From NCBI GenBank assembly GCA_902606585.1, contig CACLGX010000006.1:1-62534 (forward strand): a stretch of 62,534 nucleotides of DNA, written 5' to 3'. A program made the position numbers and the translations under genes. How positions within the stretch are numbered: the stretch's first letter is position 1; every line of letters starts with the position of its first letter. This stretch comes from Paracoccaceae bacterium (lineage in GTDB: Bacteria; Pseudomonadota; Alphaproteobacteria; Rhodobacterales; Rhodobacteraceae). The notes under the pieces were generated by a model. The model was given only the letters and a program-made list of their open reading frames with translations, did no database searches and had not been told where the DNA came from. Below are positions 1 through 62,534 of this stretch, in pieces.

Positions 1-189
1 TGTTGTCATAGTGAAATATCTTTTTATTAGCAGATTTCCTGCATTAGCATTTTTAAAAAGTGCTGGCGATAGCATTTTTAGATTTTCGTTTTTTACAACC
101 ATACATCCATGAAACTTGATTTTTGGATCTAAATACCGTGTTATCAATCTTAAAAGCAGATGCTTTTAATAATCAAAAAGGAAGCTAAG

Positions 190-819
190 GTGGCTAAAGT
201 TGTAACTTTTGCAAATGTTAAGGGAGGATCAGGAAAATCTACATTATGTATTAATATGGCAGCTATTTTAATACGCGAAGGTTATTCAGTAGCGCTAATA
301 GACGCAGATCAGCAAAAATGTTCTCAAGATTGGATCACTGGAACAAAAGATAAATTATTATCCCGAGTTGAAATTATTGACCAAGCGGAGTTTATGGCAT
401 CGAAAAAGGTTGATGTTGATTTTATGCTGATAGATACGCAGGGCAGTCTAACCAAAGAAATGGCTCAGTTTCTTTTCCAATCTTCTTTGATTATCACACC
501 ATGCCGCGTTTCTAGAGACGATATAGTCGGGCAAGGTTGGATTGAAGTTTTTCTCAAGCAATCTAATCGAGATATAAAGAAAGCACCAATTTTGACCGTT
601 TTGAATGGTGTCAATAAAAGGAGCTCTATCTTATCGCATGTAATCGAACAGCTTAAAGAAGATGGGGTTCAAGTCGCTAAAACTTGCATTTCACAAAGAG
701 TTTGCTTTGCAGAGACTAATGTTAATAAGATATCAGTTATTGGTTACAATAAACCCGCAACCGAAGAAATTGTTGACTTAACAAATGAAGCATTGAACTT
801 GATTAAGCGTGAGGCCTGA
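190..819 (+). CDS. ParA/MinD-like ATPase of the chemosensory cluster
   Basis: This is a ParA-family P-loop ATPase of about 209 residues. The deviant Walker A motif KGGSGKST lies close to the N-terminus and the Walker A'-like segment LIDTQGSL follows about 80 residues later. An in-frame ATG lies 30 bases upstream at 160, but the GTG at 190 has an SD-like AAGGA just before it and puts the P-loop at the usual distance from the start, so I prefer 190. It is the first gene of the operon, with the CheW-like gene 3 bases downstream. ParA homologues in chemotaxis clusters (ParC of Vibrio, PpfA of Rhodobacter sphaeroides) place and partition receptor arrays, and I infer that role here. No ParB-like gene is adjacent, so plasmid or chromosome partition is less likely. 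Confidence 0.88.
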   Translation: MAKVVTFANVKGGSGKSTLCINMAAILIREGYSVALIDADQQKCSQDWITGTKDKLLSRVEIIDQAEFMASKKVDVDFMLIDTQGSLTKEMAQFLFQSSLIITPCRVSRDDIVGQGWIEVFLKQSNRDIKKAPILTVLNGVNKRSSILSHVIEQLKEDGVQVAKTCISQRVCFAETNVNKISVIGYNKPATEEIVDLTNEALNLIKREA

Positions 820-822
820 TTT

Positions 823-2067
823 TTGGCTAAAAAATTTGACAAAATATCGCCAAAAAATATTTCGGAAGAAAAATTCAATCAATTAGTTGATGCACTGCCA
901 AGTTCTGTGATTGAACAACCTAAAACCGTGGTCACTGCTCCGGAAAAAAAAGAAAAAATTGATGAAGTCAAAGTAAAAAAGTCAAAGAAGAAAAAATTAA
1001 CCAAAAAAGAAAATCAAAAAATTTCACAAATTGACACAATAGAGGGTCAAATAAATCAAAGTGCTGATCCAAAAATTGACGAGATTATAAATACAAGTGA
1101 GGTGTTTGTATACGAATGCGGAGGAATTCTCTTCGGGATACCGGTAGCTTATGTCACAGAAATTACAAACGATTATGGCGCCATCTCACCACTGAAAGGG
1201 TTTTTAAGGTCTTGTATTGGAACTACCGAATACAGAGGAAAGCTCCTACCTATTTTCCAAAGCCAGGAAAGCTATTTGAAGATTGGTGAAATTAAAAAGG
1301 ATGAAAGTAATAACTTAGACAAAATGCCCAGTGCCATCATTACAGTAAATTATAAAGGAATTATGTTTGCACTCACGATGGAAACGCATGTTGGAATTGT
1401 GTCTATAAAATCCACGAATAACTATAAAAATGAAGCGGCATATGAAGATGAAAATACAAGCGATCTCTTAAAAGATATCGTTTGGTATGGAGAACAAAAT
1501 CTTTTCATTTTCTCACCAGAAAAAATATCTGTGCTGGTTTTCTCAGAGTTAAAAAACCAGATAGCTGTAGGAACTGAAGAAGATATAGATAACGAACCTA
1601 GTGACGAAGAATTAACCGATTTACACCACGATTACATGGTAGCGAAAATAAAAAACAGCACAATCGCTATTGAAATCACAAAAGTTCTTGAGGTTATTGA
1701 AGGATCAGACGTAACTCCACTATACAAAGTAGCAGATTTTATTCGAGGCTTGATCAGTCTGCGTGGGCAAGTTTTGAGCTGTATAGATCTTTCAAAGTAT
1801 CTTGGTCATGAACTTACGGTAATAGACGAGCGTAACAAATTTATTGTTGTCAGTGTATCGGGAGTAGATTTTGCTCTTTGTATAGATCGTGTTCTAGGCA
1901 TCCAGTCTATTCGGCAATCGTCCTTTCAGGAGTCAACCAAAGTTTTCCAAAATGAAATCCCAAATTACTTTCCCAGTTTTCAGGAAACAGGAGGTGAGGT
2001 GACACTCATCTTTAAACCAGACCTCTTTCTTAAATCACCAGAGCTACAAGAATATCAAAAAAATTAA
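823..2067 (+). CDS. Tandem CheW-domain scaffold protein
   Basis: A 414-residue coupling protein with two CheW-like domains. Residues 1-90 are rich in Lys and Glu and look disordered. The first CheW-like domain (about 93-245) starts FVYECGGILFGIPVAYVTEI and is divergent. The second (about 262-405) is canonical, with FIRGLISLRGQVLSCIDL and a terminal beta half with FIVVSVSGVDFALCIDRVLGI. The start is a TTG with GAGG upstream. It lies 3 bases after the ParA gene, so the two are probably co-translated. CheW proteins link receptors to CheA. A tandem CheW could cross-link neighbouring receptor-kinase units, while the charged N-terminus could contact the ParA protein; both are inferences. No receiver domain is present, so it is not a CheV. 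Confidence 0.85.
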   Translation: MAKKFDKISPKNISEEKFNQLVDALPSSVIEQPKTVVTAPEKKEKIDEVKVKKSKKKKLTKKENQKISQIDTIEGQINQSADPKIDEIINTSEVFVYECGGILFGIPVAYVTEITNDYGAISPLKGFLRSCIGTTEYRGKLLPIFQSQESYLKIGEIKKDESNNLDKMPSAIITVNYKGIMFALTMETHVGIVSIKSTNNYKNEAAYEDENTSDLLKDIVWYGEQNLFIFSPEKISVLVFSELKNQIAVGTEEDIDNEPSDEELTDLHHDYMVAKIKNSTIAIEITKVLEVIEGSDVTPLYKVADFIRGLISLRGQVLSCIDLSKYLGHELTVIDERNKFIVVSVSGVDFALCIDRVLGIQSIRQSSFQESTKVFQNEIPNYFPSFQETGGEVTLIFKPDLFLKSPELQEYQKN

Positions 2068-2117
2068 TTGTTTGTAATGAATAGGCAGACCTTTAGTTTA
2101 AAAAACGGAGTAAATAA

Positions 2118-4001
2118 ATGACTGCTAAAAAGCAAAGTTTTCAATTCACAATAACCTTAAAAATTTTGCTTCTGGTGCTCGGACTAGCTCTGCTTTTAGC
2201 ATCATTTGGCGGCTACGCAATGTACGTTATAAATTCGATGGGGATAAAAACTGAACGGCTAAACCAAATCGAGTCTGCTTTGGAGACACAAATAAACAAT
2301 ATGAACGCTTCTCTCATTCAGTCGTCCGCTTTTGTCACACGGGCTACGTTAGAATTGGGTTTGGCCGGATCTGATCAAGGCACCAATTTTAATGCGATTG
2401 AAGAAGGTCGAGACCAATTCAATGCAGCTATTAATACAGCTGATAAATTTTCGAAAGATGCGTTTAATGATCTACAAAAGGCCAAAATGACAATCAATGA
2501 AATAGTTAAAGAGGCGCAGTCAAATAAATTTAGAAAAGTTACTATCAAACAGAGGGTGGAGGAACTTGTAGAACCACCAATTAGCGGTGAAGCAATAAAA
2601 ATTTATAAAAAAATTATCACAGCTCTAGATGGGATAGAGGGTAATTATAGAGACATTAAAAGAGCACAAGATAGAGTAAAAAAGGCTGTCTTGGCTTACA
2701 ATGAATTTATAACTTCAACACAGCTTAGTCCCTATTCGAATTTGTATAAAAAAAGCTTAAGCGAACTTAAAGAAAAAATCTTAAAGGCGAATGCAAACTT
2801 AGCTGAGAAACAAAAAGTTTTGCAGGATATTATAAAAGATGGAAGCTATCTTAACTTATTCAGAGAAATCCAAGAAGCCAAAAAATTAGCTTTTTCATCG
2901 ATGGATAGTGCACAGGCACAATCTTTATACGTGACGTTGATTGTGGGGATTGCCTCAACTTTAGCAGCATTGACTTTCGGGCTACTACTTACAGCAGGTA
3001 TCAGAACGAAGCTTCGCAACGCAAACTCTGCAGTGAATGCAATAACTGAGGGCGATTTGTCGGCTGAAATAAAAGCGTCCGGTAATGATGAGGTCAGTAG
3101 CCTTCTTATCTCAACTAGCCAGATGCGTGATAAGATTGTTGAAGTTATTGGAGCTATGAGCCTAGTGATTGAAAAAATATCTGAAAACTCCTCAAAATTG
3201 GAAGTAACGGCTGACCAAGTATCAGACGGAACAAGCCAACAGGCAACTTCTGTCCAAGAAACATCTGCATCAATGGATGAGATGGCAAATACGATTAACG
3301 AAAATGCTAGAAACGCCACAGAGACAGATGAAACAGCAAAACTACTCGCTGAAAACGCGCTTGTGTGCTCAAACTCTATGAAGAAGACATCAGAAGCAAT
3401 GAGTGATATTTTTGAACGTATTGCTATTGTTGGCGAAATTACCCGTAAGATTGAACTATTGGCGCTTAATGCTTCGGTAGAAGCTGCGAGAGCTGGAGAA
3501 CATGGTAAGGGGTTTGCTGTTGTTGCCTCTGAAGTATCAAAGCTTGCTGAACTCAGTAAAGACGCAGCTTCAGAAATACAAAGATCATCGACAGATGGCA
3601 AAAAGTTAGCAGACGAAACTAACCAAATGCTCGATGAGCTCCTACCTGAGATTGAGAAAACGCAAAACCTTGTTCAAAACATTAGCGCATCTTCCAAAGA
3701 GCAAGCCACTGGTGCAGAGCAAATTAATGGGGCAATCAAAACCCTTGATAACGTTATTCAACAAAATGCCCTTGCCTCATCAAACTTATCCATTTCCGCA
3801 AATGAACTCGCACAAATTGTGCCCGACCTAGAAGACCTGGTGAAGCAGTTTAAGTTAGCAGAGATTGAAGATGACATAGAAATCAACGATGAAAAAGAAG
3901 AAAATCAAGAGAATACCTCAGAAGACAAAACTGACGAAACAGACACATCCTCAAATGAGGAAAACAAATCAGAAAGCAAACAAGATTTCGGCAGATATTA
4001 A
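2118..4001 (+). CDS. Methyl-accepting chemotaxis protein 1
   Basis: A 627-residue transmembrane chemoreceptor. Membrane segments lie at about 12-36 and 269-295. The roughly 230-residue extracytoplasmic part between them is helical and matches no sensory domain I know. A HAMP region follows ([20 protein letters not shown]), then a long MCP signalling coiled coil whose hairpin tip contains [34 protein letters not shown]. The last 45 residues are acidic, ending DFGRY, and carry no clear WxxF CheR-tethering pentapeptide. A good SD (ACGGAG) precedes the ATG. From residue 257 to the stop the gene is identical to the next receptor gene. Its role is to sense a ligand or physical cue and control the CheA encoded two genes downstream. 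Confidence 0.94.
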
Positions 4002-4012
4002 TTTGGGAAGAA
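2887..4012 (+). repeat. Direct repeat copy A, 1126 bp (receptor signalling half)
   Basis: Bases 2887-4012 recur at 4811-5936, an offset of 1924 bp. Every line I compared was the same and the translations are fully identical. The repeat begins abruptly inside the codons just before the second membrane segment and ends 11 bases after the stop codon. Exact identity beside diverged 5' halves points to recent duplication or gene conversion. Confidence 0.95.
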
Positions 4013-4062
4013 TTACTGAGCAACTAATTAAGCTACCGTAATTAATGTAAGGAGAAGATTTA

Positions 4063-5925
4063 ATGGCAACCAGCGATTTTAAATTAAAAATCAACATAAG
4101 CGCTAAAATATTGCTTTTGGTTTTAAGCCTTGCAATCCTCTTGGCTTCTTTTGGTGGATATTCGGTATACGTAATTAATTCAATAGGGCTCAAGATAGAA
4201 AGATTAAATAAAATTGAAAGTGTTTTAGAAACTAGAATTAATAATATGAACTCTGCAAGGATTGAGTCTGCGAACATGACGAGCACATCAGCCTTCACTT
4301 TGATGTTGGCAGGAATGAATGCAACGAGTGACCAAGTCACAGCTTTCAAAAAAACTGTTCAAAATGCAGACTTAAAAATGGAAGAAGGTCTTGCTGAATT
4401 AGAGATTGCTATCAAAACAATTAAAGCAATTGTACCCAAATCAGGGCTTAAGGCGAAAAAGGATGGTTCCCAAGAGTCTAAGTCTTTCTTTGCGCTTTTA
4501 ACAAATCCACCAGTAGAAGCCGAGGCAATGAAAATTTACAAGCGTCTTAATTCTTCCTTGGTTATGTTACGTTCAGAATACAATACAATTTCCGACAATC
4601 AAAAAGGAGTAAATAATGCAGTACTCGCTTACAATAAACACGCTATGTCTGCAGATAAAAACAGGCGGCTTCAGAAAAAAGGGTTTAGGGATAAATTACT
4701 CGACCTAAATAACAAAATTTCTAATGCTAACAAGAGGCTAGAAACCTCTCAAAAGGAATTAAGCCAAAAAAATGAAAATTTATTCAGAGACATTACAGAA
4801 GCAAAAAATATAGCTTTTTCATCGATGGATAGTGCACAGGCACAATCTTTATACGTGACGTTGATTGTGGGGATTGCCTCAACTTTAGCAGCATTGACTT
4901 TCGGGCTACTACTTACAGCAGGTATCAGAACGAAGCTTCGCAACGCAAACTCTGCAGTGAATGCAATAACTGAGGGCGATTTGTCGGCTGAAATAAAAGC
5001 GTCCGGTAATGATGAGGTCAGTAGCCTTCTTATCTCAACTAGCCAGATGCGTGATAAGATTGTTGAAGTTATTGGAGCTATGAGCCTAGTGATTGAAAAA
5101 ATATCTGAAAACTCCTCAAAATTGGAAGTAACGGCTGACCAAGTATCAGACGGAACAAGCCAACAGGCAACTTCTGTCCAAGAAACATCTGCATCAATGG
5201 ATGAGATGGCAAATACGATTAACGAAAATGCTAGAAACGCCACAGAGACAGATGAAACAGCAAAACTACTCGCTGAAAACGCGCTTGTGTGCTCAAACTC
5301 TATGAAGAAGACATCAGAAGCAATGAGTGATATTTTTGAACGTATTGCTATTGTTGGCGAAATTACCCGTAAGATTGAACTATTGGCGCTTAATGCTTCG
5401 GTAGAAGCTGCGAGAGCTGGAGAACATGGTAAGGGGTTTGCTGTTGTTGCCTCTGAAGTATCAAAGCTTGCTGAACTCAGTAAAGACGCAGCTTCAGAAA
5501 TACAAAGATCATCGACAGATGGCAAAAAGTTAGCAGACGAAACTAACCAAATGCTCGATGAGCTCCTACCTGAGATTGAGAAAACGCAAAACCTTGTTCA
5601 AAACATTAGCGCATCTTCCAAAGAGCAAGCCACTGGTGCAGAGCAAATTAATGGGGCAATCAAAACCCTTGATAACGTTATTCAACAAAATGCCCTTGCC
5701 TCATCAAACTTATCCATTTCCGCAAATGAACTCGCACAAATTGTGCCCGACCTAGAAGACCTGGTGAAGCAGTTTAAGTTAGCAGAGATTGAAGATGACA
5801 TAGAAATCAACGATGAAAAAGAAGAAAATCAAGAGAATACCTCAGAAGACAAAACTGACGAAACAGACACATCCTCAAATGAGGAAAACAAATCAGAAAG
5901 CAAACAAGATTTCGGCAGATATTAA
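4063..5925 (+). CDS. Methyl-accepting chemotaxis protein 2
   Basis: A 620-residue receptor paralogous to the preceding one. The first membrane segment is clearly homologous ([27 protein letters not shown]). The extracytoplasmic part is alignable but strongly diverged and includes a short insertion around residues 125-145. From residue 250 onward (second membrane segment, HAMP, signalling hairpin, acidic tail) the protein is identical to receptor 1. The ATG follows a strong SD (AAGGAG). Shared signalling halves and different sensory halves should let both receptors form mixed arrays feeding the same CheA while sensing different inputs. This is inferred from the pattern of identity. Confidence 0.94.
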
Positions 5926-5936
5926 TTTGGGAAGAA
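4811..5936 (+). repeat. Direct repeat copy B, 1126 bp (receptor signalling half)
   Basis: Second copy of the 2887-4012 repeat. Homologous recombination between the copies would remove 1924 bp and leave one chimeric receptor gene carrying sensory half 1. The copies could also collapse in short-read assemblies. Confidence 0.95.
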
Positions 5937-5952
5937 AAGGTTTAACTTAACA

Positions 5953-8859
5953 ATGCTGCAGGACCTCAGCAATGCCCTTGAAACTTGGGATATAGATAAC
6001 AAAAATGAAAAGCTTCCCGGTTCAGCTGAGGAAAGCCATATACTTTCGGCTATAGATAATAAGATATCGACCCTAAGATCCTATATAGGAAAAATAGAAG
6101 CCGGAAATCATGACTTACAGGAAATATTTGACCTAACTTATACTGATTGCCACTTCATAAGAGGATTTGGTCAAATAATGGGGAGCCAAAAAACTTCTCA
6201 TTTAGGTATGTTGGCTGAGTTGATTGCAGACAGTGCAAGATATTTTCAAACATATTCAAATTATTCCATGTCATACCTTTTAGGTCTTTTAATTGAAAAA
6301 TTAGCTCAAGTGATTAAAGACCTAAGGAAAAGTAAGTCTACCAGTTTAGACATCACGGATGTAGTTTCTGAATGCGCTATTTACCTAACAGATCCAATTT
6401 CAGAAATATTAAAAGAAACCGTCGAGAAAAGAGAGGCCAGGTTATCTAATAGCAAAGCAATTCAGGAAAAAACCGTTGAAGCAAAAAAATCGGCGCCCTC
6501 CGCCCAAGTAAGTGCCAAATCGACATCAAAAAAATTAGAAGAACTCGAAGAAGAGCAAGATGAAGTTTTAGATATTCCGAATGATAAGGTTGGGTTAATA
6601 AGTGACTTCTGCGAAGAAGCTTGGGAAAGCCTTCAGGCGAGCGAAAACCTGTTAATTGAACTAGAAAATAATCCTACTTCAAAAGAATTGATAAACGAAC
6701 TTTTCCGAGCAGTTCATACAGTGAAGGGCGGCTCTAGGCTAATCGAAATAAAAAAAATTGAAACACTTTCCCATGAGTTGGAAACTGTCTTGGATAATGT
6801 TCGTTCCGATAAATTAACACTTGATGCTCGATTAATAGATATTTCCTTAGAGTGCATTAAAAGAATTGGAATTATCACGGACGAAGTCGCACATAGAGGG
6901 CCAGTTAAAACAAAGATAAATGATCTAATATTAGCACTCGTATCCAATGACGACACGGTGGAAATAAATAAACGCAATATACAGAATATTGAAAAATCCA
7001 AACCCGAAGAAACGGCAGCAAAATTCAATGATACAAAGCCTTCTGATAATAAAACTAAGACAACTGCTAATATTGTAAGGGAAGAATCAATAAAAGTTTC
7101 AGCTGATAAACTTGATACCGTCCTTAACACATCCTCAGAGGTTTACATAAATAGGATCAGGCTTGATAATGATCAAAAGCTTCTTTCTGATGCAATCGAG
7201 CAAGTTAATCAAGATATTGGAGCACTAAACAAAGAGTTCTCGTCAGAGCTTTCTGAAATTGATCAGAAAAATATCAATCTGTCTTTCGTACCAAAATATC
7301 AAACAGACATTAACATGGGCTTAGAAAAAATTGCTATCCATAATGCCAATTTGCAGAAGAACATTGAGGATTTAGAGGTTTTAAGTTCGCGGCTACAAAG
7401 CGGTGCAATGAATTTCCGAATGCTACCTATTTCTAATCTTTTCAATAGATTTCCAGCGCAAGTTAGAGATATTGCACGGCAAATTGGAAAAAAAGTTGAA
7501 TTGAAAATTCAGGGTGGCGAAACAGAGCTAGATAAAATTTTAATCAATCAATTAGCTGACCCACTCTTGCACCTGATAAGAAATTCGATTGATCATGGAA
7601 TTGAAACGGATCAACAAAGAGCAGCTAATAATAAAACCGAAATAGGCCAAATTAATTTAAGCGCATATTACCTAGGTTCAAATGCAATTATTGAAATTGA
7701 AGATGATGGGAAGGGAATAGATAGCAACATAATAGCAGCAAAAGCCGTGGAAAAAAAATTGCTAAGTACAGAAAGAGCTGCTGAGTTAAGCGAAAAGGAA
7801 ATATTTGATTTAATTTTTGAGCCAGGTTTTTCATCAGCTGAGCAAGTTACAGAATTATCTGGAAGAGGCGTTGGTATGGATGTTGTGAAAACATCAATCA
7901 ATCAAATGCAAGGTTCCATTAAAGTTGAAAGTAAAGTTGACCAGGGCACTAAAATTACATTGCGTTTACCGCTAACATTAGCTGTCGTTGGTATTCTACT
8001 TGTTTCTGAAAATAAATATGAATTTGCTTTTCCAATCTTAAATGTTGAAGAGATAATTAATGTGAACCTGAAAACTGATATTAAAAATATTAATGATACA
8101 TTAGTTTTCAATTTCAGAGGCGAATTAGTTCCAACGCGCCTTTTATCGGATTTTCTTGGCTATCCTAAGAACCCAAAATATGAAGAAAATAAATTTTTAC
8201 TTATTCTCAACGATGGTGAAAATAAAATTGGCGTTATAGTGGACGAGGTACAAGGACAACAAAATGTATTATTAAAGCAACTTGGGAACTTGATTGAATC
8301 GGCTCCTTTTGTAATAGGTTGTACTATTCTCTCCAACAGTAAATTGGTTTTAATTCTGAACGTTTTAGAACTAACTCAATATAATCCAGAAAAAGAAACG
8401 AATAGTCTTACTGAAGAAGTCCAGGAATTAGACACTGAGGAACATAAACGGTCTTTGCAAAAAATTTTAGTTGTTGATGACTCTAAAATGCAAAGGAAAA
8501 GGATTTGTGAATTTTTACAAATTCAAGGCTATAATACCGAAGAAGCCGGTGATGGTTTTGAAGCTCTTAAAGCCGCTGATACTACAAATTTTAACGCATT
8601 TTTTGTTGATATTCAAATGCCTTTAATGGATGGATACGAACTTATTGAAAATTTAAGAAAGACTTCGTCTTACAAGAACACTCCTATTTTCGTCATATCA
8701 GGAGGACATGTTAACAAAGAAAGTATACTGACGCGCTTAGAAGATTTAGATGTTTCCAACTTTTTTGAAAAACCCGTAGACTTGGCAGCTCTGCTTACTG
8801 AGGTGGATATTAGACTATCTATTTCAAACGAAGAATTAAAGAGTGGGAAGCAAGAATGA
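5953..8859 (+). CDS. cheA: Hybrid chemotaxis histidine kinase CheA with two Hpt domains and a receiver
   Basis: A 968-residue hybrid kinase. The N-terminal Hpt-like domain (about 25-125) keeps His67 in CHFIRGFG. A second, canonical Hpt domain (about 210-320) has phospho-accepting His255 in FRAVHTVKGGS. A helical linker and dimerisation region follow. The catalytic domain shows the N box (LLHLIRNSIDHGIE), DDGKGID and GRGVGMDVVKTSI. After that come a CheW-like P5 domain (about 670-810) and a C-terminal receiver (835-955) with VVDDS and Asp886 in FFVDIQMPLMDG. Several Hpt domains plus a receiver are typical of CheA proteins that do not run flagella, such as ChpA or FrzE. The operon holds no simple CheY, so phosphate probably goes to its own receiver and to the cyclase encoded next, whose ATG overlaps this stop (ATGA). 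Confidence 0.95.
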   Translation: MLQDLSNALETWDIDNKNEKLPGSAEESHILSAIDNKISTLRSYIGKIEAGNHDLQEIFDLTYTDCHFIRGFGQIMGSQKTSHLGMLAELIADSARYFQTYSNYSMSYLLGLLIEKLAQVIKDLRKSKSTSLDITDVVSECAIYLTDPISEILKETVEKREARLSNSKAIQEKTVEAKKSAPSAQVSAKSTSKKLEELEEEQDEVLDIPNDKVGLISDFCEEAWESLQASENLLIELENNPTSKELINELFRAVHTVKGGSRLIEIKKIETLSHELETVLDNVRSDKLTLDARLIDISLECIKRIGIITDEVAHRGPVKTKINDLILALVSNDDTVEINKRNIQNIEKSKPEETAAKFNDTKPSDNKTKTTANIVREESIKVSADKLDTVLNTSSEVYINRIRLDNDQKLLSDAIEQVNQDIGALNKEFSSELSEIDQKNINLSFVPKYQTDINMGLEKIAIHNANLQKNIEDLEVLSSRLQSGAMNFRMLPISNLFNRFPAQVRDIARQIGKKVELKIQGGETELDKILINQLADPLLHLIRNSIDHGIETDQQRAANNKTEIGQINLSAYYLGSNAIIEIEDDGKGIDSNIIAAKAVEKKLLSTERAAELSEKEIFDLIFEPGFSSAEQVTELSGRGVGMDVVKTSINQMQGSIKVESKVDQGTKITLRLPLTLAVVGILLVSENKYEFAFPILNVEEIINVNLKTDIKNINDTLVFNFRGELVPTRLLSDFLGYPKNPKYEENKFLLILNDGENKIGVIVDEVQGQQNVLLKQLGNLIESAPFVIGCTILSNSKLVLILNVLELTQYNPEKETNSLTEEVQELDTEEHKRSLQKILVVDDSKMQRKRICEFLQIQGYNTEEAGDGFEALKAADTTNFNAFFVDIQMPLMDGYELIENLRKTSSYKNTPIFVISGGHVNKESILTRLEDLDVSNFFEKPVDLAALLTEVDIRLSISNEELKSGKQE

Positions 8860-10871
8860 ATATTACCAATCCACTCAATTCCAAATTGATTTTCTGTATA
8901 GAAAATGAAGATTTTAATAAATACCTAAAATCAACTAGTGATGAAACAGACAATCGAATTGAATTCCTAGAGATTGAGAATATACCAAGAGCAGTCGCTG
9001 AGAACCCGGATGCCACACTCGTTCTACAGTCAGATAAAAATGAAAATATCTTTTTTGACATAGGAAAAAAATTGAAAGGTATTTTTTTTAAAGAACTTAA
9101 AGTAATTTTTCTATCCTTCGATTATCTTATAAAATCTGATGCCCTGAAGGGCTTCTCATCTTTCATTCAAGCTCCCTGTTCACTTGAATTAATTATTGAA
9201 GAAGCCAATCGTCTCAATGATCATAGAAAAAGAATTCTCCTAATTGATGACTCTAAATTGGTACATAAGAACCTTGTTGGGCCATTAAAAGAAAAAGGTT
9301 TTATTGTCGAACAAGCTTTCGATGGGCAAGAGGGTGTTGAGACAGCCTTATCAACTAAACCAAACTTAGTAATTTGCGACATTGAAATGCCTGTAATGAA
9401 TGGCTTTGAAGCCTGTACTGAGATCAGAAACAACAAAGTTACCCAGGACTGCTACATTATTATGTCAAGCACTCTCAAGTCTGCTGAAGATCAGAAAAAA
9501 GGCTTTGCCGCCGGCGTTGATGAATATATGCCAAAACCTGTTATCTTTGACGACTTACTCGAAAGAATAAATCGTTCATTCGCACTGCAGTCTGTTCTAA
9601 GAGAAAAAATTCTTATTATTGACGAGGACGGATACCAGGCAGAAAACATCGCAAACTATTTAAATAAACAAGGTTTTTCTACAAGAACTTGTTTTGGCAT
9701 AAGTGACGCACAAAGGCTTCTAAAAAAGTTTTCAAGCGATCTAATTATCTCATCTACTTCGCTTAAAGATGGCTCGATTATAGATGTCGATAAAGTTTGC
9801 AAGTCTGAACATACAAATTCAGATTTAGCTTTCATCGCTCTTGTTGATCAAGATAATGAAGGCGATAGAAGAATGGCTTTAAATGCCGGGGCAAAAGATA
9901 CGGTTGCAACGCCTCCAACTGCGGAGGCTCTAGCTGCAGTGGTGGAGCGCACTTTGGCTGAAATAAGGACTGAGCGAGAACGAGACCAATTTCAACGCTA
10001 TGTTTCAAAAGCTTCATTTCAATCTGCACTGGAAAAATCTGTACTAAGTGAATTATCTCTTCCTTCCCGTGCTGAAAAAAGGCAAGCTATTGTCTTCTTC
10101 ATTGATATTGCTCAATTCACAGGCCGTTGTGAAAGATATGCTCCCGAAGAAATCGTCTCACAAATTAACAATATGTTTGAAAGTATAACCGAAATTATTA
10201 CAAAAAATGGTGGGGACATTGATAAATTTATGGGAGATGCCTGCATGTCCTTTTGGTTTGATGAAGGCGACAAGCAAAATCATGACAAAAGTATGTTATC
10301 GATACTAGAGATACAGAAAGCCATTAAAGAATTAAACAATAGCGACCCAATCATGAAAGAAGATCCTTTAAAGGTAAGAATGGGTCTTAACTCAGGAGAT
10401 GTAATTCTGTGTGATATAGGTGCAGCAAAAGCGCGGGTTGACCTAACTATGATAGGCGACGCAGTCAATATAGCCGCAAGACTAGAAACCGCATGTTCGC
10501 AGTACTTTATAGACAATTTAGTAAGCGATAGCGTTGCTACAGATGCACGAGGACAATTTAGTATTAGAATTATTGACCGGATAAAAGTGTATGGAAAGGA
10601 GACACCCGTCGGGGTTTATGAGATAATTAATGAAGTAGAAAATACTTCACAGGAAGAAAAGGACCTTATAAAGCATTTTGAAAAAGGCTTTGAAGCTTAT
10701 ACCAAAGGAAAATTTAGCGCAGGCTTGAAACACTTTCAAAAATCAAAGCCTTTAGAAATTGATCGAGGATATCCGTCAACTCCTTCAGACGTGTATATCT
10801 CTCGATGTAAAATACTAGAAAAATCTTCTCCTGGCGATTGGGATGGAACTTGGACCTTAGAGTCTAAATAA
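8856..10871 (+). CDS. Multi-receiver response regulator with class III adenylate cyclase
   Basis: A 671-residue protein that should make cAMP under CheA control. Residues 1-115 resemble a degenerate receiver. Residues 124-245 are a full receiver with LLIDDSK, Asp175 in ICDIEMPVMNG, and the Lys of MPKPV. Residues 248-375 form a third receiver-like domain with Ser instead of the phospho-Asp (IISSTSLKDG), so it probably cannot be phosphorylated. The cyclase domain (about 408-595) has both metal-binding Asp residues (FFIDIAQFTG and DKFMGDAC), the adenine-specifying Lys457, and MIGDAVNIAARLE with the transition-state Asn and Arg. The tail matches the usual C-terminus of such cyclases (WDGTWTLESK). 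The start overlaps the cheA stop by 4 bases, supporting translational coupling. Confidence 0.93.
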   Translation: MNITNPLNSKLIFCIENEDFNKYLKSTSDETDNRIEFLEIENIPRAVAENPDATLVLQSDKNENIFFDIGKKLKGIFFKELKVIFLSFDYLIKSDALKGFSSFIQAPCSLELIIEEANRLNDHRKRILLIDDSKLVHKNLVGPLKEKGFIVEQAFDGQEGVETALSTKPNLVICDIEMPVMNGFEACTEIRNNKVTQDCYIIMSSTLKSAEDQKKGFAAGVDEYMPKPVIFDDLLERINRSFALQSVLREKILIIDEDGYQAENIANYLNKQGFSTRTCFGISDAQRLLKKFSSDLIISSTSLKDGSIIDVDKVCKSEHTNSDLAFIALVDQDNEGDRRMALNAGAKDTVATPPTAEALAAVVERTLAEIRTERERDQFQRYVSKASFQSALEKSVLSELSLPSRAEKRQAIVFFIDIAQFTGRCERYAPEEIVSQINNMFESITEIITKNGGDIDKFMGDACMSFWFDEGDKQNHDKSMLSILEIQKAIKELNNSDPIMKEDPLKVRMGLNSGDVILCDIGAAKARVDLTMIGDAVNIAARLETACSQYFIDNLVSDSVATDARGQFSIRIIDRIKVYGKETPVGVYEIINEVENTSQEEKDLIKHFEKGFEAYTKGKFSAGLKHFQKSKPLEIDRGYPSTPSDVYISRCKILEKSSPGDWDGTWTLESK

Positions 10872-10875
10872 GCCG

Positions 10876-11697
10876 ATGCTTACTGAAAACGAAACTCGAG
10901 CTGTAATAGAATTCACAAATAAATTCTTTGGTCTTGATCTTTCAGAAAATCTGAAGCCAATTGCTCTTTCGGAGTTAACTAAATTCAAAAAAATAAATAA
11001 AATTTTGGACTTAGAAGATTTCTTAAATAAACATAGGTATGATTTTCAAGATAGTAAAATATTTGATTTACTCGATATTTTTCTAATTCCTCACACAAAT
11101 TTCTTTAGAAATAATCGTCAATTTGAAGCCTTTAAATGCAAAGTTATCCCTGAGTGCCTGGCTAATATGGACAAAAAAAATACTATTGATTTGAGAATTT
11201 GGAGTGCCGGATGTTCTACTGGCGAAGAAGCTTATTCAATCCTCGTTTCTCTAATGGAATACTTTGGTGATGAGTATTGGGAAATCACTTGTGGCATTAT
11301 GGCTACTGATGTTTCAAGAAAGTCACTGGAGATTGCCTCAAGAGGAATTTATGAAACGAAAAAGATGGATAAAATTATTCGCCAAAGAATTTCAAAATAC
11401 ACGGAAAAGGAAAACGATGGAAAACTGCGTTTTAAAGAGAAAGTAAGAAAAGAGGCCAATTTTAAAGAACTCAATTTGAATTCAAAAACTTTTCCATTCA
11501 AAAATAAATTTCACATAATATTTTGCCGAAACATCCTAATTTATTTAAATAAAGATAGTAGACTAGCCGCCGAAAATAAAATTTTTGAATCACTTGAAGC
11601 AGGTGGTTTTATATTTTTGGGCGATGCAGAAGTATTAAATTCCAAAGACCATAAGTTCGAACAATTAGGTAATGGGATCTATAGAAAAGAAATTTAA
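10876..11697 (+). CDS. cheR: Chemotaxis protein methyltransferase CheR
   Basis: A 273-residue S-adenosylmethionine-dependent methyltransferase that methylates receptor glutamates. The N-terminal helical domain ends in PHTNFFRNNRQFEAF, equivalent to the usual TxFFR motif. The SAM site is RIWSAGCSTGEEAYS, and the late Rossmann strand reads IIFCRNILIYL. Length is normal for the family. It starts 4 bases after the cyclase stop. Neither receptor in this operon shows a clear C-terminal pentapeptide, so docking through the methylation helices is more likely than tethering. Confidence 0.94.
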   Translation: MLTENETRAVIEFTNKFFGLDLSENLKPIALSELTKFKKINKILDLEDFLNKHRYDFQDSKIFDLLDIFLIPHTNFFRNNRQFEAFKCKVIPECLANMDKKNTIDLRIWSAGCSTGEEAYSILVSLMEYFGDEYWEITCGIMATDVSRKSLEIASRGIYETKKMDKIIRQRISKYTEKENDGKLRFKEKVRKEANFKELNLNSKTFPFKNKFHIIFCRNILIYLNKDSRLAAENKIFESLEAGGFIFLGDAEVLNSKDHKFEQLGNGIYRKEI

Positions 11698-11711
11698 AAT
11701 ATAATTGAGCC

Positions 11712-12704
11712 ATGTCAGATTATTCTGTAGCATTTATTTCCAATGAAGCCGTCACACGCAGTTACGCTAGTGAATTTTTGACTGAAAAATGGCTTGGTAG
11801 TTTTAAAGTGGCATCTTCAATAAATAGTAAAAAACTTGAAAATTTTAAAATAGATTTGTGCCTAATAGATACTTCAAAAAACTTTGAGAGTTTTAATGAT
11901 CTTGCAAATTTCTGCAAAAATAAAGGGAGGAAAAAAATAATCATTTTCCACTCTGGGAAAAATTTCGACATGCTTAAAAAAGTTATAGAAAAACAGAAAG
12001 ATCGTATAATTTTTAAGAAACTAGAGAGTATTGATAGAAAGGAATTTTTTAAAAATCAGCTTTCAGAACTTATTGAAGTCTTCAACTCTAATAATCTGGA
12101 AGGCTTTATCGATTTAACAAGAATTGAAACTTATAAGCCATTTGATTTAATTTTATTAGGAGCGTCGACTGGTGGGCCTGAAGCCCTAAAGCAAATCATT
12201 GGCGGGCTAAAGCCCAATATGCCACCCATATTACTAGTCTTGCATATGCAAACTGAATTTCTGGAAAGGTACTGTGAGCGATTAACGAAAATAACTAAAC
12301 TTAAAGTAAAAAGATTTATTAATCATGAAAAGGTTATTCCAAATTCTATTTACATTGCAGATGGATCAAACCATATGGAGATAAGCAAAACTGGAATGGA
12401 TTACTTTTTAAATAAGGGAAGTGACGAAAAAGTAAAAGGCCACTGTCCAAGTGTGGATGTTCTTTTTAAATCAGCAGCAAAAATCAAAAATTCAAATCTT
12501 TTAGCTATTTTACTTACTGGTATGGGTTCAGATGGAGCAGAGGGATTAAATTCATTAAAAAATTCTGGAGCTTTTACTGTAACGCAGAATGAAGAAACTT
12601 CAGAAGTTTATGGCATGCCCAAAGCCGCTCTGGAAATAGGGGCAACTGAGTGCGTTCTTAGTCTAGAACAAATTGCAAAAATTTTAAGTTCACAAAAAAT
12701 TTAA
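11712..12704 (+). CDS. cheB: Chemotaxis methylesterase CheB with a degenerate receiver
   Basis: A 330-residue receptor methylesterase. The C-terminal half is canonical: catalytic Ser in LGASTGGPEAL, His in LVLHMQTEF and Asp in LTGMGSDGAEGL. The N-terminal 125 residues have a receiver-like layout but lack the paired acidic residues after the first strand (SVAFISNEAVTRS). An Asp remains at about the position of the usual phospho-acceptor (LCLIDTSKN). Phosphorylation by CheA is therefore doubtful, and adaptation may be regulated by binding or be constitutive. It closes the operon; the next gene is on the other strand. Confidence 0.93.
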   Translation: MSDYSVAFISNEAVTRSYASEFLTEKWLGSFKVASSINSKKLENFKIDLCLIDTSKNFESFNDLANFCKNKGRKKIIIFHSGKNFDMLKKVIEKQKDRIIFKKLESIDRKEFFKNQLSELIEVFNSNNLEGFIDLTRIETYKPFDLILLGASTGGPEALKQIIGGLKPNMPPILLVLHMQTEFLERYCERLTKITKLKVKRFINHEKVIPNSIYIADGSNHMEISKTGMDYFLNKGSDEKVKGHCPSVDVLFKSAAKIKNSNLLAILLTGMGSDGAEGLNSLKNSGAFTVTQNEETSEVYGMPKAALEIGATECVLSLEQIAKILSSQKI

Positions 12705-12722
12705 CTTTATTATTTAATACTC

Positions 12723-13112
12723 TTAAGCATCTGATAATGCGTCTAAAATTGGGCATTCAGGCCGATCATTTCCCTGGCAATTATTCGCTAAAAAGCTAAG
12801 TTGATATCTAAGATCGTTAAGCTCGATAAGTTTAGCGTCTATTTCTGAAATCTTCTCCAAAGTAAGAGCCTTTACTTCCTTACTGGACCTATTTTTATCT
12901 GAGTATAAAGACAGCAGCTCTTCACATTCTTGAATGCTGAAATTAAATTTTCGAGCTTTTGCAACAAATTGTAGTTGGGCCAAATCACCATCAGAAAAAT
13001 CTCTATACCCAGTGCTAAAATTTTTTAAGGGCTTTACGAGACCAATATCGGCATAATATCGAACCGTTTTTACTGTTAAATTTGATAGTTTTGCCGCTTT
13101 ACCTATATTCAT
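12723..13112 (-). CDS. MerR-family metal regulator, CueR/HmrR-like
   Basis: A regulator of about 129 residues. The N-terminal winged helix-turn-helix is typical (MNIGKAAKLSNLTVKTVRYY), followed by a long dimerisation helix. The C-terminal loop CQGNDRPECPILDAL matches copper- or silver-sensing CueR/HmrR proteins, including the paired metal-binding cysteines. An ATG at 13133 is possible, but the one at 13112 has an AAGGA SD and gives the standard MerR N-terminus. It is divergent from a DUF4396 membrane protein, with a MerR-type promoter between them, so that gene is its likely target. Sensing Cu(I) or Ag(I) is inferred from the C-terminal loop. Confidence 0.92.
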   Translation of the reverse strand: MNIGKAAKLSNLTVKTVRYYADIGLVKPLKNFSTGYRDFSDGDLAQLQFVAKARKFNFSIQECEELLSLYSDKNRSSKEVKALTLEKISEIDAKLIELNDLRYQLSFLANNCQGNDRPECPILDALSDA

Positions 13113-13121
13113 AATATATCC

Positions 13122-13152
13122 TTTACACTCCACCTAATGGAGAGTTTATACG
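13122..13152 (+). promoter_or_regulatory. MerR-type promoter and operator with 19-bp spacer
   Basis: A -35 box TTTACA (13122-13127) and a -10 box TATACG (13147-13152) are separated by exactly 19 bp. The spacer holds the dyad CTCCA-cctaa-TGGAG (13128-13142), with outer matches at 13125-13126 and 13144-13145. The overlong spacer with a centred dyad is the signature of promoters that MerR proteins activate by DNA distortion. It lies upstream of the DUF4396 gene and next to the regulator start. Confidence 0.85.
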
Positions 13153-13171
13153 TTAATAAAACGAGGTCAAC

Positions 13172-13618
13172 ATGACGTATTTGGTGAATGAATTAAATAT
13201 TAATTGGCGGTGCAAACACACATGGGTTCGTTCATCCAAAAATACTGGATGGTGCCTGCTAGGGTGCGCAATAGGTGATATTGGAACCATACTATATTTT
13301 CAATTAATGGGAATAGATTGGCCCGTATGGCTTATCATGACGCTGGCAATTATAAATGGCATTATAACGTCAATTATATTAGAGACTTTCATTTTAAGTA
13401 AGCAAATGGAGCTTCGGCAGGCTTTTAAAACTGCGATTGGTATGTCTTTAATTTCGATGGTTTCAATGGAATTGGCCATGAACCTAACTGATGTACTGTT
13501 AACAGGCGGAGCCGTTATAAAATTATGGGTCCTTCCTTTTATGCTCTTTGCGGGTTTTATTACCCCACTTCCATATAATTATTGGCGGCTTAAAGCTCTC
13601 GGAAAATCCTGCCACTAG
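13172..13618 (+). CDS. DUF4396-family membrane protein, putative metal-responsive
   Basis: A 148-residue protein with three or four hydrophobic segments. The motif TWVRSSKNTGWCLLGCAIGDIGTILYF near its N-terminus fits what I recall of DUF4396 proteins. His, Cys and Met residues (CKHTWV, GWCLLGCAIGD, SMVSMELAMN) could bind soft metals within the membrane. It is the only gene downstream of the MerR-type promoter at 13122-13152, so expression should respond to the metal sensed by the divergent CueR-like regulator. The biochemical function of the family is not known to me. A part in copper or silver tolerance is inferred from context. Confidence 0.75.
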   Translation: MTYLVNELNINWRCKHTWVRSSKNTGWCLLGCAIGDIGTILYFQLMGIDWPVWLIMTLAIINGIITSIILETFILSKQMELRQAFKTAIGMSLISMVSMELAMNLTDVLLTGGAVIKLWVLPFMLFAGFITPLPYNYWRLKALGKSCH

Positions 13619-13670
13619 AAAAGAGCTCAAATACTTAGTTATGAAATCAAAATCTTTCACAGGACTTTTA

Positions 13671-14603
13671 TTAACGGATCCCATTTACTGCCAGATAAGC
13701 TGAGTAAAGAGATGTAGTTCCCGTAATAAATATTCGATTTAACCGCGCTCCACCAAAACAAACATTGGAAACAATTTCGGGAATTTTGATTTTGCCTATC
13801 AAAACGCCACCCGAATTATAACAATGGACACCATCAGCAGCAGAAGCCCAAATTCTATCTTCGCTATCAATTCTGAACCCATCGAATAAACCATTTGAGC
13901 ATTTGGCAAACAATTTTGGACCTTTCGAAGCTACTTTCTCTCCTTTAAGATCAAAACTGTAAAGGTTCTTTGGGCCACCTTTGACGTGAGAGCCTCCTGT
14001 ATCTGAAACATAGAGTTTGCTTTCACTCTTATTAAAACAAAGGCCATTGGGTTTAATCAATTGATCCGAAATTAAATCTAAATTTCCTGTTTTCTGATCA
14101 ATTCTAAATACATTACAGGAAGATTGCTCAGATGCTGACTTACTCCCCTCGTAATCACTCATTATGCCGTAGTCAGGATCTGTAAACCAAATGGAACCAT
14201 CACTTTTAACAACCACATCATTTGGTGAATTCAATCTTTTACCATCAAAGTGGGTTGCTAATGTTATAACCTGGCCAGAATGCTCAGTTTGCGTTACAGA
14301 TCTTGATAAATGCTGGCAAGTTATCAAACGCCCCTGAAGGTCTCTAGTATTTCCGTTTGAGAAATTGGAAGGGTTTCGAAATTCTGATACAGTACCGTTT
14401 GTTTCATCCCATCTAAGCATTCTGTTATTTGGGATATCAGAAAATAAAAGAAATCTTCCAGCTGGAAACCAAACAGGCCCCTCTACCCAACGCGCACCTG
14501 TCCAAAGTCTTTCTACACGGCCATGTCCTGTCAAACAGCTATTAAACTCTTCTTCTAATATTTCAAAGCTGGCGCCTTCTATCTCTCCAAAAAAACTCTC
14601 CAT
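13671..14603 (-). CDS. SMP-30/gluconolactonase-family sugar lactonase
   Basis: A 310-residue beta-propeller of the SMP-30/gluconolaconase/LRE family. Landmarks are VEGPVWFPAGRFLLFSDIPN near the N-terminus (with the metal-binding Glu), RLNSPNDVVVKSDGSIWFTDPDYG in the middle and IKPNGLCFNKSESKLYVSDT. These enzymes hydrolyse aldonolactones with a divalent metal. It lies 5 bases downstream of an amidohydrolase-2 gene on the same strand, so the two are probably an operon. In the local sugar pathway it could open the lactone formed by the aldo/keto reductase, redundantly with its neighbour. The precise substrate cannot be read from the sequence. Confidence 0.9.
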   Translation of the reverse strand: MESFFGEIEGASFEILEEEFNSCLTGHGRVERLWTGARWVEGPVWFPAGRFLLFSDIPNNRMLRWDETNGTVSEFRNPSNFSNGNTRDLQGRLITCQHLSRSVTQTEHSGQVITLATHFDGKRLNSPNDVVVKSDGSIWFTDPDYGIMSDYEGSKSASEQSSCNVFRIDQKTGNLDLISDQLIKPNGLCFNKSESKLYVSDTGGSHVKGGPKNLYSFDLKGEKVASKGPKLFAKCSNGLFDGFRIDSEDRIWASAADGVHCYNSGGVLIGKIKIPEIVSNVCFGGARLNRIFITGTTSLYSAYLAVNGIR

Positions 14604-14608
14604 AAAAA

Positions 14609-15454
14609 TTACCTATCCTGCATATTCCAAAGTTTATAAGCATTTTCTCTATAAAAACTTTTTCTTTCAGATTTGGACCACCCAGAAGTTAAGTTATGCG
14701 TCAAGCCAACCCAAGTGGGTAAACCCCCACCTAACTGACATACTGGGCTATCACTTCCCCAGATAATTCTATCAATTCCAAAAACGTCAACAGTATGATC
14801 AAAATAGGGCTTTATATCCGTGAGTTTCCAACTCTCAGCATCGCCATAAGCTATGACGCCAGAAATTTTAGCTGTCACGTTAGGGCGCTGAGAAATATTT
14901 TTCATTGCCACCGCCCAGGATGAAAAAATATTATTTTTTATATCGGGCACACCGCAATGATCCAAAATAAATTTAACGTTTGGGCAAGCATCTATTAACT
15001 CTTCAACGATAGACAACTGATCAGCTCGGGCACATATGTCAAATGTAAAGCCATAATTGCTCAAAAGTTTGATATTTTCCCTAAATAAAGAACTTTGACT
15101 CATATCATCTGAAACAACGTGAAGAACTCTCCTAAACCCTTTTATTAGTGTTTTTTGGGCGGCCAAACTTAAAAAATCGCTGAAACCTTGTTGCTCAGGT
15201 CTACAGGCTGAAATTACTCCTTTTATCTTGCTGGCTGGCTGGCTGCTTAAATTCTCCAACATGGTAGTTTCATTTTTAATATCTTCTTCTCTGACATCTA
15301 CTTCCATATGAAAGCATGCATCAATACCCAACCTGTTGGCTGTAATTTCATATTCTTCATAATGGTACGGTTTATTTAATGCAGGGACCTCACTTAACCA
15401 TGGGTAACCAAGTTTATTTGGGTAAATGAGATGAAGATGTGTATCAAAGAGCAT
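14609..15454 (-). CDS. Amidohydrolase-2 family TIM-barrel hydrolase, L-fuconolactonase-like
   Basis: A 281-residue amidohydrolase. The first-strand metal motif is FDTHLHLIYP. VKFILDHCGVPD and RIIWGSDSPVC supply the later conserved His and Asp residues. The family includes L-fuconolactonases and other sugar lactonases. Several genes in this locus fit L-fucose oxidation (FucU, aldo/keto reductase, fuconate dehydratase), so hydrolysis of L-fuconolactone is the best guess. It is the first gene of a two-gene minus-strand unit with the SMP-30 protein and diverges from the isomerase/kinase pair that starts at 15572. Confidence 0.85.
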   Translation of the reverse strand: MLFDTHLHLIYPNKLGYPWLSEVPALNKPYHYEEYEITANRLGIDACFHMEVDVREEDIKNETTMLENLSSQPASKIKGVISACRPEQQGFSDFLSLAAQKTLIKGFRRVLHVVSDDMSQSSLFRENIKLLSNYGFTFDICARADQLSIVEELIDACPNVKFILDHCGVPDIKNNIFSSWAVAMKNISQRPNVTAKISGVIAYGDAESWKLTDIKPYFDHTVDVFGIDRIIWGSDSPVCQLGGGLPTWVGLTHNLTSGWSKSERKSFYRENAYKLWNMQDR

Positions 15455-15498
15455 TATTCAAAAACTTCTATTTTTATGAGTTATTCATTTAAATTAAT

Positions 15499-15529
15499 TT
15501 TACACCGAGTGAATAATTTTTGATATAAT
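15499..15529 (+). promoter_or_regulatory. Candidate promoter for the isomerase/kinase unit, with TTATTCA repeats
   Basis: A perfect TATAAT (15524-15529) is preceded by TTTACA (15499-15504, 19-bp spacer; an 18-bp reading is also possible). The heptamer TTATTCA occurs at 15454-15460 and 15481-15487, and its inverse TGAATAA at 15510-15516 lies between the boxes. These could be operator half-sites serving both divergent units. No regulator gene is adjacent. Confidence 0.5.
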
Positions 15530-15571
15530 TTTTTAAAACAGAAAAAAACTTAGATCATCAAGGTTAATCAG

Positions 15572-16549
15572 ATGGAAAATACTCAATTTGGAGCTCGTCT
15601 CAATTCATTTAAATTAGGACTGGGTCAACCTGAGATTGAGGCAGCTGGTAATTTGACTTTGGCACTTTTGAAGCGTGCTACGCAGGCGGGTCTAACTTGC
15701 GCAGATTTGAATTTTCCAGATCACTTTTCTAATCTCGAAGTTGAGAAACTAAAAGAGTTTTTAAGTCAAAACGACATTAAGATTAACGGTCTGGCTATGC
15801 GATATTACACATTGCCACAATTTAAATTAGGGGCTTTTACAAACCCAGATAAAGCGGTTCGCCAATTAGCAATAGACGAGACAAAAAAGGGAATTGATCT
15901 TGCGGCATCATTAAACTGTGAAACGATGACCCTTTGGATGGGGCAAGATGGTCTTGATTACTCTTTTCAAGCAGATTTTTCAAAAATGTGGGATGACACA
16001 ATTACGGCCATGCAAGAGCTTGCTGACCATAATCAAAATATCAATATTTCAATTGAGTATAAACCAAATGAGCCCAGAGCCTTCTCTTTAATGCCTGATG
16101 TTGCTACAACTTTATTAGCACTTGCTGAAATAAATAGAGCCAACACAGGCGTGACCTTAGACTTTGCCCACGTATTGTATGCAGATGAAATGCCTGCTTT
16201 TGCTGCTAACCTTATAAACAGGAAATCAAAGCTTTTAGGCGTCCATCTAAATGATGGTTACGGCAAATGGGATAATGGTTTAATGGTTGGCTCTGTTCAC
16301 CCTATTCAGACATTAGAACTTCTAGTTGAGCTCCTTGGTTGTCATTACAACGGAGCAATCTATTTTGACACTTTCCCTGATCATTCTGGATTAGATCCCA
16401 TTGAAGAAAGTAAAGAAAATATCGCAATCACCAAAAAGTTGATTAAAATTGCCAAAGAGTTGCATAAATCAGATGTAATTAAAGAGGCTCGAACTACGCA
16501 AAATCCCATTTTAGCCCAGCAAATTATTCGAAGTAGCCTATTAAAATGA
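15572..16549 (+). CDS. Sugar phosphate isomerase/epimerase-like TIM barrel
   Basis: A 325-residue protein of the xylose-isomerase-like TIM-barrel superfamily. Signature segments are CETMTLWMGQDG, ISIEYKPNEPR (metal-binding Glu), GVTLDFAHVLY, LGVHLNDGYGKWD and YFDTFPD. Members isomerise or epimerise sugars, often ketoses or keto-acids, using a divalent metal. Its stop overlaps the start of the PfkB kinase gene (ATGA), so an isomerase-kinase pair is likely: the product is phosphorylated at once. It resembles the L-rhamnose isomerase-like group, but I cannot name the substrate. Confidence 0.85.
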   Translation: MENTQFGARLNSFKLGLGQPEIEAAGNLTLALLKRATQAGLTCADLNFPDHFSNLEVEKLKEFLSQNDIKINGLAMRYYTLPQFKLGAFTNPDKAVRQLAIDETKKGIDLAASLNCETMTLWMGQDGLDYSFQADFSKMWDDTITAMQELADHNQNINISIEYKPNEPRAFSLMPDVATTLLALAEINRANTGVTLDFAHVLYADEMPAFAANLINRKSKLLGVHLNDGYGKWDNGLMVGSVHPIQTLELLVELLGCHYNGAIYFDTFPDHSGLDPIEESKENIAITKKLIKIAKELHKSDVIKEARTTQNPILAQQIIRSSLLK

Positions 16550-17418
16550 AAAATTTATTTGTTGTTGGATCCCTTCACTTAGACGTCATTGTAAAGAGCC
16601 CAAGGATCCCACAAAAAGACGAAACAATTATTGGAAAATCAGTAGAGTATGTTTTTGGTGGCAAAGGTGGCAATCAAGCATTGGCTGCTGACCAGAATGG
16701 TGCATCTACGTTCCTAGCTGGACGTGTAGGATCTGATAGCTTTGCCAAACTATTGACTGCTCATTTACAAAACTCTTCTGTAGACTTTAGTGCTTTACAG
16801 GTAGGAACCGGCGCAAGTGGGATGAGTGTAGCAATAGTTGAAGAATCTGGTGAATATAGTGCAGCCGTCGTATCAGGTGAAAATCTTCATATAGATGAAA
16901 AATCAATCGAAGTACCAGAAAATACTGGGGTATTATTACTACAAAATGAAATTAACGATAAAGTGAACTTAGAAATCGCAAAGCGTGCTAAAGCTTCTGG
17001 TTCTAAAATTTGGTTGAATGCCGCGCCAGCTAAAAAAATTGAAAATAATCTCCTTTCCTTAATAGATGTTTGTATTGTGAACCGAATTGAGGCTGAGTTT
17101 TACGATTTCAGCAATAAAGAAAAAAATGAAAATAATTTAGCAATAATTAAAACTTTAGGTCAGCAGGGCTTAGAGATAATTGAACCTGGTGGGAATATAA
17201 AAAAAATTCCAGCATTTAGCGTCAATGTAGTTTCATCACACGGTGCAGGCGATATGTTTATAGGCGCATTAGCAGCAAGATATTTACAAGGTGACCCAAT
17301 TGAAAGTGCGCTTAAATACGCTCAAGCTGCAGCAGCTCTGCATATATCCAGACCAGAAAATGAAAGAAAAGAAATTTCACCAAAAAATATATCAGATTTT
17401 ATAAGTTCTAATCTTTAA
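16546..17418 (+). CDS. PfkB-family carbohydrate kinase
   Basis: A 290-residue ribokinase-like kinase. The N-terminal sugar-binding and glycine motif reads VFGGKGGNQALAADQNGAS. The C-terminal catalytic motif is SHGAGDMFIGALAARYLQG, with the catalytic Asp and anion-hole glycines. It is slightly shorter than typical ribokinase because the region before the catalytic motif is compact. The ATG overlaps the upstream isomerase stop. It is distinct from the second PfkB kinase at 27520, so the locus probably phosphorylates two different sugars or sugar acids. Confidence 0.9.
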   Translation: MKNLFVVGSLHLDVIVKSPRIPQKDETIIGKSVEYVFGGKGGNQALAADQNGASTFLAGRVGSDSFAKLLTAHLQNSSVDFSALQVGTGASGMSVAIVEESGEYSAAVVSGENLHIDEKSIEVPENTGVLLLQNEINDKVNLEIAKRAKASGSKIWLNAAPAKKIENNLLSLIDVCIVNRIEAEFYDFSNKEKNENNLAIIKTLGQQGLEIIEPGGNIKKIPAFSVNVVSSHGAGDMFIGALAARYLQGDPIESALKYAQAAAALHISRPENERKEISPKNISDFISSNL

Positions 17419-17436
17419 AATTTAATTATTATAAAA

Positions 17437-18468
17437 TTAATCAATAGGAGCATCAGATCTGAGTAAGTTTTCTGACTTTAAATCTGACCAAAGTGAACTC
17501 GGAATAGTCTCAGAATAAACTTTAATGTTGTCATTTAACTCGTTTTGCGTCTGAGCTCCAGGTATTACACTTAAATGCGTTGGATGAAGTAATGGAAATT
17601 GTAAAGCGGCGGCTTTCAACGAAACATTATGCGCCTCACACACTGCTTCAATTGATTTTACTTTAGCCATTATCTTCTCTGGTGCAGGGTCATAATTATA
17701 AAACGCTCCCTTAATCGCACCTGTAGCTAGTATACCGGAATTATAAGGACCACCTGTTACTATTTTTATCCCACGCTTTTGGCACAAGGGTAGAAAGGTA
17801 TCTAACGCATCCTGCTCAAGCAAAGTATAGCGGCCAGCAAGTAAGAAGATGTCGAAATCTCCTTTTTGTGTAAGATCCTCGCAAACCTCCCACTCATTTA
17901 TTCCACCTCCAATCGCTTTTACGACGCCTTGATCTCGAAGACTAATCATCGCTTTGTAACCACCATCATCAAAGAATTGCCGAATTCTTTCATCTGAAGC
18001 TTGCTTGGAACCGTGCGTGAAAATGCATAAATCGTGAACATATGCGATATCTATTTTATTAATACCAAGCCGCTCATAAGAAAACTCTATGGACCTCATA
18101 ACTCCATCGTAACTATAGTCATAGATTTCTTGCCTTGATGGCACTTCAAACCACTTGCCGTGCCCAGTACGGTCACTTTCGCCACAGGGTTTCATAAGTC
18201 GGCCCACTTTAGTTGAGAGGACATATTCGTCTCTCGGTTTAGTCCTGAGAAACCGATTTAGACGGGTTTCGCTTAAACCGAGTCCATAAAGTGGTGCAGT
18301 GTCGTAATACCTCACTCCAGAGTTCCATGCCGCTTCAAGAGCAGAATTAGCCTCATTGTCAGAAATCGGTTTGTAAAGGTTGCCAAGTGGAGCTGTACCG
18401 AAACCAATTTCAGTCAAAGAAATACTACCAGAGGATCCCTTTTTAAAAATACGGCTTTTAAGCATCAT
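17437..18468 (-). CDS. Aldo/keto reductase, L-fucose (D-threo-aldose) dehydrogenase-like
   Basis: A 343-residue NAD(P)-dependent aldo/keto reductase. The catalytic tetrad is visible: Asp and Tyr in RYYDTAPLYGLG, Lys in LSTKVGR and His in YVHDL. The barrel includes GHGKWFEVPSR and the cofactor-end motif LSVIPGAQTQNEL. The closest functional group I recognise is D-threo-aldose 1-dehydrogenase, which oxidises L-fucose to L-fuconolactone. That fits the FucU, lactonase and fuconate dehydratase genes in this locus. It stands alone on the minus strand between two plus-strand units. ATG codons at 18468 and 18465 are both possible starts. Confidence 0.88.
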   Translation of the reverse strand: MMLKSRIFKKGSSGSISLTEIGFGTAPLGNLYKPISDNEANSALEAAWNSGVRYYDTAPLYGLGLSETRLNRFLRTKPRDEYVLSTKVGRLMKPCGESDRTGHGKWFEVPSRQEIYDYSYDGVMRSIEFSYERLGINKIDIAYVHDLCIFTHGSKQASDERIRQFFDDGGYKAMISLRDQGVVKAIGGGINEWEVCEDLTQKGDFDIFLLAGRYTLLEQDALDTFLPLCQKRGIKIVTGGPYNSGILATGAIKGAFYNYDPAPEKIMAKVKSIEAVCEAHNVSLKAAALQFPLLHPTHLSVIPGAQTQNELNDNIKVYSETIPSSLWSDLKSENLLRSDAPID

Positions 18469-18563
18469 TTTTCACTTTCTTTGGTATTAAATTGGCAATG
18501 AGTAAAATTTAATTGGCAGTTTATATCCGTAAAGCTTAACATGCTTCACAGGAGGATTGTCTA

Positions 18564-19379
18564 TTGAAAAATCGGTTCAAAGAAGTTTTTGCAACCAAAA
18601 AGCCCGTTATCGCAATGATACATCTCGGTGCCCTACCCGGCTCTCCACTACATGACAGTGAAGCCGGCTTAAATGGCCTAATAGAAGCTGCAAGGTTAGA
18701 TCTTCATGCATTACAAGATGCGCAAGTTGACGCCGTTATGTTTGGAAATGAAAATGATCGACCATACGAATTAAAAGTAGATACAGCATCCACATCAGCT
18801 GCAGCCTATATTATCGGACAGTTAAAATCAGAGATTAATATTCCTTTTGGAGTTAATATGCTCTGGGACCCTATGGCAACTGTAGCACTAGGTGCAACGA
18901 CTGGTGCGACTTTCGTAAGAGAAATTTTCACCGGTTCTTATGCATCAGACATGGGAAATTGGACAGCTGACGCAGGGAAAGCCGTGCGTTACAGGAATCA
19001 ATTAAATAGAAAAGATATGCTTATGCTTTTTAACGTATCTGCAGAATTTGCCTATTCTCTCGACCAACGTTCTCTTGCGGATCGAGCAAAAAGTGTAGCT
19101 TTTTCATCGATACCAGACGCAATTTTAGTAAGTGGGCAAATTACCGGTGAGGCTGCAGATTTGTCAGAACTTAAAATGGTCAAAGATACCGTATCTAATT
19201 TGCCAGTGCTGGCAAATACAGGAGTTAAACACGAAACTGTGGAAGAAATATTCAGAATTGCTGATGGTTGTATTGTCGGTTCTGCTTTAAAATATTCGGG
19301 CGATACCTGGCAGTCTGTCGATCCCGACCGCGCAAAAGAATTTATGGAACGCGTTAAAAAAATACGGTCACAAATATGA
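18564..19379 (+). CDS. BtpA/SgcQ-family TIM-barrel protein
   Basis: A 271-residue BtpA-family protein with PVIAMIHLGALPGSP at the N-terminus, NVSAEFAYSL in the middle and PVLANTGVKHETVEEIFRIADGCIVGSALK near the end, a phosphate-binding-type barrel terminus. The start is a TTG at 18564 preceded by a perfect AGGAGG. Family members are BtpA of cyanobacteria (photosystem I accumulation) and SgcQ of the E. coli sgc sugar operon, whose function is unknown. It overlaps the M42 gene by 4 bases, as part of a BtpA-M42-FGGY kinase unit. A sugar or sugar-phosphate aldolase or isomerase role is inference. Confidence 0.88.
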   Translation: MKNRFKEVFATKKPVIAMIHLGALPGSPLHDSEAGLNGLIEAARLDLHALQDAQVDAVMFGNENDRPYELKVDTASTSAAAYIIGQLKSEINIPFGVNMLWDPMATVALGATTGATFVREIFTGSYASDMGNWTADAGKAVRYRNQLNRKDMLMLFNVSAEFAYSLDQRSLADRAKSVAFSSIPDAILVSGQITGEAADLSELKMVKDTVSNLPVLANTGVKHETVEEIFRIADGCIVGSALKYSGDTWQSVDPDRAKEFMERVKKIRSQI

Positions 19380-20461
19380 TTGAACGAATACGAGAAGACA
19401 CGCTCAACTTAATGACAATAGCCGGGCTATCTGGCCACGAAAACCAAGTTAGAAATTATATAAAAGAAGTGTTAAAAAAAATCGGTCTCAAACCAATTTT
19501 TGATAAATTTGGTAATACTACAGTTACCTTTCCAGGCACAAGTCCCAGTGTGATGCTATTTACCCACATGGATCAATTAGGTTTAATAGTGCGTAAAATT
19601 GAAGATGATGGTTTCCTGAAATTTGAGCGTGTTGGTGGGGTTCCAGAAAAAATACTGCCAGGACAAGCTGTTTCAGCAATCTCAAAAAGCGGCAAACCTC
19701 TTTCCGGTATTATTGGAATAAAAAGCCACCATGCGACGCAACCTGGGGAAAAGTATCAGGTGTCAAGCTATAGAGATCTTTATATAGATTTGGGAATGAG
19801 TTCGGCTGCTGAAGTTCGGAGCAACGGAATAGAGATTGGAAGCCCAGTGGTATTTAAGCCATCTGCTGAAGTTATTGCAGATGATAAAATTATAGGAACC
19901 AGCGTCGATGACAGAGCCGGCTGCGCTGTCCTTTTGGAAGTGGCCAGACAATTAAATTCACGAAGTAATGGTCCTGAAGTGAATATAGTTTTTACCGTTC
20001 AGGAAGAATTCAATCTAAGAGGCGCGCTTCCTGTTGCCCAAAAAATAAAACCTGAGATCGCAATACAAATTGATTTGTTACTAGCGAGTGACACACCAGA
20101 AATGAGAGATTTTGGAGAAATCAAACTTGGAAAGGGTCCAGGTTTAAGTATGTTTTCCTTTCATGGAAGAGGTACATTAAATGGAGTTATTCCTCACCCA
20201 GTTTTGGTAGATCATTTCGAGCAGACTGCTTCAAACGAAAATATTTATTTGCAGAAAAGTGCTCATATTGGAGCTCTTACTGATTTATCTTATGTCCAAT
20301 TAGTTGAAGACGGAGTAGCTTCAATAGATGTTGGCTTCCCAATCAGGTATAGTCATACCGCTCAGGAAATGTGCGATCTGAAAGATCTTGTTGGGTTAGC
20401 AAAACTTCTTATATCAGCCCTGAACTCCCTGCCTGAAAATATAAATTTAATTCGTGATTAG
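19376..20461 (+). CDS. M42-family metallohydrolase, SgcX-like
   Basis: A 361-residue dinuclear-metal hydrolase of the M42 (glutamyl aminopeptidase/FrvX/SgcX) family. Metal and catalytic motifs are LFTHMDQLGLIV, TSVDDRAGCAVLLEV, VQEEFNLRGA and the late RYSHTAQE. The start overlaps the BtpA stop (ATGA) and the FGGY kinase follows 8 bases downstream. In E. coli the homologues SgcX and SgcQ are encoded together in a sugar PTS operon, so this pairing is conserved across distant systems. The context suggests a sugar derivative as substrate (for example an N-acyl or glycosyl amide) more than a peptide, but this is unproven. Confidence 0.9.
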   Translation: MIERIREDTLNLMTIAGLSGHENQVRNYIKEVLKKIGLKPIFDKFGNTTVTFPGTSPSVMLFTHMDQLGLIVRKIEDDGFLKFERVGGVPEKILPGQAVSAISKSGKPLSGIIGIKSHHATQPGEKYQVSSYRDLYIDLGMSSAAEVRSNGIEIGSPVVFKPSAEVIADDKIIGTSVDDRAGCAVLLEVARQLNSRSNGPEVNIVFTVQEEFNLRGALPVAQKIKPEIAIQIDLLLASDTPEMRDFGEIKLGKGPGLSMFSFHGRGTLNGVIPHPVLVDHFEQTASNENIYLQKSAHIGALTDLSYVQLVEDGVASIDVGFPIRYSHTAQEMCDLKDLVGLAKLLISALNSLPENINLIRD

Positions 20462-20469
20462 GTGCTAAC

Positions 20470-21954
20470 ATGAAATATACGGTCGGTGTCGATATTGGAA
20501 CATTCGAAACTAAAGCTGTACTAGTAAACGAAGTCGGTGAAGTAGAGGCACAGGCTTATAAACCCCACAAAATGTTAGTTCCCCGACCAGGTTGGGCTGA
20601 ACATCGACCAAATGAGGATTGGTGGGGAGATTTCTGTGAGGTCACAAATAAAATTTTGAAAATGAGTGGTGTTAAACCTGAGGACATTAAAGGTTTGGCT
20701 TGTAGTGCCATAGGTCCATGCATGTTGCCAGTGGACAATCACGGTGAACCTCTTATGAACGGTGTCTTATATGGTGTGGATACAAGGTCTCATAAAGAGA
20801 TTGACATCTTAAACGATATTATTGGCGAAAGTAAAATTTTAGAAATTTGTGGAAATGCATTAACATCCCAATCCGTTGGGCCCAAAATATTGTGGCTAAA
20901 GAGAAACAAACCTGAGGTTTTCAAAAAAACTGCAAAAATATTAACATCAACAAGCTTCCTTTTGCATAAACTGACTAAGAAGTTTGTAATTGACCACTAT
21001 ACTGCAGCTAATTTTTCGCCACTTTACAATATCCATACTCAAAACTGGAGTAACGAGCTAACAGAGGAAATCATTCCCATCGAATGTTTACCTGAGCTAA
21101 AATGGTCAACAGAAATCGTTGGTAACGTTACTGAAAAAGCAGCATCCGAAACAGGTCTACCAAAAGGAATACCTATCACTACAGGGACAATAGACGCAGC
21201 AGCTGAGGCTATTTCTATAGGCCTTACCAATGAAGGCGATACCATGTGCATGTATGGTTCAACTATTTTTATGATCTCTCTTACTCGTAAACAAAATAGT
21301 GATCCCCGTCTTTGGTATGCTCCGTGGTTATTTGAAGGTGAGCATGCCTCTATGGCTGGTTTAGCAACGAGCGGAACGTTAACGCACTGGTTTAGAGAAC
21401 AATTTGGAAGAGAATTAGATATTAAATCTAGCTTTACTGAGTTAACTAACGAAGCGAACATGTCGAAACCAGGCGCAAACGGAATAGTATTTCTTCCCTA
21501 TTTTTCTGGAGAGCGAACGCCCATACATGATCCTCATGCCAAGGGAACAATTTTTGGTTTGAGACTTGATCACGAACGAGGAGATATTTATCGAAGTTTA
21601 ATAGAGGGAATTGCTCACGGAACGCGCCATGTTATAGAAGCATTTGAAGATGCTGGAACTCAAACCAATAACCTATATGCGGTCGGCGGAGGTACGAAAA
21701 ACGATCTCTGGCTGCAATCAACTTCTGATATCACTGGGCTAGATCAAATTGTACGTGAAAAAACAATAGGAGCGAGTTATGGAAATGCGTTCTTAGCAGC
21801 CTGCTCAACGGGCTTAGTGAAGCGAGAAATGATTGACAGCTGGAACCCCAAAAAGAAAATAATTAAATCTGAAAACCATGAAGTCCATAATCGTAATTAT
21901 GACATTTTTAAGTCTTTATATGATGCAACCAAACATCTTATGAAAGAAATCTAA
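20470..21954 (+). CDS. FGGY-family carbohydrate kinase (xylulokinase-like)
   Basis: A 494-residue FGGY kinase with the N-terminal ATPase-fold motif TVGVDIGTFETKAVLV, LPKGIPITTGTIDAAAEAISIG in the middle and the C-terminal signature region YAVGGGTKNDLWLQSTSDITG. Length is normal. It is the last gene of the BtpA-M42-kinase unit and presumably phosphorylates the sugar that unit handles. The family covers xylulose, ribulose, fuculose, rhamnulose and glycerol, and I cannot separate these by eye. The next gene is convergent; an AATTAG/CTAATT hairpin with T-rich flanks near 21952-21979 may end transcription. Confidence 0.9.
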   Translation: MKYTVGVDIGTFETKAVLVNEVGEVEAQAYKPHKMLVPRPGWAEHRPNEDWWGDFCEVTNKILKMSGVKPEDIKGLACSAIGPCMLPVDNHGEPLMNGVLYGVDTRSHKEIDILNDIIGESKILEICGNALTSQSVGPKILWLKRNKPEVFKKTAKILTSTSFLLHKLTKKFVIDHYTAANFSPLYNIHTQNWSNELTEEIIPIECLPELKWSTEIVGNVTEKAASETGLPKGIPITTGTIDAAAEAISIGLTNEGDTMCMYGSTIFMISLTRKQNSDPRLWYAPWLFEGEHASMAGLATSGTLTHWFREQFGRELDIKSSFTELTNEANMSKPGANGIVFLPYFSGERTPIHDPHAKGTIFGLRLDHERGDIYRSLIEGIAHGTRHVIEAFEDAGTQTNNLYAVGGGTKNDLWLQSTSDITGLDQIVREKTIGASYGNAFLAACSTGLVKREMIDSWNPKKKIIKSENHEVHNRNYDIFKSLYDATKHLMKEI

Positions 21955-21983
21955 TTAGTTTTTTTTAGATAAGCTAATTTTCG

Positions 21984-22925
21984 CTATTTTACCGCTCCAG
22001 CCGCCATCCCTTTTATAATATAACGCTCCAGAATTACGGCTATTATAATCAATGGTAAAATAGCCGCTAATGATAATGCTGCCATTGACCACCACGATAT
22101 ACCTTGCGAACCTGTTTGGCTGGCAACCATTACTGGTAACGTTTTTGCATGCGATGACGTTAAAAGAGCCGCAAAAAAATACTCATTCCAAGTCAAAACT
22201 AGAGAGATAATAAATGCTGCGACCATACCGGGCAGAGCAATAGGCATGATTATTGTTAAAAAGGCACCCCATATTGACAATCCATCAACAAGGGCGGCCT
22301 CCTCTAATTCTGTAGGAATAGAACTAAATTGGTCTCTCATTATCCAAATCACAATAGGCAGAACCGTTAATGTGTAGAGAGCAATAAGCCCAACTCTTGT
22401 ATCTAATAATGCGAGTTCCTTATATAAAACCAAGAATGGCAATGCCAAAACAACCGGAGGAAGGATAAGCTGTGATAGGAAAAAAAAGGAGATATCTGAA
22501 TTTCGCATAAACCCAAAACGATATTTAAATCGACTTAAACCATAGGCAGTACAACTACCTAACAGAACAGCCAACGTTGACGATCCTACAGCAGCTATCA
22601 TCGAATTGTAAAACCGCTTTAAGAATTCTTCTCTCACAGTACTTTCTACAAATATCCTATCTGGAGACAATCCTAAAGACTTCAGCCCAAGCCATTTTGG
22701 CCTAAAGTCCCACCAAGGAACAAGGTTACCCTTCATGACATCAGGAGCAGCTTTGAAGGTTGTAGTAACCGTCCAATAGATAGGGAAAAGACATATTATC
22801 GCCCAGAATATGAGAATGAGGTAAATAAGAGTTTTTCCCAAAAATCGTTTAGGTTTAAATGCCACATCGTTTTTACTATCGAAGAAAATTTGCTTAGACA
22901 TGCTTAGTACCTCGGCCTTGACCAA
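21984..22925 (-). CDS. ABC sugar transporter permease, MalG-type
   Basis: A 313-residue inner-membrane permease with about six transmembrane segments. The EAA loop reads EEAALVDGLSIWGAFLTIIMPIALPG, which contacts the ATPase, and the protein ends as carbohydrate uptake-1 (CUT1) permeases do (YIIKGMAAGAVK). The gene overlaps the other permease by 22 bases; an internal ATG (MSKQIF, at about 22901) could be the actual start. It is part of the binding protein-permease-permease unit running on the minus strand. Confidence 0.93.
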   Translation of the reverse strand: MVKAEVLSMSKQIFFDSKNDVAFKPKRFLGKTLIYLILIFWAIICLFPIYWTVTTTFKAAPDVMKGNLVPWWDFRPKWLGLKSLGLSPDRIFVESTVREEFLKRFYNSMIAAVGSSTLAVLLGSCTAYGLSRFKYRFGFMRNSDISFFFLSQLILPPVVLALPFLVLYKELALLDTRVGLIALYTLTVLPIVIWIMRDQFSSIPTELEEAALVDGLSIWGAFLTIIMPIALPGMVAAFIISLVLTWNEYFFAALLTSSHAKTLPVMVASQTGSQGISWWSMAALSLAAILPLIIIAVILERYIIKGMAAGAVK

Positions 22926-24013
22926 CGCTCTGCCATTTTTATCAACAATGTCATGAAGATCACGATTATTATTAAGTAAATTATAGCTAAAAATGTACCA
23001 TAACCGACATTACTACGATCTCTATATTCTCTATAGATAAAGCTAGTAACACTGTCAGTCGCTCCTCCAGGACCACCTGACGTTACATTAATTATTATGT
23101 CTGCAAGTTTTAGTTTAAAGATAATTCTTATCAAAATAGCTGTGATTGATACTGGTAGCATCAAGGGAAAGGTAATTTCCCAAAACTTCTTCCATGGTGG
23201 GGCACCATCAACCTCTGCTGCCTCATGAAGTTCCTTTGGGATGGCTTGCAAGCCTGCTAAAATCATAATCATCATAAACGGAATAAAGGTCCAGGCATCC
23301 ATAACCATTATCATAAATCGTGCTATTTCATCTGATCCAAAAAAGGAGGGATTATCCCAGCCTAGAGTTCGCACAAGCCGGGAAATCGGTCCAAATCTTA
23401 TTTCAAGCATGGACTTACCTATCATCCAACTTACCGCTACAGGAGACAACATTAGAGGCATGAGGAACGCTACTCTAAAAAATTTTCTCGCTTTTATTTG
23501 AGAGTTCAGTAGTACAGCAAGACAGAATGCTACTATATATTCTGGTATAATTGCTAAAATATACCAGACCATATTTTTTAATGCATTCCAATAAAATGGA
23601 TCGCTCCACATCTCGATAGCGTTATCAAAACCATTGAACTGACGTCCATCAGGAGAAGACAAATTCCAACTTGAAAAAGCAATCCCTAGCGCAAAAATGA
23701 GTGGAAAAATTACCATCGATACAACAAAAAGAACGGCTGGTAGAATAAAAAGTCGCCGCCTGCCTTGCTCTCCATACAGGATGACTTGAGCCCAGCAAAG
23801 ACAAGTGGCCCAAAAAAAATAAGCATAAAGAGTTGGACGCCACGTTGTGAAGCCAAACTCAAATGCGCTGAACTGATCTAGGCTTTGGATAACAATTAAA
23901 ATAAACAATATAGTGGCGGATCCCCATATCATTAAACGGCCTAAATCTCGACGCCTATCCGAGATTTTGTCTTGCGTTACAATATGAAGATAATCGGCGT
24001 CAGTGCTACTCAA
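22904..24013 (-). CDS. ABC sugar transporter permease, MalF-type
   Basis: A 369-residue permease. It is longer than a minimal CUT1 permease because of extra N-terminal hydrophobic segments (about 30-50 and 65-120) before the core domain. The EAA loop is LHEAAEVDGAPPWKKFWEITFPLMLP. It lies between the binding-protein gene (77 bases upstream, with a strong hairpin in the gap) and the MalG-type permease. With those and the divergent ATPase it forms a four-component importer, probably for a mono- or oligosaccharide. Confidence 0.92.
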   Translation of the reverse strand: MSSTDADYLHIVTQDKISDRRRDLGRLMIWGSATILFILIVIQSLDQFSAFEFGFTTWRPTLYAYFFWATCLCWAQVILYGEQGRRRLFILPAVLFVVSMVIFPLIFALGIAFSSWNLSSPDGRQFNGFDNAIEMWSDPFYWNALKNMVWYILAIIPEYIVAFCLAVLLNSQIKARKFFRVAFLMPLMLSPVAVSWMIGKSMLEIRFGPISRLVRTLGWDNPSFFGSDEIARFMIMVMDAWTFIPFMMIMILAGLQAIPKELHEAAEVDGAPPWKKFWEITFPLMLPVSITAILIRIIFKLKLADIIINVTSGGPGGATDSVTSFIYREYRDRSNVGYGTFLAIIYLIIIVIFMTLLIKMAERWSRPRY

Positions 24014-24052
24014 AGTTATGCGAACCCAATTTATTTTTTTTATTTTCAGATT

Positions 24053-24077
24053 TAGGCCGGCAAGTTTTGCCGGCCTA
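24053..24077 (-). other. Intercistronic hairpin after the binding-protein gene
   Basis: TAGGCCGGCAA and TTGCCGGCCTA form a perfect 11-bp stem with a 3-base loop, 13 bases beyond the binding-protein stop. There is no T-run after it on the minus strand, so it is probably not an efficient terminator. Such stems, like the REP elements between malE and malF, protect the binding-protein mRNA end and give more binding protein than permease. Confidence 0.75.
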
Positions 24078-24089
24078 TTTCATGAACAA

Positions 24090-25724
24090 TTACATACCCA
24101 TGGAGGCTTTGTAGAGGGCAATCTGACTATCTCGCCCAATTTGATCAGTAATCTTTTCCCATGCGACAGCAATTGCGTCAGCCGTCTCTTGAGCCGAACC
24201 ATATTGACCCGCAAACCCTTTAGCCAATTCATCCTCAGCAACCGAGTAGTACTGAAAGATACCTGGTATACGTGGTTCGTTAAGTGAGTTTGGATGGTTA
24301 TAGGTATCAAGATTAGATCCCAAATAATCCTCAACAAACGCGCGATCATAACCAGCAGCTTCCCACTCATCATAGTTAAAGTGAGAATTTCTATATGGTT
24401 GGAAACCTGATGGATAAGCTGAGGTCCAAAGAGAAATATCTTTCCCTCCAATATGGGCTGCAGCAGACCATGCGGCTTTCCTTTTCTTACTATCACCTTC
24501 GACCCGGTTCGTAACATATACTCCCCAACCAAGGTAAGCGTTATTTGGAGCTTCGTTGTACGTATTCTCCCATGCACCTTTATTGTGATTATATACGCGG
24601 TCTGAGCCTGGAATAGCGCTGAAGCCGACAACATCTCCGATTACGGAAGTGTCTGAGGTTCTAGCATTAGATCCAATATCGCCCCACCAAGTGAGCATCG
24701 ATCCTGTACCCGCTAAAAACTGCTGAAAACCAGTTGTACCTGGGTCAGCGTTGATCTGATCAGCCGGATATGCTCCCTCAATCGCAATTAAGTCCATTAC
24801 GTCTTGAATAGCTTGTACCCAACCAGGGTTGTTAATCCTTGGTTTCATTGTATCGATATCAAATAAAAATGCAGGATCATCAGGATGCTTGACGTAAGGA
24901 CCAGCTCGGTCAGTCAAAAAGTACATTCCAAAACCACCCCAGCCTTTTAATGGATCTAAAAATCCATGTGCCGGAAGCCCTGTCAGTGGATCAGTTTTGC
25001 CAACCAAATCCTTAGATATTTGATTAACTTCTTGCCATGTTTTTGGCGGATTATCGCGACCACTGATTGAACCTGGACCAAAATAATCAGTCCTGTAGCA
25101 GAACGTATGACAGTCACCATCAATGTTTATTCGATAAGCTTTGCCATCCCAAGTTCCAACAGGTGGTTGAAGATATCCTACTAAATCATCGTATTCAATC
25201 TGATCCTTCACCCAGTCAGGCATTTCATTTAGCAGACCTTGACCAGCTGTATCGCCTTCAAATGGAGCACCCATTTCAATTATGTCGAAATCAACGGTTT
25301 TTGTAGCAATAGATTGTTGAAGCCTAGGATTATAATCCGCCTGAGCTAGATCAATCCAATTGATCTTTGCACCTGTGTATGCTTCCCAAGGTTTCAAAAA
25401 ACCTCGAAATAAAAAGTTGTGCAAGTTTTGGTTGTTTAGCCCCATAAAGGTAAGCTCTACGCCTTTAAATTCACCTTCAGCAACACGTTCTTTAACAGGA
25501 CCCATGCATAGCTCACCGACTTTTTGCCACTCAGGGTCACCTGGAGAGCCCATACCTACGCCAGGTATTTTCATAATTTCTGCGCGTACACCGCTGTGAC
25601 CTCCAGCAAATGCTGGGGCGGCACCGCCCATCGCTGCAAGCGCACCTACACTTGCTGCGCCTTTTAAAACGCTACGCCGATTCATTTGTGACCGAACGTA
25701 TTGATTATAAAGTTCTAATTTCAC
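24090..25724 (-). CDS. ABC sugar transporter substrate-binding protein, Tat-exported
   Basis: A 544-residue extracellular solute-binding protein of the carbohydrate type. A twin-arginine leader lies near residues 15-40 (MNRRSVLKGAASVGALAAMG, then APAFAGG), so it is probably exported folded. The length is in the upper range for CUT1 binding proteins. The start is a GTG at 25724 with a perfect GGGAGG 6 bases upstream; the internal ATG at the leader could also serve. It is the first gene of the minus-strand transporter unit and diverges from the ATPase gene. The ligand is unknown; the surrounding catabolic genes suggest a deoxy sugar or glycoside. Confidence 0.93.
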   Translation of the reverse strand: MKLELYNQYVRSQMNRRSVLKGAASVGALAAMGGAAPAFAGGHSGVRAEIMKIPGVGMGSPGDPEWQKVGELCMGPVKERVAEGEFKGVELTFMGLNNQNLHNFLFRGFLKPWEAYTGAKINWIDLAQADYNPRLQQSIATKTVDFDIIEMGAPFEGDTAGQGLLNEMPDWVKDQIEYDDLVGYLQPPVGTWDGKAYRINIDGDCHTFCYRTDYFGPGSISGRDNPPKTWQEVNQISKDLVGKTDPLTGLPAHGFLDPLKGWGGFGMYFLTDRAGPYVKHPDDPAFLFDIDTMKPRINNPGWVQAIQDVMDLIAIEGAYPADQINADPGTTGFQQFLAGTGSMLTWWGDIGSNARTSDTSVIGDVVGFSAIPGSDRVYNHNKGAWENTYNEAPNNAYLGWGVYVTNRVEGDSKKRKAAWSAAAHIGGKDISLWTSAYPSGFQPYRNSHFNYDEWEAAGYDRAFVEDYLGSNLDTYNHPNSLNEPRIPGIFQYYSVAEDELAKGFAGQYGSAQETADAIAVAWEKITDQIGRDSQIALYKASMGM

Positions 25725-25861
25725 GATTTTCCTCCCGTTACTTGTTGATTCAAAAGCTTAAACGCTTACTTTCTTTTTTGCGGAGCTCACACAGCCTTTG
25801 GTAAAATCTGCTCAACAAAGTGGCTCTAGCTAAAATCATTCCAGTGAAACTTAATTCTGTC

Positions 25862-25901
25862 AAGTCACTTACATTTAACCTTAAGTCACTTACACTTAAC
25901 C
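25862..25901. promoter_or_regulatory. Tandem 19-bp direct repeat, candidate operator
   Basis: AAGTCACTTACATTTAACC (25862-25880) recurs at 25883-25901 with one change (T to C), a 21-bp period or two helical turns. It sits in the 247-bp divergent gap between the binding-protein and ATPase genes, 71 bases before the ATPase start. The spacing fits a regulator binding two sites on one DNA face and controlling both units. Confidence 0.65.
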
Positions 25902-25971
25902 ATCACACAAGTAGACAGCTGAAATTCTATAAGTTAAGCTTTTTGACGAGAAAGCGTCAGGAAAAGCGAAA

Positions 25972-27042
25972 ATGGCCGAAGTAAACATTGCCAATGTTAG
26001 AAAAGTTTATGGCTCTACAGAGGTAATTCATGATCTTAGTGTAAAAGTTAATGATGGAGAATTTGTCGTTCTCGTTGGGCCGTCTGGCTGTGGAAAATCA
26101 ACTTTATTGAGGATGGTTGCTGGACTGGAAAGTATCACTGCAGGAAACATTAGTATTGGAGGGAAAACTGTCAACAATCTGCCTCCATCAGAACGCGATA
26201 TCGCAATGGTTTTCCAAAACTATGCTTTATACCCTCATAAAACAGTTGAAGCGAATATGGCCTTTTCTCTCAAAATGCGAAAGTTAGACCGAACTTTGAT
26301 TAAGGAAAAAATTGATACGGCAGCTGAAGTTTTAGGGCTAACTCCTTATCTAAAAAGATATCCCCGTGCGCTCTCAGGAGGCCAAAGACAACGGGTTGCC
26401 ATGGGTCGAGCTATCGTTAGAGATCCCCAGGTTTTTCTATTTGATGAACCTTTATCAAATTTAGACGCTAAGCTTCGCGTCCAAATGCGAGCCGAAATCA
26501 GGGAACTACACCAAAGACTAAAGTCTACAACTCTGTATGTAACTCATGACCAAATTGAAGCCATGACGATGGCTGATAAGATTGTTGTAATGCAAGATGG
26601 ATATATTGAACAAATTGGCACGCCCTTGGAGCTTTATGACAGACCAAGCAATGTTTTTGTCGCTGGTTTCATTGGATCCCCTGCAATGAATTTAATTCCT
26701 GGCATTACCAAAAAATCAGGAAAAAGTTTTGCTGCTGAAATATTTGGAGGCGAACTGCCTTTACCAAAAATTAAAAACTTAGCAGACGGACAAGAAGTAT
26801 TAATCGGTGTTCGCCCAGAGCAGTTAATTCCAGGCAAAACTGGGATAGCTGCGACAGTTTCAGTAGTGGAACCAACAGGCTCAGAAACACACCTGATCGT
26901 CAGGAGTGGAGAGCAAGATCTTATATCTGTCATCCGTGATAGAAGTAGCTTTAGCGTGGGAGAAAAGATAAATCTTTCTGCAGAAAAAAGCTTTTTGCAT
27001 GTATTTGATGTAAAAACATCTGAGAGATTAAATGATGATTAA
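25972..27042 (+). CDS. ABC sugar transporter ATPase, MalK/UgpC-type
   Basis: A 356-residue ATPase. The nucleotide-binding domain has Walker A GPSGCGKST, the Q loop MVFQNYALYPHKT, signature LSGGQRQRVAMGRA, Walker B VFLFDEPLSNLDAKLR and switch His in YVTHDQIEAM. Residues from about 235 form the OB-fold TOBE-type regulatory domain found in CUT1 ATPases. It powers the permeases encoded divergently at 21984-24013 and heads a plus-strand unit that continues with fucU, a ribokinase-like gene, an oxidoreductase, fuconate dehydratase and a dioxygenase. Uptake and catabolism are thus co-expressed. Confidence 0.96.
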   Translation: MAEVNIANVRKVYGSTEVIHDLSVKVNDGEFVVLVGPSGCGKSTLLRMVAGLESITAGNISIGGKTVNNLPPSERDIAMVFQNYALYPHKTVEANMAFSLKMRKLDRTLIKEKIDTAAEVLGLTPYLKRYPRALSGGQRQRVAMGRAIVRDPQVFLFDEPLSNLDAKLRVQMRAEIRELHQRLKSTTLYVTHDQIEAMTMADKIVVMQDGYIEQIGTPLELYDRPSNVFVAGFIGSPAMNLIPGITKKSGKSFAAEIFGGELPLPKIKNLADGQEVLIGVRPEQLIPGKTGIAATVSVVEPTGSETHLIVRSGEQDLISVIRDRSSFSVGEKINLSAEKSFLHVFDVKTSERLNDD

Positions 27043-27065
27043 TTTAGTAAATCTAGGGGGAAGAA

Positions 27066-27515
27066 ATGTTAAAAGGAATAAATCCTTTATTGAATGCTGA
27101 CGTTTTACATGTCTTAAGAGCAATGGGGCATGGGGATGATCTTGTTATTGCTGATACAAATTTTCCATCAGATAGTGTTGCAAGGCAAACAGTTTATGGA
27201 AGACTTCTTAGAATAGACGCATCAGCTGCTGATGTTGTCGAAGCTGTTTTATCTGTCATGCCAATTGATACATTCGTTGATGACGCAGCTGCGAGAATGG
27301 AAGTTGTTGATGAACCAAAAACTATTTTACCAGTAATGACAGAAGTTCAAGACAAAGTATCGGCAGTCGATGGCCCTAATCCAATGCTACCAATTGAGCG
27401 TTTTTCTTTCTACGACCGGGCTAAAAAAGCCTTCGCTGTTATTCAGACTGGCGAGCGTAGATTTTATGGCTGTTTTGCTTTTCGAAAAGGCGTAATTGGG
27501 CCTGACGGAGAATAA
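27066..27515 (+). CDS. fucU: L-fucose mutarotase, FucU/RbsD family
   Basis: A 149-residue sugar mutarotase that interconverts pyranose anomers. Family motifs are MLKGINPLLNADVLHVLRAMGHGDDLVIADTNFP, with the catalytic His, and ERFSFYDRAKKAFAVIQTGERRFYGCFAFRKG at the C-terminus, which is the FucU rather than the RbsD pattern. An AGGGGGAAG SD precedes the ATG. It follows the ABC ATPase by 23 bases and precedes a ribokinase-like gene by 4 bases. Mutarotation of an incoming 6-deoxy sugar before oxidation fits the pathway. Confidence 0.9.
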   Translation: MLKGINPLLNADVLHVLRAMGHGDDLVIADTNFPSDSVARQTVYGRLLRIDASAADVVEAVLSVMPIDTFVDDAAARMEVVDEPKTILPVMTEVQDKVSAVDGPNPMLPIERFSFYDRAKKAFAVIQTGERRFYGCFAFRKGVIGPDGE

Positions 27516-27519
27516 TAGC

Positions 27520-28428
27520 ATGGGAAAAGTTGTTATATTAGGCGTATTCGTCGCTGATACAGCATACCGTGCATCACGAATGCCTAAAATGGGAGAAACA
27601 ATACTTGGAAATTCATTTGTATTAGGTCCTGGAGGAAAAGGTTCCAATCAAGCCGTGGCAGCAGGAAATTTAGGAGCTGACGTAACGATAATTACGCGTT
27701 TAGCCGATGATGACTTTGGAAAAATGGCAATGCAGACTTGGGAGAATGCAAATGTAAAAGGTGCTATTAAATATAGTACTGATAGTTATACCGGGGCGGC
27801 GTTTATTTTTATAGATGATAAAACAGGGGATAACGCTATAATAATCGCGCCCGGGGCAGCGTCAGAAATCTCATTGAAAGATATTCATTACAATTCAGAA
27901 ATAATTTCATCCGCGGATGTATTCCTAACCCAGCTTGAGCAGCCGATAGAGGTTGCGCAAGAGGGTCTTAAAGTTGCTAAAGAAAATGGAAAAATAACAA
28001 TATTAAACCCTGCTCCGGCCGCCAACCTTCCAAAAGAAATATTTGGTCTTTGCGATTTCATAACACCAAATGAAACTGAAACCGAAGCACTAACTGGATT
28101 GCCCGTAAGAAATGAAAAAGAAGCAGAGACAGCTGCTAAATTCTTGAATGACCTAGGTGTCAAAACCCCAATAATAACCATGGGTGAGCAAGGAGCCTTT
28201 TTATATGAGCACGGAATTATTCCTGCATTTAATGTGGGTGAAGTAGTTGAAACAACTGGAGCTGGCGATGCATTTAATGGCGGCTTTGCTGTTGCGTTAT
28301 CAGAAGGAAAATCTGCATTGGAGGCCGTTAAATTCGGATGTGCTACCGCGTCGATTTCTGTAACACGCACAGGTACCGCACCATCGATGCCAGTAAGAAA
28401 TGAAGTGGAAGAAATTCTACTAGTCTGA
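27520..28428 (+). CDS. Ribokinase-like PfkB kinase
   Basis: A kinase of about 302 residues. Typical ribokinase motifs are LGPGGKGSNQAVAAGNLGADVTIITRLADD, DFITPNETETEALTG and the catalytic TTGAGDAFNGGFAVALSEG. An in-frame TTG at 27496 would overlap fucU, but the ATG at 27520 has GGAG upstream and gives the standard N-terminus (MGKVVILGVFVADTAYRA). RbsD or FucU next to a ribokinase is a common arrangement. Ribose or a related ketose is the likely substrate, but in this sugar locus the exact one is uncertain. Confidence 0.92.
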   Translation: MGKVVILGVFVADTAYRASRMPKMGETILGNSFVLGPGGKGSNQAVAAGNLGADVTIITRLADDDFGKMAMQTWENANVKGAIKYSTDSYTGAAFIFIDDKTGDNAIIIAPGAASEISLKDIHYNSEIISSADVFLTQLEQPIEVAQEGLKVAKENGKITILNPAPAANLPKEIFGLCDFITPNETETEALTGLPVRNEKEAETAAKFLNDLGVKTPIITMGEQGAFLYEHGIIPAFNVGEVVETTGAGDAFNGGFAVALSEGKSALEAVKFGCATASISVTRTGTAPSMPVRNEVEEILLV

Positions 28429-28453
28429 GGATGAATTGGGAGGTTTGAAAGCG

Positions 28454-29518
28454 GTGCCAGAATATCCACAAAGTTGGCCAATGCCTAAAAGCCCAATACC
28501 GATTGTAATATTTGGAGCGGGATCAATTGTTTCAGATGCCCACCTACCAGCTTATAAATTTTCAAATCTCCCGGTAAAGGGAATTTATGATCCAGATTAT
28601 GAAAAAGCAAAAAAATTAGGTCAAATTTATAATATAAAAGTTTTCAAAGAAGCCTCTGATGCTGCGGCCGAAAAAGATGTTATCTTCGATTTGGCTATAC
28701 CACCATCAGTTCATCGTGACGTGATAGAATCACTTCCGAAAAATTCTCCAGTAATTCTCCAAAAGCCAATGGGGAGTGATTTAAATGAAGCATCTAAAAT
28801 ACTCAGTTTATGTCATCAAAAGTCACTAAAGGCGTGCGTAAATTTTCAATTGAGATTTGCTCCTTTGATGATAGCCCTAAAGGATATAATAGACCAGGGT
28901 TTGATAGGCCAGGTTGTAGATGTTGATATGTGGGCTGCTCTAGATACCCCATGGGAGCTCTGGAAATTTTTAGAAGGCCTGCCAAGGGTGGAAATTTTGT
29001 TACACTCGATACACTATCTTGACGCGATGCGGTATCTGATTGGAAACCCAATAGGTGTTCACGCCAAGACAATGGGTCATCCAGCATCAAAAATATCTAA
29101 CACAAGAACAGCAGCAATACTTGATTATGGTAATGAATTGAGATGCGCTCTATCCATAAATCATAATCATCAATACGGTCGCAAATACCAGGCCTGTGAG
29201 ATGAGAATTTGTGGCACCAAAGGCGCAGCTTACCTTCATCTTGGCGTAAATCTAAATTATCCAAAAGGCGAGCCGGACAGATTAGAAGTTAATCTCGGAA
29301 ATGGCTGGGAAGAAATTAAGTTAGAAGGCAGCTGGTTTATCGATAGTTTTGCCTACCGAATGAGACAACTCCAAAGAGCTGTAACCGGAGAAGACAAAAC
29401 CTTGATTTCAACGGTAGACGATGCTTGGAAAACTATGGCGCTAGTTGAGTCCGCCTATAAAAGTAGCGCAAAACCTGCAACTAAAATTCCATCGTATTCA
29501 CACTCTGGTAACTACTAG
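28454..29518 (+). CDS. Gfo/Idh/MocA-family oxidoreductase
   Basis: A sugar oxidoreductase of about 354 residues. The Rossmann start is IPIVIFGAGSIVSDAHLPAYKF, the family EKP-like motif appears as VILQKPMG, and the C-terminal sheet domain contains ILLHSIHYLDAMRYLIG with the conserved substrate-site His residues. Several starts are possible: TTG at 28436 and GTG at 28454, the latter spaced well from GGGAGG at 28438-28443. Members oxidise or epimerise sugars and inositols with NAD(P). Here it lies between ribokinase and L-fuconate dehydratase genes in one unit. The substrate cannot be read from the sequence. Confidence 0.88.
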   Translation: MPEYPQSWPMPKSPIPIVIFGAGSIVSDAHLPAYKFSNLPVKGIYDPDYEKAKKLGQIYNIKVFKEASDAAAEKDVIFDLAIPPSVHRDVIESLPKNSPVILQKPMGSDLNEASKILSLCHQKSLKACVNFQLRFAPLMIALKDIIDQGLIGQVVDVDMWAALDTPWELWKFLEGLPRVEILLHSIHYLDAMRYLIGNPIGVHAKTMGHPASKISNTRTAAILDYGNELRCALSINHNHQYGRKYQACEMRICGTKGAAYLHLGVNLNYPKGEPDRLEVNLGNGWEEIKLEGSWFIDSFAYRMRQLQRAVTGEDKTLISTVDDAWKTMALVESAYKSSAKPATKIPSYSHSGNY

Positions 29519-29527
29519 GAAAATTTT

Positions 29528-30802
29528 TTGACAAAAATCACTGGTATAAAAACTTTCGATTTGAGATTTCCAACATCAGATCATCTGGACGGATCTGATG
29601 CAATGAACCCGGATCCAGACTATTCAGCTGCCTATTTGATAATTAAAACGGACTCTGAAGTTGCAGGGCATGGCCTCACTTTTACGATTGGACGTGGCAA
29701 TGAACTATGCATTTCAGCATTTTATGCCTTAGAGCCACTCATAGTTGGACTAGACTTATCATGGATCACGGAAAATATGGGGCGATTTTGGCGTCATATA
29801 ACTGGCGACAGTCAGTTACGATGGGTGGGACCTGACAAGGGTATCTTACACCTTGCTACTGGAGCAGTTGTAAATGCTGTGTGGGACCTTTGGAGCAAAT
29901 CTGAAAGGAAACCTGTTTGGCGACTTGTCTACGATATGTCTCCGGCGGAGATAGTGGGTCTTATCGACTTTAGATATTTAACTGATGCCTTAAACCCAGA
30001 AGAAGCATTGAGTATCTTAGAAAGATCATTTGACAAAAGAGAAGAGAGATTAGCCACGTTATTAGCTGAGGGTTACCCATGCTATAATACGTCAGCCGGT
30101 TGGCTAGGCTACTCAGATGAAAAACTTTATGAACTGTGTTTAAAGGCCAAAAACTCTGGTTTTTCTCATGTAAAGTTTAAAGTCGGTAGAGACCTAGACG
30201 ACGATATAAGAAGACTAAAGATAGCAAGAAAAGCGCTTGGCAATAAAACCAAAATTATGATCGACGCAAATCAAATTTGGGAGGTAGATGAAGCAATAGA
30301 ATGGATCAAGGAATTAGAGTTTTCTAATCCTTTCTTTATCGAAGAACCAACAAGTCCTGATGACGTCTATGGTCACAAAAAAATAAAGCAGGCGGTGAAA
30401 CCAATTAAGGTAGCCACAGGCGAGATGTGTCAAAATAGAATACTATTTAAGCAATTTATACAACAGGATGCTGTAGATATAGTCCAAATCGATAGTTGCA
30501 GAATAGGAGGCTTAAACGAGGTTTTAGGAGTATTACTTTTAGCCTACAAATATCAAAAACCGGTATGGCCACATGCTGGCGGAGTTGGCTTATGCGAGTA
30601 TGTGCAACATATTTCCATGATTGATTATTTATTAATTTCTTGCGAAAAAAATAATAAGAGGATTGAATATGTCGATCATCTACACGAGCATTTTATTAAC
30701 CCATGCAAAATAAATCACGGTAAATACATGGCGCCTTTAGAACCAGGATTTTCCATTGAAATGAAATCTGAAACCTTCACTAATTTTCTTCATCGCAAAT
30801 GA
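29528..30802 (+). CDS. L-fuconate dehydratase, enolase superfamily
   Basis: A 424-residue enolase-superfamily dehydratase closely matching FucD/ENOSF1. Catalytic Lys216 and Lys218 lie in HVKFKVG. Metal ligands are in IMIDANQIW, FIEEPTSPDD and ATGEMCQNR. The general-base side includes VQIDSCRIGG and WPHAGGVGLCEYVQHI. The N-terminal FPTSDHLDGSDAMNPDPDYS is characteristic of this subfamily. It converts L-fuconate to 2-keto-3-deoxy-L-fuconate. The start is TTG with AGGAAAA upstream. It is the strongest single indicator that the locus degrades L-fucose or a stereochemically similar sugar by the oxidative route. Confidence 0.93.
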   Translation: MTKITGIKTFDLRFPTSDHLDGSDAMNPDPDYSAAYLIIKTDSEVAGHGLTFTIGRGNELCISAFYALEPLIVGLDLSWITENMGRFWRHITGDSQLRWVGPDKGILHLATGAVVNAVWDLWSKSERKPVWRLVYDMSPAEIVGLIDFRYLTDALNPEEALSILERSFDKREERLATLLAEGYPCYNTSAGWLGYSDEKLYELCLKAKNSGFSHVKFKVGRDLDDDIRRLKIARKALGNKTKIMIDANQIWEVDEAIEWIKELEFSNPFFIEEPTSPDDVYGHKKIKQAVKPIKVATGEMCQNRILFKQFIQQDAVDIVQIDSCRIGGLNEVLGVLLLAYKYQKPVWPHAGGVGLCEYVQHISMIDYLLISCEKNNKRIEYVDHLHEHFINPCKINHGKYMAPLEPGFSIEMKSETFTNFLHRK

Positions 30803-30839
30803 GTTCATTTTAACTCAATAGAACAAGAGGAGACATGCT

Positions 30840-31673
30840 TTGAATACAAATTTCAAAACAACTACTTCAGAAAAAGCAGCAAAATTGGGTTCGATGTATG
30901 CCGAGAACGGATTTTTTTCTCCCGTTAATGCGTTTTCTGAAGCCGACGCAGAGAAATTACGCAAAGACTACGAAACCGCGGAAGAAGAGCTAACGGGCGA
31001 TACAGAAAGACTTTCGCTTTTGAAGGCATATCCCAACAGACTGCTTCCTTCTTTTGATACTGCGACGCGAAATGAAACTTTAGTTGAGGCCGCAAAAGAA
31101 ATTTTAGGGGAAAACATTTTAGTGTGGAGTGCAGCACTTTTTATAAAAGAAGCTTCTTCGACAAAAATTGTGTCGTGGCATCAAGACTTAACTTACTGGC
31201 AACTAAACGACATAAAAGAGGTAACGTGCTGGTTAGCAATATCATCCGCTCGGAAACAAGCAGGCTGTATGAAGTTTATTCCTGGCAGCCATAAAAATAG
31301 GATTGTACCCCACAATGATACTTTTGATGAAAATAATTTACTTACGAGAGGACAAGAAATTTCCGTTGAAGTAAATGAGAATGAAGCTGTTTATGCCGAA
31401 CTTGATCCGGGCCAAGCATCTTTTCATCATGGTCTACTATTTCACAGTTCCGGCCCTAATACCACCAACGACAGACGAATAGGTTCAGCAATAAGGTATA
31501 TTTCAGCATCTATGAAACAGGAAACTGGAGATTGTCCTTTGGTGACGCAAGTCAGCGGAAACACGGATTATGGGAATTTTAGAATATTATCTCCACCAAA
31601 AGGCCGACTGCTAGAGGAAGAGTTTGAATTATGTCGTTTAGATAATGAATTAAAAAAGAAATTGCTACTTTAA
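30840..31673 (+). CDS. Phytanoyl-CoA dioxygenase (PhyH) family protein
   Basis: A 277-residue Fe(II)/2-oxoglutarate oxygenase-like protein. Iron ligands are visible as His114 and Asp116 in SWHQDLTYW and the distal His in LLFHSSGPNTTNDRR, whose Arg would hold 2-oxoglutarate. GCMKFIPGSHKN is the usual substrate-lid segment. The start is a TTG at 30840 with GAGGAG 7 bases upstream; an ATG at 30834 is out of frame and stops after two codons. It ends the sugar unit. PhyH proteins hydroxylate very diverse small molecules, so the link to sugar breakdown is only positional. Confidence 0.87.
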   Translation: MNTNFKTTTSEKAAKLGSMYAENGFFSPVNAFSEADAEKLRKDYETAEEELTGDTERLSLLKAYPNRLLPSFDTATRNETLVEAAKEILGENILVWSAALFIKEASSTKIVSWHQDLTYWQLNDIKEVTCWLAISSARKQAGCMKFIPGSHKNRIVPHNDTFDENNLLTRGQEISVEVNENEAVYAELDPGQASFHHGLLFHSSGPNTTNDRRIGSAIRYISASMKQETGDCPLVTQVSGNTDYGNFRILSPPKGRLLEEEFELCRLDNELKKKLLL

Positions 31674-31936
31674 ATTTGATCCCTGCTACAAGAACAATTT
31701 AACACGAAAAATAAGCTCTAGGTATTTTTGATTCTTTTTAGTCTAAATCTTGGGAAATGGTGGCTATTTTAGTTATTTTTATTTTAAAAATTAACGATTG
31801 ATTTTTGAAAGCTGAATTATTTTGAAAGGTTTGCGCTAACAATTGGATACGTTTGCGCTAACAGCTCTAAAGAACCATTTTAATTCGTTTTTTTTTATTC
31901 TATCCAAAGAAAGGGCGTTGAACAAAGGTCATTCCT
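31674..31936 (+). promoter_or_regulatory. pckA upstream region with tandem LacI-like operator at 31829-31863
   Basis: GTTTGCGCTAACA occurs twice, at 31829-31841 and 31851-31863, with a 22-bp period. Each copy is nearly palindromic (GTTnGCGCnAAC) with a central CG step, as in LacI/GalR-family operators. They end 73 bases before the pckA start. In Sinorhizobium meliloti, pckA is controlled by the LacI-family regulator PckR, so a similar regulator is likely here. The rest of the gap is AT-rich with nothing else recognisable. Confidence 0.7.
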
Positions 31937-33541
31937 ATGAATACAAAACATGGCACCGTTAATCCAAATCTGACTTTGAACAGCCAAGGAATCACAGGTT
32001 TTAAAACCGCCTACTACAATCTAACCGAACCCGATTTAATATCTCAATCACTATGTCGTGATGAAGGCGAACTTGGCATTGGAGGCGCTCTCCTTGTTGA
32101 AACAGGAAAATTTACGGGTAGATCGCCTAAAGACAAGCATATTGTCGTGTCAGAAGAAACTGCGGATAAGGTTTGGTGGGAACGTAATGCTAAAATGTCC
32201 TCTGAGGCATTTGAAGAATTATACGAAGACATGCTCAAGCATATCCAAGGAAAAGACTTATTTGTCCAAGATCTTTACGGGGGCGCTGATCCAAAGTACA
32301 GAATTGGCGTTCGCGTCATAACGGAATATTCTTGGCACAACCTTTTCATTCGCCATTTGCTGATACGGCCCACTGGATCCGATCTCGAAAATTATATTAA
32401 TGATTTCTCAATTATTAACCTTCCTAGCTTTTCCGCTAATCCCACCAAGCATGGATGTAAGAGCGAAACGGTTATAGCTATTAATTTCGAAAAAAGATTA
32501 GTTTTAATTGGTGGCACTGAATACGCAGGGGAAAATAAAAAGGCAGTTTTTACAATTTTAAATTACCTACTACCCGAGGTTGGCGTAATGCCAATGCATT
32601 GCTCCGCAAACGTATCAAAAGAAAACACTGAACAAACGGCTATTTTCTTTGGTCTATCAGGGACGGGAAAGACAACTTTATCTTCAGATCCAGATAGAAT
32701 ACTGGTTGGAGATGACGAACATGGCTGGTCTGATGATGGGATATTTAATTTTGAGGGCGGGTGTTACGCTAAAACCATAAATTTATCTGCTGAGTCTGAA
32801 CCTGAAATTTTCAAGACAACTTCTATGTTTGCCACAGTAATTGAGAATATGGTTTATGATAAAAAAACTAAAGAACTCGATTTCAAAGATGACAGTCTAA
32901 CGGCGAATATGCGTGCAGCTTATCCAATGCATTATATTTCAAACTCAAGTGCTAAAGGTATTGCTTCTCAACCAAACCATGTCATTTTGCTTACATGTGA
33001 TGCTTTCGGTGTTATGCCACCAATAGCCAAATTAACACCTGCACAAGCGATGTATCATTTCTTATCGGGCTTCACTTCCAAGGCAGCCGGTACTGAACGG
33101 GGTGTCAAAGAACCCGAGCCAACATTTTCAACCTGCTTTGGTGCTCCATTTTTGCCGAAGCCTCCAGATGTGTATGGAAAGCTGTTGCGAGATAAAATAG
33201 CCAAAGGAAGAACCAATTGTTGGTTAGTAAATACAGGTTGGACAGGAGGCGGATACGAAAACGGTTCACGGATGCCAATTAAAGTAACTCGGGCTCTTTT
33301 GAGCGCCGCGATTAATAATAAACTTGTTCAGGCCGAGTTTGTAAAAGATCCTTATTTTGGATTTGCCGTTCCAAAGGCTGTTCCAAATGTTAACCCATCA
33401 TATCTGAATCCCAGAGATACTTGGGGAGATGTGGGAGCTTATGACAAAGCGGCAAAAAAATTAGTTAACTTGTTCATGAAAAACTTTGAGCAGCATGTTC
33501 ATAATGTGGATAACGATGTAAGAACTGCTCTGAGTGGTTAG
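31937..33541 (+). CDS. pckA: Phosphoenolpyruvate carboxykinase (ATP)
   Basis: A 534-residue ATP-dependent PEP carboxykinase, normal length. Key motifs are [23 protein letters not shown]-like [21 protein letters not shown], the kinase P-loop [35 protein letters not shown] and [15 protein letters not shown]. It decarboxylates and phosphorylates oxaloacetate to PEP and commits cells to gluconeogenesis. It is transcribed alone, next to a convergent GST gene. The tandem operator upstream suggests control by a carbon-responsive LacI-type regulator. Confidence 0.97.
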
Positions 33542-33562
33542 TCAGCGTCGAATTTCATAAAG

Positions 33563-34447
33563 TTAAGATTGTGAAATTTTATCTTCGGTCTTTAGTTTAA
33601 AATCTTCTTTAGAATGACGTTCTCTCAATTGGCCAGAAAGGTCTCCAGAGGTCCGATTCACCATTTCCCCTCGTTTTACAGCTGCGCGGGCTTCGATTTC
33701 AGTAGCCCATCTTAAAAGATGAATATACTCAGAAACGTTTAAAAACTTTCCAGCTTTTTTTCCATACTGCCTTCCCAATGCTAAGCGGCCATACCAAGGC
33801 CAAATAGCCATGTCAGCAACAGAATACGTTGAGCCTGAAATAAATTCACAATCTGCCAACCTCTTATCTAACACGCTAAGCTGACGCTTAACTTCCATAG
33901 AGTAACGATTTATTGGATATTTTAACTTCTTTGGAGCATAGACGAAAAAGTGCCCAAATCCTCCACCCAGATATGGCGCACTCCCCATCTGCCAAAATAA
34001 CCAAGACATCATCTCAGTATACTCTGAAGCCGAAGAAGGTAAAAAAGCGCTAAACTTGGTCGCGAGGTAAAAAAGTATGGAACCGCTTTCAAATATTCTC
34101 TGAGGATCTTTTTCGGAATAATCTACCAGAGCTGGTATTTTTGAATTTGGATTAGCTCCAACAAAACCACTGGAAAACTGTTCTCCCTGATTGATATTTA
34201 CTAACCAGGCATCGTACTCAGCTTCTCGATATCCCGCCTCTAGAAGCTCTTCTAGTAAAATGGTCACTTTTACGCCATTTGGTGTTCCCTGCGAATACAG
34301 TTGTAGTGGATGCTCTCCAATAGGTAATGCTTTATCAAAAGTTGCTCCAGCTACTGGTCTATTTATTGACCCAAAGGTGCCACCACTTTCTTCCTCCCAC
34401 TCCCACACATTTGGAACTAGGTATTCATTCTCACTCGCCATAATCAA
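33563..34447 (-). CDS. Glutathione S-transferase, YghU/Ure2p-like
   Basis: A 294-residue GST of the nu-class (YghU-like) type. The long N-terminal extension contains YLVPNVWEWEEESGGTFGSINRPVAGATFDKALPIGEHPLQLYSQGTPNG, the hallmark of YghU. The thioredoxin-like domain has GANPNSKIPALVDY, and the helical domain contains GSTYSVADMAIWPWYGRL. YghU-type enzymes reduce organic hydroperoxides and act on disulphides of glutathione. The first codons (MIMASEN) allow two ATG starts. It is monocistronic and convergent with pckA. Confidence 0.92.
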   Translation of the reverse strand: MIMASENEYLVPNVWEWEEESGGTFGSINRPVAGATFDKALPIGEHPLQLYSQGTPNGVKVTILLEELLEAGYREAEYDAWLVNINQGEQFSSGFVGANPNSKIPALVDYSEKDPQRIFESGSILFYLATKFSAFLPSSASEYTEMMSWLFWQMGSAPYLGGGFGHFFVYAPKKLKYPINRYSMEVKRQLSVLDKRLADCEFISGSTYSVADMAIWPWYGRLALGRQYGKKAGKFLNVSEYIHLLRWATEIEARAAVKRGEMVNRTSGDLSGQLRERHSKEDFKLKTEDKISQS

Positions 34448-34572
34448 ACTCTCGACTAACTTTTCAATCAGTTATTCATAAAACCAATATTAAACAAGCT
34501 TATAGTCAATCAAACGTCTTATCGAGAATAATTCAATCTTTGCCTCATAAAAAAATACTGAAAATATTCGAT

Positions 34573-35973
34573 TTATGCTAAAGAGGGTAACCAAAGTACA
34601 ATGCCTGGAAATGCAACTAAACCAGCAATGGTAAAAGCATCTGCAACAAAAAACGGCGTTACACCTTTAAAAACATCCTGAACTGTGATGTCGTCTCGGA
34701 CCCCGGCAACTACAAAACAGTTCAATCCAATCGGAGGTGTAATGAGGCAAAACTCTGCCATTTTCACCACTAAAATGCCAAACCAGATTGCACACATTTC
34801 TCCCGACATTCCAAAAGCGCTCTCGGATGCCAGTACATCTTCGCCGCCATTTAGGGCCATTACTGCAGGGTAAACTACAGGCAATGTTAATAGTAGCATG
34901 CCAATAGCATCCATAAACATGCCAAGAACAGCGTAGGCCAAAAGTATGCAAATCAAAATTATCATTGGCGAGGCATTTAATGATGTAATCCAATCTGAAA
35001 ATGCTCCCGGCAAATCAGCGAATCCTAGAAATCTGACATAGATTAAAACTCCCCAAATGATTGTAAAAATCATAACTGTTAGTTTTGCAGTCTCTATCAA
35101 AGCTTCCTTGAATTCTACCCATCGCATTTTTTTCCAAAGCGCTATACAAAAAACTATGAACGCTCCTATCGCGCCACCCTCAGTCGGCGTGCCCCAAGCA
35201 TCTTCGCCAAATGGATTGTAAACAAAACATATAATTATCACGATTACCGCAATAATTGGTAGCGCTCCAGGTAGGCTTTCGAGTTTTTGTTTTAACGTAA
35301 ATCCTCCTACCGGTGGTCCTACTGATTTAAAAATCATAGCTATACCAACAATCAAAATGCCGTAGACTATTGCAGAAAATGCTCCAGGAACAAATCCAGC
35401 CAATAAAAGTTTACCCACATTTTGCTCAACAATAATCGCATAGATAACCAAAATCGCGGATGGCGGAATAAGTGATGCAAGTGTGCCACCCGCCGCAACA
35501 ACACCAGCAGCAAATTCTTTGCGGTACCCAATTTTTAGCATTTCAGGTATGGCTATTCTTGCAAATACAGCAGCTGTCGCTACAGACGCTCCCGAAACTG
35601 CCGCAAAACCCGCTGTGGCAAAGATAGTAGAAACAGCTAACCCTCCAGGAAGCCAGGCAATCCAACGTTTAGCAGCTTCAAATAATGAGTGAGTTAAACC
35701 AGCGTAGTATGCAAGATAACCGATTAAAATAAAGGTGGGAATTAAACTCAATTCATGGCTTGCAACTTTAGAGTGAGGCACCTGTCCTGCTTGTTTGACT
35801 GCCACAGTTAAAGCCCAACCAAATTTTTCAGGATCAAAATCTTTTTTTGCCCAAAAAATTAAGATTAGACCTACAACACCCGCCAAAGCTGCTGCAAAGG
35901 CCACACGCATGCCCATGACAACCAAAACAAGTAAACCAGCTGTAACCCAAAGACCAATCTGTATTTGATCCAT
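34573..35973 (-). CDS. TRAP transporter large permease, DctM-type
   Basis: A 466-residue membrane protein with a dozen or so hydrophobic segments and typical DctM sequence (FAAALAGVVGLI, LIPPSAILVIYAIIVEQNVGKLLLAGFVPG, LGMFMDAIGMLLLTLPVVYP). It drives Na+-coupled uptake of the organic acid or other ligand delivered by the binding protein. It lies 7 bases downstream of the small-subunit gene. The stretch 34448-34572 beyond it holds no gene. Confidence 0.94.
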   Translation of the reverse strand: MDQIQIGLWVTAGLLVLVVMGMRVAFAAALAGVVGLILIFWAKKDFDPEKFGWALTVAVKQAGQVPHSKVASHELSLIPTFILIGYLAYYAGLTHSLFEAAKRWIAWLPGGLAVSTIFATAGFAAVSGASVATAAVFARIAIPEMLKIGYRKEFAAGVVAAGGTLASLIPPSAILVIYAIIVEQNVGKLLLAGFVPGAFSAIVYGILIVGIAMIFKSVGPPVGGFTLKQKLESLPGALPIIAVIVIIICFVYNPFGEDAWGTPTEGGAIGAFIVFCIALWKKMRWVEFKEALIETAKLTVMIFTIIWGVLIYVRFLGFADLPGAFSDWITSLNASPMIILICILLAYAVLGMFMDAIGMLLLTLPVVYPAVMALNGGEDVLASESAFGMSGEMCAIWFGILVVKMAEFCLITPPIGLNCFVVAGVRDDITVQDVFKGVTPFFVADAFTIAGLVAFPGIVLWLPSLA

Positions 35974-35980
35974 CTTTTTA

Positions 35981-36610
35981 TCAGCCTTTAATTATTAAGT
36001 TATCAGCTTCTGCTGCTGCTTGTGTAGCGGCGTCTTTTACTAATGGAACGCCAACGGGTTTGCTCAGACCAAAAATTAATGCACGGGCATAACCATAACT
36101 CTGTAATGAAAGCCGCAGACACAAAATAGCAAATCCAATTGGAACTAATATTTTTGAGGGCCAAATTGGGAGCCCAATGTCAATTGTACTGTCTCGACTA
36201 AAAAACGGAGCATTCCAATCAAAAGCACGGTCGAAATGAGACCAACTACCCCATACCAAAAGAAGCATCAAGATTAGAACTACGCTGGTAGTAATAAATT
36301 CGAAAGTCCAAAGTACTCTTCCTGAAAGTTGAGATACAAAAATATCCATGCGAATGTGAGTGCCATCCCGCATAGCGTAGCTTACAGCTAAAATAGCAAT
36401 AAGAGGCATAAGTTGCATAATCCAATCAACATAACCACTCAAAGGCCATTCAAAAAATTCTCGCCCCCCAACTGAACGGACCGCTAAAACCATTAAAGAA
36501 AATATTGCTAATCCAGAAATTAAAGCAAAGGATTTCTCAATTTTTAAAAGACCTTTATCCAAATTACTTAGAAGTGAATGGTCCTCTAAAATGGATGCGT
36601 TTCCAGCCAT
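35981..36610 (-). CDS. TRAP transporter small permease, DctQ-type
   Basis: A 209-residue membrane protein with four hydrophobic segments. The conserved core is YVDWIMQLMPLIAILAVSYAMRDGTHIRMDIF, followed by WPSKILVPIGFAILCLRL, both typical of DctQ subunits. It joins the large permease encoded 7 bases downstream. The gene is separated from the binding-protein gene by 84 bases containing a strong terminator-like hairpin. Confidence 0.92.
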   Translation of the reverse strand: MAGNASILEDHSLLSNLDKGLLKIEKSFALISGLAIFSLMVLAVRSVGGREFFEWPLSGYVDWIMQLMPLIAILAVSYAMRDGTHIRMDIFVSQLSGRVLWTFEFITTSVVLILMLLLVWGSWSHFDRAFDWNAPFFSRDSTIDIGLPIWPSKILVPIGFAILCLRLSLQSYGYARALIFGLSKPVGVPLVKDAATQAAAEADNLIIKG

Positions 36611-36657
36611 AGTTCAGTCATCTTTGTCACAAAAATTAAAAATCAAATATAAGTAGC

Positions 36658-36684
36658 AAAAAAATGGGGGCAAAAGCGCCCCCA
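36658..36684 (-). terminator. Terminator-like hairpin between dctP and dctQ genes
   Basis: On the minus strand TGGGGGC and GCCCCCA pair over 7 bp with a 6-base loop (36665-36684), followed by seven T (36664-36658). This is a convincing rho-independent terminator just after the binding-protein gene. Partial read-through would give much binding protein and little permease. Confidence 0.85.
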
Positions 36685-36694
36685 ATAAATTTTG

Positions 36695-37702
36695 TTACTT
36701 AGACGCCGCTAAGGTCGTCTGAACCAGATCATATAAATCCTGAGCAGGTAAACCTTGTGCTGACATATCAGCTATCCAAGCATCTCTCGCTGGAACCGCC
36801 GCAGCAGCTTTAAACTCTTCTATAACTGCTGGGTCAATCATAACTTTTTTTACGTTCTTTTCAACGAGAATGCTATCCCACTTTTCAAGCAATTCTCCGT
36901 AGTTTTTCAAATAATGCGCAATTGCTTCATCAATCGAACTGTCAAGTGCTTCCCGATGGGCCGAAGATAGACCTTCATATGCATCAATATTTACAACAAC
37001 AGGGCAGTTAACCGTTCCAGGGTTAAGATTAGCAGTCCACCAGTCCGCTTGGTTTATAGTGCCAAATGATAAGTGTGCATGCTGAGCAAATGCTACAGTG
37101 TCGACGACACCGCTTTCCATTGCTTGAAACGCTTCGGTCGCAGTAACCGAGGTCGGAACCCCCCCGACTGCTTTAAAAGCTGCGCCCAATCCACCCGTCG
37201 CGCGAACACGCATTCCATCGAACTCCGCTAATGTGTCTCTAGGGTCACCTGTTCCAACTAAATTGTATTGAGGCATTGGGGATGTCATAATAATCTTTGC
37301 ATTCCACTGAGCCATTTCATCTTTTACGGCTGGATGATCATAAACGGCGTGACTAACTGCAACTTCTTGATCTAAGGTTTCAACCCCAAGGAATGGCAAT
37401 TCGAGCACTGTTATTGCTCTGTTTTTATCGCGATGATAACCAGCACAAAATTGTGCCATCTCAAAGGCACCAATTGATATACCATCCAGGTTTTCACGGT
37501 TCTTCGACAAGCCACCATAACTTACATTCATTGTGAACTCGCCATTTGTTTTAGCTGATACAAGTTCTGCTAACTTTTCAATATGTTCCGTGAAAGCGCG
37601 GCGCTTTCCCCAAGTCGATACATTCCACTCTTCTGCGAATGACTCGGTTGCCAAACCTAAGCCTAGTGCCAAGGCGACAAATTTTCCCAAATTACGTTTC
37701 AT
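36695..37702 (-). CDS. TRAP transporter substrate-binding protein, DctP-type
   Basis: A 335-residue periplasmic binding protein. A Sec signal peptide covers about residues 1-23 (cleavage after SFA). The mature protein has DctP landmarks: ALAELV-like EKLAELVSAKTNGEF, LELPFLGVETLDQEVAVSHAVYD and the ligand-clamping Arg segment DGMRVRATGGLGAAFKAVGGVPTSVTATEAFQAMESGVVD. The subgroup is not the classical succinate DctP, so the ligand is unknown. It is the first gene of the minus-strand TRAP unit, with SD GGGAGA before the ATG. Confidence 0.94.
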   Translation of the reverse strand: MKRNLGKFVALALGLGLATESFAEEWNVSTWGKRRAFTEHIEKLAELVSAKTNGEFTMNVSYGGLSKNRENLDGISIGAFEMAQFCAGYHRDKNRAITVLELPFLGVETLDQEVAVSHAVYDHPAVKDEMAQWNAKIIMTSPMPQYNLVGTGDPRDTLAEFDGMRVRATGGLGAAFKAVGGVPTSVTATEAFQAMESGVVDTVAFAQHAHLSFGTINQADWWTANLNPGTVNCPVVVNIDAYEGLSSAHREALDSSIDEAIAHYLKNYGELLEKWDSILVEKNVKKVMIDPAVIEEFKAAAAVPARDAWIADMSAQGLPAQDLYDLVQTTLAASK

Positions 37703-37899
37703 TAGTAAAATCTCCCTTTTTGTAAACCAAGACTTAGCCTATCCAAAAATACTTACAAGACCTTATTACTAGGCAGAGGTTATTGCATTTGGGAAAAATG
37801 GAACGATTATTCTTGATTTATTTAAATTGGAATTGATTAATAATTTTCCAAGTTAACTCAAATACTCAAGACTCTGCGTACAAAAATTTTTGATTGGGT
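37703..37899. other. Intergenic stretch upstream of the TRAP unit
   Basis: AT-rich DNA that should carry the TRAP promoter on the minus strand. I see no gene and no confident promoter boxes in it. Confidence 0.4.
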
Positions 37900-38108
37900 T
37901 TTATTTTACAGCCGTAAAGGTCGATGATTTAAATAGCATTAAGCTATGCAGGTTACGCATAGCGAATATGCAAAAGTTATAGTGGTTTAGCAGTAAAACC
38001 CGCCTTAAGTTTATCGATAGTTATTAAATTCACTTCGTAACTTAAAACAACAGCATCGTGCCTCCCCCCGATCTGTGCAAAAAACCTTCCACCAGGAAGG
38101 TTTTTTTT
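37900..38108 (+). ncRNA. Candidate small RNA with C-rich anti-SD loop and terminator
   Basis: This 209-base stretch has no plausible ORF but several perfect stems: GCTATGC/GCATAGC (37943-37949 with 37957-37963), TTAAGTT/AACTTAA (38005-38011 with 38039-38045), and ATCG/CGAT (38055-38058 with 38069-38072) holding the loop TGCCTCCCCC. A strong rho-independent terminator ends it. A C-rich loop complementary to Shine-Dalgarno sequences just before a terminator is typical of regulatory small RNAs in alphaproteobacteria. The 5' end is a guess, since no clear promoter is visible. Confidence 0.5.
38079..38108 (+). terminator. Rho-independent terminator
   Basis: CCTTCC-acca-GGAAGG is flanked by a run of A before and eight T after, so stem pairing extends through the A/T runs. 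It could act on both strands. On the plus strand nothing coding precedes it within 370 bases, which argues for a non-coding transcript ending here. Confidence 0.85.
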
Positions 38109-38208
38109 ATTTGCATTATTTCATCAAAAAAATTGAGTTAAGTACCTTTTGAGCTAAAAATGACTCTTAAGTAAGAGCAAGGTAAAAAAATAGAATAGCG
38201 ATCATAAA

Positions 38209-39552
38209 ATGAACGATAACACCCGAAAATCAAATCTTCCAAAACGCTTGCCAAGTTCCCTAATTGAACGAAATCTTAAAACAACAAACCTATTATTAAA
38301 GATTGGCCTGCAAACATCAGGCGATATGATCTCTGACCTTTTCATGGGTAAATCTGTAAATTTAAACAAATCACTTTTTTCAACAAAAAATGTCTACTCA
38401 ACAGTTGAAACTCTAAAACAACTTCGAGGTGCCACGATGAAATTCGGGCAGCTTATTTCTATAGATGATCAATTAATTTTTACACCTGAACTTTCACAAA
38501 TTATTGGACAATTGAGATCCTCTGGTTACTCGATGCCACCGCGCCAAGTTAAGAAAGTCTTAGATAAAAACTGGGGACCAGGATGGCTAAAAATTTTTGA
38601 TAGTTTTGAAGTCCAACCCTTTGCTGCAGCTTCTATAGGGCAAGTGCACAAAGCCAAATTAAAAAATGGTTTAGAATTAGCAATTAAGATACAATTTCCA
38701 AATATTTGTGAGACAATTAAAAACGATATGCGGTCCCTAAGGTTCATAGCTAACAAAGCTAGTTTTCTACCTCAAGATTTCGATTTAGATTATTATTTCA
38801 AGATATGTGAAGAGCAATTGATAGCAGAGAGTGAATACATTTTAGAAGCCGAAAATATCAAAAAATATTCGACGTTTTGTAAAGCCAATGATAATCTAAC
38901 AATTCCAAAAGTTTTTAGTGAATTCTCAACAGACCAGATATTAGCAATGTCGTTTGAAGATGGCTCTGAACTATGCTCGCAAAATTCCCTAGTAAAATTG
39001 AAGAAAAATAAAATAGCTGAGTTACTTATTAGATTATTACTAGACGAAATTTTTATCTTTCAGTTTGTCCAAACCGACCCAAACCTATCAAATTTTCTAC
39101 TTAAACCAGCTGACCATACAGTTGTCCTGCTAGATTTTGGCTCTTGTTCAAATGTATCAAATGACACGAAAGATTTATATAAAGGTTTACTAAATGTGGG
39201 TCTGACCTTAAATCGAACAAAAATAAAAAACTTTCTTAATAGAAATGGGTTTTTACCAAATAAAATAGATAAAAATATTGATGATTTCATAAATGAATTA
39301 ATTGATACTGTATTAGGGGAATTGAAAGTTGGTGAAAATTTTAGTTTTGCTGACTCTAAGCTGTTTGATTTGATTGAAGCAGATAAAATAAAAGAATTTC
39401 AAAAAATACTCCCTCAAACCCTGTTTGATCCAGATTTCATTTTCATACAACGAAAAATTTTGGGATTTCTTTTGTTTTTTAAATCAATAAATGCCTCAAT
39501 TCCGATCCTCAATATAATAAAAGAATATGATAAAAAACTTCAAAACAGGTGA
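38209..39552 (+). CDS. ABC1/AarF/UbiB-like atypical kinase
   Basis: A 447-residue ABC1-family protein-kinase-like ATPase. Family hallmarks are the KxGQ motif in GATMKFGQLIS, the alanine-rich nucleotide loop FAAASIGQVHKAKL, the Lys of AIKIQFP, QTDPNLSNFLLK (catalytic loop) and VLLDFGSC (metal-binding DFG-like). It lacks the C-terminal membrane helices of UbiB. ABC1 proteins support ubiquinone synthesis or other lipid handling, probably as ATPases. It overlaps or abuts a small FMN-type gene downstream. It is close to the family short form found in many alphaproteobacteria besides UbiB. Confidence 0.9.
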   Translation: MNDNTRKSNLPKRLPSSLIERNLKTTNLLLKIGLQTSGDMISDLFMGKSVNLNKSLFSTKNVYSTVETLKQLRGATMKFGQLISIDDQLIFTPELSQIIGQLRSSGYSMPPRQVKKVLDKNWGPGWLKIFDSFEVQPFAAASIGQVHKAKLKNGLELAIKIQFPNICETIKNDMRSLRFIANKASFLPQDFDLDYYFKICEEQLIAESEYILEAENIKKYSTFCKANDNLTIPKVFSEFSTDQILAMSFEDGSELCSQNSLVKLKKNKIAELLIRLLLDEIFIFQFVQTDPNLSNFLLKPADHTVVLLDFGSCSNVSNDTKDLYKGLLNVGLTLNRTKIKNFLNRNGFLPNKIDKNIDDFINELIDTVLGELKVGENFSFADSKLFDLIEADKIKEFQKILPQTLFDPDFIFIQRKILGFLLFFKSINASIPILNIIKEYDKKLQNR

Positions 39553-39559
39553 ACGCGCA

Positions 39560-40117
39560 ATGAAAAATGAATTCGATGATCTCATAGAGATGCATGAATA
39601 TGCTTGGCGTTTAATTATTAGAGGAACTGTTGATAAAAAGTCACCTGCACGTCACCCAACTTTGGGAACAAGCGGATTATTTGGAATGCCAGAGCTTAGA
39701 ACGGTTGTCTTAAGGCAAGCCGACAAAATGGCTGCAAACCTTGAAGTGCACACAGATTTTAAGAGTAGAAAAATTGAAGAACTAAAAGTGAACCCTAAAG
39801 TTGGTTTACACATCTGGTTCCCAAAAAATAAATTACAAGTTCGTTTTAAAGCGGTTTCAGAAATGAAAACAGGCAAAACGTTAAGAAAAAAGTGGGATAA
39901 AGTACCTCACAATTCTCGTATATCCTACGGCACACTCCCAGACCCCGGAACGTCTATACCAACTCCATTTTCCTACAAAAAACCAGCTAACTTTGAAAGG
40001 TTTTGTGTTATAAAAGTAAAAATCGAGGAAATGGATTTAACTCACCTAGGCACCCGTCACACCCGAGCTTTATTTACAAGAGAAAGTAAGTGGTCTGGAA
40101 CTTGGCTTGCACCTTAA
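39560..40117 (+). CDS. Pyridoxamine 5'-phosphate oxidase-like flavoprotein
   Basis: A protein of about 185 residues with a split-barrel FMN-binding fold. PELRTVVLRQADKMAANLEVHTDFKSRKIEELKVNPKVGLHIWFPKNKLQVRFKA is the typical PPOX pattern of arginine and lysine residues lining the FMN phosphate, and it ends with a short basic tail. A longer reading frame begins at 39527 inside the upstream gene, but the ATG at 39560 lies just after the stop at 39552, so I prefer it. Such proteins bind FMN, F420 or haem; which is not visible. It probably shares a transcript with the ABC1 gene. Confidence 0.82.
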   Translation: MKNEFDDLIEMHEYAWRLIIRGTVDKKSPARHPTLGTSGLFGMPELRTVVLRQADKMAANLEVHTDFKSRKIEELKVNPKVGLHIWFPKNKLQVRFKAVSEMKTGKTLRKKWDKVPHNSRISYGTLPDPGTSIPTPFSYKKPANFERFCVIKVKIEEMDLTHLGTRHTRALFTRESKWSGTWLAP

Positions 40118-40122
40118 AGAGC

Positions 40123-40539
40123 TCAGCCAACTTTTTGGTGAACTTCGATTATATTCCCCTCAGGGTCATTGAAAAAGACTTGATGCCATTCTTTGGCAAA
40201 AGTCGTTCCGTAGTCTGCATATGGAATTTGATTTTCTTCAAGCACCTTTACAAATGTCTTTAAATCATCGGTTCTAAAAGCAATATGACCTTTTTCTACT
40301 GGATTAATGTGCATATTATGCTTTGCTGAAACATTCAAATCTTTTTCCGCTAAATGCATTTGCATAGACCCATCTGTTGCAAACTTTATCTCGCCGCTAT
40401 AGCCGGTGTCTTTTGTTTCTTTAGTTCGTGGAAAGTTTTCCACTGGTATATTTTCTAACTGCAAGATCTTGGTATAAAAATCGTGCAATTTACCAACGTC
40501 TTTAGACACAAAATTAATATGGTGAAATTCAAGTTTCAT
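40123..40539 (-). CDS. VOC/glyoxalase-family protein
   Basis: A 138-residue vicinal-oxygen-chelate protein with two beta-alpha-beta-beta-beta modules. Metal-ligand candidates are His in LEFHHINFVSKD, His in EKGHIAFRTDD and Glu in GNIIEVHQK. It resembles small glyoxalase/bleomycin-resistance/dioxygenase proteins; the reaction is unknown. Upstream on the same strand is a small zinc-ribbon gene 31 bases away, so they may be co-transcribed. Confidence 0.82.
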   Translation of the reverse strand: MKLEFHHINFVSKDVGKLHDFYTKILQLENIPVENFPRTKETKDTGYSGEIKFATDGSMQMHLAEKDLNVSAKHNMHINPVEKGHIAFRTDDLKTFVKVLEENQIPYADYGTTFAKEWHQVFFNDPEGNIIEVHQKVG

Positions 40540-40570
40540 TTGTAAATACGATCATAAACCCATTAATTAT

Positions 40571-40771
40571 CTACATTCTTTCATAACCAGTTGCCAAATT
40601 GTGATCTGTGCTGCAATTGTCGCCAGTGCAACACTCCATAATATTTGATTTACACGTACTACAAGCCTCGTGACCATGAACAACGATAGTTTTTAAAGGT
40701 GCTGAGCATCTAGGGCACCTCTGAATAAATTCACTGTTCGGGTTAAAAAGATTGTCCATATTCCTAGTCAC
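40571..40771 (-). CDS. Small zinc-ribbon-like protein
   Basis: A 66-residue protein with eight cysteines. Paired CPRC and CSTC motifs (about residues 19-42) form a zinc ribbon, followed by CCTGDNC. Such proteins occur in many proteobacteria without known function. The first codon is GTG at 40771, with an alternative ATG four codons later (MDNLFNPN). The gene may be co-transcribed with the VOC gene downstream. Confidence 0.65.
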   Translation of the reverse strand: MTRNMDNLFNPNSEFIQRCPRCSAPLKTIVVHGHEACSTCKSNIMECCTGDNCSTDHNLATGYERM

Positions 40772-40827
40772 TTTATAAAATGATCAGCTGTTCTAGTTCG
40801 GTCATTCGAACATTCCCGACCACACCT

Positions 40828-41466
40828 TTAAAAAACTATCATTAGCATTTTAATACCTAACACAATGCTAAAAATAAGTAGCAGAAAACCCAAAAAAAAA
40901 TCAATTTTCTTTTCACTTATCTTTACAAAATTTGTAAATTTTGGGACGGCTATAACAAAAGTTAATAATATATACCAAAGTCCATCTACCACGGTCGCAG
41001 TTGCAACCATTATAAATTTACTTTCCAAATTAGATGCAGCATTTAAAAATTGACTGAATATAGCCAGGAAAAAGGCTGCTATTTTGGGATTAAGGAAAAC
41101 AATTAAAAAACCGTTACGGAAAGATTCCAACAGTTGAGCCGAGACGATATCAGAGCTTCCCGCATCAATTGAAGCCTTTTGAAAACTATTCTTGATCATT
41201 GAAAATGAAAGCCAGAGCAAAAACAATAAACCTGTAAGCTCCAAAGCAATGGAAAACCAAGGAGCAACTGAAAGAAGAATTATTAATCCAAATACAACCA
41301 ATGCAGCATAGACGAATATGCCCAATCCATGTGCGATACCAAACGCAATACCTGCCTTATGCCCGCCCTTGACCACAGAATTTATCAACAAAATCCAACT
41401 AGGTCCTGGAGATGCTGCCCCAGCTAAACAAACCAGAGCAAGTATATACCAATCAGCTAAAGCCAT
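40828..41466 (-). CDS. LysE/RhtB-family exporter A
   Basis: A 212-residue inner-membrane exporter with about six transmembrane segments and the family signature ASPGPSWILLINSVVKGGHKAGIAFGIAHGLG. Members export amino acids such as lysine, threonine or homoserine. It follows a second LysE-type gene by 3 bases on the same strand, so the two are probably an operon and may even form a heteromer. The substrate is unknown. Confidence 0.92.
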   Translation of the reverse strand: MALADWYILALVCLAGAASPGPSWILLINSVVKGGHKAGIAFGIAHGLGIFVYAALVVFGLIILLSVAPWFSIALELTGLLFLLWLSFSMIKNSFQKASIDAGSSDIVSAQLLESFRNGFLIVFLNPKIAAFFLAIFSQFLNAASNLESKFIMVATATVVDGLWYILLTFVIAVPKFTNFVKISEKKIDFFLGFLLLIFSIVLGIKMLMIVF

Positions 41467-41469
41467 GGT

Positions 41470-42060
41470 TTAAAATGAATATAAAATGGAAATAACAACA
41501 ACTGCTACCATCGATATTGACATCATTATGTTAATAATCCTTTGATTTCTATTTGATAGATTTAGCTCATGCAAAACGGTACCAACGTACAACCAAAGTA
41601 AGTGTAAGGGTACCCAAATCGAATTCATTATAAAAAATTTAATGATTAACTCTAAAGTAAAACTTGACTGGTAAAATGCAAAACCTGACACAAAGGTAGT
41701 ATTAACAACATATGCCTTTGGGTTGATGGCTTGAAGCAAAATCCCAGAAATGATGCCGGGAGGTGATTTGGCTTTTATAAATGCAATATTGGAGCCTGCA
41801 AATGCAATTTTGGAAGCTAAATAAAACAAATAGCAGGTCGATAAAATCAACAGAAATATTCTTAAGGAAGGTATTGAAAGTAAAACTGCAATTAACCCTG
41901 TAGCAACAGCAAAAAAAACCAAATTTGTCCCAAGAAATAGCCCGAAGACATAGCGCAACGACTTTTTGAATCCATATGCGGCACCAAATCCGGCAGTACT
42001 CAATACTCCAGGGCCTGGAGTGACAATCAATAAAAATACTGAAATTGCGAAGGTTAGCAT
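41470..42060 (-). CDS. LysE/RhtB-family exporter B
   Basis: A 196-residue LysE-type membrane protein. The N-terminal signature is VTPGPGVLSTAGFGAAYGFKKSLRYVFGLFLG and the middle motif is AINPKAYVVNTTFVSGF (a Pro-Lys pair in a membrane helix is typical). It is the first gene of the two-gene exporter unit and diverges from htpG. Confidence 0.92.
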   Translation of the reverse strand: MLTFAISVFLLIVTPGPGVLSTAGFGAAYGFKKSLRYVFGLFLGTNLVFFAVATGLIAVLLSIPSLRIFLLILSTCYLFYLASKIAFAGSNIAFIKAKSPPGIISGILLQAINPKAYVVNTTFVSGFAFYQSSFTLELIIKFFIMNSIWVPLHLLWLYVGTVLHELNLSNRNQRIINIMMSISMVAVVVISILYSF

Positions 42061-42212
42061 ATGGTCAAAATCTAAAATGTTAAAATTCGGTTTATCTAAG
42101 TTTTAGGTTGCTCATAAAAATTTAAGCAAACCAAATTATTATAATAACTACCAAACCAGTATTACTAATAGGAGCGCGCAACAACTCCAAAAATAAATAT
42201 GAAAAGTAAGTG

Positions 42213-42238
42213 CTTGAATTTTTAAATTAAGGTATTAA
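42213..42238 (+). promoter_or_regulatory. Possible heat-shock (RpoH-like) promoter of htpG
   Basis: CTTGAA (42213-42218) and TATTAA (42233-42238) are separated by 14 bp and lie 27 bases before the htpG start. CTTGAA matches the -35 preference of sigma-32 factors. The -10 match is weak, so this is tentative. Confidence 0.35.
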
Positions 42239-42264
42239 ATCAAAAGCGGATTTTGGAGGAAGTA

Positions 42265-44106
42265 ATGAGCAACTATTCGCAAGGTTTCGAAGCCGATACA
42301 GGAAAAATTTTAAATATTGTTATAAATTCTCTCTATTCGGATCGTGATATATTTTTAAGAGAACTTTTATCAAATGCGTCCGACGCAATTCATAAAAGAA
42401 AATTTTTAGGCCAGACCGACCCTGCTGTTTTAAATACATCAGATGACAAAATTCAAATTGATATAGATAAAAAGAAAAAGACGATCGACATCATAGATAC
42501 TGGGATCGGATTAGATCAGGCTGAGCTAGCTGAAAATCTTGGCACAATTGCTAAGTCCGGAACATCCTCTTTTTTAGAAGAATTATCAGTCGGTGATAAC
42601 TCCAAAGATGCAGCAAAAACACTTATTGGACAATTTGGAGTTGGGTTTTATTCGGCGTTTATGGTAGCTGAAAAAGTTACTGTTACTTCAAAAAAAGCCG
42701 GCACTAAAAATACATTCGTCTGGGAAAGTGACGGACAAAATGGATTTGACATTTCTAAAAGCGCGCAACTAGAGGAGGCGGGAACCACTATAAAGCTATT
42801 TTTACGGAAAGACGCCAAAGATTATCTGAATTTATTTAAAATAAAAAGCCTCGTCAAAAAATATTCTGATCATATTACTGTCCCAATCAACGTTAAAGAC
42901 AATGAAAACGATGCAGAACAGGCAAATAGCGCACAAGCGCTTTGGACACGTTCTAGCAGTTCTATTAAAGGTGAAGAATATTCAGAGTTCTACAAAAGCA
43001 CTTTTGGCGCGTTTGATGATCCATATTTACACATCCACAATAAAACTGAAGGTGCGATCGATTTTACCAACTTGCTCTTTATTCCTAAAACAGCACCATT
43101 TGACCTCTATGAGCCTGAGCGGAAGACCCGCCTTAGCTTATACATAAACAGAGTATTCATTAGTAAAGATATTGATGGATTAATCCCAACTTGGCTGAGA
43201 TTTGTTCAAGGTATTTTAGATACTTCCAGCCTCGATTTGAATGTGAGCCGCGAGCTTGTTCAAAATAGCCCTATTTTAAAGAAAATTGCAAAGTCTATTA
43301 CAAAACGGGTTGTATCAGAACTTAAGAAAAAACTAAAAAAAGACAAAACTGAGTACGATGCTTTCTGGTCACAATTTGGAAAAGTAATTAAGGAGGGTCT
43401 CTACGAGGATTACGAAAATAGAGATAAAATCATCGAGATCATAAGAGTATTTTCAAATAAAGAAAATAAGCTGATCACAGTGCAAGATTATTTAGACAAT
43501 ATGGCTGCAGGACAAGATTCAATCTATTATCTTACTGCCGACACCCTAAAACAAGCACAATCGAGCCCCCATTTAGAGGGCTTCAAATCTAAGAACGTCG
43601 ATGTATTGCTTATGACGGATCCTATAGATGCTTTTTGGATGTCCCAGATGGGACAATTCAATGAGAAGAAATTTGTATCAATTTCCAGAGACACTTACGA
43701 TTTAACTGAGGTAGGGTCAAAAGAAAGTAAGACATCCAAAAAATCAAAAGCCGCAAAAGGCACAATTGAGCTAATTAAATCTCACATCGAGGAATTGGTT
43801 GCAGATGTGGTCGAGTCAACTAGTCTAGTTGATAGTCCCGTAAGACTCGTAGCTAGCGAGGGTGGTTTAGATTTCAATTTAGAAAGAATTCTGAAGGCCC
43901 AAAATCCGGAATATGAAGGAACCAAAAAGGTACTCGAAATCAACACAAGCCATGCACTCATTAAAAAATTACCAAAGAAATCGACAAAAGTACAAAAGGC
44001 TCTCAGTAGGGTCCTTTTTGAACAAGCTAGAATCCTTGACGGAGAAATGCCCTCAGACGCTCAGAAATTTTCAGAAGATTTAATTATTGTAAGTTTAAAC
44101 GACTGA
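42265..44106 (+). CDS. htpG: Molecular chaperone HtpG (Hsp90)
   Basis: An Hsp90 of about 613 residues. The GHKL ATPase domain has YSDRDIFLRELLSNASDAIHKRKF, IDIIDTGIGL and GQFGVGFYSAFMVA. The middle domain contains LSLYINRVFISKD and LDLNVSRELVQNSPILKKI. Length is normal. A TTG at 42253 is in frame, but the ATG at 42265 has a strong GGAGG upstream. The role is ATP-dependent folding and stress protection. Confidence 0.96.
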   Translation: MSNYSQGFEADTGKILNIVINSLYSDRDIFLRELLSNASDAIHKRKFLGQTDPAVLNTSDDKIQIDIDKKKKTIDIIDTGIGLDQAELAENLGTIAKSGTSSFLEELSVGDNSKDAAKTLIGQFGVGFYSAFMVAEKVTVTSKKAGTKNTFVWESDGQNGFDISKSAQLEEAGTTIKLFLRKDAKDYLNLFKIKSLVKKYSDHITVPINVKDNENDAEQANSAQALWTRSSSSIKGEEYSEFYKSTFGAFDDPYLHIHNKTEGAIDFTNLLFIPKTAPFDLYEPERKTRLSLYINRVFISKDIDGLIPTWLRFVQGILDTSSLDLNVSRELVQNSPILKKIAKSITKRVVSELKKKLKKDKTEYDAFWSQFGKVIKEGLYEDYENRDKIIEIIRVFSNKENKLITVQDYLDNMAAGQDSIYYLTADTLKQAQSSPHLEGFKSKNVDVLLMTDPIDAFWMSQMGQFNEKKFVSISRDTYDLTEVGSKESKTSKKSKAAKGTIELIKSHIEELVADVVESTSLVDSPVRLVASEGGLDFNLERILKAQNPEYEGTKKVLEINTSHALIKKLPKKSTKVQKALSRVLFEQARILDGEMPSDAQKFSEDLIIVSLND

Positions 44107-44381
44107 ATTTATCCAAGATACTTTCTGTTTATCTATAATCTTTCAAAATTAAAGCCTGCAAAATGCGAACACTTCAGCTAGATGAACATCTGCGCCTGTT
44201 GGCGCACGCAGATGCTCTGGGGAGTCAAAGAATGAGCCCACGACAGCTCATACCTTGAGGCATGTGGCGCGAGCCTTTAGCCGAAGCATGCACCACACTT
44301 AATTGGTAAACTATAATTTACTGTTTTGTCAATTACACTGTAAGCTTGTAACTAAATAACTTAACAAAAAGAATTTTAACA
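44107..44381 (+). other. Intergenic structured element of unusually high GC
   Basis: About 44155-44300 is clearly richer in GC than its surroundings and full of dyads: CATC-TGCGCC-tgtt-GGCGCA-cgca-GATG (44187-44214), ATGAGC-ccacgaca-GCTCAT (44232-44251), and GCATG...GCATG with GTGG...CCAC pairings (44260-44295). I see no coding frame. It may be a structured RNA, a leader for the gene at 44382, or a palindromic intergenic repeat. No T-run marks a terminator. Confidence 0.5.
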
Positions 44382-44870
44382 ATGGAGATTGAGTTGGCTA
44401 TGAACGAAAACTTTAATCCTTCACGACACAGCATAGTTCCAGAACGCAGGTTTCATGACTTTGAAATAGGAGAGCAATTCTTCGCTCCATCGAGAACAAT
44501 GACAGAAGGTGTTTTTACAACCTTTCAGGCAGCTAGTGGTGACAATCACCCCATCCACTATGACAGAAACTATTTAGCTGAATTAGGTCATCCAAATCTT
44601 ATGGCACATGGGTTTATGACGCTTATTCAAGCCGCTATCGGCGCATCACCTTTGGCCCATAGTTTGGGAAAAAACCTAATTGGTTTTATAGATCAATCAT
44701 CCCAGTTCTTGAAACCCGTTTACTGTGGAGACACAGTTTACCCAGTTTTTAAAATCAACGAATTGTCACCAAATAAATCAACAGGGGTAATGGGGTTAGA
44801 AATCAAGATATACAAACAAAATGAAGAGTTGGCGTTGCAGGGAATTCAGCGCTACCTAATAAAATTATGA
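44382..44870 (+). CDS. MaoC-like hot-dog dehydratase
   Basis: A 162-residue MaoC/hydratase-2-like protein. RRFHDFEIGEQFFAPSRTMTE is the usual start of the hot-dog fold, and TTFQAASGDNHPIHYDRNYLAELGHPNLMAHGFMTL carries the catalytic Asp-x4-His pair. Members hydrate enoyl-CoA thioesters or act on related acyl groups. An ATG at 44400 with GGAG upstream (12 bases) is an alternative start. It is followed 31 bases later by an iron alcohol dehydrogenase on the same strand. Confidence 0.87.
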   Translation: MEIELAMNENFNPSRHSIVPERRFHDFEIGEQFFAPSRTMTEGVFTTFQAASGDNHPIHYDRNYLAELGHPNLMAHGFMTLIQAAIGASPLAHSLGKNLIGFIDQSSQFLKPVYCGDTVYPVFKINELSPNKSTGVMGLEIKIYKQNEELALQGIQRYLIKL

Positions 44871-44901
44871 ATCATCTATTTTGATATTTAAGGAAAGTAC
44901 A

Positions 44902-46098
44902 ATGCTGTCAGCTGTAAAAAGTGATGAAAAAATTTTGAATAGAAGTATGGATTGGAATTTTCCAATCCCGATTGCTTACGGCCCTGGCAGATTAAATGAG
45001 ATAGGTACATTCTGCAGCAAATTCAAAATATCTAATCCACTCATAGTCACAGATAAAGGAAGTAAAAAACTCCCATTTGTTAGTCGATTAACTACACTGC
45101 TTAGAAATGCGTCGATCCAAGGCCAATTATTTTATGGCATATCTCCTAACCCTCGCGATGATGAAATAAACGCAGGATGTGTTGAGTATCGTAAAGGGAA
45201 CCATGATGGAATAATCGCAATAGGAGGTGGGAGTGCTTTGGATGGGGCTAAGGCCATAGGCATGACTGTAAATAGTGGTGTCGATCTTTGGGATTTTGAA
45301 TATAGAAAGCCTGAACCTATTTTAAATTCTTCGGACTGTTTTCCAACTTTCATAACAATCCCAACCACTGCGGGTACTGGAGCAGAAACTGAAAGTACCG
45401 CTATGGTAACAGACACAGTTCAGGGTATGAAGTTTTGCCTTGCTCATTTGGGTATGCGTCCATCGCTGGCCATTTTAGACCCAGAATTGACAATTGAATT
45501 ACCCCCAAATTTAACTGCTTGGACTGGCGTAGACGCATTAACACACGCTTTAGAAGCTTATCTTGTACCAGGACTGAACCCCTTATGTGACGGAGCAGCA
45601 CTTGAAGCTTTAAAACTTATTTCGAAATGGTTGAAAGTCGCCTTTGACGATCCAAACAATATTAATGCTAGAGGTGGAATGTTAATTGGATCGTGCTTTG
45701 CAGGGGTGGCTTTTATGAAGGGCCTTGGTCTAGTGCATTCTATATCTCACATGATTGGAGCTGAGTACAATACACAACATGGTTTGACGAACGCAATCAT
45801 CCTACCCCCTGTGATGAGATTTAATTTACCCCATGTAGGAAAAAAAGTAAGGTTCATATCTGACGCAATGGATCTAAAAGATGCTTCATCAGATCTTGTT
45901 GTAAAAGAAATTGAAAAAATACTTGATTATGTCGATATACCAAAATCATTGTCGGAAATAGGTATTCCTTTAGAGTGTAAAAAAAGAATAGCAGAAAAGG
46001 CTATGCTTGACAGCGCAACAGGAACAAATCCAAGAGCTGCACAAATTGAAGATGTTGAAAAACTAACAGAAATTTCAATTCTATCTGCACGCGCGTGA
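44902..46098 (+). CDS. Iron-containing alcohol dehydrogenase
   Basis: A group III metal-dependent alcohol dehydrogenase of about 398 residues. The NAD-binding region has DGIIAIGGGSALDGAKAIG and FITIPTTAGTGAETESTAMV. Metal-binding residues lie in DALTHALEAYL and GLVHSISHMIGAEYNTQHGLTNAI. A TTG at 44881 is in frame, but the ATG at 44902 has AAGGA upstream. It may reduce or oxidise an alcohol or aldehyde in the same pathway as the MaoC protein and the convergent fusion aminotransferase; this is inference. Confidence 0.92.
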   Translation: MLSAVKSDEKILNRSMDWNFPIPIAYGPGRLNEIGTFCSKFKISNPLIVTDKGSKKLPFVSRLTTLLRNASIQGQLFYGISPNPRDDEINAGCVEYRKGNHDGIIAIGGGSALDGAKAIGMTVNSGVDLWDFEYRKPEPILNSSDCFPTFITIPTTAGTGAETESTAMVTDTVQGMKFCLAHLGMRPSLAILDPELTIELPPNLTAWTGVDALTHALEAYLVPGLNPLCDGAALEALKLISKWLKVAFDDPNNINARGGMLIGSCFAGVAFMKGLGLVHSISHMIGAEYNTQHGLTNAIILPPVMRFNLPHVGKKVRFISDAMDLKDASSDLVVKEIEKILDYVDIPKSLSEIGIPLECKKRIAEKAMLDSATGTNPRAAQIEDVEKLTEISILSARA

Positions 46099-46114
46099 TC
46101 AAACAGATTTTCTT

Positions 46115-49100
46115 CTAAGTCCAGTCTAAAACTCCCTCAAGGACTTCAGACATAGTTGCTAGCAACATCTCCGCATCCTCAAGTTCAATTGTTAGTGGCG
46201 GCCTAATTTTAATGATATTATCCTTTGGTCCGTCACTTCCAATTAAAATACGGTTTTCTCGCATTTTATTTTTTATATATGCACATAATTCTGTAGCTTC
46301 TGACCCATCACCTTTTATTATTTCTATACCGATAAAAAGGCCCATTCCCCGAACATCGCCAATAAAATCAAAATCATTTTTTAACTCATTAAACCCAGAG
46401 ATTAAAAAATCGCCAACCGTCTTAGCATTCTTTTGAAGTTTCTCTTCATCAACAATATCTAAAACTTCTGCACCAATTCTGCATGATAAATTTGAGCCTC
46501 CAAAGGTTGAAAAAAATTCGATACCATTATCAAAGCTTTCACCAATCTCTCTTGTGGTTATAACCGCGCCTAGTGGATGACCATTTCCTAAAGGCTTGCC
46601 AAGAACTACGATGTCAGGATTTACTTCTTGAAACTCAAATCCGAAGTAGTAGTCACCCAAACGCCCCAAGCCCGTTTGCACTTCATCAGCAATACACACT
46701 CCACCATGTTTCCTTATCTTACTATAAACTTGCTCTAGATATCTTTTCGGAGGGATAATTTGTCCCCCTACAGATGGAAATGTTTCCATTATGAACCCAG
46801 ATAACCCAATACCTTTCAAATTTAATCTTTCGATTGCACCATCAGCCAAATTTGCAAATTTAACGGCACGATCTGGATCATCTTTTTTAAATGAACCCCT
46901 ATAGTCGTCGGGCACCTCTATAATTTCAACCCAGTCAGCCTGTCCTACTCCATTAGGCTTTTTAAACTTGTAGGCTGAGATACTTAAGGCACCTGTGGTA
47001 TTGCCAAAGTAACCTTCATCGGGTGTAATAATTCCTTTTTTTCCAGTATGAGCTTGAGCTAAACGTAAAGCTAACTCATTAGCCTCAGACCCCGAATTTA
47101 CAAAATAACATACTTCAAACCCACTTGGGAGTTTGGACAGTAGTTTTTTTGCAAATTTAGCTTGCGATGGATGTAGGTAACGAGTGTTTGAATTCACCCT
47201 ATTGAGTTGATCTAACGCAACTTGATTGATCCTAGGATGCGAATGCCCCACATGGGGAACATTATTATAGGCATCAAGATAGGGCCTTCCCCATTCATCA
47301 AAAATATGATGCTTCCATGCCCTCGATATTAATATAGGATCATCATAAGAAATACTTAAATTTCCACCAAAGTGGTTTAGTCGATCATTTAGAACTTCCT
47401 TTTTATTGCTCGGCTTATAAAGGCAATCACTTTCTTTTAAATTTAATAGCGAGGCTGGGTTTGGGCAAATAGAATTCCAGAAGCCCAAATCGTCGGGGTC
47501 AGCGACACCTGGCCAGTCAGCCTCCATTCCATCTGTGGTTAGTGCTAGTTGAAAATGGACATGGGGTGCCCAACCTCCGTTCACATTGGAGGCGCCTAAT
47601 TGACAAAAGCTTTGACCCTTCTCAATTTTGTCACCGACTTTGAGTTTACTTAAAAATATTGGATCAAGATGTCCATATAACGTAAAGAACTCGTCTCTAT
47701 TTGGCGTGGTGTGCTTTAAAATAATTACACCGCCGTAATCCAGTTGGTTGTCGCGATATTCAGCCGTAAAAACTTCGCCTTCTAGAGGGGCAAACAATTC
47801 TTTACCTTGATTAGCAAAAACATCAATTGCGATATGAACCGTTCGTCTGTTGCTCGCTTTCCATGGACCCAATCTGAAAGCTGGAGCCGTATAAATTAGA
47901 CGGGGCTCGTTGTAGTAACCCAACCAAAAGTTAGCTCGATCACTAATTTCAAACCCAATATTTTTTGCTTCATCACTTTTTAATTCAAATGGGTTCTGGG
48001 GAACTGACGTGTTTTCAACCGATAAAGATTTAATTTCTAAATTAGCCAAATTAGTTCCAAAAAGTGGGAAAAAATTATTGGACTCTTCATTTATCCAATC
48101 CACAACCCGATCAGCGCCTTCGACCACCGGCATTCCGCAAGAATTTCTAAGTCTTGCTTTTATCAAACCCTCATTGATATTCAAATTTTCTAAAAAATTC
48201 CAAGCAGGAGCCTGAGAAATCGTTATATAAGCATCTTCTGAATTTTTTGATGCTAATAGAGTTGAATTGACAACGCTTACAGCAAGACGCATCCGTAATA
48301 GACGCCAAACTAAATCAATTTCTTCAGCACTAAGCGGGTAAACACTATGGTAACCCGAAACAAATGCTGTCAGCATTTTTTCCGGCGCTGAATTGTCTAA
48401 AACAATATAGGCAGCAGCAATTGATAAATCACAAACTCTCGGAGCTGCACAGATATCTCCAAAGTCGATGATTCCCGATACGCTTAAGGATTGGTATTTT
48501 TCTCCAGATACCAGAATATTGTAATCATTTGGATCGTTATGGATCGTCTGCTGTCCCAAACTTGAGAGTTTTGGTAAAATTTCCTCGAAATCGTCGACAA
48601 TTTTTGAAATAATTTCGAGCCGAGCGGCATTCTTTATTACTGAAAAATATTTTTTTATCCAAAGAGATCCCGGCAAATTCCATTTAAAATCTCTGACTAA
48701 ACTCTCATTTTTATAGTCGGCTAAAGCCTTAGCAATGTTGCCTAAAGCAGCTCCCACGCCAAAGGATGTACTGGTAGATTTTTGTTTAATCTCAGCATAG
48801 CATTTGCCTGAAATATAAGTCTGCACCCAAATTAAACGCTCATTTCCAGAGCAGTCCTCCTCGCGAATAAAAGAAGCGCCCTTAGACGACTTCACCACCT
48901 TTGGGACTTTAAGCGAGGGGTCTTTATTATTCAGGTGTTCAATTGCTTCAATCTGAGCTTTGATCAGCCATTCGGGACAATCATTACGCATTATTTTTAA
49001 AATGCACTTTGCTCCATTTTTCTTTTGAGCTAAAAAATTTAAATCAAGTTCACCAGGCAGAACGGACAAGTCAGCTTCGATACCCCAATGAATTTTTAAA

Positions 49101-49153
49101 ATTCCTGCCCAGAATTTTTCTAAATCAACGCCAGGACCTTTACCCATATACAC
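46115..49153 (-). CDS. Three-domain fusion: APH kinase, M23 peptidase-like, class III aminotransferase
   Basis: A 1012-residue protein with three parts. Residues 1-330 are an aminoglycoside-phosphotransferase-like kinase with the catalytic loop IHNDPNDYNIL (205-214) and IIDFGDI. Residues about 420-560 are an M23-type domain with zinc ligands HIAIDV, LYGHLD and HVHFQL. Residues 590-1010 are a class III PLP aminotransferase with NSGSEANELALRLAQAHTG, IADEVQTGLG and the PLP lysine in LGKPLGNGHPLG. The kinase and aminotransferase halves recall hydroxylysine kinase (AGPHD1) and the phospho-lyases AGXT2L1/2, so one polypeptide might phosphorylate an amino alcohol and then eliminate phosphate. The role of the M23 part is unclear. 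Confidence 0.9.
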   Translation of the reverse strand: MYMGKGPGVDLEKFWAGILKIHWGIEADLSVLPGELDLNFLAQKKNGAKCILKIMRNDCPEWLIKAQIEAIEHLNNKDPSLKVPKVVKSSKGASFIREEDCSGNERLIWVQTYISGKCYAEIKQKSTSTSFGVGAALGNIAKALADYKNESLVRDFKWNLPGSLWIKKYFSVIKNAARLEIISKIVDDFEEILPKLSSLGQQTIHNDPNDYNILVSGEKYQSLSVSGIIDFGDICAAPRVCDLSIAAAYIVLDNSAPEKMLTAFVSGYHSVYPLSAEEIDLVWRLLRMRLAVSVVNSTLLASKNSEDAYITISQAPAWNFLENLNINEGLIKARLRNSCGMPVVEGADRVVDWINEESNNFFPLFGTNLANLEIKSLSVENTSVPQNPFELKSDEAKNIGFEISDRANFWLGYYNEPRLIYTAPAFRLGPWKASNRRTVHIAIDVFANQGKELFAPLEGEVFTAEYRDNQLDYGGVIILKHTTPNRDEFFTLYGHLDPIFLSKLKVGDKIEKGQSFCQLGASNVNGGWAPHVHFQLALTTDGMEADWPGVADPDDLGFWNSICPNPASLLNLKESDCLYKPSNKKEVLNDRLNHFGGNLSISYDDPILISRAWKHHIFDEWGRPYLDAYNNVPHVGHSHPRINQVALDQLNRVNSNTRYLHPSQAKFAKKLLSKLPSGFEVCYFVNSGSEANELALRLAQAHTGKKGIITPDEGYFGNTTGALSISAYKFKKPNGVGQADWVEIIEVPDDYRGSFKKDDPDRAVKFANLADGAIERLNLKGIGLSGFIMETFPSVGGQIIPPKRYLEQVYSKIRKHGGVCIADEVQTGLGRLGDYYFGFEFQEVNPDIVVLGKPLGNGHPLGAVITTREIGESFDNGIEFFSTFGGSNLSCRIGAEVLDIVDEEKLQKNAKTVGDFLISGFNELKNDFDFIGDVRGMGLFIGIEIIKGDGSEATELCAYIKNKMRENRILIGSDGPKDNIIKIRPPLTIELEDAEMLLATMSEVLEGVLDWT

Positions 49154-49175
49154 TCCAATAAAATGATTTAGGTGA

Positions 49176-51092
49176 TTAGAATAAAATATTCATTACGCTT
49201 AGGGAAACTATTAAAAATAAGATAGTCATAATTCCCCCACTTTTCATGAAGTCCGTCACTTTGTAGCCCCCTGGCCCCATTATCAAAGCATTCACCTGAT
49301 GAGTTGGAATTAAAAACGAATTAGACGTTGAAATGGCTACAGTGAGAGCAAAAAGAGCAGGATTGGCGCCTGAAGCTAATGCTATAGAGACAGCCAGTGG
49401 GACGAGCAATACAGTGGCGCCAACATTTGACATAACCAGAGTAAATGCAGTTGCAAGCACTGCGAGCGCCGCTTGCAACCCCCAGATTGGCCAGCCATCT
49501 AGTAAAAGTAAAATATTTTGAGCTATCCATTCAGCCGTCCCAGTATTTTGAACAGCTTGGCCTAATGGAATTAAACTGGCTAATAAAAAAACGGTCGACC
49601 AACTAACGGCTTCGTAAGCTTCGTCCATTCTCAACACGTTAGAAGCAATCATCCCACACGCTCCTGTTAAAAGTGCTAAAGATAACTTTAAATCAGTAAA
49701 TAGGATCAAAAATAATGATACGCAAAAAAACAGAATTGCCCATGCAACTTTGTTAGGCCGCAACTCTTCTTTTGGATAATCAGAAGTAACTACAACAAAA
49801 TCTCTGGTTTGTTCCAGCCTTGCTAAATTCTCCCAAGCAGTAAATGAAACTAGTGTATCACCGGCTTTAAATGGCACTTCCGCTATATCGGTAGCTTCAT
49901 GTTCCTTTGTTTCAACTAAACTAAGCGTTTCCCCACCTCGATGGATAGCCAAAAGACCCAAACCATGGGTTTTTCTCATTCTTATTTCACGAGCACGCTT
50001 TTCGATCAGGCTAGAGTCTGGAGGAATTACAACTTCAGCAACACCAGCAACAGTTGGGGCATAAGCTTCGGAAAAAATATCAAGTTCTGGTAAAATCTCC
50101 AAACCAAAATCATCAGCCATTCTCTGAATTACTTTGCGCCGACCTAATACCGCTAATCTGCATGGGTCTTCAATTACAGTATCAATTACTGGCGTGAACC
50201 ACCGCTGACCCCTATGATAAGAACCGATTATGTATAGATTATGAGATACCATAATATCCGCAAAGGTATGCCCTCTTAGAATTGAGCCCTCGGGAACAAT
50301 TACCTCTACTAGGTCAGACTTAAGTCCATATAATTTTTTAAGATAATCCCTTACGGAATAGCCTGCGCTGCCCGCTCCTCGCGGGGATAGAGTAGGCAAA
50401 ACCCATCTGCCAAGAAGCACAAAATATAAAATACCCGTTATAACTAAACAGATACCAATTGGTGTCACCGAAAATAATGAAAAAGTTTCCATCTTTAAAT
50501 CAGATGGAAGAATTTGGTTAGAACTAATAATTAAATCGTTGAGAAGAATTAAAGGTGAAGATCCGACCATGGTCATGGTGCCACCTAAAATTGCACAAAA
50601 TCCCATGGGCATCAAAAGACGAGACAGTGGGATCTCAGTTCTAACAGAAATCCTACTTACAACAGGAAGAAATAAAGCGGCAGCGCCAACATTTTGCATA
50701 AAACTAGAAATGACCCCAACAGTACTTGAGACAATTGGCACTATCCGCGCTTCACTTTTTCCACCATGCCTCAGTATTGTGGAAGCAACTTTGCTCATTA
50801 AGCCCGTCTTATCAAGACCAGCTCCTATAATCATAACAGCAATAATAGAAAGAACCGCATTAGATGAAAATCCAGCAAAAAGATCTGAAGGATCAGGAAA
50901 AAGATTTATACTAGGGAATTGATTCAAAATACCCAGCAGAACCATCACTATTATTGCCGTAAAATCAATTCTGAAAAGTTCAGTCACAAACAAAAATATT
51001 GTCGCACTTAAAACAACTAATATTAAAATAATTTCAAAACTTATTTCTACTGGCATCAATTCCACTGCTCCATTTAAGTGATGCAACGTCAT
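49176..51092 (-). CDS. SLC13-family permease with central RCK_C domains
   Basis: A 638-residue transporter. Membrane segments occupy about 15-235 and 430-638. Between them are two RCK_C/TrkA-C-type cytoplasmic domains (about 250-420; EVIVPEGSILRGHTFADI and EVVIPPDSSLIEKRAREIRMR), which may sense ligands. The transport core has SFMQNVGAAALFLPVVSRIS and VMSNVGATVLLVPLAVSIALASG, the paired SNT-like motifs of the DASS family. Substrates include sulfate and dicarboxylates; which applies here is unknown. An internal ATG at 51056 (MPVEISFE) has a better SD than the first ATG. Confidence 0.9.
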   Translation of the reverse strand: MTLHHLNGAVELMPVEISFEIILILVVLSATIFLFVTELFRIDFTAIIVMVLLGILNQFPSINLFPDPSDLFAGFSSNAVLSIIAVMIIGAGLDKTGLMSKVASTILRHGGKSEARIVPIVSSTVGVISSFMQNVGAAALFLPVVSRISVRTEIPLSRLLMPMGFCAILGGTMTMVGSSPLILLNDLIISSNQILPSDLKMETFSLFSVTPIGICLVITGILYFVLLGRWVLPTLSPRGAGSAGYSVRDYLKKLYGLKSDLVEVIVPEGSILRGHTFADIMVSHNLYIIGSYHRGQRWFTPVIDTVIEDPCRLAVLGRRKVIQRMADDFGLEILPELDIFSEAYAPTVAGVAEVVIPPDSSLIEKRAREIRMRKTHGLGLLAIHRGGETLSLVETKEHEATDIAEVPFKAGDTLVSFTAWENLARLEQTRDFVVVTSDYPKEELRPNKVAWAILFFCVSLFLILFTDLKLSLALLTGACGMIASNVLRMDEAYEAVSWSTVFLLASLIPLGQAVQNTGTAEWIAQNILLLLDGWPIWGLQAALAVLATAFTLVMSNVGATVLLVPLAVSIALASGANPALFALTVAISTSNSFLIPTHQVNALIMGPGGYKVTDFMKSGGIMTILFLIVSLSVMNILF

Positions 51093-51226
51093 ACCTAAAA
51101 TTTCAAGTGATGATTTGAAAAATAGTTACCGTATCTCACCAAACGGCATATAGATCCAGAGTACAAGATTAAGATAATTTGAAGGTAAAATTTCAATAGG
51201 TTTTTAAATAGAGTATAAATAAAGCG

Positions 51227-51634
51227 ATGAAAAACGGTAGAAATACGGCTGGTAAATTCACCTCAGGTAACTCTGGTAGACTTAAAGGCGCTAGAAACAA
51301 AAAGACACTAGCCATTGAGAGTTTAATAGAAGGCCAAGCTGAGGCTCTTACACAAACAGCTATCTCCAAAGCATTAGAAGGAGACGGATTAGCTCTAAGC
51401 CTCTGTATAGAGCGCATAGCCCCTGCCCCTAAAGATAAATCAGTATCCTTTCCGCTACCTGATATAAAAAACTCCATGGATGCGTCTAAAGCCGCTAATT
51501 GCGTTCTCAAAGCCGTCAGTGAGGGTGAACTTACTCCCGTCGAAGGGAACACACGGGTCATAGGGCTTATCGATAGCTACAGACGCACTCTGGAGCTAAC
51601 TGGGATAGAAGAGAGACTTCAAGTTTTGGAGTAA
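51227..51634 (+). CDS. DUF5681 protein
   Basis: A 135-residue protein. The basic N-terminus GKFTSGNSGRLKGARNKKTLAIESL is the DUF5681 signature, followed by a helical region with ALTQTAISKALEGDGLALSLCIERIAP. Such proteins are common in rhizobia and Rhodobacterales and often sit near phage terminase genes or in accessory DNA; they may bind nucleic acid. A degenerate copy of the 3' end lies at 53727-53806, beyond the two YHYH genes. Confidence 0.8.
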   Translation: MKNGRNTAGKFTSGNSGRLKGARNKKTLAIESLIEGQAEALTQTAISKALEGDGLALSLCIERIAPAPKDKSVSFPLPDIKNSMDASKAANCVLKAVSEGELTPVEGNTRVIGLIDSYRRTLELTGIEERLQVLE

Positions 51635-51652
51635 GCGTAGAATTAATATGGA

Positions 51653-52423
51653 TTGAAAAACATGGTCAAACTCAGATATTTTGTAATTTTTTTAACTTGC
51701 TTATTGGGATTTTCAGCTCAAGCGGCAGACAATGGCGTGAACATAAAAATTGTGGAGGATAAGAGATGTATTTTCTCAAATGGACAACCCAATCATAAAA
51801 TTGGGCAATTCCCAAACAAAGGAAATCCTAACCGTTTTAGGCAACAAGAAATAAAAATTTGTATAGATGTAAATCCGACCCTTACTGGTAGAATTGACCG
51901 AAGGGCAAATGGGTCAGGAATTACAATAACTGGTATTATAATTCGCCCTGGGACAGCGGATTGGTATGATGCTTCAAGCCCAAGAGGATTTAGTAGAGAT
52001 CAATCAAGTGGATGGAATTTAGAAGGTATGGGACCGGCTAATACACTAGGATTAGATAGTGAGAATGCTCATTTAGATAATAGGGGTCTCTACCACTACC
52101 ATGGTGTTTCTCCTTCTTTAGTATCTAGCTTAGATGAAACGTTAATTGGTTATGCCGCAGACGGTCATGAAATACACTTTATTGGGGACAAGGCTATTTC
52201 TTCTTGGCAGTTAAAGGCTGGGAAGCGATCAACAAAGCCTTTTGGGAAACATGACGGAACCTATAATGAAGATTATGAATACATTGCTGGAAGTGGTAAT
52301 TTAGATGAATGCAATGGCGCAAAAAGTAATGGCAAATACATATACTTCGCTACCAATAAATATCCCTTTTTCCCAAGATGTTTCTTGGGTAGCGTTAGTA
52401 GGGATTTCAAGGGTCGACCCTAA
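51653..52423 (+). CDS. Secreted YHYH-domain protein 1
   Basis: A 256-residue exported protein. The N-terminal signal peptide (YFVIFLTCLLGFSAQA) is followed by a region with KRCIFSNGQPNHKIGQFPN and then the name-giving motif in NRGLYHYHGVSPSL, with GYAADGHEIHF and the Cys of LDECNG later. The YHYH domain is found in marine bacteria and has no known activity to me; its His, Asp and Glu residues could bind metal. TTG at 51653 and ATG at 51662 are both possible starts. It is followed by a second YHYH gene 72 bases downstream. Confidence 0.85.
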   Translation: MKNMVKLRYFVIFLTCLLGFSAQAADNGVNIKIVEDKRCIFSNGQPNHKIGQFPNKGNPNRFRQQEIKICIDVNPTLTGRIDRRANGSGITITGIIIRPGTADWYDASSPRGFSRDQSSGWNLEGMGPANTLGLDSENAHLDNRGLYHYHGVSPSLVSSLDETLIGYAADGHEIHFIGDKAISSWQLKAGKRSTKPFGKHDGTYNEDYEYIAGSGNLDECNGAKSNGKYIYFATNKYPFFPRCFLGSVSRDFKGRP

Positions 52424-52495
52424 ATAAAGATTAATCTTGTATAGTGGAATTAGGTTGTTAGCCTTGAAGGGCATATACTTATGGAAGGATTATAA

Positions 52496-53575
52496 ATGCG
52501 TTTAATTATCTTTTTATTTACATTACTCTGGGCTAGTTTTCCGAAGGCGCATGAAATCTCGTCCTGTATTTGTGACCATGCATGCTATACAGATGAAATT
52601 GCAAATCTTGAGTGCGGCTCAAAAGTAGCTTCCTTTAAGTCTGTTGGCCTTCCAGATGCATCACATACTATTATGGAAGGAATTATTGCCACAAACCAAC
52701 AATTTCCAAGAGTTCATCAATATGAATTTAAAATTACTAGGGTTCCCCAAAAAGCAAACAAACCAACGTATGCAGACCCAGGGGCAATTGGCGTTGCTGT
52801 AAATGGAGTACCAATTTTTGATCCCGCTACACAAGGACCGATAAATGCTAAAACAGGTAAGAGGCCACATACATTACATGAGGGTGAATTAGACGATTGT
52901 GGAGGTCACGCAGGACGTGGGGATGATTACCATTATCATATTGCACCTATATGCCTAATAGAAGAGCTAGGTGAAAAACACATAGAACAGATGAAGCGCC
53001 CAATTGGTTATGCTATGGATGGCTATCCAATTCATGCACTTGGATGGTTTAATAAAGAAAATGATGTTGAAAATAAATTGGATGAATGTCGAGGAATGAC
53101 GGATGAAAATGGGCGATATTTTTATAATGTGATGAAGAATGATAGCTGGGACGTATTAAATTGTTTAACAGGTCGGCCACAAAAATTCTCAAAAGATAAA
53201 TGGACCCATAGAAAAGATAAGTTTGGAGATAATTACGTTGGAATGCCTCTTAAATTTAAAATAGATACCTACACGCAAACAGACCACAAAGCTGATAAAT
53301 GTTACATAATGACGGGTAATCTAAACAAAGAGCAAATACTATTAACGGATGGCTCAACTCAGCAGATCAAAAATAAGTCAGGTTCGATATTTTATTGTAA
53401 TTCTAAGTGTTATGGTGTTTTTTTTGAAGCAGAAAAAAAAGCGTCTATTCGTGGAAGAGCAATTATATATGACGAGATACTAGATAGCTGTCCTGCATCA
53501 TTAGCGGACTTTAAGCGTTTTGATATTCCACCTTATAGAGGCCCACGTCAGAAGGTGAGTAAGAAGAAAAAGTAA
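52496..53575 (+). CDS. Secreted YHYH-domain protein 2
   Basis: A 359-residue exported protein with signal peptide (about 1-18, ending PKAHE). CICDHACYTDEIANLECG near the mature N-terminus suggests disulphides. The YHYH core reads GRGDDYHYHIAPIC, followed by GYAMDGYPIHAL and KLDECRGMTDENGRYFYNVM, closely parallel to protein 1. A C-terminal extension (about 255-345) has more cysteines (FYCNSKCYG), resembling a small secreted-metal-binding module. A lysine-rich tail ends it (VSKKKK). AGGAT lies upstream of the ATG. The function is unknown; tandem paralogues suggest a shared extracellular substrate. Confidence 0.87.
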   Translation: MRLIIFLFTLLWASFPKAHEISSCICDHACYTDEIANLECGSKVASFKSVGLPDASHTIMEGIIATNQQFPRVHQYEFKITRVPQKANKPTYADPGAIGVAVNGVPIFDPATQGPINAKTGKRPHTLHEGELDDCGGHAGRGDDYHYHIAPICLIEELGEKHIEQMKRPIGYAMDGYPIHALGWFNKENDVENKLDECRGMTDENGRYFYNVMKNDSWDVLNCLTGRPQKFSKDKWTHRKDKFGDNYVGMPLKFKIDTYTQTDHKADKCYIMTGNLNKEQILLTDGSTQQIKNKSGSIFYCNSKCYGVFFEAEKKASIRGRAIIYDEILDSCPASLADFKRFDIPPYRGPRQKVSKKKK

Positions 53576-53921
53576 TCGTCTTTGCTGTTAAACCCATAGA
53601 TAACAAAAATTCAAAGGTATCAAAGCCATCGTCTTAGCTGAAAAATGAGAGCGTTTACGCAATCTGAAGACTAATAATACAAATAGAACCTTCGTTTAAA
53701 TACGGATTACAACCAAAGAAACACATATCATGGGGCTTATCGATGGCTACAGTCGCACTCTGGAGCTGTCTGAGATAGAAAGGCTTCAGGCTTTAGAAAA
53801 TGCATATTAAATAAGCAACAATTTAAAAATTTATCGAACTAGCTAAACGCAAGACCAAAATTAATATCTTTGTTAAAATTTCATGATACTTTCAAAATGT
53901 AACAATTATGGGAGATATTGA
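53576..53921. other. Gene-poor stretch containing a DUF5681 gene fragment
   Basis: No intact gene. It contains the broken DUF5681 3' end at 53727-53806. The rest is AT-rich without clear signals except GGGAG before the gene at 53922. Confidence 0.6.
53727..53806 (+). pseudogene. Degenerate copy of the DUF5681 gene 3' end
   Basis: The segment matches the last ~80 bases of the DUF5681 gene at 51227-51634 closely, including GGGCTTATCGAT and CGCACTCTGGAGCT, with substitutions and one 3-base deletion. The translation reads LIDGYSRTLELSEIERLQALE, as against LIDSYRRTLELTGIEERLQVLE, so it keeps the frame. No 5' part of the gene precedes it. It is a relic of duplication or of insertion into a second copy. 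Confidence 0.8.
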
Positions 53922-54182
53922 ATGCTTTTTAGATTAGACTACGCAATTTCTGTAGAAAACATAAAATCAGCTAATGAACGATTTGCTACCATGGATGAAA
54001 AACGTGATGGATTAACTGTTATTGGCAGATGGCACGAAGCTGGTAATAAAGGCTTCATGGTTTGTGAAGCTGAAGATGTAGTTGCTTTGGGTAAATTTTC
54101 GCACCAATGGTCAGACCTATGCGATATTGATATTGTTCCATTAATGACAGACGAAGAAGTTGGGCAAGTTTTAGCAGGCTAA
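53922..54182 (+). CDS. DUF3303 small protein
   Basis: An 86-residue protein. LTVIGRWHEAGNKGFMVCEAEDVVALGKFSHQWSDLCDIDIVPLMTDEEV is the DUF3303 pattern (a small ferredoxin-like fold). Function unknown. A GGGAG SD precedes the ATG. It starts a group of three small plus-strand genes. Confidence 0.8.
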   Translation: MLFRLDYAISVENIKSANERFATMDEKRDGLTVIGRWHEAGNKGFMVCEAEDVVALGKFSHQWSDLCDIDIVPLMTDEEVGQVLAG

Positions 54183-54268
54183 GTAATCAATTTAGACCGC
54201 TCATTTCACTCTTTAATGCAACTCAGAGTTAGAAATTTAAAATAAATGGAGATTTTAAGGAAAATAAA

Positions 54269-54562
54269 ATGACAAAATATGCAATTCACACAAAGTGGTC
54301 TTGGCCTAACGGCGTTCCAAGTGCAGAGACAATGCAAGCAAGGCACCGAGATCTTAGATCGAAAACTACGGCTGAAGACATTATTTGGTTTAAAATTGAC
54401 GAAAATACTCATCAGTCGGTGATAATTTTTTCTTCTGAAGAAGACGCCCAGGAAGAAAATGCGAAACGACAAGCGATGCGCAAACAGACCATTGAAGAAA
54501 CTGGTCATTCTTTGGTTGAAGAAACCATGGGACCAATTCTGTCTATTATGTCAGAAGCCTAG
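54269..54562 (+). CDS. Hypothetical 97-residue protein
   Basis: I do not recognise this family. The protein has an aromatic N-terminal half (YAIHTKWSWPNGVPSAE, IIWFKID) and a helical, Glu-rich C-terminal half, consistent with a small alpha-beta barrel-like fold such as a dimeric ferredoxin-like protein. AAGGA lies upstream of the ATG. It lies between DUF3303 and NTF2-like genes with gaps of about 80 bases and its own SD, so it is probably expressed. Confidence 0.65.
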   Translation: MTKYAIHTKWSWPNGVPSAETMQARHRDLRSKTTAEDIIWFKIDENTHQSVIIFSSEEDAQEENAKRQAMRKQTIEETGHSLVEETMGPILSIMSEA

Positions 54563-54638
54563 AACTCTTTCTAACTGGAGCTTATAGTTACAGTATTGGG
54601 TAAAATTGATAAAAATACTCTAAAAGGAATTTCAAATC

Positions 54639-54977
54639 ATGGACGCAAAACATATACTATCGTTATGGGAAAAAACTTTGAGCGAAAAAGTGGATTACCT
54701 TTCAGAACATCTTGCAGACGAATTAGTTATTGATTTTTTGGGAAATGACAGTTCTTCGCAAACCAAAGACGAACATATTGCATGGTGTGTTTCAGATGAA
54801 AGCGCCACTATCGGAAACGTCAATGTGATTTTTGAGGGGAATGGAATAGCCGTTGGAACTCATACTGCTGTAAACGCAGAGGGTGAAGGAAGAGATATTA
54901 TGTTCTATGGCAAATTCAAAAATCAAAAATTGATAGAGTGGAAAGTATTGGTATCTGTTCATCAATCCAATGCGTAA
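54639..54977 (+). CDS. NTF2/SnoaL-like small protein
   Basis: A 112-residue protein whose layout (N-terminal helix ILSLWEKTLSEKVDYLSEHLADELVIDFLGN, then sheets with VNVIFEGNGIAVGTHTAVNAEGEGRDIMFYGKFKNQKLIEWKVLVS) matches NTF2-like/SnoaL folds, which bind small ligands or act as polyketide-type isomerases. No clear catalytic residues can be assigned. AAGGA precedes the ATG. Confidence 0.65.
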   Translation: MDAKHILSLWEKTLSEKVDYLSEHLADELVIDFLGNDSSSQTKDEHIAWCVSDESATIGNVNVIFEGNGIAVGTHTAVNAEGEGRDIMFYGKFKNQKLIEWKVLVSVHQSNA

Positions 54978-55280
54978 CTTCAAAGCAAGAATAAGCAAGC
55001 TAGAGAAGAATATTAAACCCAGAAAAAAGCTGTATAAGATTAATTGAGCTGATAGTACATTTGTTGGCGAATATTGGGCTTAGAAACAGACCAAAAAATA
55101 TCTTCAATCAAGTATCTAAATTGAAAAAATTAAAATTAGGCGACAAGAAGATAATATTTTGAAGGTGGCTATGAAGGCAATTAAGTTATAGGCTTAAAAT
55201 ACGTGAACTACGCCAGAAATTATTTTGCAAAAATCACTTTCTTGGAAAAACTTTCAAGCGTCCAATCTTAGAAAGATAGA
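54978..55280. other. Gene-free stretch with a short coding-like remnant
   Basis: No intact gene. At 55051-55083 is the first copy of a 33-base string reading DSTFVGEYWA and stop, which recurs at 59060-59092. The rest is AT-rich with no recognisable signals except the weak start region for the gene at 55281. Confidence 0.5.
55051..55083 (+). repeat. 33-bp remnant repeat, copy 1 (DSTFVGEYWA-stop)
   Basis: Encodes DSTFVGEYWA plus a stop codon, with another stop two codons upstream, so it is only a fragment. The motif resembles the end of MORN-type repeats (DGTxYVGEW). See copy 2 at 59060-59092. Confidence 0.6.
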
Positions 55281-56189
55281 ATGTCCTGGCAGCGCTACTT
55301 ACATTTAAGAGGATTACCATCCCAAAATAAAGCTATGGCTTATATCCTCATATCTATTTTTTTCTTTAGTTTCATGGGCATATTTATTAGAAAATCCTCT
55401 GAAAATATCCATATATTTGAAGTTATTTTTTTTAGAAACCTTTTAGCCTGTATTATATTAGTTCCTTTGATGTATAGTTCTGGCTTGGCTTCTTTTAAAA
55501 TGCACAGGCCAGGTCTGTTTGTTTGGCGCGCTATATTTGTAAGTATTGGAATGTTTGCTGGTTTTTCTGCTTTAACTTTAATTCCTCTGGCTCAGGCAAC
55601 CGCTATAAGTTTCACCACACCTATATTTGTAACAATTTTAGCAATTTTTATTTTTGGAGAGGTTATAAAGTTAAGGAGAATTGCAGCTATTTTGGTTGGA
55701 TTTATTGGAATGCTTATTATTGTTCAACCTGGTGGAGATGTAATTTCCCTTGGAATTATCTTGGCATTTATTGGCGCTTTTTTCCATTCCATTAATTTGT
55801 TAATTGTAAAGAAATTAACTGCATTCGAAACAGCTAATTCCATTGTTGTTTGGATGGTTATTATGCTTGTACCTATTTCATTCGTACCAGCAATTTTTGT
55901 TTGGGAATGGCCCAGTGCAATAACTTGGCTCTATTTATGGTGTTTAGCGATTTGCGGAACAATTGGGCATAGTTTTTTCACGCGTGCTTACTCTCTTGCT
56001 GAAATAACTAGTTTGCAGCCATTTCAGTTTATTAAATTACCAATGATAGCATTTCTTGCTTGGATAATTTTTTCTGAAGTGCCAGCATACTGGACTTGGC
56101 TAGGAGGAGCGATAATCTTTTCTTCAACTGTTTATATAACAAGGCGTGAAGCAAAAATTAAAAAATCAGCGATTATCATTACCGATTGA
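55281..56189 (+). CDS. EamA/DMT-family transporter
   Basis: A 302-residue membrane protein with about ten hydrophobic segments in two EamA halves. The first half contains SFMGIFIRKSSENIHIFEVIFFRNLLACI and TAISFTTPIFVTILAIFIFGEVIKLRR; the second contains HSFFTRAYSLAEITSLQPFQFIKLPMIAFLAWIIFSEVPAYWTWLGGAIIF. Members export or import amino acids, nucleotides, sugars or other metabolites; the substrate is unknown. No strong SD is seen before the ATG at 55281. Confidence 0.9.
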   Translation: MSWQRYLHLRGLPSQNKAMAYILISIFFFSFMGIFIRKSSENIHIFEVIFFRNLLACIILVPLMYSSGLASFKMHRPGLFVWRAIFVSIGMFAGFSALTLIPLAQATAISFTTPIFVTILAIFIFGEVIKLRRIAAILVGFIGMLIIVQPGGDVISLGIILAFIGAFFHSINLLIVKKLTAFETANSIVVWMVIMLVPISFVPAIFVWEWPSAITWLYLWCLAICGTIGHSFFTRAYSLAEITSLQPFQFIKLPMIAFLAWIIFSEVPAYWTWLGGAIIFSSTVYITRREAKIKKSAIIITD

Positions 56190-56509
56190 GTATTAACCGC
56201 AATATAAATCTTGCGTAATCGAACCAACTAAATTTTAAAAATAATTTTAGCGGTTTCTACGCTTGTACCTATTGGGGGATAAAATGGGGGTTGCAACCTA
56301 ACCTATTTTCAAAACTAAGTCAGGTGTCACAGCCTTTCCCCCCAGATATTAATCTACAATATCGTTTTGATACGTCCAGAATTTTAATAAATTTTTAACA
56401 AACCTTAACCGAGAAAGATGTGAGAGCAGTATCTTAGCAACCTAACCGCTGCTAGTTTTTGATCCCCACCTATCTCGGCTCCTCATCTATATTGGTGTGA
56501 CGAATGGGG
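56190..56509. other. Gene-free stretch with short G-rich and repeated words
   Basis: No gene. GCAACCTAACC occurs twice (near 56296 and 56440), and GCTTGTACCTATTGGG (56261-56276) recurs with one mismatch at 59087-59102. G-rich words lie near 56272-56293. This looks like remodelled accessory DNA; no integrase or tRNA is present here. Confidence 0.5.
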
Positions 56510-56833
56510 TTAATCCTTTGGTGGCGACAGTGTTGCACCAGTTTTTCCACGCCATTGCAGCGACTGCTTATTCAAAACGATCAAATCAGCATCGCCTGAA
56601 ATTATATCGTTGCACAATTTGACTGCGTTCGCTGCTTGATCGTAGCTCAGATTTTTATATGCGGGTCGAAGCAGATAATCGTACCAGACGCCACCGCAAA
56701 CAGCGTCGAGTACAATGCGCTGAAAGCAGTGATCATTACTCACTGGCCAATGCTTGTGTGATGTTCGTGCAAGATGTGGCATGATCTCTTTTGTAAGAAC
56801 GGTATATCGAGAAACCAGATCGACTGTGCGCAT
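56510..56833 (-). CDS. Conserved hypothetical 107-residue protein
   Basis: A small protein with VSRYTVLTKEIMPHLARTSHKHWPVSNDHCFQRIVLDAVCGGVWYDYL. It resembles a short protein widespread in Rhodobacterales that is often labelled as GCN5-related, although I see no acetyl-CoA site. Its GC content is visibly higher (near 48%) than that of neighbouring genes, hinting at a different origin or strong codon constraint. It is transcribed alone on the minus strand with gene-poor DNA on both sides. Confidence 0.72.
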   Translation of the reverse strand: MRTVDLVSRYTVLTKEIMPHLARTSHKHWPVSNDHCFQRIVLDAVCGGVWYDYLLRPAYKNLSYDQAANAVKLCNDIISGDADLIVLNKQSLQWRGKTGATLSPPKD

Positions 56834-57075
56834 TTTGTGCCTCTAAGTGTAAGCTTGAGTTTAGCAAGATTAGTAACTCAAATAAATAACTAATGGATAG
56901 GTGTGGAGAAAAGATAGCAGCAGATATTCACAAAAGGCTTGCGGCTCTGTTTGAGTAGCTGCGATCTTTTACCGTGACTTTGTGACCTTTCGCAGTGTTA
57001 TGAAACTGGATGCAGTGCCCTATTAAGGTCCCACACATTTAAATTCTGCATTATTTTTGAACAAATAAGCTCAAA

Positions 57076-58911
57076 TTATTCGGCTGCATCTTTGAAATTA
57101 ATGAAACCTCCAGATTGCCTTTTCCAGAAATTTGAATAAATGCCATTCTGTTTCAATAAATTAGGATGTGATCCCTGTTCTACAATTTTTCCACGGTCCA
57201 ATACAATTATCCTATCCATGTTTGAAAGGGTCGATAATCGATGGGCAATAGCGAGCACAGTTTTACCATCCATCACTTGCTCAAAAGCTTTTTGTATTGT
57301 CGCTTCTACTTCGCTATCTAATGCGCTTGTTGCCTCATCAAGTACTAAAACTGGAGCATTTTTTATGATCGCCCGCGCAAGAGCAATACGTTGGCGTTGG
57401 CCGCCTGAAAGTTTAACCCCACGTTCTCCTAAAAAAGCCTCGTATCCTGTCCGGCCATTGTTGTCTTTGAGGTCTTTAATGAACTCGTGAGCACCTGCCT
57501 TTATGGACGCTGAACTGACTTCTTCAAATGATGCATCAGGTTTTCCATAAAGTATGTTTTCTTTTGCGGACCTGTTAAACATTGAAGTTTCCTGCGACAC
57601 CATGCCGATCTGACTCCGAAGGCTGTCTTGGGTTACATGCAAAATGTTTTGCCCATCGATGAAAATTCCACCAGATTCTGGATCGTGCAACCTCAATAGT
57701 AAATTAACTAGTGTAGATTTCCCCGCCCCAGACGCTCCAACAAGGCCGATCTTTTCTCCAGGCTCTAAAGTAAGCGAGATGTCATTTACACCGGCGATCT
57801 TTTGCCCGTAGGAGAATGAGACATTTTTAAATTGAATTTTACCATGTGGTATGATCAGAGTGCCTGCATTTTTTCTATCAAGCATAGTTTGAGGAACTGC
57901 CAAAGTATGCATGGCGTCTTCAACGTCACCAAGCTTAGTGTAAATGGTCATTAGCGAAAAACCAACCCAGCCTGCCATCATTGTTAGCCGCATTGATACT
58001 GAACCAGCAGCAACAATTTCACCAGGAGATATTTTTCCTTGAAACCAAAGAGCGATGGCAAAGGCAAAAACGGCGGCAAAAACTATGCTGGCATATATCA
58101 TCATAAAAGTTCGAAACCAAACGAGTTCACTACCGTAGATAGTGAGTTTTTTACGAAGCTTTCCAAAAGCTTCTAAGGCAGCTGAGTCCTCGTGTTTTGC
58201 GTTCGCAAATATTTTGACCACATTGATATTGCTTATAGTGTCTACAATTTGACCCGTTGCAACGGCTTGCGCGTTTGCTGTTATAGCTGCTTTTGCTTTA
58301 ATGCGCGGCATGAAAAAACGCATTACAAATAAAAAGCCAACAAACCACAAAAGTACAACTGATCCGATCCGCCAGTCTATTATGCTTATTATAACTACGG
58401 CAGCTATCACTGAAGTAAGAGCGAATAAAACCGTATGGATACTTTCAACCACTACATCTGTCAACGCATTAGCTGCTTGAACCTCTTTTTGTGCCACACG
58501 CCCAGCAAAATCATTTTCAAAAAAGGTTTTTGAATGACCTAACGTCCATCGATGAATACGGGTGGCTATTAGGGTTCTAATACCTGGCGTGAGTACTACA
58601 GACTGGATGTAAGCTGAAACTGCAAAAAATAACGGCCTTGCTCCTAGCAAAAAGACAACGGCAATAATTAAGACAAACAGTTTTTCTGACAATAAAACGC
58701 TAGGGTTTGTATCGAGTAATAAATCCAAGATATACCCCATCAACGCTGCTGTAAGTGTTTCTGCAATCCCAGACAATATACTTGCCACTGCAGCCAAGCC
58801 TATTACAAAATGGCTGCCGCTCAAGCACCAGTAACAAAACTTTAGAAGGCTTTCAGGTGGCGTCCCCGATGACTCTTTTTGATGATCTATGGAAAGATAC
58901 GGCAGTCTCAA
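57076..58911 (-). CDS. ABC exporter, fused membrane and ATPase domains
   Basis: A 611-residue half-transporter. The N-terminal half has six membrane segments (about 30-330). The ATPase half has Walker A LVGASGAGKSTLVNLLLRL, Q loop MVSQETSMFNRSAKENILYG, signature LSGGQRQRIALARAI, Walker B VLVLDEATSALDSE and the His switch LAIAHRLSTL. It works as a homodimer, exporting lipids, drugs or peptides. The family is like MsbA/multidrug exporters; the substrate cannot be predicted. Its own promoter should lie in the AT-rich DNA upstream, after 58911. Confidence 0.95.
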   Translation of the reverse strand: MRLPYLSIDHQKESSGTPPESLLKFCYWCLSGSHFVIGLAAVASILSGIAETLTAALMGYILDLLLDTNPSVLLSEKLFVLIIAVVFLLGARPLFFAVSAYIQSVVLTPGIRTLIATRIHRWTLGHSKTFFENDFAGRVAQKEVQAANALTDVVVESIHTVLFALTSVIAAVVIISIIDWRIGSVVLLWFVGFLFVMRFFMPRIKAKAAITANAQAVATGQIVDTISNINVVKIFANAKHEDSAALEAFGKLRKKLTIYGSELVWFRTFMMIYASIVFAAVFAFAIALWFQGKISPGEIVAAGSVSMRLTMMAGWVGFSLMTIYTKLGDVEDAMHTLAVPQTMLDRKNAGTLIIPHGKIQFKNVSFSYGQKIAGVNDISLTLEPGEKIGLVGASGAGKSTLVNLLLRLHDPESGGIFIDGQNILHVTQDSLRSQIGMVSQETSMFNRSAKENILYGKPDASFEEVSSASIKAGAHEFIKDLKDNNGRTGYEAFLGERGVKLSGGQRQRIALARAIIKNAPVLVLDEATSALDSEVEATIQKAFEQVMDGKTVLAIAHRLSTLSNMDRIIVLDRGKIVEQGSHPNLLKQNGIYSNFWKRQSGGFINFKDAAE

Positions 58912-59059
58912 TTTTACTACTCTATTTGAACTGAATTATTCGTTAACTTTGCATACAACATAAGCTATGATAGTTAGCTAGGCTTAGATTTAAAAATTTC
59001 TAATTGATTTAATTATTAATTATCAAATCAAAGGTTATGTACATAAATTTTACTGGGCA

Positions 59060-59092
59060 GATGGCACATTTGTAGGCGAATATTGGGCTTGA
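59060..59092 (+). repeat. 33-bp remnant repeat, copy 2 (DGTFVGEYWA-stop)
   Basis: Encodes DGTFVGEYWA-stop in the frame KFYWADGTFVGEYWA. The central 25 bases differ from copy 1 at one position. The reading frame upstream is closed, so this is a relic of a repeat-containing gene. Confidence 0.6.
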
Positions 59093-59191
59093 ACCTATTG
59101 GGTTTCGTTTATTCTTTTGATTAATATATAGTCAAATTCGCATTTAAATTCAGCAGCTTGTATATTTTAACAAATAATTAATTATTTACAG

Positions 59192-59359
59192 CAAAGTTTA
59201 CGTTGGGGAATAGTTGCCATAATTTCTGCATCGCAAAATACTCTTTTATAACCCTTCCCTGGGTTGGTTGTACAGGATACACTTCTTCCCAGTCGTGACC
59301 ATGTACAAATTACTGGACCTGCTTCATTGCTTTCTTGAGGCAGGTCTTTTTAGGTAATC
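59192..59359 (-). pseudogene. Coding-like remnant on the minus strand (55 codons)
   Basis: A 55-codon open frame between two stops without an ATG, reading through CTWSRLGRSVSCTTNPGKGYK, VFCDAEIMATIPQRKLCCK and a stop. The six cysteines and balanced composition look coding. The upstream frame carries stops near 59360, so it appears to be the C-terminal relic of a cysteine-rich protein. I do not recognise the family. It might instead be a short GTG/TTG-started gene. Confidence 0.35.
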
Positions 59360-59468
59360 TAGATTATTTAACAGTCAGTGAACCCAGGCGGGCCTTTAAT
59401 TGCAAATGGATGCTTCCCACCCATTTAAAATAAGTTCCGCATCTTCCACATGTTCAATCGGTGGAGGG

Positions 59469-59483
59469 TGTGGAAGGTGTGGA
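59469..59483 (+). repeat. 15-bp inverted repeat, left copy
   Basis: TGTGGAAGGTGTGGA lies in a stretch of tandem 9-base words of the GTGTGGAAG type (59461-59490). Its exact reverse complement is at 62272-62286, in a similar 9-base tandem stretch. The pair flanks the DUF779 and aldehyde dehydrogenase genes. Confidence 0.65.
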
Positions 59484-59561
59484 GGGTTTAAAAGTAAGTG
59501 CTGCCAGTAGTCTACATGGCTTATCGGAACATATCTGATTAGTAATTGCAGCAACACACGA

Positions 59562-59975
59562 TTAGCTTGTGGTTTTTAAACCTTCGATGCCCGAGACTTC
59601 GCTTGCACTTAAAGGCGGATTACTTTTTATTTCTTTGTACTCATCATCAGAAAAAACTTTAGAGCGTGTTAAAAATCTCTTTCCGGTCGGGCCTTCTAAT
59701 GAGAACATGCCTCCTCGCCCTGGAACAACATCAATAATTAATTTGGTGTGCTCCCAATAAGCATATTGATCATGAGCTATGAAGAAAGGCTGCCCTTTTA
59801 TTTCTCCTAAATAAATATCCCTAGAACCAACTTTAAATTCATCTCGAGGGAAACACATAGGCGCTGATCCGTCACAACAACCACCGGACTGATGAAATAC
59901 CAAATCGCCATGTATATCAGTCAATTCGTCTACTAATTTTTCTGTTTCTTGAGTAAAAGATAATCTTTCTATCAC
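59562..59975 (-). CDS. DUF779 protein, aldehyde dehydrogenase partner
   Basis: A DUF779 protein of about 137 residues. The N-terminal part contains HGDLVFHQSGGCCDGSAPMCFPRDEF with clustered cysteines that could bind metal, and the middle reads FFIAHDQYAYWEHTKLIIDVVPGRGGMFSLE, strongly conserved in the family. Starts at 60008 are possible, but the GTG at 59975 has a clear GGAGA SD. DUF779 genes commonly follow aldehyde dehydrogenase genes of the AldB/ExaC type, as here (72 bases after the dehydrogenase stop). An accessory role in the enzyme's use or regulation is inferred. Confidence 0.88.
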   Translation of the reverse strand: MIERLSFTQETEKLVDELTDIHGDLVFHQSGGCCDGSAPMCFPRDEFKVGSRDIYLGEIKGQPFFIAHDQYAYWEHTKLIIDVVPGRGGMFSLEGPTGKRFLTRSKVFSDDEYKEIKSNPPLSASEVSGIEGLKTTS

Positions 59976-60046
59976 ATTTATCTCCAGGAAAAGTATATCC
60001 CCTACCATTTCTAATAGGGGATATAAATTATTTGTAAAAATAATCT

Positions 60047-61612
60047 TTAAAAGAATCCATCTGGTTCTTCAGCGTAAGATACCAATACATTTTTAGTTTG
60101 TTGATAATGATTAAGCATCATTTTGTGGGTTTCTCGGCCGATACCAGAATTTTTATAGCCACCAAAAGCTGCATGCGCCGGGTATGAATGATAATTATTT
60201 ACCCAAACTCTACCAGCTTGGATTCCGCCTCCCATTCTATAACAAGTGTTGGCGTTTCTTGACCATACTCCAGCCCCTAAACCATACAGAGTGTCGTTGG
60301 CTATTGCTAATGCTTCGGCTTCGTCTTTGAAAGTAGTGACAGATACTACTGGTCCAAAAATTTCTTCTTGGAAAATTCTCATTGAATTGTTGCCCTTAAA
60401 CGCAGTAGGAGCCACATAATAGCCTCCACTCAAGGAACCCTCCATCTGACGTTTGCCACCGCCAAATAGGACTTTCGCTCCCTCTTGAACACCGACGTCC
60501 ATGTAGGACATTATTTTTTCAAATTGTTCATTCGATGCTTGAGCACCAACTTGGGTATTCAGGTCAAATGGAGTACCACAATTCAACATATTAACACGAT
60601 CTTCGACCATGGCCATAAAGGGCTCATAGATGTCTTCGTGAATCAAGGCACGTGAAGGGCAGGTACAAACTTCACCTTGATTAAAGTAAGCGTGCAAAAA
60701 TCCCTCTACACATCTAGATATATAGTCGTCTGAGCCATCCATTACATCTTTGAAGAAAATATTTGGACTTTTGCCGCCCAGTTCAAGCGTAACTGGAATA
60801 AGGTTTTCAGAGGCATACTGCATTATCAATTTACCGGTAGTTGTTTCTCCGGTGAAACCAACTTTTGCTATGCGATTGCTTGAAGCTAGCGGTTTACCCG
60901 CTTCCACTCCAAAGCCTTGAACAATATTAACCACACCCGGCGGTATCAAATCCTCTATTAATTCCATCAAAACGCAAATAGAAAACGGTGTTTGTTCAGC
61001 TGGTTTTAATACAACTGCATTTCCTGCAGCCAGGGCAGGAGCAAGTTTCCAAGCAGCCATTAGTATTGGGAAATTCCAAGGTATAATTTGCCCTACTACC
61101 CCAAGTGGCTCTGGGTAATGATAAGCCATCATTCCCAACGCGGAGTTTCCTCCTCCAGATGACATTCCATCTATGTTTCCAATAGTTCCTTCCTGAGATC
61201 GGATGGCACCTGCAAAGTACCGAAAATGATCAACTGTCAAAGGAATATCTGCAGCATGGCCTTCTCTAATAGGTTTTCCATTATCTAAAGTTTCAGCCAA
61301 AGCAAGCATTTCGGTATTTTCTTCAATACGGTCAGCAATTTTTAATAAAATATTTGCTCGTATTGCTGGACCTGTTTTACCCCAATCTGGAGCAGCTTTA
61401 TGGGCGGCGTCCAGTGCCAACTCAATATCTTTTGAGTTAGATCTTGGTATTTCACATATTACCTTGCCCGTTGTTGGCGACGTATTTTCGAAATATTTTC
61501 CGTCTTTTGGTGAGCACCATTTTCCTCCGATATAATTTTCATATCGGCTTTTGGGCATTAGTTTTGCTCCGGTGTCACCCGGGTATACAAAAAGTGTAGA
61601 ATTATCTAGCAT
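60047..61612 (-). CDS. Aldehyde dehydrogenase, AldB/ExaC-like
   Basis: An NAD(P)-dependent aldehyde dehydrogenase of about 521 residues. Motifs are the cofactor-binding [25 protein letters not shown], the catalytic Glu in [16 protein letters not shown], the nucleophile Cys in [13 protein letters not shown], and the C-terminal [28 protein letters not shown]. The frame extends upstream to an ATG at 61669, but the ATG at 61612 has a GGAGAA SD and gives the usual N-terminus, so I use it. It likely oxidises acetaldehyde or related short aldehydes. It is in an operon with the DUF779 gene. Confidence 0.94.
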
Positions 61613-61722
61613 TGATTTCTCCAACGTTACTAAGGGTTTCTTGTCTGGCGATTGCTTGACAAAATTCAATCTTGTTCGTCGGGAGCTTCTTTATTCCATT
61701 AAATAAAATAGTCACAGTTATA

Positions 61723-61752
61723 ACAAGAACACTCTTGTCAAGAACTGGTGTT
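61723..61752. promoter_or_regulatory. Overlapping palindromes upstream of the aldehyde dehydrogenase gene
   Basis: Overlapping dyads lie about 110-140 bases before the dehydrogenase start: ACAAGA-acac-TCTTGT (61723-61738), TCTTG-t-CAAGA (61733-61743), and outer AACAC/GTGTT (61728-61732 with 61748-61752). They are suitable operators for a dimeric regulator of the dehydrogenase unit. On the minus strand TTGACA lies inside them, but no well-spaced -10 box is visible. Confidence 0.5.
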
Positions 61753-61986
61753 TTCTCCCCATAAACAAATTATTTTCACGGACAAAAAAGTCAACATGTA
61801 TAACTACAAAAGATTTTTACAAAGGGACCTTTCTTGATTTTCCTATTTTTATAATATTAGCGTATAATTTCGCCACAATCATTGCTTCCGCACTTTAAAT
61901 ACTCATCTCGAAATACACTTGCTATCAATACAAAGAAAAAAAGTGAAACCACGAAACCTTTATCAACAGGTATTTTCATCTTAACC

Positions 61987-62211
61987 ATGACGGCATCAGG
62001 TGTATTTACAGGAAATTGTGCCAAGCACAATAAAGCAAATTTAGAAGCTATGGCTTGTTAAGTTGGTTTTTTAGCATTCACCTTCCTATCACGCTTTAAT
62101 GGAGGTTTCGAAACCTCAGCGGAAAGTTTTTGGGAACGCTTCGAGGTAGCAAAGATAGATATTATCGAAGAGCTCAACTCGCTACAGGAACGGGAAATGA
62201 GAACTAACTAA
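61987..62211 (+). pseudogene. Small gene interrupted by an in-frame stop
   Basis: From the ATG at 61987 the frame reads MTASGVFTGNCAKHNK...AMAC and reaches TAA at 62059-62061, then continues in the same frame for 49 codons, VGFLAFTFLSRFNGGFETS...EMRTN and stop (62209-62211). The second half is coding-like, with helical Glu-rich sequence (FWERFEVAKIDIIEELNSL). One nonsense change would explain it. The family is unknown. The frame is also open upstream to at least 61870, so the ancestral gene may have been longer. Confidence 0.45.
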
Positions 62212-62271
62212 ATGACTTATATGAGCATCTTATTTAATAAGTATCCTCACTCTCTACAATCTTCCACAAGT

Positions 62272-62286
62272 TCCACACCTTCCACA
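62272..62286 (-). repeat. 15-bp inverted repeat, right copy
   Basis: TCCACACCTTCCACA is the exact reverse complement of 59469-59483. It sits in a stretch of 9-base words (CTTCCACAAG, TTCCACACC, TTCCACAAA; 62261-62289). Confidence 0.65.
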
Positions 62287-62439
62287 AACAGTATCCCCAC
62301 CCCAACTCACATTACCTACCATTCACTCACTAAGTTATTTATTTGAGTCAATTGGTTTGCTACGGTTGTAGCAAATTGAGACATCAAAATAATATTATGA
62401 TTTATATTATTGGATGACAGTGAACGAACAGGTAAAAGA

Positions 62440-62534
62440 ATGCGCTCTTTTTTATTAGTTATTTTGATCACACTTTTACCAAACTTTTCTTTGTCAGATG
62501 AAGTGACTGCTGAAGCACAGCGCTTGCTCAATGA
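62440..62534 (+). CDS. Secreted protein, N-terminal part (cut by the window end)
   Basis: An ATG at 62440 opens a frame that runs off the end of the window: MRSFLLVILITLLPNFSLSD then EVTAEAQRLLN. The first 19 residues are a clear Sec signal peptide with cleavage near LS-D. AGGTAAAAG precedes the start as a weak SD. The remainder is outside the window, so its function is unknown. Confidence 0.65.
   Translation, partial: MRSFLLVILITLLPNFSLSDEVTAEAQRLLN

Follow-up and report, generated by a model that had tools for sequence, protein, structure and literature searches.

The analysed window, a stretch of 62,534 nucleotides from a contig of a Paracoccaceae bacterium, carries at positions 190-12704 eight genes, all on the forward strand and with intergenic gaps of -4 to 61 bases (open reading frame list and Pfam), which likely form a single operon in the order ParA-like ATPase, double-CheW protein, two chemoreceptors, CheA with a receiver (CheA-REC), receiver-cyclase, CheR and CheB:

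190-819, forward strand: ParA-like ATPase with Walker motif KGGSGKST, a possible array positioner (Pfam CbiA, 7.3e-15)
823-2067, forward strand: coupling protein with two CheW domains (Pfam CheW twice, 2.4e-31) and a Lys-rich N-terminal extension of ~92 aa
2118-4001, forward strand: chemoreceptor 1, with two TM segments, a helical periplasmic sensor, a HAMP-like region and a signalling hairpin (Pfam MCPsignal, 2.9e-26; TM and HAMP by eye)
2887-4012, forward strand: exact direct repeat, copy 1, 1,126 bp
4063-5925, forward strand: chemoreceptor 2, with an unlike sensor half (38% aa) and the same signalling half (Pfam MCPsignal, 6.1e-26)
4811-5936, forward strand: exact direct repeat, copy 2, 1,126 bp
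5953-8859, forward strand: hybrid CheA with Hpt (His255), kinase, CheW-like P5 and receiver (Asp886) (Pfam Hpt 1.2e-12, HATPase_c 5.1e-18, CheW 1.7e-23, Response_reg 1.7e-20; motif positions)
8856-10871, forward strand: output protein, pseudoreceiver-receiver-pseudoreceiver-class III cyclase (Pfam Response_reg twice, 4.6e-31; Guanylate_cyc, 2.7e-17)
8856-9221, forward strand: its residues 1-122, a possible degenerate receiver (by eye; Pfam, 0 families at E<=10)
9222-9590, forward strand: its residues 123-245, a true receiver with phospho-acceptor Asp175 at 9378-9380 (Pfam, residues, conservation)
9591-9971, forward strand: its residues 246-372, a receiver fold lacking the acceptor Asp (SS at 299-300) and the conserved Lys (T352) (PF00072, 1.8e-8; residues by eye)
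10071-10655, forward strand: its residues 406-600, the class III cyclase domain, with D417, K457, D461, T531, N538 and R542
10876-11697, forward strand: CheR methyltransferase (Pfam CheR, 3.9e-52, the sole family listed)
11712-12704, forward strand: CheB methylesterase (Pfam CheB_methylest, 2e-55, residues 147-324)

The receptors, hybrid CheA, CheR, CheB and ParA-like gene named in a preliminary description of this DNA are all present by Pfam domains, whereas its tandem CheW proved to be two CheW domains in one fused protein and not two genes. Neither flagellar genes nor CheY were found in the window (open reading frame lists by eye; Pfam on 29 window ORFs). Per-gene dN/dS values of 0.04-0.27, from one comparison for the ParA-like and double-CheW genes and up to three for the others, place the gene set above chance. 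Motif scans of positions 1-13300 were unusable for promoter-like sites (33 vs 38.4 expected) and terminator-like sites (12 vs 9.0 expected), and neither Rfam nor tRNA scanning gave a match in the window.

The ParA-like gene starts with GTG, an ATG at 160 being likewise open, and its product scores 111.5 bits against NCBIfam ParA_partition, under the cut-off of 180. Its closest PDB entries, ParA (5u1g, 1.2e-18) and ParF (4dzz, 1.3e-18), are small plasmid ParA/ParF proteins, in keeping with the possible but rather unlikely explanation that the gene is no positioner but a remnant of the partition system of a plasmid or element, upstream by chance. Against this, parA and the double-CheW gene that follows it in the same direction are 3 bp apart, in an order found in 5/5 genomes with a contig covering that end (window, L065, L066, L068 and G010), its dN/dS is 0.141 (one comparison), and Vibrio ParC/ParP pairs, in the available part of PMC5706961, likewise have parA followed by a CheW-like gene in che operons. 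By arrangement, the pair recalls ParC/ParP. As in ParC/ParP and PpfA/TlpT (available parts of PMC5706961 and PMC6829392), a ParA-like ATPase gene in a chemosensory operon adjoins that of an array component, but those are array-positioning systems and the likeness here is one of gene arrangement only. That the ParA-like protein would, via the double-CheW protein, position or partition the array is the weakest step of the mechanism considered below. In NCBIfam the double-CheW protein gives a weak CheW match only, and its dN/dS is 0.375 in the N-terminal part vs 0.120 and 0.087 in the CheW domains (one comparison).

The sensor of chemoreceptor 1 has no credible Pfam family. Judged from the sequences, the exact repeat shared by receptors with unlike sensor halves is concerted evolution. 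When aligned to Tsr, which we take to be a 36H receptor, each receptor arm shows a 7-residue gap, which suggests that the arms belong to the 34H class. In the available parts of published accounts, 34H receptors are linked to F8 and not to ACF, whereas ACF systems have 40H receptors, a typical and not a defining trait; the 34H-like arms therefore count against an ACF reading. The predicted structure of receptor 1 was too poor for use (mean pLDDT 47.0), agreeing only loosely with the helical pattern.

All key residues are present in CheA's own receiver, for which dN/dS is 0.082-0.175, and the nearest CheA among 385 genomes of the class is 32-34% identical. A second Hpt around CheA His67 (CHFIRG), a candidate picked by eye, was rejected, there being no Pfam Hpt in residues 1-180 at E<=10. 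Pfam finds no TPR in CheR at E<=0.001. Residues 1-140 of CheB, where dN/dS is 0.355-0.554, have no Response_reg match at E<=10, and because this N-terminal part is no recognisable receiver, CheB probably works without phosphorylation feedback.

The cheA stop and the cyclase start overlap (ATGA) in 7/7 genomes, bearing out the translational coupling described earlier. Three receiver-like segments precede the cyclase, and only the middle one has the full phosphorylation residue set, Asp175 being accompanied by D131/D132 and K227. The cyclase domain has the class III residues, namely two metal Asp, an adenine Lys with Thr, and the transition-state Asn and Arg, and the key residues of receiver and cyclase are invariant across 7 orthologues, so that the phospho-Asp175 and metal residues are intact as first described. 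The same claim for the adenine residues holds for K457, but at the second adenine position the residue is Thr531 instead of Asp, matching the aligned adenylyl cyclase 5x4t. The closest solved chains to this domain are adenylyl cyclases and, given its residues, it should make cAMP from ATP. The dN/dS of the cyclase receiver (0.029, 0.008 and 0.013 in three comparisons) is lower than that of any other cluster domain measured, save the adjoining 33-codon linker with its zero amino-acid changes. The top NCBIfam match of the whole protein is PleD, under its cut-off. A predicted structure from 7 near-identical sequences was too poor (mean pLDDT 37.3) and only loosely receiver-like.

By DNA search, the cluster is carried by 8/16 genomes of one marine Rhodobacteraceae genus, with the same gene order as far as each contig extends, the carriers being partial genomes (58-77% complete; G000, 73%). 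No full-length cyclase orthologue was found outside the genus in the collections searched. CheA is present in 7/7 genomes holding the cyclase, and Hpt matches occur once in each of 7 carriers and in none of the other 9 genomes of the genus, which implies one CheA per carrier. G010, among those nine, holds the 5' end of the cluster on a contig that stops in a receptor gene; because contigs break in the receptor repeat, carriage by CheA/Hpt alone (7/16) was dropped for the DNA-search count. G006 gave no cluster match in that search, an absence that is uncertain because both edges of the site coincide with ends of G006 contigs, two in all. No empty site was obtained, the MerR and DUF4396 genes of G012 lying in different surroundings with no che among the ORFs listed. 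Cluster and flank divergence disagree in 3/5 genomes compared. As for flagella, flhA is present in 4/8 carriers vs 3/8 non-carriers, so flagella neither go along with the cluster nor preclude it, and a tie between the cluster and a lack of flagella is rejected. The genome mining for gene order with and without flagella proposed in the preliminary description thus finds the order kept but flagella unlinked, and "non-flagellar" fits the gene neighbourhood but not the carrier genomes.

The earlier statement that CheY is missing extends beyond the window, since among 52 Response_reg matches in 7 partial carriers none lay in an open frame of <181 aa. An unlinked CheY could escape in any one genome because of their incompleteness; the chance of missing one per genome in all seven is ~2.5e-4, from the stated completeness and with misses taken as independent. 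In distant loci (Magnetococcales and others), the fetched stretches held receivers or CheA only. Receiver and cyclase share one ORF in 6/49 loci (L063-L111), all six being genus orthologues, and distant ORFs of this kind could be missed because the search was a single-sequence phmmer. On plasmids, on the other hand, 5/5 REC-cyclase loci inspected, of 25 listed, have histidine kinases next to the cyclase, and the stretches fetched there contain neither CheA nor a receptor.

Our analyses favour, as the probable reading, a Wsp-like or ACF-like chemosensory system without CheY, in which CheA would phosphorylate the cyclase protein so that receptor state sets the output, cAMP. By sequence this wiring, which the preliminary description had put forward and which is partly supported overall, is the simplest, because of the ATGA overlap, the conserved receiver and cyclase, the lack of stand-alone receivers and the one CheA per carrier. 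The two receptors, with different sensors and a shared signalling half, and the double-CheW protein would control the hybrid CheA, which would autophosphorylate at His255 and donate phosphate to the cyclase protein at Asp175, CheA's own receiver perhaps serving as a second acceptor or sink. In PleD activation, the phosphorylated receiver and the pseudoreceiver change the dimer. A similar change in the phosphorylated receiver and neighbouring pseudoreceiver here could switch the class III cyclase, since such cyclases need a dimer. CheR and CheB would adapt the receptors.

It is also conceivable, although unlikely, that the main acceptor is the C-terminal receiver of CheA, the cyclase receiver being served by another histidine kinase or left unphosphorylated and the operon reflecting co-expression. 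The complete residue set of CheA's receiver is consistent with this, as are the histidine kinases beside the plasmid REC-cyclases and, in the available part of PMC8429497, an S. meliloti ACF cluster that runs on CheA-REC without CheY; but the ATGA coupling, the co-occurrence of cyclase and CheA, and the fact that the cyclase receiver is more tightly constrained than CheA's (dN/dS 0.008-0.029 vs 0.082-0.175) argue for the cyclase as acceptor. Although flhA in half of the carriers leaves room for a motility target, and the 34H/F8-like receptor length class and incomplete genomes agree with one, an ordinary motility system with CheY or another motor target elsewhere and the cyclase as a side branch is improbable in view of the 0/52 stand-alone receivers, the small chance of seven misses and the similar frequency of flhA without the cluster.

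With Wsp and other ACF systems (WspR being REC-GGDEF), the cluster shares receptors, CheW, CheA-REC, CheR, CheB, no CheY and, in its place, a multidomain nucleotide-messenger regulator, an ACF trait. It differs in having a cAMP-type cyclase (Guanylate_cyc) and no GGDEF, a ParA gene, 34H-like instead of 40H receptor arms, a CheB N-terminal part unrecognised as receiver and, unlike WspC (CheR-TPR), a CheR without Pfam TPR. PleD (REC-pseudoREC-GGDEF) likewise has a true receiver, a pseudoreceiver and then a cyclase, but the protein here has a class III nucleotidyl cyclase and an extra N-terminal segment. In Pseudomonas Pil-Chp, according to the available part of PMC12632253, a chemosensory CheA also governs cAMP, but a separate CheY-type regulator, PilG, acts on CyaB, a cyclase without a receiver, and the system serves type IV pili, whereas in the present cluster receiver and cyclase are parts of one protein. 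A 2012 survey (PMC3447774, available part) includes, among chemosensory clusters with CheR-TPR, receivers fused to mononucleotidyl cyclases; these share the receiver-class III-type cyclase fusion but were selected by CheR-TPR, and the CheR here lacks a TPR match. The design called unusual in the preliminary description is therefore unusual but of a known kind. No published description of this cluster was found in the open literature searched, which is weak evidence, and we regard it as a rarely described version of the known re-use of chemotaxis machinery.

If correct, CheA-to-cyclase transfer would wire chemoreceptors to cAMP in one phosphotransfer step, a counterpart of Wsp and c-di-GMP, in what would be the clade's only CheA system as far as partial genomes show. 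It would allow direct study of the influence of an adapting receptor array on the form of a cAMP signal, and of the means by which receptors of one array retain the same signalling half despite diverging sensors. A fuller version is doubtful, in which this is the only array in the cells, cAMP is its sole output, made at an array placed by ParA and double-CheW and thus coming from a source with a set position and under adaptation control, gene conversion of the shared signalling half keeps two inputs compatible, and flagellated carriers are steered in behaviour or adhesion by cAMP, not CheY. The cAMP formed would act on the cyclic-nucleotide-binding proteins of the cell, which occur in 16/16 genomes of the genus. 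Those examined in G000 include no clear CRP-type regulator, the four being a channel, a secretion adaptor, a glutaminase and an acyltransferase, and the same genome has six cyclase matches, so other cAMP sources exist.

The cluster (window 190-12704) comprises eight genes on a single strand with intergenic gaps of -4 to 61 bases, encoding, according to ORF lists and Pfam, a small ParA-like ATPase, a double-CheW protein, two chemoreceptors, a CheA with a C-terminal receiver, a receiver-cyclase, CheR, and CheB; Pfam places a MerR regulator and a DUF4396 protein downstream. The translational coupling of cheA and the cyclase gene (8856-10871) proposed in a preliminary description of the locus is borne out, with the cheA stop codon and the start codon of the cyclase gene overlapping in an ATGA in 7/7 genomes. 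Among solved structures, the cyclase protein is closest to adenylyl cyclases (5x4t and relatives, 8e-24). The metal-binding Asp417 and Asp461 align with them, as do Lys457, Asn538, and Arg542; at the second adenine position both the cyclase protein (Thr531) and 5x4t have Thr, the class IIIb pattern. A complete receiver spans residues 123-245 (D131, D132, D175, and K227), residues 246-372 match the Pfam receiver (1.8e-8) with, by eye, Ser replacing the acceptor and Thr replacing Lys, and residues 1-122 are not recognized by Pfam. The top NCBIfam match, under the model's cut-off, is PleD, which the protein resembles in layout. The phospho-Asp175 and the cyclase metal and adenine residues, described earlier as intact, are present and, like the other named residues, invariant in seven orthologues; because these are 94-99% identical, invariance is weak evidence alone, and dN/dS tells more at this distance. 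In three pairwise comparisons, dN/dS was 0.029, 0.008, and 0.013 for the Asp175 receiver, 0.061, 0.045, and 0.070 for the cyclase domain, and 0.082, 0.121, and 0.175 for the CheA receiver; the 33-codon linker from receiver to cyclase, with zero amino-acid change, is the only cluster segment lower than the Asp175 receiver.

Beyond the domain reading, we infer from known families that, most likely, the receptors and the double-CheW protein would set CheA activity, that phosphate would pass from CheA to Asp175, and that the receiver pair would switch the cyclase dimer, giving cAMP as output, with adaptation by CheR/CheB. The nearest working model is Wsp, where the output is c-di-GMP rather than the cAMP proposed here, whereas in Pil-Chp a separate regulator controls cAMP (PMC12632253) and the present cyclase bears its own receiver. 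In a 2012 survey, mononucleotidyl cyclase is one of the receiver-fused domains recorded for CheR-TPR chemosensory clusters (PMC3447774); receiver-cyclase output is therefore known in kind. The design called unusual in the preliminary description is thus a variant, with its own features in the triple receiver-like region, plain CheR, lack of a recognizable CheB receiver, ParA gene, and narrow distribution.

The cyclase is held by 7/61 genomes searched, and Hpt domains, one each, occur in the same seven of the 16 genus genomes. Response_reg gave nine matches in the window's own genome and 43 across the other six carriers; all 52 lie in open frames of at least 181 amino acids, the shortest being at a contig end. 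Hence no stand-alone CheY was found in the seven carrier genomes, just as none had been described in the operon. As these genomes are 58-77% complete, the absence carries much weight for the carriers together and little for one genome taken singly.

Inspection of the window's ORF lists by eye, and Pfam on 29 of its ORFs, showed no flagellar genes. The flhA gene occurs in seven of the 16 genus genomes, 4/8 carriers (G002, G008, G010, and G014) versus 3/8 non-carriers, so the cluster is tied neither to the presence nor to the absence of flagella. The term "non-flagellar" therefore fits the gene neighborhood and the window's own partial genome but not carriers generally, and comparing related genomes for the cluster with and without flagella revealed no tie. 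Genomes G003, G007, and G009 have flhA but lack both Hpt/CheA matches and cluster DNA and, subject to genome incompleteness, possibly have flagella without any chemotaxis system.

The genus includes the MAG MED-G52 and single-cell genomes. Cluster DNA was detected in 8/16 genus genomes, the seven with cyclase and Hpt plus G010, whose contig stops within the first receptor gene; G006 had no cluster match, and its contigs end at both site edges. No full-length cyclase orthologue was found outside the genus in the class genomes, genome_contigs, plasmids, or viral contigs searched. The only one in 385 class genomes is the window's own, scans tuned to close relatives gave 40 loci in genome_contigs (six spanning 1-671, all from this genus) and no orthologue in viral contigs, and none of 4,963 matching plasmid records covered 80% of the protein. 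The nearest CheA proteins in the 385 class genomes are 32-34% identical, with a cyclase at 0/5 loci within the fetched flank. At orthologous loci L063 and L064, the cluster is 86-91% and the flank 92-98% identical to the window (~6.9-12.9 versus 12.9-20 kb); at L068 the cluster is ~99% (to 11.95 kb) and the flank 93-99%. This mismatch, absent for L066 and not clear for L067, suggests that lineages have exchanged alleles of the cluster.

The two receptor genes share one long feature:
2887-4012 and 4811-5936: identical repeat of 1,126 bases
At the protein level, identity between their sensor halves is 38%. The two copies of the shared stretch are more alike within a genome (98.5% and 99.3% at L065 and L066) than between genomes (about 91-93%), and receptor tails are the same within each of these loci and different between genomes, which is the signature of concerted evolution; L068 has a single receptor. 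Short-read assembly could contribute to this likeness, but recurrence of the pattern in separate assemblies speaks for a genuine effect. In several carriers, contigs break at the repeat. Aligned with Tsr, the signaling arms are short by seven residues per side, which suggests length class 34H; in two papers, 34H receptors go with F8 systems and 40H receptors with ACF. At their C-termini (window 3998-4001 and 5922-5925), both receptors have an acidic tail closing in KQDFGRY, kept in 7/7 aligned receptor sequences and possibly a docking site for CheR or CheB. CheR gave no TPR match. Phosphorylation feedback through CheB appears doubtful, since its N-terminal 140 residues contain no Pfam receiver at E<=10 and dN/dS there is 0.355-0.554 versus 0.127-0.151 in the esterase part. 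The CheB frame at L063 (5951-6799) is N-terminally shorter than other orthologues.

cNMP-binding domains occur in 16/16 genus genomes. The window's own genome has six cyclase matches, and the four cNMP-binding proteins read there are a mechanosensitive-channel protein, an HlyD-type adaptor, a glutaminase, and an acyltransferase/GDSL protein. At its locus L202 (G000:C8:1-9000), a cyclase gene, a C39-type ABC transporter, and the cNMP-binding HlyD-type adaptor lie in a row, a possible cAMP-gated secretion unit, preceded by a 774-aa protein that has MPPxAM/MDADMM-like repeats and matches no Pfam family. Elsewhere in the window, 46115-49153 encodes a 1,012-aa protein in which an APH-type kinase, an M23 peptidase, and a class III aminotransferase are fused, and two adjoining genes (51653-52423 and 52496-53575) encode YHYH-domain proteins. 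In two further loci of the same genome, a cNMP-binding domain is fused to the glutaminase (L203, 793-2628, G000:C27) and to acyltransferase and GDSL domains in an 881-aa protein (L204, 500-3145, G000:C2), and for the latter protein the genome scan gave another, weak cNMP match.
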